Source: Candidatus Omnitrophota bacterium (GTDB lineage: Bacteria; Omnitrophota; Gorgyraeia; 2-01-FULL-45-10). Taken from it: a DNA stretch of 33,644 bases. Below are positions 1-33,644 of this stretch, piece after piece (the stretch's first letter is position 1; every line of letters starts with the position of its first letter). The translations under genes were made by a program, and so were the position numbers. The notes under the pieces were generated by a model, which was not told the origin of the DNA, did not search any database, and worked only from the letters and a program-made list of their open reading frames with translations. The DNA lies in NCBI GenBank assembly GCA_026387165.1, contig JAPLMG010000099.1:1-33644 (forward strand). The letters are read 5' to 3'.

Positions 1-107
1 TTTACCGTCGGTAAAACCATTATTTATTATCAATGATAGTATACCACATTCGCGGCATTTTTCAATGGCTATTCCGACGGTGAGTCAGTATTTTCCCGAC
101 GGGAAAA
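1..107. promoter_or_regulatory. Cluster of three CCG(A/T)CGG-centred dyads downstream of polyprotein E
   Basis: TTTACCG-T-CGGTAAA (1-15), ccgacgg at 74-80, TTTTCCCG-A-CGGGAAAA (91-107). Confidence 0.5.
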
Positions 108-147
108 CATCGAAAGCTGAATTATTTACGACACAGCCTCTAAATTA

Positions 148-3100
148 TTACAACGATCTCATCGCCAGAGATTGAGCAAGATGCGCGTTACGGGCGTCCT
201 CGGGGCTTACGCGGCCCGCCCTGGGTATCACTCTTATGATGCCCTGTTTCAGGTTATCGGCCGTTAACGGCTGGACCTGATCATCATCGGCGACATAATT
301 CAGAAAAGCATTTAAGAGAGTTAGGTTTACCCCATTTTCGCCTTCTATCTGGCCATAGGCTATCTTGAAAGCCAGATCATACAACATGACGAACGGCACA
401 TAATGCTCGTTTGGATCGAGCCGCACGTTCAGGACCGTGCCCGCCACGTCATTCAGGCTTGCATGAGCTATCCACGCGGCATATCCCTTTATCGCCTCGA
501 GGGTCGCGTCTCCCGCTATCGTCACGACGAAGGTATCTTTGTCATTCAACCTTCTCTTTGCCTCCTCGATCCGTTCGGCAAGCCTTTGCCCTTCGCCACG
601 CGCTATTATCAGCTTTCCGTCGTAATGTTCCTCAAGATACTCTTCCGTCGCCTGGGCGACGAGCCTGGCATCGTCCTCCATTTCCGGATTGAGCGCGGTA
701 TCATGGGCGATGATCACCGGCTTACGCCCTATATCGGACAGGACGATGGCGTTGATCGTCGTCTCCAACGCCGTCAGCTCCACCTTCATTCTCCGGACGA
801 CTTCCGGCAGAAGCGTTTTACCTGTTTTAGCGATAGCGGCGTCGACCATCCCGTCAACGGTTTCGCTGACCGGGAATTCGGCATATATTGAAGACGGCAC
901 GCGAGCTCCGGGGTCAGCGGGCGGCGCTATGATCGGCGCCCTCTCTTCTTCCGTGGGCGCGAAAGCCAGGATCTCCCTCTCGTAACCAAGCCCGGAGAGG
1001 GCTATCTTTATCCGGGCGGCATCTTTTCTCATGCCCTCAATAAGCCCATTCCGAATATCTTTTATAAAAGAAGGCATCTTATTCCCAAGGCCTGCCACGC
1101 CGCCGCCTATCACAATATTGTCCGCAAAGCCCTCTTTTCTCACCTGCCAATATCTTACGTATGCCGCAATGCCCATACCGAACTCTCTTGCCGCCGTTTT
1201 GATCAATCTCCTGGCGATCATATTGCCTTTGCCCGCGAGCCTGTTAATATCCGTTAACTCCAGCTCGGTCACGTCCTTCTTATCCGCCTGCCTCAATAAT
1301 TGCGCGCCGTCCACATCTTTGGAAATTTGCCGCCGCATTCTCTTGATAAGTGTGGGGCCCGCCATGCGCGACTCAAAATATTCTTCGCCTTCTTTCAAAC
1401 CCGGGATTTCTGCCGAGGCCCGATACACATATCTTCCGTCCGGGGACCTTATGACCATATGGCCTATCTCGCTGACCATATTTCCCATGATTTTGTCGCC
1501 AACATAAGACTTGCCTTCTCTTATTACGCCATTTCCTATGCCCGTGCCCCATGTAACGAATGTGATGTCGCCGGTATTCGGCATAGTGCCGCGCGCGCCC
1601 GCTTCTCCCAAAGCGCCCATGCTCGCGTCATGTCCCACTATTACAGGCACGTGCCTTGAATATCTTTCGAGGAAACGCTTCTCAAGCCGGCTCTTCAACG
1701 GAAAGCCGGAGAGCGGTATATTCTCTGTATTGCCTATAATGCCGGTCTCGGGATCTAAAGGCCCGGGCGAAGCTACGCCTATCTTTACCACCTTCTCCTC
1801 GCCTACGCGCTCTATTACCCGCTCTATCTGGGACCATAACGCCTCAAAGAGCGCTTCGGCCGACTCTTTCGGCGTCGATACTTCCGGGACTTTGGCAAGC
1901 AGATCCGCATTTAGATTAACCGCCGCCGCGCCTATCTTGGTTCCGCCCAGGCTTACGCCCACCGAAACGCCTAAAGAAGCCGTGTCGAGCGTCCGCTGAA
2001 TTTTCACTATATCGGCCACATTGCTCATCGCCACATCATTTGTAAATTCATTTAAGGCCGCTAAAATTATTTGGCGGGTATCGCTTTCTCTATCTATGCC
2101 TTCCCCGGGGGTATTCAGATATCCGACCGCTTCTCCGACAGTGCTGAATCTGCCGGCCAACGCCAGTATCTCTACATAAGCCTGTTCATAATCCGATTCG
2201 TCCTCGATAAAAGAGACTGGGCCTTCCCACACATTATTACGTTCAATGTAACTCAACACGGAATCTGTGGAAACAGGACTTACTATGTTTTTATTATTGG
2301 CTCTGACCGCTCTTCTAACGAAGATTATGAGCTTGTCCAAAGCCATAGGCGCAAAACCGGTGGAATGGGCGCCAGCCAGCGACACGGTAGCTTCGCCGAC
2401 AGCCCCTTTGGTTGTCGAATAAGGATAGACTCTTTTATTACTTATAGCGTTGACGATGCGCACTATGCCGCTATTCGTGCTTCCGTTTGTCGCGGCCGCT
2501 ACCTGCCGCTCCTTGGCGTCTCTAAGAAGATGAGCGGGCCGCTTTGCGCCTTTTGATTTTAAATTTCTCCGCGCCTCTTTCGCAAGATCAACGATAAAGG
2601 AGCCAGGCCCTTCTGCCGGCCCGCGCTCCTCATATGCGGCAAGGTATTCATAAACGTCTTTGACAACTTCGGGCTTCACATTTAAAAAACGCAATAGTTC
2701 TATTGTAATAAGAGAAGCCGTTGCCGCGTCATCATGCAGATCGGCGACGAAGATGCCGTTATCGCTGGCGTGGCCCCATATCGCCGTACCATCTCCAAGC
2801 GTATAGATCGGCTTTCCGCTTGTCCGCAGGATATGGATACGCGGCTGGTGTTCCGCCCCTTTCTCTATTCGCTCGTTTGTGCCCAATAGCAGATCTTGGT
2901 ACGCTTCTCTCAGGGATGACACCATAAAAAAAGATTTCAAAATTTTGCTTGTAGGCCCCGCGAGGCCGCCCATGTTGATCAGATTTTCTACCAGGCCTTG
3001 CCTGAAATAATTCTTTTCTATCCTTGTGTCGAGATCGTCATGAATGCCCTGATCCGTTATGCCTACCAGCGGCACGGGTCTTCCGGCGGCATCCAGGGTA

Positions 3101-3666
3101 AATGGCTTCGTATCCTTTGATGCAGTGGCTACTGTCACCTCCCGCGAGGCCTGAGCATCAAACAGTCTTTTAATAATGGCCGGGGCGAGAGCCTTGACGG
3201 CGGCCGCGTTCCTATTCAACGTCCCTATTTCTCTTTCAGAAACCCGGTAGCTCAGCTTTCCGCGCGCCGCGATATGCTTTTCTATAGACGAATCCACGTC
3301 GCTCATAAACAGGCGAAGCGCTGCCGCGGCCGTAAGCGGTATTCCCCTCGCGTCGGCTTTTTCACGCACTCTATCAAGCCATCTTTCTATAATATAGTCC
3401 GCCCAAGCCCTATTATCATCATCCGCACGCTCCTCTGCAAGCCTTCTAACGGGACGATTAAGAAGGCTTGTAAAGAGCGGCGGCGCAAGCATGCCGCCCT
3501 TCGCGCTTTCCGGTCCGGTGGTGATCCGGGTTTCTTTTTTGGTATCGAGCGCGGATGTCATCGGTATCTCTGCGAACGCGATGTTTGTAAAAATAAAAGA
3601 GCCGGCGACAATTGACAATATCGCCTTCTTAAATCGCATGCATGACGGTAAATTTGCAGGATCCAT
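148..3666 (-). CDS. Polyprotein E (1172 aa): leader, N-terminal region, ROK sugar kinase-like domain, C-terminal domain
   Basis: SD AGGAGG (3677-3682) 10 nt before ATG 3666. Leader MRFKKAILSIVAGSFIFTNIAFAEIP. Stop TAA; ends IIRVIPRAGRVSPEDARNAHLAQSLAMRSL*. Confidence 0.95.
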   Translation of the reverse strand: MDPANLPSCMRFKKAILSIVAGSFIFTNIAFAEIPMTSALDTKKETRITTGPESAKGGMLAPPLFTSLLNRPVRRLAEERADDDNRAWADYIIERWLDRVREKADARGIPLTAAAALRLFMSDVDSSIEKHIAARGKLSYRVSEREIGTLNRNAAAVKALAPAIIKRLFDAQASREVTVATASKDTKPFTLDAAGRPVPLVGITDQGIHDDLDTRIEKNYFRQGLVENLINMGGLAGPTSKILKSFFMVSSLREAYQDLLLGTNERIEKGAEHQPRIHILRTSGKPIYTLGDGTAIWGHASDNGIFVADLHDDAATASLITIELLRFLNVKPEVVKDVYEYLAAYEERGPAEGPGSFIVDLAKEARRNLKSKGAKRPAHLLRDAKERQVAAATNGSTNSGIVRIVNAISNKRVYPYSTTKGAVGEATVSLAGAHSTGFAPMALDKLIIFVRRAVRANNKNIVSPVSTDSVLSYIERNNVWEGPVSFIEDESDYEQAYVEILALAGRFSTVGEAVGYLNTPGEGIDRESDTRQIILAALNEFTNDVAMSNVADIVKIQRTLDTASLGVSVGVSLGGTKIGAAAVNLNADLLAKVPEVSTPKESAEALFEALWSQIERVIERVGEEKVVKIGVASPGPLDPETGIIGNTENIPLSGFPLKSRLEKRFLERYSRHVPVIVGHDASMGALGEAGARGTMPNTGDITFVTWGTGIGNGVIREGKSYVGDKIMGNMVSEIGHMVIRSPDGRYVYRASAEIPGLKEGEEYFESRMAGPTLIKRMRRQISKDVDGAQLLRQADKKDVTELELTDINRLAGKGNMIARRLIKTAAREFGMGIAAYVRYWQVRKEGFADNIVIGGGVAGLGNKMPSFIKDIRNGLIEGMRKDAARIKIALSGLGYEREILAFAPTEEERAPIIAPPADPGARVPSSIYAEFPVSETVDGMVDAAIAKTGKTLLPEVVRRMKVELTALETTINAIVLSDIGRKPVIIAHDTALNPEMEDDARLVAQATEEYLEEHYDGKLIIARGEGQRLAERIEEAKRRLNDKDTFVVTIAGDATLEAIKGYAAWIAHASLNDVAGTVLNVRLDPNEHYVPFVMLYDLAFKIAYGQIEGENGVNLTLLNAFLNYVADDDQVQPLTADNLKQGIIRVIPRAGRVSPEDARNAHLAQSLAMRSL
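151..890 (-). other. Module E3: C-terminal domain homologous to the C-terminus of ORF 10249..12855
   Basis: PVIIAHDTALNP...TFVVTIAGDATLEAIKGY...VPFVMLYDLAFKIAYG versus AVIIAHDTAVAP...YKVVTIAGNSTMNEVGQY...IPIIGLYEVALRIAYD. Confidence 0.8.
985..1985 (-). other. Module E2: ROK-family sugar kinase-like domain
   Basis: VSVGVSLGGTKIGAAAVNLNADLL, KIGVASPGPLDPETGIIGNTENIPLSGFPL, VIVGHDASMGALGEA, TFVTWGTGIGNGVI, NIVIGGGVAGLGNK. Confidence 0.85.
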
Positions 3667-3692
3667 ATCCTCTTCTCCTCCTGATTTCGTCT

Positions 3693-6600
3693 TTACGCGG
3701 ATCGTATGAATTCCAGAAGATTATCGTTGAGGCGCCTCAGTTCCGAAGAATCTTTTATCTCAACGGCCGGCAGGGTGAATATGAGCCTCTTGATAAGGTC
3801 TCTGATATCTTCGGGCATCGATTCGGTTATTTTAATTCCGGTAAGTATGGCATAGATCTTCAACAGGGCTTCCCTGTCGTTCCTCTGGACCGCCCTCAAT
3901 GCCGCTATGATGCCTTCAAGCTGTCTGAAGTTGCACTCGCCGAGCTCAGGCTTAAAGACGAGCGACAGGATATTGGCCTTCTCAAGTTGAGCCTGTTTTG
4001 CCGGATCTCTCGTAGCGACATCTATTATGGCGTCCGGATATTTCTTAAGTATACCGGCTATCGTATCTTCCAGCGGCTCCCACCCCTTCCCTATTACCAC
4101 CTTCTCTTTAAAATCATCGCCGCGGGTCAGCTTGTTTATAAGCGTTGCCAAGCCTGCCTGCTCTTCGGGAATAAGCATAGGATCTATTACGTGAAATACC
4201 ATCCTGCTTTTATCAATGGCCGCGGGCGCAAGTATCCTGTGCGCTTCATGGATAGCTTGCATCGACAACTCCGCCGCGCTTACATGCTCTTCCCCCGGCA
4301 GCGCGTTGAGGCTTGAACCAAGAGAGGTCAGACGCACGTCCGTCATCTTCTTCATATCGGCCGACGGCTGCTCGGCGTTGAGCAGGATAAGTTTTAAAAC
4401 CTGCCCCAGGTCCTTTGTTTTGCCGTTAAAAACGTAGTCCGTGGAATTTTTGGACCTCTTTTCCGAGGCCTTAAGCCTCGCCGCAAGTTCTTCGGATTTC
4501 TCTACAAGCGAAGGCAGGAGAGAGTCTGTTTTAGATATCCTGAAGTTTCCGGACAGTATAATATTCACATATTTGTTCTTCGAGTTAATGTTATATACCT
4601 GCCTGATAATATCGGACAGAGTAGTGCGAGTACCGCCGTGAAACAATATGAACGACTTTTTCACCAGATCGATGTCATGCGCGATACCTTCGTTCCTTAT
4701 TCCTACGCTTTCAATGGTATCGCGTATCCCGGCCACAACTTTATCCGCATCGGGCCCGTCTATATGAAGTATCGAAGGCCTGCTGTGCGCCCAGGCGGAC
4801 TTTGCCACGGCGAGCACCGCGCCGGCCACCGCAACGAGGCTCTTCTGGCGCGGCATCGCGGGCATGGCGACAGCGCCGAATTCTTCGAGGGGCTGGTCAT
4901 CCCTTAATATGGCTCCGGCCTTTATCTGATCGGATTCCGTAATGATCTGATCGAGCCGTTTTACAAGCGATTTACCCTCCGGCGTCTTTCCCGCTATAGT
5001 ACCTACGGGAACTAATTTTATCACGCCCCGGTCCGGATCCTGATAAAGATCGGAACACGCGACGCCCTGGCCGGTCGATCTCTCTTTTACTGCCTCTGCC
5101 GCTTTCTTCGCAAGACCGCGCGCGAAATTCCTTTCGCCTTCCGTAGGCACCGTTCCTCTCGGGGTAAATCCCAGGACCTCTATCTCAGGATGAAGCTCCT
5201 TCAGTATCGCGGCGATAAACTCCGCCGCGATACCCTGCGGAATTATAAGATTATGGTGAGCGTCTTCCCTGATATTTTTGATCGCCGCCGCAAGAACAGG
5301 ATTATCTTTAATGAGCCTGTCGTAATCTGGGTCATCCTTCGAAAGCTTGAACCCTTCAGCAGCCACTACGGTTACACCGCCGTAACGCCGCATTCTCGCG
5401 AGCGCCTGCTTCCTGATGCCCTCTATGCTTACAATATGTTCCGGTATAAGCGTCATTATGGTGGGCCTTGAGTACTCTATCTTCCTCTGAAGATGAGGTG
5501 AAAGTTCTTTAAAATTATCGGGATACCTGTTGGCCGCCTGAAGCGCGAGGCTGCCCATATTGCGGCCCATACCTTCGACTATAACGCACCTGTTGCTTCC
5601 CGGCACCGCGGCCGCGCGGTAGACCTCTTCCCTTGCGATCGCGACCGAGCTTAAGACGCCAAGAGCCGTGGTATTCATAGTATCATTATCTATCGTCTTC
5701 GGGATAGCTATCACGGTTATGCCGTACGGCTTCAAAAGTTCCGCCAGTTTTGCGGCTTCGTTGAGATGGTCATTACCGCCTATAACGACTATCGTGCGGG
5801 CGGTGGCGGCTATATTAGCTATCGCCTGTTTAGCTTCGTCCGACCCGTCCTCGAGGCTTTTTCTTGTGGACCCGAAATCGACGCTCGACCAGTAGGGCAT
5901 CCTCGCCGACATCTCCCTGCCCACCGGAACTATGTTGCGCGAGAAATCGCTCTTGATAAGCCCCTCCAGCCCCTTATTAACGCCCGCCACGGCTATACCC
6001 TGCGCGGCGAGCTCTGAAGAGAGATATCCTATGAACGGATTCAGCCCCGCGCAGTCCCCGCCGCTGACAAATACGAGGCATCTATTTTCCGCGCCTGTGT
6101 CGCCCCATGCGGGCCATGCATTCCTCGGATCCTTCAGGTCCGAAACAGCCTTGGCCGTTTGCCGCGAGTTCTCCTCTTCGACCTTACGGAGAGCGGCTAT
6201 TATGCTTCCGAAATGATGGCTATTTTCGCTTAACTCCTCGTAATTCAGATCGCTCCTGTCCCCTACCATGGCATCAAGCCGCTCGACAAAACCGTTGCCC
6301 ATCGATATCAATATGGCCCTGAACTCACTTCCGTCCGGATCGAGTTCGCGAAAATACCCTTTTAAGAAACTTTCCGCAAGCCCGGGGAAGTTAACGGTCC
6401 CCCACTCCCTCGTATCGTCAACGACATCTTCATACTCCCTTATCTTAAGCGCGTCGTATAGGACTCTCGAAACATCGAGAAACCTGTCGGCCGCCCTCTC
6501 CGCAAGAGAGTTCGTGGAGATATCCTGCGCGTCATTGAGATCGCGTAATATGATCCTCCATGCGAGATCATCGTCCGTCCTCAAGCCTATATTGCCTATG

Positions 6601-9600
6601 TGAGGCCAGCGATGAGAATACCCCTGGTCGTGAAAATATCTCAGCGAAAGACCGATCTTCTCATAGATAGATGGAAGGCCCGGACTGATATCTGTCGCTA
6701 ATCCTGCGGGTATATTTACAAGCGCTATACGGCCCGGTTCTACACCGTTGCGCCCAAACTGCAAAAATCCCAATCTATGGTCATCAAACTCCATTCCGCA
6801 AATGACGTATCCTACCGGCCCGTTTTTGTAGCGCAGATCCCTATACCGCCCAACCCCGATAGGAAGATCCGCTCCGCATTTCGATCCGTGGAATCTCTCC
6901 ATCAGCTCATATTCTGTCAGCGCTTCAGGATATAATAGCGATCCGAGCGGTCCCGGATGGCCCGGCCTCACAAGGATAGCGCCGCTCGAATAGCTCTCCA
7001 TGACCCGCCTGACCGAACCCCAGCCTTTATAATCCTTAACGCTGCGTTTATCTTTTTCTACAACCGGCCGCGCGCCTTTTATTCTTAAAAGCCCTAATGA
7101 CATGCCGTCTACCTCGATACGATCCCTGAGCCTGATGTAGACCGTCCGGCCTTCATCCGGCATAGTCTCGTCGTAAGAGACCCTTATCCGGCCTGCGGAG
7201 GAGTCGATTATTTTTTTCAATTTCTCCGGATTCGCGGCCGCAAGCACTTTCATCAGGTCACGCCTGTCTTTAGGCGCCATCCGGTCATATACCTGCGGCT
7301 TTATCCTCAGGGTGGACTTGGTATCGTTCTTCGCGGCGCCTACTTCGATCATCTTAAGAGGTATCCTGCAAAGATATGTGAGGAATTTATTTATCTGTGC
7401 CTTGTCCTGCCGGCTTAGCGGCGGAGATATGCTGAATATATAGTCCCTGAGCTCGTGAGGCTTCGCGCCCTTTATGCGGAGCGGATCCTTCAACAGCTCT
7501 TTATAGAACGCGTTTATGGCGCCGCTCGCGCTCCAAGTGTGCCTGGCTATCGTATCGAGCCAGAGCCTCGTCCATACGATCTCCGGCGAAGCGTTCTCCG
7601 GAAGCTTTATCCTTTTGAATAATCTCCACAGGTGGACGGTCTTGCGCTCCATCATGATCGATGATATGTAATCTATCTGAAGCGAAGAGAGCGCGGGATC
7701 GTACAGCCTTGGCAGGACCTTCCAGCTTTCGGCGCAGCCAAAGCTGCCCTGCCGCGTAAATTTGATGAACTCTCCGGACTTTTTAACGAAATATGCTTTA
7801 ATGTCCGGCCTTATGGAGTCCGAGATATTCCAAAGATTGGCGGCTTTAAAATCGTCCTCCTTATTGCCTATACCATCGACCGAGAAGAGGAGCGCCGAAG
7901 GCTTGCCCAAATTTGTCATCATCGAGCCGTACCTCCCGAAACCGGGGGCCTTATCGACTATGCCGAGCTTCCACAGATTCTCCTGCAGGCCGAACCACAG
8001 GTCGACATATCCGGCCGCTTCTGCGGTATCTGCCTGTGCGAGGACTTCGCCGAAAGACGTTATCCTGTTCTGGATCAGGACGCGCGGGATTATTTTACCG
8101 TCTATCTTTATATTCAGCTTTGCGAAGTTCACGAACGAGGTGGGGACCACAAAATCCCCTCCCACCAAAGCGAGAAAGCCTATGTCCGGCAGGGCCCTAT
8201 CCGTCTTGGGCGCCTTCACGACCATGCCGTTCTTAAGAAAGAACACATCGTACGACGTGCTCTCTATTTTGCGTTCATATTGAAGCTCACCGCCCGATGA
8301 GGACCTCCTCAACTCGTTCAATACGTAATCTTCTTCTATCCTATCGAGCTCTTCATAAAGCTGCTGCGGGTCGAGGCCCATCATCATAACAACGGGCGCG
8401 AATTTATCCTCGAGAAGCTGCCCTTTCCTGTAAAGAGAGAAGATGCTCTCGGCCCTCGATTCAGTGGTACCGACGAATTCGGCCCGGTCTCTCGCCGCGT
8501 ATATGAAAGGGTCTTCAAGCTTCTCTTTTCTCTGCATGAATAGATTGACATACTTGAGCGCGTCTTCCAGGGGCATCGGCCGGCCGTTCCTGGTTTCGGC
8601 CCTCGACCTCTCCCTCGCGAAACCCCTTTCAAGGCGTATCTCAAAGTTCGCGTCGATGAATAGCGATGTCGTATAAAGACTCGGCAGCCTCTTCTCCTGC
8701 GGGACATCAGGATCGTCGTAAAGCGACAGTATACCTTCGATTATAAATATGCCTTCTTCGTGCGGTATGCGCTCCTTTATCTTCCACGGCTTGCCGTTAA
8801 GCTTACCGTCCTTTCCTATATACCCGCCATTTGTAATAGTAACGGCTGTTTCGGCTATCAGCTCTCCGCTGTCCGGATCGATCATGTCTTTGGCGGGGTT
8901 GCCTTTATCGTCCATTATCCGGACGCTGCGGCCTCCGTTTTCCTCAAGAGGCCCGATACGCATAAACGTATCGATCATCCTTAATATGATCTCGCCGATC
9001 TTCGCTCCCTTTTCCACGCCAAGAGTGATTCCGAATTGTTCGACGGCCGCCGCCTCCTCAATGACCTTTCCGGCTTCATCGCGCACCGAAAGAACGGGGC
9101 CCTTCTGCGATTCAACTATATATATTTTTCTCCTGGGCCCGAATAATATGACCGGCGCGCCTTTATCGTCGAGCGTAAGTTTCAGCGTCCCCTTTGCCGT
9201 CTGGCCGTAGACCGGTTTCAGCAGGTCCTGCCCCCTTATAAACGCTTTCATCGAGCTGTTGAAGAGGCCCGCCTCAAATTTTTTCAGCACGTCCTCGGTA
9301 GTTTTTTTGGTCACAGGATCTATCTCCCTGTCGGAAGCCTGCAGAAGCCAGTCGTCGAAGTATATGATCCTGACGTTGGAAAATTCCTCAGACAGTTCCT
9401 TTTGGACGGTCGCGGCTATCGTAGTCTTGCCGGATGCCGCGCTGCCCGTGATGCCTATCGTGATAACGGAAGTTTTCTTATTTTGCCTGTCGGCGGCTCT
9501 GACCTTTCTGATCTTAGGAAACATCCTGCTATCAAAGATCTCGCGGTAGACCTGCTCTTCGTTCAGGCGCTCCCTCTCTTTGTGCGAGAAGCGCCTGTAT

Positions 9601-10220
9601 AGTCTAAAGGTCTTTTCCGAAGCCAGCCGGGCCATGGAGTCCCGCCAGATCGTGTCGAGACTTTCCACCCTGGCGCCCGGGTTTTTATGTTCCGGGGGCA
9701 CCGTTACAACATCTACCGCATAGAGGCTGCCCGAACCGCGCTCCAATAGCGTTTCACCGTCAGCGACCGGCATCCCGGACGGAAAACCCGAGGCCGAGTA
9801 TACCCTTGCCTCCATGGACCCGCCGTAAGGAATATAAAGAACTCCCGCCTTCGGGTCCATCCTGATATTCGCGACATCGAACCTGGCAAGCTCTTCGGCG
9901 AACGACGGTGAAACATCCGCGTACCGCATGATCTCGCGGACGATGTCGGCTGCGGGCATTCTCTCCCTGCCTACCAACAGGGAAGCGTAGAGGTCGAACG
10001 CTATCGACAGGAACTCCTTCTTCGATATGAGCGCGTGATTGAATTCTTCGGAATGTTCATCGGGGTGTGACGACCTGAAGACGGATGGCGCCGCAAGCGT
10101 GGATACTTCGTTTAAACTTTTAGGATCGGCGTAAACTTCCGGGCCGGAGATCTGGCTTAATAGAAAGGCCCAGACCAACAGCCCCGAAATGATATGTCGA
10201 AACATCTTGTTGCCGCTCAT
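3693..10220 (-). CDS. Polyprotein D (2175 aa): leader, uridine kinase-like, two kinase-fold-like regions, phosphofructokinase-like, C-terminal domain
   Basis: MFRHIISGLLVWAFLLSQISGPEVYADP leader; single ORF; stop TAA; ends RLIFTLPAVEIKDSSELRRLNDNLLEFIRSA*. Confidence 0.95.
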   Translation of the reverse strand: MSGNKMFRHIISGLLVWAFLLSQISGPEVYADPKSLNEVSTLAAPSVFRSSHPDEHSEEFNHALISKKEFLSIAFDLYASLLVGRERMPAADIVREIMRYADVSPSFAEELARFDVANIRMDPKAGVLYIPYGGSMEARVYSASGFPSGMPVADGETLLERGSGSLYAVDVVTVPPEHKNPGARVESLDTIWRDSMARLASEKTFRLYRRFSHKERERLNEEQVYREIFDSRMFPKIRKVRAADRQNKKTSVITIGITGSAASGKTTIAATVQKELSEEFSNVRIIYFDDWLLQASDREIDPVTKKTTEDVLKKFEAGLFNSSMKAFIRGQDLLKPVYGQTAKGTLKLTLDDKGAPVILFGPRRKIYIVESQKGPVLSVRDEAGKVIEEAAAVEQFGITLGVEKGAKIGEIILRMIDTFMRIGPLEENGGRSVRIMDDKGNPAKDMIDPDSGELIAETAVTITNGGYIGKDGKLNGKPWKIKERIPHEEGIFIIEGILSLYDDPDVPQEKRLPSLYTTSLFIDANFEIRLERGFARERSRAETRNGRPMPLEDALKYVNLFMQRKEKLEDPFIYAARDRAEFVGTTESRAESIFSLYRKGQLLEDKFAPVVMMMGLDPQQLYEELDRIEEDYVLNELRRSSSGGELQYERKIESTSYDVFFLKNGMVVKAPKTDRALPDIGFLALVGGDFVVPTSFVNFAKLNIKIDGKIIPRVLIQNRITSFGEVLAQADTAEAAGYVDLWFGLQENLWKLGIVDKAPGFGRYGSMMTNLGKPSALLFSVDGIGNKEDDFKAANLWNISDSIRPDIKAYFVKKSGEFIKFTRQGSFGCAESWKVLPRLYDPALSSLQIDYISSIMMERKTVHLWRLFKRIKLPENASPEIVWTRLWLDTIARHTWSASGAINAFYKELLKDPLRIKGAKPHELRDYIFSISPPLSRQDKAQINKFLTYLCRIPLKMIEVGAAKNDTKSTLRIKPQVYDRMAPKDRRDLMKVLAAANPEKLKKIIDSSAGRIRVSYDETMPDEGRTVYIRLRDRIEVDGMSLGLLRIKGARPVVEKDKRSVKDYKGWGSVRRVMESYSSGAILVRPGHPGPLGSLLYPEALTEYELMERFHGSKCGADLPIGVGRYRDLRYKNGPVGYVICGMEFDDHRLGFLQFGRNGVEPGRIALVNIPAGLATDISPGLPSIYEKIGLSLRYFHDQGYSHRWPHIGNIGLRTDDDLAWRIILRDLNDAQDISTNSLAERAADRFLDVSRVLYDALKIREYEDVVDDTREWGTVNFPGLAESFLKGYFRELDPDGSEFRAILISMGNGFVERLDAMVGDRSDLNYEELSENSHHFGSIIAALRKVEEENSRQTAKAVSDLKDPRNAWPAWGDTGAENRCLVFVSGGDCAGLNPFIGYLSSELAAQGIAVAGVNKGLEGLIKSDFSRNIVPVGREMSARMPYWSSVDFGSTRKSLEDGSDEAKQAIANIAATARTIVVIGGNDHLNEAAKLAELLKPYGITVIAIPKTIDNDTMNTTALGVLSSVAIAREEVYRAAAVPGSNRCVIVEGMGRNMGSLALQAANRYPDNFKELSPHLQRKIEYSRPTIMTLIPEHIVSIEGIRKQALARMRRYGGVTVVAAEGFKLSKDDPDYDRLIKDNPVLAAAIKNIREDAHHNLIIPQGIAAEFIAAILKELHPEIEVLGFTPRGTVPTEGERNFARGLAKKAAEAVKERSTGQGVACSDLYQDPDRGVIKLVPVGTIAGKTPEGKSLVKRLDQIITESDQIKAGAILRDDQPLEEFGAVAMPAMPRQKSLVAVAGAVLAVAKSAWAHSRPSILHIDGPDADKVVAGIRDTIESVGIRNEGIAHDIDLVKKSFILFHGGTRTTLSDIIRQVYNINSKNKYVNIILSGNFRISKTDSLLPSLVEKSEELAARLKASEKRSKNSTDYVFNGKTKDLGQVLKLILLNAEQPSADMKKMTDVRLTSLGSSLNALPGEEHVSAAELSMQAIHEAHRILAPAAIDKSRMVFHVIDPMLIPEEQAGLATLINKLTRGDDFKEKVVIGKGWEPLEDTIAGILKKYPDAIIDVATRDPAKQAQLEKANILSLVFKPELGECNFRQLEGIIAALRAVQRNDREALLKIYAILTGIKITESMPEDIRDLIKRLIFTLPAVEIKDSSELRRLNDNLLEFIRSA
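4965..6085 (-). other. pfk-like: Module D4: phosphofructokinase-like domain
   Basis: LVFVSGGDCAGLNPFIGYL, VVIGGNDHLNEAAKLAELL, IAIPKTIDNDTMNTTALG, CVIVEGMGRNMGSLALQAA, LGFTPRGTVPT. Confidence 0.85.
6390..6990 (-). other. Module D3: protein kinase/phosphotransferase-like fold
   Basis: GLSLRYFHDQGYSHRWPHIGNIGLRTDDDLAWRIILRDLNDAQDI resembles catalytic-loop and DxD regions, with the HxD aspartate replaced. Confidence 0.4.
8370..9475 (-). other. Module D1: uridine kinase-like P-loop kinase with long insertion
   Basis: SVITIGITGSAASGKTTIAATVQ (Walker A), IIYFDDWLLQAS, GIFIIEGILSLYDD. Confidence 0.75.
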
Positions 10221-10248
10221 TAATATGGTATATGCGCAAGTTTAAGCG

Positions 10249-12855
10249 TTACAGCGATATAAGGGCCTGTTGGGCTGCCTTATAAGCTGCCGCGGCTTCT
10301 GAAGGATTGACCGGCACTATCTTAGGCAGTATCATAAGAACGCCTCTTGATAACAATGCCTCGACATCATCTTTGGTGAACGGTCTGTTGTCAGGGTTTA
10401 TGGCTATCCTGTTTAAAGACAGGAGGACGTCATCGATCGAAGAGTCGTAGGCTATTCTCAAGGCCACTTCGTACAGCCCTATTATGGGTATGTACCTGTT
10501 GTCCGGATTCTGTATATTGAGGACCTTACCTATCCTGGTGAGGTACTGGCCCACTTCATTCATAGTGCTGTTTCCCGCGATAGTCACCACCTTGTAAGGA
10601 ATGCCTGCTGCCTGCAGCTCCTGCGCGGCCTGAGCGATATTATCCAATAGCTTCCTGCCCGTTGCCCTGATGTCTACCAGCTTGCCTTCAAGATATTTGT
10701 TTATCGGCCGCTCACCAGCCTGCGCCACCTGTCCGGGCGCGACCGCCGTATCATGCGCGATTATGACCGCCCTGTTGTCGAGCGCGCCTCTCAGTGCCAA
10801 TGAAGCGAGATACTTCTGCAACGAATCTCTTTCCGGTATAGTCGAAACCTGATAGATCTGCTCGGCCGTCACCTTTCCGGCGCCTTCCCCGGCGGGATAC
10901 TTCTTCTCGCCGTCCCGGCCGGCCCTGGATAGCCGCGCAAGCTCTCCGGTAAAGCTTTCATAGAACGCCTTTATCAGCGCTTTTACATCCTCATCGGCCT
11001 CATTGCACTCAAATAGTACGGTCGGCGACACTTCGGCCATGCGCCTTATATTCGGCATGGTCATGGCATCATTGGTCTGGTGCACATTTGCGCCCTCGAC
11101 AGTAGCGCCGTCCCCTTTTCTCGGCGGAACGAGCTGCCTCTTCTCGACGGCCTTCCCGCCTCCGGCATCGACCTCGATATCAACCGTGTTCTTAAATCCC
11201 CTGCCGGTCACCTTATTGTCGATGAGCCTTCTCGTATTTATGAAGATGTTTACTGTCTTGTCGCCTAAAAGCGGCCCGGGCGTATTTGATTCCGCCTGAT
11301 TGGCAAGATTCCCCTCAAGCCCCTTATGCGACCAGAGCGGGAAGAGGGCAGTCTGCACGATCCACCCCTGCCTGCCAAGTTCTGATCCGTAGGCTTCTCT
11401 TCTCAGGCCCCCGACAAATTCCTGCAGGCCCTCACTGCCGACGAACAGGTTTAGCCTGTCGCGCCCTTTTAATTTCCCGGCGAGCTGCGCGGCGATATCT
11501 TTGCCCAGCTGTCTTGCCTGCGTTGCCGTATTCATGGCATTTTGCTTTCCGTCAGCGCCTATGGCGGGAGATCCGGGATTGCCCGAGCTAACCAGAAGCT
11601 CTGTTTTGCCCTGACCTATAAGATCCTGCGCATACTTTCTTTCATTGTCTCTCCACCCGGCAACTCTGTCTGACGTATATTCGCGGACCTTCTTCACGTT
11701 AGGGTTAGAATTGGCATCGACCCTGAGAAGAGAGGTAAAGACCGTCACCAGATCCGTCCATAATATATCCAATGCCGCCTGCTGGTTTGGCGTCATGCCG
11801 ACGTCAATTACCTTGCCTGTGCCATCGGTGATCTTTGTGCCTTCCACGGTAAGGATCATCACGGGCATCGCTTCAGCGACGCTCTTCACCCTTTTCCTGT
11901 CCTTGTCATATGTGGGCGATGATCTGTCCAGAAGCGCCATGCCGACACATTTCTTACCGGCCGGACTGCTCACAAGCGTTTCCAGTACTGCCGGCGGTTC
12001 ATAGACCTCATCGGCAAGATCATGAATACCCATGGAAATAACATCTCTTTTGTTCGAGCCTTCCATTATATACTGTTCCCATTCGGTTCCCGCGCGGCGC
12101 AGGGACTCCGTATTTGTCATGAATACGATATGCTCGGCGCCAAGCAAGTACATGGCGCCATGCAGGAATCTCCCTGCGCTGACGGGAAGCGATCCATCCT
12201 CATCGGAGAAATCATTCGCCCGGTCGAATTTGTCATGGAGCCTGGCAAATTCTACGGAATCCATTGAAGGCAGGAAGATGCCAGCTATAGTCTGTACCGT
12301 ATAGTAGATGGAGGTCTTTCTATGCATGTTTCTGCCGCCTATATCGGGGCTGAGCTCTATGACTAAGGGCGCGACGGTGGTCTTTTCGGTCTTGCTTCTC
12401 GCTTGCGCCGCCGCTATTGCTATGTCCTTACTGGGCCCGCCGTTAACTATCGCTATACGCTTATTAAATCCTTCCTGCAGTGAACGGCTTGCCACCTCCA
12501 GGCCTTCCCAGGTCGCCCCGGATCGTGTTATGTCCACAAAGATCGTGGAATCCGGTTTGATCTTGCCTTCGCTGTAGAGGCGCGCGAACTCCCTCGCTGT
12601 CGCCGCGTGATACCAGACCGGCGCGCCGGCCGGCTTATTTTCATTGTACATCTTAATCAACGACCACATGAACTGATCATTGGCGCCTATTCCGTTGGTC
12701 ACTATAGCTTTGAGATTTTGGCCATTCGGGCCGAACGCCTGCTCTATGAAAGAGCGGATCTTTCCGTACCATTCAGGTTTAAAATAGTTTTCGAAAAATT
12801 GCAAAACAGTCTGCTTAGTCCCGGTCCCGCGGTAGTTATATCCTCCCCGCGCCAT
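10249..12855 (-). CDS. Polyprotein C, part 3: glucose-6-phosphate isomerase-like domain plus C-terminal domain
   Basis: ADMARGGYNYRGTGTKQTVLQFFENYFKPEWYG...TIFVDITRSGATWEGLEVASRSL...LFVGSEGLQEFVGGLRREAYGSELGRQGW. Frame is open upstream of the annotated Met, no SD precedes it. Ends VLMILPKIVPVNPSEAAAAYKAAQQALISL*. Confidence 0.8.
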   Translation of the reverse strand: MARGGYNYRGTGTKQTVLQFFENYFKPEWYGKIRSFIEQAFGPNGQNLKAIVTNGIGANDQFMWSLIKMYNENKPAGAPVWYHAATAREFARLYSEGKIKPDSTIFVDITRSGATWEGLEVASRSLQEGFNKRIAIVNGGPSKDIAIAAAQARSKTEKTTVAPLVIELSPDIGGRNMHRKTSIYYTVQTIAGIFLPSMDSVEFARLHDKFDRANDFSDEDGSLPVSAGRFLHGAMYLLGAEHIVFMTNTESLRRAGTEWEQYIMEGSNKRDVISMGIHDLADEVYEPPAVLETLVSSPAGKKCVGMALLDRSSPTYDKDRKRVKSVAEAMPVMILTVEGTKITDGTGKVIDVGMTPNQQAALDILWTDLVTVFTSLLRVDANSNPNVKKVREYTSDRVAGWRDNERKYAQDLIGQGKTELLVSSGNPGSPAIGADGKQNAMNTATQARQLGKDIAAQLAGKLKGRDRLNLFVGSEGLQEFVGGLRREAYGSELGRQGWIVQTALFPLWSHKGLEGNLANQAESNTPGPLLGDKTVNIFINTRRLIDNKVTGRGFKNTVDIEVDAGGGKAVEKRQLVPPRKGDGATVEGANVHQTNDAMTMPNIRRMAEVSPTVLFECNEADEDVKALIKAFYESFTGELARLSRAGRDGEKKYPAGEGAGKVTAEQIYQVSTIPERDSLQKYLASLALRGALDNRAVIIAHDTAVAPGQVAQAGERPINKYLEGKLVDIRATGRKLLDNIAQAAQELQAAGIPYKVVTIAGNSTMNEVGQYLTRIGKVLNIQNPDNRYIPIIGLYEVALRIAYDSSIDDVLLSLNRIAINPDNRPFTKDDVEALLSRGVLMILPKIVPVNPSEAAAAYKAAQQALISL
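10885..10914 (-). repeat. GEKxYPAG linker (DGEKKYPAGE) in polyprotein C part 3
   Basis: +strand ttccccggcgggatacttcttctcgccgtc; between GPI-like domain and C-terminal domain. Confidence 0.9.
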
Positions 12856-12893
12856 GTCGGCGCCGACCGCAGACTGATACTGCTGAAGCGCTA

Positions 12894-15800
12894 TCAGCTG
12901 CTTAAGGTCGGCCGTGCTGCCGTCAGGGACAAGGAGCTTTTTCCGTATGTCAGGGACAACTGCTCTATAAGTCCGCTCACATCTACGGAATCGAGAATGA
13001 TCCTCTCCAGCCGCAATGGCGTCAAGTCCGTCAATCTCAGGCCCTTTATTTGGATGCTTATGAATTTCTCCAGCAGGACTCTGCTGAACAACGCATCTGT
13101 CAGTATATATGTTTCGTCCCCGGTCACTTCCGCTAAACCGGCCTGCGCCATGTTCTTTAAAGCCGCTGTTCTTTTGATCCCGACCGATTCGGCAAAATTG
13201 GTCAGAAGCGTATTTGTATCAATTTTTGACCTTACCGCATCCCGGACCCTGGCCTTGTCCATTTTGAGAACGGACGCCAATCTTGAAATATCCTGTTCAA
13301 ATGTCATGCTCGCTATCTCACTTGTCAGCGGCATTACCTTCAATAACTCAGGTAAATATCCGAGCGAGCTCTTAGCCTTACCGTCCCCTCTATTGATGCT
13401 TACAACAAGTCCGTAGATAGAAGCCCTGCGCACATCTACGCCGCTATCACTCAAATATTTGACAGCCGCGTCGTCGACAGTCAGAGGGGCCGTGCTCTTC
13501 TTGGCCATGTTGGCCGGATCGCCCGCGGCCCGCGTAGTGAGATAGATCCTGTCGAATAAGAGCGTGGCGAACTGCGCCGACTGCGCCGTTACCCGGCTCA
13601 GAAGTTCCGGATCATTCCTAATCGCCCACTCATAGCGCTCGACCCCATAGGGCACGGCTATAGAGCGCTCTTCGATATATTCGTCTATGAGCAGCTTAAA
13701 TACGCTGAGGCCCAGCTTCTCTATGCCATCGGGCTTGTTACGCAGCGCAATGCCGACCCTTGACGCGATATCACTCTTGTAATCGCCTTTACGCGTCAGG
13801 TCATCATACTCTTTGTCGTAGTCAAGCAATTTTATATAGTCCACCTGGTCGCTTATGAGCGCCGTATCAAATAGTTCGGCGAATTTGGCGCCGCTTATCT
13901 TCTCGATAAAATTGATCAGCTCGCTGAGGCTCAATCCTACAGTCTCGTTGTCCTCGTTGGGATTAAATACGAAGATGCTCCTCACGCCCCTCGCCCTGGC
14001 GGCTTTGATCGCCTCTACTACGCCATCGCATAACAGGTGGGAACAGAGCGATGTAAAGAAGCTGCCCGGCCCGGTCAATATATAGCCGCCGCTCGAGACG
14101 TTATTGATCATTTCAACGGCCACCTGGTTGGTATCGTCCCGGGATATCGATTTCGCTTCCGCGGAGGGAGCGGAAAATACCCGGTGCTCTTCCCTTACTT
14201 CATTGCCTCCCTCGGCGCTCACGACTATATTCTCTTCTTTAACTTCGGCAAAACCATACTCCACTATCTTTGAGAGATTTACCGTTTCGGTAACGTGCGT
14301 CTGCATGGCGATAAAGCGCGGGACAAAGAGAGCGCCCAGGCCCTCGCCGTTGAAACCGAGCACTTTGTCCTTATAACCACATCCCGGATTGTCATTCTTT
14401 AGCCTTATCTTTTTATCGTCCTTAACAAGATATGTGACATCCCCGGACTCGCTTTCGTCGACCACCCAGTGGTCCCCGTTAAGCGAAAAATACGCCTTGC
14501 CCTCTTTGTCGAGGCCGACCTCTATCGCGTTTAAGATATTTCCGTGGCTGTCCAGTGTCTTGATCAGTATATCCTGTCCTCTCGATAAAGTCTTTATAAG
14601 GGGTGTGCCTGAAATCCGGCTCGCCTCGTCCGTACCGTCAGGATTTCTGATAACCATGCTCGGGCCATGCCTCTGGTCTATGGTCACCACAAGGCTATTG
14701 CCGTTATTTTCGGTATGAAAGCGCGTGTTCCTCTGTATCTTTTCATCGAGGCTGATATTTTCCCACCACGCAAGAACGTTGTCCTGATATCTTGCATATA
14801 CAACCGAGGGCTTAAAACTCGACATGCTGACCTGCCCGTTCGTGATGCCTACGGCCTTCGCAAGTCTGTTAACAGCCATTTGGTATCTGCGCATCTTATC
14901 TTTCGTATCAACGGCATTCCTGCCCTCCGGTAACCGGAGGTCCCTTACGAAGACACCCTCGTCATATAAAACCGCCAGGAGAAGCAGGTTTCGTATGCTC
15001 TGGTTCTGTTTTAGGAGCGTCTTCATGTTAAAGATCGGTTTGCCGTCGAACCCCGGGATACCTTTATCCACTATGTCGGCAAGATTTAACAGGTTCGCGC
15101 TGAACGTCAAAAAATCCGCGCTTAAATTTCTCTCGTGAGACCTTCTGATGCTTTCGAGATTTCTAGGCTTTCTCTGCTCCAGGGCCGCGGCAAGAAGCGC
15201 TTCCGCTCCGTCATATCGCATGTCAAGATTTACTGCCTGGGAAGTCTTCGCCAGCCCTATACCGGCCAGCGTCACCTTTATTTTCTCGAGGCATTCTCCC
15301 GCCTTTTCGAAATCTCCCGCATCCATCGCCGCAAGCGCCTGACCGAATAAATTATCCCTTATCTTCGCCTGCCGTAAAGCTATTGCCATGACATCTCTTA
15401 AGCTCATCCCGAGAAGCTCTTCTTCGCTCAGGCCCATATACCCGATCTTTATCCTTCCGCTGTCATCAAGCATGGTAAATATCTTGTCTGCTTTAAGGAA
15501 GCTGTTAAAGAGAGAATTTACCTGGTCGCCAAGAGGAGGCGTTATCCCATAACCGTTCTCTCTGAGCGCATTTATAATGTGCTGCGTGGCGCCCCCGTCA
15601 TCGACGTTGGTAACAAGCGCGTTGATCGAAAGGCCCGGATTGAGGCCCAAAAGGATCGGAGCCCATAACCTGGATGCCGAGCCCCCGGAAAGCAGAAGGA
15701 CGTCCGAAGAAAAGTCAGGCGGACCCTGCGCCGTTTGGCTTACGCCTGAAAGCTTCTGGCGGAGTTTCTTTGCATCGTCGCCGAACCTGCCTATAACGAT

Positions 15801-16376
15801 ATCGACAACGCTCGCCTTGTTCCTGGCGGCCTCTTCCAGCAGGTCTCTTTGCAATTCTCTTTCATTTCCGCCGTAAACATCCAATAGCCTGCCGTAATTA
15901 TCTGTTTTTTGAAGCGCTTCGCTGAATTCATTTCCGGAGGCTCCGGCCGGATAACTCTTCTCTCCATCCTTCGGAGGTTCGGAGACGGCTGTGCCGCCGC
16001 TGAGGCGCGCGTAAAGGATGTGGAAAGCGCTCTTGAATTCAGCGTTGCCGGTTATGGCTGCCGCTATTTCCTTCGCACGGGCTTGCGGCTGATCGGCACT
16101 GATTAAAGCGGCCTCCATCGCGCCCCTGTACGCATCGAGCATGATCGCTTCGTTCTGAGCGTATCCTCTCTCGCTCGCAATCATGAGGGTCTTATCGAGC
16201 CACCTCTGGACCCCAAAAGACTCCCAGCCTCGCTCAACCCGCCGCTCTCTCGCTATGATCTCTTTTATAAGAGCTTCAAGCTGATCCTTATCTACGCCGT
16301 CAACCTCTGAAAGGATCACCTTTATGCGCTCCTGGCTTATGCCGACGAGCCTCGATAACAGTATCGGGGCGAGCAT
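12894..16376 (-). CDS. Polyprotein C, part 2: YvcK/CofD-like domain with large insertion
   Basis: VLLLSGGSASRLWAPILLGLNPGLSINALVTNVDDGGATQHIINAL and ILTGPGSFFTSLCSHLLCDGVVEAIKAARARGVRSIFVFNPNEDNETVGLSLSELINFIE. Same frame as ORF 16428..17969, separated by TAG 16428-16430; no leader; lacks the shared C-terminal tail. Confidence 0.85.
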   Translation of the reverse strand: MLAPILLSRLVGISQERIKVILSEVDGVDKDQLEALIKEIIARERRVERGWESFGVQRWLDKTLMIASERGYAQNEAIMLDAYRGAMEAALISADQPQARAKEIAAAITGNAEFKSAFHILYARLSGGTAVSEPPKDGEKSYPAGASGNEFSEALQKTDNYGRLLDVYGGNERELQRDLLEEAARNKASVVDIVIGRFGDDAKKLRQKLSGVSQTAQGPPDFSSDVLLLSGGSASRLWAPILLGLNPGLSINALVTNVDDGGATQHIINALRENGYGITPPLGDQVNSLFNSFLKADKIFTMLDDSGRIKIGYMGLSEEELLGMSLRDVMAIALRQAKIRDNLFGQALAAMDAGDFEKAGECLEKIKVTLAGIGLAKTSQAVNLDMRYDGAEALLAAALEQRKPRNLESIRRSHERNLSADFLTFSANLLNLADIVDKGIPGFDGKPIFNMKTLLKQNQSIRNLLLLAVLYDEGVFVRDLRLPEGRNAVDTKDKMRRYQMAVNRLAKAVGITNGQVSMSSFKPSVVYARYQDNVLAWWENISLDEKIQRNTRFHTENNGNSLVVTIDQRHGPSMVIRNPDGTDEASRISGTPLIKTLSRGQDILIKTLDSHGNILNAIEVGLDKEGKAYFSLNGDHWVVDESESGDVTYLVKDDKKIRLKNDNPGCGYKDKVLGFNGEGLGALFVPRFIAMQTHVTETVNLSKIVEYGFAEVKEENIVVSAEGGNEVREEHRVFSAPSAEAKSISRDDTNQVAVEMINNVSSGGYILTGPGSFFTSLCSHLLCDGVVEAIKAARARGVRSIFVFNPNEDNETVGLSLSELINFIEKISGAKFAELFDTALISDQVDYIKLLDYDKEYDDLTRKGDYKSDIASRVGIALRNKPDGIEKLGLSVFKLLIDEYIEERSIAVPYGVERYEWAIRNDPELLSRVTAQSAQFATLLFDRIYLTTRAAGDPANMAKKSTAPLTVDDAAVKYLSDSGVDVRRASIYGLVVSINRGDGKAKSSLGYLPELLKVMPLTSEIASMTFEQDISRLASVLKMDKARVRDAVRSKIDTNTLLTNFAESVGIKRTAALKNMAQAGLAEVTGDETYILTDALFSRVLLEKFISIQIKGLRLTDLTPLRLERIILDSVDVSGLIEQLSLTYGKSSLSLTAARPTLSS
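15942..15968 (-). repeat. GEKxYPAG linker (DGEKSYPAG) in polyprotein C part 2
   Basis: +strand tccggccggataactcttctctccatc; between N-terminal helical region and CofD-like domain. Confidence 0.9.
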
Positions 16377-16427
16377 GCTCCCTTTTACATTTTTAGCGTC
16401 CGCCGCGCCCGTATCGGATAGTATCTC

Positions 16428-17969
16428 CTACAGCGGCGTGCGCTGGTTCGTGAGTATCTTGATGTAGGGCGTTTCAACATCCTTAGTGATATTGGGGCAA
16501 ACCACCATATACGATATATTCTGTTTCTCCAGTATCTTGGCTATGCCCTCCGAGTGGAATCCTCCCGTTACGAGCACGGAGACCTGAGCGTTCTCTTTAT
16601 TCATCGCCTGTATCGTATTATCCACGAGAGCCTTATCGCGTTTTATCGCGATGGCGTAGAAATCCTCTAATTTAGGCATGCTCTCCGTAACGGCCTGTGA
16701 AGGCGCGTCAACTTCGTAAGCAAAGCCGTAGCGTGTGGTCATCTTCTTTATAAAGTCCGAGAAAGCCTCATACGCGAACTCTTCTTTGTGCGCTTTGTAA
16801 TAATCGAAATCGCCGTTCAATAGCTTTATGTTGACCAGGCCTATCAGTGTATTTATGTGCCGGGACAGTTTCTCGAGGGTCCTCTGATCATCATTCGCGA
16901 AGAGCTTCTCTTTTACCGCCTCTTCGAACTTCTTTATGTCGTTGAATAACTGCTCATTCTCTATTCGCGAGTACACGGAGTTGTATATTATATAGTTGAA
17001 GAGGTTCGGATATTCCGTAGAAAGCAATACGCCGTACTTCACGGCGAGCGCTCTAAGGTAATCATAGTATTCCGCGGATGATATCTTCCCGACCTTAAAT
17101 TCGAGAGACCTGCTTACAAGCTCCGTAAGCTTCTCTTTATCGAGCTTCTTGGTGATAAGGTCTATTAACGCGGCGCGCTCTTTATCCACTACGCTGAAAT
17201 CTATTTTCTTTTCGTAGATGAGCACGCTTATGAGCTTAAAGAGGTTGCCGTATTGGCGCAGGGCCACTTTATGCTTTTCGCCGAGAGACTCCAGATACTT
17301 AACATAGTCGGTGAACGAAAGTTTCTTGGCCTCATAGTCCTGGTTCTTCGCATCAAGCTCTTTCATCTCTTCACTGTAGACATAGGTTTTGAGCTTATTG
17401 ATGATGGTCTTTATCTGATTGAGGTATCTTTCGGTATCTTCCTTTAAGGGGTAGCTGGAGGTGAATGCGTTTAAATTCTCTATGTAGTAGGAGCGGGTTT
17501 CGGCGCCGAAAAGCTTTATGGGCAGGTCGCTCGTTATTGAAAGGAATTCCGGGCCCGTTATCTCGCCCTTCTTCATGAAGTAATCGGCCACTTCTTTTCT
17601 TATATCGGCATCCGGAAAGGCCTTGAACCATGAGGTATCTATAAAACCATCGGCGCCTTCCACCGATATTAAACTCAAACCATCATTATTAACAAGGCAT
17701 TCCAGTATCTTTATTATGTTGGACTGGGCCTCATAATTGCAATGGGCGTCCTGAATATGGATAACAAGTTTTCCCGGGTCCTTGGACGCATATTTGGCCT
17801 TGATGAGCCCGTAATCGCGCGGGATAACTATCTTTTCGGGATCGGTGGTGATCTGGACTGCCTTTTTGGTATCAGGTGCGGAAGTTTTTGGTATATCAGC
17901 GAATGCGATGTTTGTGAATACGAAGGCGAAGAGAACCAGCGAAGAAACTGATTTCTTAAACATAAACAC
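16428..17969 (-). CDS. Polyprotein C, part 1: leader plus 'IQDAH' domain, ending at TAG
   Basis: MFKKSVSSLVLFAFVFTNIAFADIP leader; probable start ATG at 17963 with GGAGG at 17973-17977 (9-nt spacing) rather than the GTG at 17969. Domain VIHIQDAHCNYEAQSNIIKIL...LVTGGFHSEGIAKIL parallels the N-terminus of polyprotein B. Confidence 0.9.
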   Translation of the reverse strand: MFMFKKSVSSLVLFAFVFTNIAFADIPKTSAPDTKKAVQITTDPEKIVIPRDYGLIKAKYASKDPGKLVIHIQDAHCNYEAQSNIIKILECLVNNDGLSLISVEGADGFIDTSWFKAFPDADIRKEVADYFMKKGEITGPEFLSITSDLPIKLFGAETRSYYIENLNAFTSSYPLKEDTERYLNQIKTIINKLKTYVYSEEMKELDAKNQDYEAKKLSFTDYVKYLESLGEKHKVALRQYGNLFKLISVLIYEKKIDFSVVDKERAALIDLITKKLDKEKLTELVSRSLEFKVGKISSAEYYDYLRALAVKYGVLLSTEYPNLFNYIIYNSVYSRIENEQLFNDIKKFEEAVKEKLFANDDQRTLEKLSRHINTLIGLVNIKLLNGDFDYYKAHKEEFAYEAFSDFIKKMTTRYGFAYEVDAPSQAVTESMPKLEDFYAIAIKRDKALVDNTIQAMNKENAQVSVLVTGGFHSEGIAKILEKQNISYMVVCPNITKDVETPYIKILTNQRTPL

Positions 17970-18033
17970 ATTCCTCCATTGTTTGTAAATTCGTGACCTA
18001 CCTTTTTATTTCTAACTTTCTGTTAGTACTAAT

Positions 18034-18061
18034 ACTATACTCTATATATACGATGTGTCAA
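18034..18061 (-). promoter_or_regulatory. Candidate sigma70-type promoter for polyprotein C (and probably the C-D-E operon)
   Basis: Minus strand TTGACA (18061-18056), 16-nt spacer, TATAGT (18039-18034) in an AT-rich intergenic gap. Perfect palindrome TTAGTACTAA (18023-18032) overlaps/abuts the expected start site. Confidence 0.6.
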
Positions 18062-18105
18062 CCAAAAATAACAAACTATTTTGTTCTTTAACATTTTCCA
18101 CAATC

Positions 18106-21100
18106 TTACGCCGCGCTTAAAATCGCTCTCAGCGCCCGCTGATGCTCGCGCACCTCTTTATCGTAATATATCGGCACGGCCTTCGGTACATATATGAATA
18201 TTCTTCTCATCTCATCTCTCGAAACGCCGGGTATATCAGGCAATTCCCCGACGGTAAACAGCTCAAACAACGCCTCGTAGCTATTAGTGTCAACGAAGAC
18301 GCCGTTAATGTCGCCCAACTCCAGTATTACAAGCGGCGGGATAGCAGATCTTAAGGTTTCGTAATCCTTTATTTCACCTTTCCTGATCCTTAGTCCAACA
18401 TGTCCGGGCGTTCCACTAAATAAGGTAGATAGGCCGTTGACCTCTTCTGCCGTACGCGCAAACGCATGATCGACATATCCTTCCAGGCCAAGGGCCGAGA
18501 TGTACCGTTTCGCGGCATCGTCGTTTCTGACTCTCGGGTCGGTTATTGCCACAACTTCCTTAATAGGATCATCCCCCTTATCGTGTATATCCATCTTCTG
18601 CCATCTGGCGCGTATCTTGTCTCTCAAAGAATAGAGCATGCCCGATTCAACCACGCCTTGTGTCGTTATCGAGACAGCCTTATCCCTCTTTTCAAACAGG
18701 GTATTGAGAGCGGCACTATTGGCGTGAGCGAAGCTCGGGCTTATGGCCTTCGTGCGGCGCTCAAGATCGGCCTTCAGGGCCTCTATGCTGGCCGGCGCCA
18801 CTGCCGGGAGCAGCCGCTCGATCTCAGTGACTTTGGCCGTAAGATCACCGAGCGGTATTGAATCTATATTCGAAGCGTTTATTATCGCTATGTCGGCATG
18901 CGCTTCCCTGAACGCCTTGTCAGACAGTGCCTGGAGGTGCGCTATCGTCTCCCGGATGCCGGCGCCGGACCCTATGTCGAGCACCGCGCCGTATTTTATG
19001 CCGCGTCTCTTCGCCTCGGCCATGAGCTCGGCCGGATTTGACGACTTCATTACGTAGATTTCCGCGCTGCCATTAAATATCCTGTCAATTTCCCGCGCAA
19101 TGGCGGGTCTCTCAAGCGGCGGCACAGAGTCCCCCGGCATACCGACAATGTACGACTTTAGAGATTTCGGCTTCGCGGCTTCACCGGTCTTTATTACCGC
19201 CGAAGACCTCACGAACTCTGTATCCTCGTCTGCGACTATACTGTAATTCCCGGTCTGGGCGGTAACAAATAGATAAGGATTCCGGGCGTTCAATTCTCCG
19301 AGCGCCGTCTTTCCGTCGCCCGAAACTATTCGCGCTCTTCCTGATATCAAATTCAACGTATGATAGCTCTTAAACGTATCGAACTTGGCCGTCCGGCCTT
19401 TCTTAAGCTTCACGCTTTCGGCGTCGATGTTTCTGTCTATTTTTTTGCCATATTGATTCAACACCCACATTCCCAGCATTTCGACAGGCGCAGCCTCAAT
19501 AGCCTCGTCAAGACTAAAATCGACGGTCTGAAGATGTATCCTCCCCGATCTTATGCTCAATACGGAGTTGCATCTTATAGCAATGGTTATGCCGTCTCTG
19601 CTCCTTATCTTGCGTATAACTCTTAAGAGATCGCCACTCTTATGGTTTATGGGCAATTCCCGCAGTTCGTCCGCCAGGGCCTGCAATCGCCCGAAACGAG
19701 TGCCGAGTTGATAGTAATGCCACGGCTTCGGATAGCTCCGAAGCTTCACGGCGTCAAAAAATCTTCTGCCGGCCCTTTCTATCGCGCCTTCGCCGATGAG
19801 CGGCGTTATAGACGGGTCGTATTGTATATTTTTCGGATACTTAAGCTCGTAAGGCCGGGTGAACCGCTCCACGAATCTCGGCATCACCTCTAAATGCTCA
19901 GATCTCTCCACGCCTTCGCGCCTATATTCGGTCAGGCCCAGGACGTCGTTGCTCACGAGCACCTGTCCGTCGGCCTCATTGCCGCTTCCTATACCTATCG
20001 TAGGTATGGTAAGATGTTTTGATACCATCTCAGCCGTACCATCATATACCATCTCAAGAACTATGCTGAATGCGCCTGCTTCTTCCAGCGTGGCGGCGTC
20101 TTCGAGGAGTTTCATCATCTCTATCTTGCTGCCGCCGAATACGCGCGGCCTCCCGAACTGCGGCATGTAGCCGATGTGGCCCATGACGGGGATGCCCGCG
20201 CTAACGAGCGCCCTGACTATCCGGCCCATGTCTCTGCCGCCTTCCATCTTTACCGCATCGGCTCCGGCCTCTATCATGAGTCTCGCGCTGGCTAACGCCT
20301 CCTCGGGTGTATCGTATGAACGATACGGCATGTCGCCTATAACTACCGTCCTCGATCTATCGGCGCCTTCGGAGACCATCCTGATATGTTTTAACATCAT
20401 CTCCATCGTGGCGTAATTTGTCGTCGGATAACCGTACTTGACCATCGCGACCGAGTCTCCGACTAAGAGCATCTCGATGCCCGCGTTGCTGAATGCCCGC
20501 GCCGTTACGGCATCGTAGGCCGTAAGCATCGTTATCTTCTCGCCATTGGCCTTCAATTCCTGTATACGCCGTATCCTGTCGTACGCATCCTCTTCGGCGG
20601 GATAGGCCTTTTCACCGGATGCCGGGACGGACGCGAGTAATATCGGCTCGGCATTCTCTACCATCCTCTTCCCTGAGCGCCAGTTGAGCTGGAGCTCTTC
20701 GTCAACCAATCTCTTGTCTCCCAAAAGCGCCATCATGGCGCCTATATAAGTTCCGTGGCCGAACAATATTACGGTTTTCCCCTTATGCTCCCTGTTAACC
20801 ATGTCTAAAAATTTTCGCGCTCTGATAAGAAGATCCGCAAAGCTTTCTCCGCCCCGCGGCCTGACGTTCGCATCAAAATGTTCACGGTACCTGATCGCAA
20901 GCTTTTTGTCTTCTTCGGAAAGGTCCCGAGGAACTTTATTTTCCCATACCCCGAACGATATCTCGTTCGTCATCCTGTCCGTTATTACGGGAATCTCTCT
21001 GCCCGTCCTCTCTTTGACAAGTTTAGCGAACGCCGCCGCGGTATCTTTTGAGCGGCCGAGCCCGCTTGAGAGAATGACAGGCTCGTCGCCTGATCTTATC

Positions 21101-24100
21101 CTGCTCTCCAGCGCGGCGAATAATTTCCCGGCCGCTTCCACGGACTGCCTCATCCCAACTTCGTCGAGCTGATTCATCTCCCCGTCTACATCTCCCTGGA
21201 AGACATCCGTGATGGTATTGGCTCTTGTGCGGCCGTGACGGACAACCCACAGATCAACTTCGCTCTTTACGACAGGTCCTTCCGGCCCGTATCTGATCCG
21301 GCCGGTATTCGGGTTAACGGCTATTTTACCGTCCAGTCCCGCCAGCGGCGTCCAATCATCCGCAGCCTTAATACCCTTATCGGCGAGGAGCCGGGCGAAA
21401 ATATAGAAAGAGCCGGGGTCCGGCGCGTCACCGTCGTGATAAACATAGTTGAGGCCTCTCAGGCCGGCCTGCGCGGCAGTCTTAAGGACTCTCTCGTTGT
21501 CGTCCACAAAGAGTATCTCGTCCTCACTTATGCCCAATTTGCGGGAAGCCCGCTCTCTGGCTCTGGCAAAAAGCTCAACGTCGTCTTTTCCCAAATGCTC
21601 ATCGCACGTGAAGACGATAAGATCGTTATCGTCAAATATGCAGGGATAAGCTTCATTCAATTTCTTCAGTATAACGGCCGGATCCCCGTTCCACCGGCTG
21701 GAAAGCAATCCGAACTTTATCCCGTTCTGCTTAAGGAGTGAAAACATTGCGGCTACTTTCGCATTCGGGCCTCTTATCTCATACCGCAGCTCGAAAAGCT
21801 GTTCCGGAGTAAAGTCTCTCTTTAGGCCGAACCTTCTCAGCTCTTCGTTTACATAAGTGATATATTCTTCGGCAGAGACCAGGCCGCGCATGACTTTCTT
21901 CTCATATTCTTTATCGCCGTAACAATACAGAAGGCGCTCCAACTCCTCCGCCGCTATCTTTACACCGTAATCTTCCAGGCGCCTGGCCATCTTTATATAT
22001 CTGTCGCCGGGACATTTCAGGAGCACGCCGTCTATATCGAAGAATATCATCTTCGGCAGCTTCTCCTCTGCCGCGGGGTATTGCTTTTCACCGCTACTTT
22101 TGCCGGCGACGCGGGCTTTTAGATAGCTGATAGCTCTTTCCGTTTCGCTCTTCAAAATTGTATGGACGTCCTGTTTCCCGCCTATGCCGTCGAGCAGGGA
22201 TATCGTCAATTCACCGCCCAGATGGCGCCTGAAGCTCTCCAACCCGGGCCATATATTCTTTACAGTGGCCGACCTATCATAAATGGGCAGCCCTATCGCT
22301 TCCAGTAGCGAGAGGGTCCGCTCCAGCTCATTTTTTGAAATATAGCCTCTCGCGTAGGAGATATGGGTATCTATCGCCATGCCGACAGCCACGGCCTCAC
22401 CGTGATTGAGCCGGTGATCTGTCACCATTTCGAGCCTGTGGCCCCACTCATGCCCGTAGTCAAGCGGCCGGGCGAGCTTCGTTTCATACGGGTCGGTGCA
22501 TATCTGTCCCAGATGGGCCATTATGGTGCCCCAGATTATATCCTTCATCCTGCTCCCGGCTGACAGGTCATTATTCAGGACATCCTTGTAATGCCCTTCC
22601 ACTACTTCGAACAGGCCTCTATCCTTTATCAGGGATACTTTAACGACTTCAGCCATCCCGGAACGCATCTGCCTTGTATCAAGCGTCGACAGGATCGTCG
22701 GGTCTATTATCACGGTCTTCGGCGGCTGGAAGACGCCTAAGAAATTCTTCTGTCCGGCGTAATTTACGGCGTTCTTCGTCCCGACGCCCGCGTCGTCCTG
22801 CGCCAATAACGTCGAGGGTATGCGGATATGCTCTACGCCGCGGTGCAGTATACTCGCCGCGAAGCCCGCCATATCGAGGACGGCTCCGCCGCCCACGAGG
22901 ACCATCATCTCTTTCCTGTCGATGCCGAATTTTTCCGCCTCTCTTATGACCCTGTACACATGCCTCATGCCGGCCTTCATGTCTTCTCCGCCCGGCACGA
23001 CCATTATATGCGCGTTTATACCGTATCGTTCTGTATATGCTTTTATCTTCCCGGTCAGCGCCTTGCCCACTCCGCCGTCCACCACGAAGAACGTCTTTTT
23101 GCCGCCTATCTCGCCGGCCAAAAGTCCGTTGGATACGTCGAATACCCCGATGGATAATTTAACTTCGAAACTCTCATCCGGCCGGACACCGACTTTAAAA
23201 GCCCTCTCCGGATTCTTCTCCTTCGCCGGATAGGATTTTTCGCCGTCCTTCAGCAAGCTCAGGACAGGCTCAGGGCCGCTTGTGCCATAAATTAACTTCT
23301 CCCCTTTTCTTACATATATATCGGCGTCTTTGACCGCCGCATTGTCCGGCACCTCAAAGCTTCCGTCGTACGGGTCTTCAAATTTTACATTGAGGCGGCC
23401 GCGTATGATCACGTTTTTGCCTATCTTTATCTCTCTTCCGCCAAGATAGGCCATAGAAGCGCCCTCTATCCGCCAATTCCGGCCGACCTTCCCTTTTATA
23501 TCGTCCTGGTGGAGAGCGAAAGCGGAAGAAAATTCCAACGTGCTCTCTTCCGATACCTGCGCGTCAACGCCGGATTGAGCGAGCCATCTTTTGGCAAGGT
23601 TTGAAATGGCCTTCGCTACGGCAGCCGGCGAATCTTCGCCCGTCATCTCCTTAAAAGAAGCGAAGCATTCGGCGCGGTCGAGCGTGATATAAGATGCCGT
23701 CTTGGCCTGGCCGATGGCATCGAATACCAGGGATTCAAATTTATCTATCAGGCCGTCTGTTACTGCGCCATCTTTAAATATCTTCGCCTTTTTATTCCTG
23801 ACATAGCGGAACGGCGGCGGAGTTGCCGAGGCGAGAAAATCGTATGAATAGACAAAGCGCGAGATAGAACCGTATTCGTAGCCATTCCTGTCTCTTATAA
23901 CCCCGGCTGCCGGCTGATTATATTCCACCACAAAAGGTTCTCCTGTGATCGCGTCTTTTGCCGGCATGCCCAATCCTTCCCCGGGGCTTCTTTTGCGGAC
24001 TAAAACCGTGGTGTGGTCAGAATGTTTTTTTGAATGGTACCCGAGAAGCATTTTGTCTATGACCGGCGTCGGGTTGTCTATCTGGCAGTAAAGGAACGTA

Positions 24101-27100
24101 TCTATACCCCTCATCCCGGCCTCTCTCAAAGCGCTTACGGCGCTTACGGCGCCTCCGCCCGTTCGCGCTTTCACCGTGCGCATCGCGCGGTATAGCCCGC
24201 CGTGGCCATTGGCGGCCCTGAAGAAGACGCCGTCTCCCGCCATGGCCGGATTATCACTGCCCGCTTCACGCGCCGGCAAGCTCTCCTGTTTTATAAAGAT
24301 GACATTCTCTTTGCCCAGGCTGAGATAATTATTCGCGGCGAAATATTCACGCGTAGCGGTATCGTTAAGCTCTGACGTCATTATGAACCACGGGATTATG
24401 CTGCCGTAATGCTTTCCCGCCGCCAGTATCTCATCGGCCCTCGCCTCAAACAATGTCCTGGAGGTTACCGGCATGATGGGGTGCATCCCCTTCGGATAAT
24501 TTATCCCCGCCCTCGCCGCCATTCCGCCGGCGACAGTTATCACTCCGACCCTGCCGCTTCTCAATAATTCCTCGCCCGATTTTTCCATTTCGGAATTCTC
24601 TTCTTTATTATCCGGGAAGATGATATCCTGTGGAGCAATAAGGCCCGCATCTATCTCCTCTTTATCTATCACGGCAAATTCCGCATCGGCGACTTTTATA
24701 TTTTTAAGGACGATCCTGTGGCCGGCCTTCTCTTCGCCTGCCGCGCTTTCAGCAATTAATTGCGGAAGCGCACGGGATAGATCGACGCACCTTTCTATCG
24801 TACCAAAACCTTCCGGATAGAGCAGGCCGTCAAATGATGACGCCGCCCTGTCCATATCCCTTTCGGAACAATTCGGCGGGGATGTGCTTATATGGACCGT
24901 GGAGGGAATAACGCCGTCTTTATTAATAACCTCTTTGATGAAATCCGCTATCTGCCGGCTCTCCGCGGCATCCGTATCTATGTTGAATATTGCCTTGGTC
25001 CGGCGCGGCCTCGTCCCCACGCTGAAATAATCCTGACTGCGGCACATTCTGTTCTCAAGGCCGAGTTTTTCAAGTTCCTCATCCGGCTCTTCCGGACCTG
25101 CCCTGCCGCGACCGAATGAGACCCATATGTGGTGCATCAACCGGCCTTTTTCGGCTATTGTCTTCGCGATCCTCGCGTCCAAGTCGCCTATCTCCTGCGT
25201 ATCCATGTGGTCATCTATAAATATCTGATGATTATCGCTGCTTGAGACATCTGCGCGCTCTACGGCCTCCTCAAGATATTCTCCCGAATCAGAATGACTA
25301 TCGAACACATATACGCTGTAACCGGCATTCGTGCGTATCACTACGTGATATTCCATATCTGTCGGGGCCGCGCCTTCTTTCTGTGAGCGCTTCACGTCTT
25401 CCCATGTTCCGAGGATAAGCCGCCTGCCTTTGACGACCTCGCGGTACCAGTGATTATTTTCGGCATCCCACCTGTAATGCGCCTTATCATAATCGTCCAG
25501 CTGTAGTCCGGATGCGTGAGGATCCGGATATTTTAACAGGGCTCGGCCTTCGTCACCTGCAGGATAGGCTTTTCCGACGCCCGCAAGTTCGGAAACTTCC
25601 CCGGCGGGAATAGCTTTCTCTGCCGGATGGAATTTGAAACTGAACGAATAGAACGAATCTATAAATCTTTCTGCCGTCTCCCGCAATTCGGAGGGAGCGT
25701 CATCTTTATGTACGTCCAGGAAATGCTTAAAGAAAGTTTTCGCTCTGGACCTAAAGCCGGTCTCATCGAAGAAGCGGTCGACCTCGGCTTTCAGTTCCGG
25801 GTGAGCGCATAGATAGCGGTAGAGCGGCATATCGACATCGATAAAATTGCTCCTCTCCTCCATCGCCTCTTCTTTGTCGGTGCCCATCGTGTTTCCGTGG
25901 TTCAATTCGTGGGCAACTTTTTCGGCGGTGATCCATGGTATAGCCCTGGGATATCTATCTCTGTACATTATGAGAGTTTCGATGAATTTTTGGTCGAGCG
26001 TAAGGTGCACGCTGCCGTTCACTATCGTCTTTCCGACCAGGTGGGGTTTGTAAGGTATGACGTGGACCGGGATGGGCGGGCCGCGCTGCGGTATTATTTT
26101 GGAGACGTCTAAAAGCGCCACGCGCAATAGGTCGGCCAGGTCCTGAACTTTTTTAGGAAGACCATTCTTTACCTCAACCCCGCTATTTTTATATATCGTG
26201 ATGCCATCGTATGAAAGCACTCTTTCCCTCATACAGCTATTTTTGCTCGCGATAAATCCTCCGGCTTGGTCATAGTAATAGCCTTCTCTGTCGAGCGATT
26301 CCTGCCACGGCATGCCGGGGATCCTCGATATCCATACGGGCAGTTCCGGTTCTCCCTGTGCGGGATAACCCTTCTCTCCGGACTTTCCCCGCTTTGCCCT
26401 CTTCCATGAATCGGTCACAGCTACGATATCCGGATCGATATTTTCAGTGAGCAGGTAGTCAAAATATGACGGCAGGCTTATCCTTTGCAGCACATCTCTA
26501 ACAAAGCCTTCCGGCGCTTTTATGCTATCCCTCGAGGCTCTTCTATACGCGCTCGACGCGGGTTTCGCGAGCATGAGCGCCTTCAAGTCATAACAATCGC
26601 TCCACTTATCCTGCAGCGCGTAATTTCCTTCGATTATGACTACGGTATCGCGCGTTATCTTAACGGCCTGCTTAAGGCTTAACTTGCCGCCGTTAAGTTC
26701 CGCGTATAGATCTGCGAGATCGAGCGAGATCTCGGGCTCGCCGCTCTTTCTGAAACGCCGCAGCTTCTCGAGCACGTCCTGCTCAAATTTCTCTTCCCTT
26801 AATGAGATACGCTTCCAATTGACGCTAGTAGCGGCTCTACCCATCTCGTCGGCGTATTTAGGATATCTGTCATTGTAGCGGTCACGCAGGAACCAGTCGA
26901 CCCTGACGATCTCGGCTTTCTGACCGGACGATCCCAGTACGGATCTCAGCTCTTTTGCCATCGTCGTCTTCAATGAGCCGGAATTCCCGTCTATCGCTAT
27001 GACGAACGGGCCATCTCTCTTCTGGGCGCGCCATTTCGCTATCTCATCTAATATATATTCTTTTGTATCCCTGGCATCCCTGACAACATTACCGCCGCTG

Positions 27101-30100
27101 AATTTCCCGAGGCATTCTTTATACAATTTACTTAACATGCCCTGTATCTTGATATGGGCTGCCGCGGCTTTAACCGTTCTCTTTAAGGCCGCAAAGCTCC
27201 CCTCTCTTCTCTTCGCGCCGCCCGCTGCCGAGCCCTTCATATTTCCGGCCGGATATGCCTTCTCGCCGGAGAGGGGTCTTCGCACAAGTATGCAGGACCC
27301 TATGGGGCGGCGCTCCCCGAGATTTTTTGTATCAGATTTTTTTCTCGCGCTCGCCCATGTCGTATAGCTTATTCCTTTATCCTTCCCATCTCTTTGAAAT
27401 GTCTGCACGTCGGCGCTCGAGCCTAAAAGAACCGCGTCGGTCACACCCAGATCTTTCAGAACGTCTATGACATCGGCTATGCGGGCCTCGTTATCTCTTG
27501 CCGGAATCCCGGATAGGTCTATCCGGACGAGCTTGCCGTCCTTATTGTATCCCATCGCTGAAAATGCCATCTGCTGATCGGCTGGCCATAGCAGGTCGTT
27601 GCCCTGCCTCGGCGGCCTTACGCCAAATTTAAGCTCCTGCATCATGCTTTGACCGTTAATGAGAAGCGGCGAGCCGGCTATACCATTATGTATGGGAAGA
27701 TCACTTACCGGTTTACCGTCCCTCAGGCCTATTTCATATACGCCTCTTTTGTCTCTGTCAAAACTTAATACCCAAAATCTGCCGCTCAACGGCACGTATT
27801 CCTGCTGGAATAATCCGCGCGCGCCGGCTGATTTTGCGATGACCTCTCCGCCCTTTATTATAAGGCTTGTTTGATCCCAGAACCCGCCCTGCGTTCCGCT
27901 GAATGCAAGAACGATATTCTCTTTATCCTGCGCGCCATCTACATACTTCTCTATGACCTTGCCGCCGGGCAGCGCTCCTGGAACATTCATCGGACGAGAT
28001 ATCATGTCGCGGGAGCGCAGGCCTTCATCTATTTCCTGGCTTATATCTACTTTGGCGGGATCGATAATGAACGCCTCTCCCTGAACGTCCACATCGCCCC
28101 TCTTGAGGGATAGCCCCATCTTTTCCACGCCGCCGCATATGGCCGCTGTTTTTTTAGACAATCGCTCGCGCACCGCTTCAAAATATTGCCTGTCGGCGTA
28201 CTTACACATCTCATTGAACTGGTCTATCTGGACCTGTACCGGTAAAACCCCCTGAGCTATATCGCCCGCTATATTCGCGGTGAGCACGGCCATAAAGGAC
28301 TCGAAGTCTATCCCGGCTTTGTCGAGATCGCGCAGCAGATCATCGATGTATCCGGCGGCCTTCTGCACATCCCGGAAGGGGCGGATCTTTACATCCGCCA
28401 GATATATGTCGGCCAATATGAAATGATTTTTGATGAGTATCCTTAAGAATTCCTTTTCATAAGATGGGATCTCAAAGCCTTTCGAGCGCAATTCTTTTAT
28501 CACGGCATCTTCAAATATTTCGGCGCCCCTCTCTGGATGATCAAAGATATCTAGCTTCCTGCCTCCGACAACTGCGCCTATGTCGGCCTTTCCTATGTCA
28601 TGCACCATAGGAATGAGGTCCATCACACGGCTGTTCCTGACGTCCTTTTTTACGGCCCGCGCAAGCGAATCGTGAACCTTTTTCATCACGCCGAAGTATG
28701 CTTCTTTAGAACCGTCTTTTATCGCCGCGCCGGACATTGCCTCTTTTGTCATGCGCATGAGGTAGCCATAATCCTCTTTTATAAGCGCGCGCACGCCTCT
28801 TATCACCAGAGCCGTATGATGGTAATGCGTCCTCGCGTATCCTTTTCCCGTTGGCATGCGCCGCATCTTATGGAAGACAGGCAGTTCACTGATGAGGCCC
28901 CACAGCTCGGCAGGGCTGATATATTTCACGGAACGCATATCTCCTTTTATAGGAGGCAACGGTGAACCGGGAGTCTCTGAATATGGGCCCTCAAGCGCCT
29001 TTCCGGCCGGATAGGCCTTCTCGCCGGAAACACCGGATAACTTTGTATCCCCTTTCCTTCCACGCTGGGACCGGAGAAACTCGTCAAGAAGCTGTGTGCC
29101 TATCGCGTAGTAGGCCAGAGTATGCTTGCCGCTCGGGTCCTGGCTCAGGCGGTTTGGCGCGTCCGTGATAAAATGTGTGGCCTCGGCAAAGAGGGCTTTC
29201 TCCAGCCACAGGGGTTCATCTTTTAAAAGTTCCATAAGGCGCGGCTGATTACGCAGCATTTCCGGCAGGCGGCGCCTTACCTCAAGGAAATTGGCAACCG
29301 CGCTCTTTGAGGTGTGATACTTTATATCGAAAGCGAATGTTCCGCCCTCCTTGCGCACCGATATGTCAAAAAGGTTATTGCGCACGATCTCCAGGAGAAA
29401 TGAGTGCAGGATCTTTCCGAGCTCATAGGTAAGGTCTATTCTCGACGGGGAGTTTCCCGGAAGGTCAACGCCGCGCACGTCAAAAAGCCGGAAATTGCCG
29501 TCGCCCATCCTCATTACATTTCTTAATAGGAGGTCGCCATGCGCGTATTTAAGGATGGAGCGCGGCTTAAGCCGCTCGATCAGTCCGTGATCGGCCTTTA
29601 CCTCCGATATCAGGCGCGGAAGGTTCGTGTGATCGACACCGTTGATCCTGATGACCGGAGCCTTCGACAGCTCTTCAAACATATAAGAGATATCGTCGTA
29701 TCGCGCATTCTCTATGGCAAACGGACGGCCCGATATAAGCTTGTCATAGACATCTCCCTCTTTTTTCGTCAATAGCCCGAACCTGTAGTCTACTCTCGCG
29801 AGGTGGACCTTTTGGACATAATCTACGGGCACTTCAAGGTTACCCCGCGAATAGAGGTGGCGGCAGAACTGATCTATCATGCTTTCGAGGTCGTCCAGGA
29901 AAGGCTGCGCTCCGCCGGAAGCGTGCTCGAGAAAATAGAAAGGCAGCGGCTTGCCTCCTTCGAGGTACTGCATACTGTAGAAGGCGAGTTCGTTCGTCTC
30001 ATGATATTCGTACACCTCCGGTATCATCGCCGCGCCTTCGGGGCCGAGCGACTGCTTCAGCTCCTTAAGCCTTTTATACTGCGCCCTGAGCCACGGAATG

Positions 30101-33644: not shown

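What the first reader, a model, noticed from the sequence alone, without database searches (positions are those of the whole stretch)
985..12960. Exported-looking upper-glycolysis module set: GPI-, PFK- and ROK-kinase-like domains in one operon
Consecutive polyproteins C, D and E carry GPI-like, PFK-like and ROK sugar kinase-like domains, equivalents of the first three glycolytic steps, each fused behind a Sec-like leader. These families are normally cytosolic and free-standing. Extracytoplasmic sugar-phosphate metabolism would need external ATP or PPi, so the enzymes may act inside prey or host cells, or on surface polymers, or the leader may be a membrane anchor.
Basis: partly seen in the sequence, partly recalled or inferred. 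Interest (0 to 1): 0.85.

Follow-up and report, generated by a model that had tools for sequence, protein, structure and literature searches.

The report
Exported sugar-phosphate enzyme polyproteins in Omnitrophota
An uncultured bacterium of the phylum Omnitrophota encodes very long, export-marked proteins that string together enzyme-like domains for handling sugar phosphates, a chemistry that normally happens only inside cells, so either it works outside the cell (perhaps on another cell's contents) or old enzymes have been given a new outside job.

Summary
The GPI-, PFK- and ROK-like domains are real. PFK and ROK pass Pfam. The GPI-like domain fails the Pfam PGI model, but motif order, profile comparison and a predicted double-SIS fold identify it.

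The PFK and ROK proteins have Sec-type leaders. The GPI protein does not: it is the tail of a polyprotein broken by an in-frame TAG and a frameshifting deletion. Its leader lies 5 kb upstream in P0005; a relative carries the whole unit as one 3,678-aa ORF.

The organism is an Omnitrophota MAG. The window is an array of polyproteins built as leader, variable enzyme modules, shared C-terminal tag. At least 13 relatives share the scheme, with phosphoglucomutase, PFK, a second unrelated GPI fold, transaldolase, glycogen synthase and PTS EI-HPr modules.

Most active-site motifs are kept and the GPI-like domain is under purifying selection. ROK copies lost a key Asp, so a literal glucokinase-GPI-PFK pathway is not established. 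Cysteine depletion supports export.

Best reading: exported multi-enzyme sugar-phosphate polyproteins; site of action, substrates and energy donor unknown. Giant Omnitrophota proteins are known; I found no description of this layout in the papers searched.

The parts
148..3666 (-). P0001, 1172 aa: leader, ROK-like domain, C-terminal domain and tag ('protein E')
3571..3666 (-). Leader of P0001, AFA site
1009..1962 (-). ROK-like domain; Asp->Ser in DxGGT, zinc Cys lost, catalytic Asp and ExGH kept
151..765 (-). C-terminal domain and tag of P0001
3693..10220 (-). P0002, 2175 aa: leader, uridine-kinase-like, protein-kinase-like by eye, PFK-like, tag by eye ('protein D')
10128..10220 (-). Leader of P0002, VYA site
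9207..9458 (-). PRK/uridine-kinase-like segment of P0002
5091..6080 (-). PFK-like domain with GGD, GGND, PKTIDND and MGR motifs (PPi type)
10249..12855 (-). P0003, 868 aa, no leader: GPI-like double-SIS domain, second domain, linker, C-terminal domain ('protein C')
11566..12855 (-). GPI-like domain
10912..11565 (-). Second conserved domain following the GPI-like domain in the closest homologues
10892..10911 (-). GEKKYPA linker, one of 16 in this genome
10252..10824 (-). C-terminal domain and tag of P0003
12918..12930 (-). Hand-over point between the P0004 and P0003 frames; about 56 residues present in relative G012 are missing here (out-of-frame deletion or assembly error)
12894..16376 (-). 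P0004, 1160 aa, middle part of the broken polyprotein; CofD/YvcK-like domain at 13803-14228; GEKSYPA linker
16428..16430 (-). In-frame TAG where five relatives have a Glu codon; separates P0005 from P0004
16428..17969 (-). P0005, 513 aa: leader (17898-17969, AFA site) and conserved N-terminal domain (weakly EreA/HopBA1-like)
18106..33015 (-). P0006, 4969 aa polyprotein: leader, P0005-like domain, RmlD, PRK-like, UDPGP, DHQS/sugar-phosphate-cyclase-like, HAD, histidine phosphatase, PanB, C-terminal tag; six GEKxYPA linkers plus two diverged copies, none inside a recognised domain
33084..33644 (-). P0007: C-terminal end of another polyprotein that continues on contig C62; tag by eye

Best explanation
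The window is part of a large Omnitrophota array of exported multi-enzyme polyproteins. Each intact unit has a cleavable Sec-type signal peptide, often a conserved ~480-aa N-terminal domain, a changeable set of enzyme modules drawn largely from sugar-phosphate, nucleotide-sugar and glycogen chemistry, and a common C-terminal domain ending in a ~40-residue tag. I propose four steps. (1) Sec carries the chain over the inner membrane. (2) The C-terminal tag sorts or anchors it in the envelope or outward. (3) Linkers keep the modules apart or let them be cut apart. (4) The GPI-, PFK- and related modules act on sugar phosphates outside the producer's cytoplasm, most plausibly those released from or reached inside another cell, with PPi rather than ATP for the PFK step. 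Shown: the parts, the leaders, the tag, homology, selection on the GPI-like domain, mostly kept active-site motifs. Inferred: export, sorting by the tag, catalysis, site of action. The ROK module is probably changed or inactive as a glucokinase.
For: Leaders with AxA-type sites in nearly all polyproteins with an identifiable start, none in free-standing homologues. Cysteine depleted to 0.38% against 1.18% in neighbouring enzymes (p 9e-8) and 0.48% against 0.97% pooled within the same enzyme families (p 0.002). Shared C-terminal tag at the very end of polyproteins from many genomes and, at E<0.1, only at polyprotein ends among 525 collected 3'-complete frames. GPI-like domain 50-60% identical across families of the class, dN/dS 0.11 for G145/G162. 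Two unrelated GPI folds in equivalent polyproteins (double-SIS here, cupin PF06560 in L110). Motifs read by eye as kept in PGM, cupin GPI, transaldolase, glycogen synthase, PTS EI and HPr modules. Housekeeping PFKs and a ROK exist separately in the same genome.
Against: No localisation or activity data. Sugar phosphates, PPi, PEP and ATP are normally cytosolic, and intact-looking PTS EI-HPr modules fit a cytosolic place at least as well. Polyprotein ROKs lost the DxGGT Asp; the GPI-like domain lacks PGI's C-terminal Lys and Gln. The GPI unit in this genome is split by a stop and a frameshift. No secretion machinery recognising the tag was identified. The cysteine controls are few and the sequences related, so p values are indicative only; PFK alone shows no cysteine difference. 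The tag HMM was trained on relatives of the proteins it finds.
Confidence: 0.45

Rival explanations
1. Exported pseudo-enzymes: old metabolic folds kept as binding or structural modules (adhesins, sugar-phosphate or polymer binders, decoys) in surface polyproteins, with little or no catalysis.
For: D->S in the ROK DxGGT motif in four of five polyprotein copies and loss of zinc Cys; GPI-like domain lacks the C-terminal Lys/Gln; PFK Mg-site Asp is Asn in most of the window's closest copies; modules strongly diverged from free-standing copies (23-31% for PFK); many polyproteins have few recognisable domains.
Against: Motifs read as kept in PGM, cupin GPI, transaldolase, glycogen synthase, EI and HPr modules; PFK keeps PKTIDND and MGR; two unrelated GPI folds recur, which binding alone does not obviously predict.
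Confidence: 0.25
2. Membrane-tethered cytoplasmic enzymes: the N-terminal hydrophobic segment is an uncleaved anchor and the modules face the cytoplasm, forming a channelled sugar-phosphate assembly at the inner membrane.
For: Cytosolic-type cofactors (PPi, ATP, PEP) would be available there; PTS EI-HPr modules look intact; no second membrane segment is needed.
Against: Basic residues precede the hydrophobic core, which by the positive-inside rule puts the C-terminal mass outside; AxA-type sites follow in nearly all; cysteine depletion.
Confidence: 0.15
3. Moonlighting predation proteins: the modules are exported glycolytic-type enzymes whose useful activity is non-metabolic, such as growth inhibition or membrane effects on other cells, as proposed for Myxococcus GAPDH and PGK.
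For: Purified M. xanthus GAPDH and PGK inhibited E. coli growth (PMC10141889); giant-protein peptides increased in V. archaeovorus attached to larger cells (PMC10066038).
Against: Those enzymes are leaderless, single-domain and housekeeping; here dedicated diverged copies with leaders are used. No toxicity data.
Confidence: 0.08
4. Decaying or mis-assembled genes: the array is degenerating or badly assembled and the domains have no present function.
For: P0005/P0004/P0003 are split by a stop and a deletion; two of the 13 related loci (L105, L114) are also broken; the MAG is fragmented, 77% complete and 5.5% contaminated.
Against: Eight related loci have intact ORFs of 1648-3848 aa from leader to tag; dN/dS 0.05-0.2; conserved motifs across families.
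Confidence: 0.07

Closest known systems
Giant ORFs of Omnitrophota (Velamenicoccus archaeovorus 39,678-aa protein; Seymour et al. 2023, PMC10066038; West-Roberts et al. preprint as cited in PMC12057145)
   Same: Same phylum; very long proteins with export or surface features and a predation context.
   Different: Described as having few annotated domains, adhesin or carbohydrate-degradation domains and many transmembrane helices. Here one N-terminal leader, almost no other hydrophobic segments, cytosol-type sugar-phosphate enzyme modules and a common C-terminal tag.
Free-standing PGI, PPi-type PFK and ROK kinases of Omnitrophota
   Same: Homologous folds and most active-site motifs.
   Different: The free-standing copies are ~300-550 aa, leaderless and match the families far better; polyprotein copies are diverged, leader-linked and share their own substitutions.
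Substrates of signal-peptide-plus-C-terminal-signal secretion routes (for example type IX secretion; from general knowledge)
   Same: Signal peptide at one end, conserved sorting-type region at the other, variable cargo between.
   Different: The C-terminal region is modelled as alpha/beta plus a short tail, not the Ig-like type IX domain; no machinery identified; no profile search of the tag was run.
Secreted moonlighting glycolytic enzymes of predators (Myxococcus xanthus GAPDH/PGK, PMC10141889)
   Same: Glycolytic-type enzymes studied for action on other cells.
   Different: Those are ordinary cytosolic enzymes without leaders or fusion.

Membership tests
PGI (PF00342) | Match to the family model above cut-off | tested here: not met
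   No PF00342 match for P0003 or elsewhere in the own genome
PGI superfamily (double-SIS sugar-phosphate isomerases) | Homology and fold | tested here: met
   hhalign prob 94.4, E 8.5e-8; Foldseek PGI E 8.5e-8, GlmS E 9.8e-8, so PGI and GlmS-type isomerases are not told apart by fold
PGI | Catalytic set: GGR Arg, Glu in ExxGK, His, C-terminal Gln and Lys | tested here: inconclusive
   Arg and Glu kept; His plausible in the window's subclade only; Gln->Asn and Lys->Arg
PFK (PF00365) | Family match and GGD, TIDND, MGR motifs | tested here: met
   112 bits against cut-off 30.9; motifs kept, Mg-site Asp is Asn
PPi-dependent PFK | Asp and Lys signature in place of Gly/Gly (from general knowledge) | tested here: met
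   GGND and PKTIDND; donor use itself not testable here
ROK (PF00480) | Family match | tested here: met
   93 bits against cut-off 22.9
ROK glucokinase | DxGGT Asp, catalytic Asp, ExGH, zinc CxCGxxGC | tested here: not met
   Asp->Ser and zinc Cys lost; catalytic Asp and ExGH kept; far below the TIGR00744 cut-off
Sec/SPase I substrates | Basic n-region, hydrophobic core, AxA site | tested here: met
   P0001, P0002, P0005, P0006 by simple rules, not SignalP; P0003 and P0004 not met
Sec/SPase I substrates | Actual export and cleavage | not testable with these tools
   Needs experiment
EreA/TIKI/ChaN-like superfamily (P0005 domain) | Fold and conserved His/Glu motifs | tested here: inconclusive
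   No Foldseek hit below E 0.001; EreC E 0.35, HopBA1 E 1.0 prob 0.41; conserved VEGA and GGFH stretches
Type IX secretion substrates | Ig-like C-terminal domain | not tested
   Model of the P0003 C-terminal region is alpha/beta; no family search of the tag was run
Omnitrophota giant/large-ORF proteins | Very long ORFs in Omnitrophota | tested here: met
   4969 aa here, 6014 aa elsewhere in the genome; relatives titled Omnitrophota; below the 20-kb threshold of PMC10066038

The most novel reading that the evidence does not exclude
Omnitrophota use a dedicated export route, marked by a signal peptide and a new C-terminal sorting tag, to place multi-enzyme sugar-phosphate polyproteins outside their cytoplasm, where they run sugar-phosphate chemistry on the contents of other cells.
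Probability: 0.25. Interest if true: 0.92.

Novelty: new variant of a known kind. Interest (0 to 1): 0.74.

Why it matters
Giant proteins of Omnitrophota are known but mostly without annotated function. This layout gives them a testable logic: a leader for export, exchangeable enzyme modules, a common C-terminal tag. If the enzymes work outside, it would be phosphorylated-sugar metabolism outside a bacterium's own cytoplasm, and would bear on how these tiny bacteria exploit other cells. If they do not, it is a large natural set of metabolic enzymes converted to another extracellular role. Either way the tag is a handle for finding the secretion machinery.

Tried and rejected
Taking P0005, P0004 and P0003 as separate genes: rejected; they match one ORF in relatives, only P0005 has a leader, only P0003 has the tag, and the tagged ORFs of the window stop with TAA while the two internal stops are TAG and TGA.

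TAG recoding: not pursued; one in-frame TAG at a Glu position is better explained as mutation or assembly error.

GEKxYPA linker as a phylum-wide processing signal: rejected; 16 copies in this genome, near background (0-2) in 291 others. It stays unexplained as a species-specific motif. Codons vary, so it looks conserved as protein rather than as a recent DNA repeat.

The 70,450-aa ORF in G145: about 24,000 residues of it are N, so that length is not real evidence; at most about 46,000 aa are open sequence.

PDB sequence search for P0003 gave nothing. Foldseek for P0005 gave no significant hit. Literature search for the linker string found nothing relevant.
Full report
WHAT IS THERE. The window is a whole contig (C293) of a 1.93-Mb, 77%-complete MAG. 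A genome scan with the conserved N-terminal domain returned 13 relatives, all titled Candidatus Omnitrophota or Omnitrophica. All long genes lie on the minus strand; in order of transcription: P0007 (partial), P0006 (4969 aa), P0005, P0004, P0003, P0002, P0001. Contig C62 ends in 141 bases identical to the start of this array, so the array continues there.

THE THREE DOMAINS. PFK and ROK are clear Pfam matches. The GPI-like domain is not found by the Pfam PGI model in the window or anywhere in this incomplete genome. It is nevertheless a PGI relative: 13 homologues from Omnitrophota polyproteins align with free-standing Omnitrophota PGI at probability 94.4, E 8.5e-8, with GIGG, SxSGxTxE, GGR and QxxxExxGK in order, and the predicted structure matches PGI and GlmS isomerase domains. 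A second conserved domain follows it in the closest homologues.

LEADERS. P0001, P0002, P0005 and P0006 start with a basic n-region, a hydrophobic core and an AxA-type site. So do almost all related polyproteins, while free-standing PFK, ROK and PGI of the same lineages do not. P0003 and P0004 have none. Relatives read straight through both junctions: Glu in place of the TAG between P0005 and P0004, and about 56 extra residues where the P0004 and P0003 frames meet. G012 has the set in one 3,678-aa ORF. So the GPI-like protein belongs to a leader-bearing unit that is broken in this assembly, by real mutations or by assembly error.

COMMON END. The polyproteins share a C-terminal domain and, more widely, a last ~40 residues of the form hhxhLPKxxPxD...YxxAxxxLxxL/A. 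A model trained on seven relatives finds it at the extreme end of P0003, P0001, P0006 and more than twenty polyproteins of other genomes, and not in P0004 or P0005; P0007 and P0002 score only E 0.78 and 1.7 and are assigned by eye. I read it as a sorting or assembly tag; that is inference.

CARGO. P0006 carries RmlD, PRK-like, UDP-sugar-pyrophosphorylase-like, DHQS/sugar-phosphate-cyclase-like, HAD, histidine-phosphatase and PanB modules. Other arrays carry phosphoglucomutase (C62, G012, G002, L104, L106, L112, L113), PFK, ROK, glycogen synthase (L106), transaldolase plus the unrelated cupin-type GPI (L110), nucleotidyltransferase (L109), PTS EI and HPr (L103) and 2-hydroxyacid dehydrogenase. 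Sugar-phosphate chemistry is the commonest theme, though GNAT, HEAT and other modules also occur and many stretches match nothing. I did no formal enrichment test.

ACTIVE SITES. PFK keeps GGD, PKTIDND and MGR with the PPi-type residues; the Mg-site Asp is Asn. The GPI-like domain keeps the phosphate-binding motifs, the GGR Arg and the catalytic Glu, has a His in the window's subclade at a plausible place, and has Arg and Asn where PGI has Lys and Gln. ROK keeps the catalytic Asp and ExGH but has Ser for the DxGGT Asp in four of five polyprotein copies, and no zinc cysteines. By eye, the PGM, cupin GPI, transaldolase, glycogen synthase, EI and HPr modules keep their key residues. The meaning of these residues rests on general knowledge of the families.

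SELECTION AND ORIGIN. GPI-like domains of G145 and G162 give dN/dS 0.11 (dS 1.56); window comparisons are saturated at synonymous sites but pN is 0.26-0.31. The window PFK is closer to five polyprotein PFKs of other genomes (34-38%) than to the genome's own free PFKs (23-28%), so these are old paralogues rather than recent captures.

EXPORT. Besides leaders, cysteine is depleted: 0.38% in 32 polyproteins against 1.18% in 22 neighbouring enzymes, and 0.48% against 0.97% pooled within the three enzyme families, though PFK alone shows no difference. Controls are few and sequences related, so these are indications.

HOW IT MOST LIKELY WORKS. Sec export, sorting by the tag, sugar-phosphate chemistry outside the producer's cytoplasm. 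I put about 0.8 on passage over the inner membrane, about 0.55 on catalysis by at least the GPI-like or PFK-like module, and about 0.3 on action on another cell's contents; these are judgements, not calculations. Main rivals are exported pseudo-enzymes and membrane-tethered cytoplasmic enzymes.

WHAT IS KNOWN. Giant Omnitrophota proteins are published and tied to predation or adhesion (PMC10066038; PMC12057145). In the open-access papers I could search I found no account of leader-plus-tag polyproteins with sugar-phosphate enzyme modules; preprints and most subscription papers were not searchable, so novelty is provisional.

Noticed in passing
window 10892, 15946, 20597, 22073, 23225, 26360, 27248, 29006; also contigs C62, C199, C264: GEKxYPA(G) linker peptide, 16 copies in this genome and near background in 291 other genomes of the phylum; the linker-type sites of P0006 lie outside recognised domains; synonymous codons vary. 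Function unknown.
   Followed up: partly
C-termini of P0001, P0002, P0003, P0006, P0007 and of polyproteins in L029-L042 and L102-L113: Shared terminal tag (hhxhLPKxxPxD...AxxxLxxL/A), candidate sorting signal.
   Followed up: partly
window 16431-17807 and 31465-32814; own-genome contigs C251, C68, C81, C7: Conserved N-terminal domain after the leader, six copies in this genome in ORFs of up to 6014 aa; weak EreA/HopBA1-like fold hits, so a hydrolase or processing role is possible.
   Followed up: partly
window 22270-23112 (P0006 aa 3302-3582): DHQS/sugar-phosphate-cyclase-like module with GVGTKNAVN in place of the usual DHQS stretch, near HAD, UDPGP and kinase modules, reminiscent of cyclitol pathways. 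From memory, not tested.
   Followed up: no
L110 6409-12030: Leader-bearing polyprotein with transaldolase and cupin-type GPI (PF06560): a non-homologous isomerase in the same setting as the double-SIS one.
   Followed up: partly
L103 3-7949: Polyprotein fragment with PTS EI and HPr modules whose active-site residues look intact.
   Followed up: partly
L102, L103, L105, L106, L108, L110, L111: A polyprotein ending in the ...AA variant of the tag lies upstream of the P0005-type polyprotein in many relatives: conserved order, as P0006 before P0005 here.
   Followed up: no
L029, L038, L042 next to the polyprotein: A small membrane protein and a secreted protein resembling a glycoamylase-type hydrolase (by eye) follow the polyprotein in three genomes; not searched against families.
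   Followed up: no
G145:C2 (L131-L144): Reported 70,450-aa open frame contains about 72 kb of N; the rest is still a giant ORF with a GPI-like domain.
   Followed up: partly
ends of contigs C62 and C199 (L035, L036): Near-identical duplicated polyprotein ends (94% over 158 codons, dN/dS about 0.2); the MAG breaks at this repeat.
   Followed up: partly
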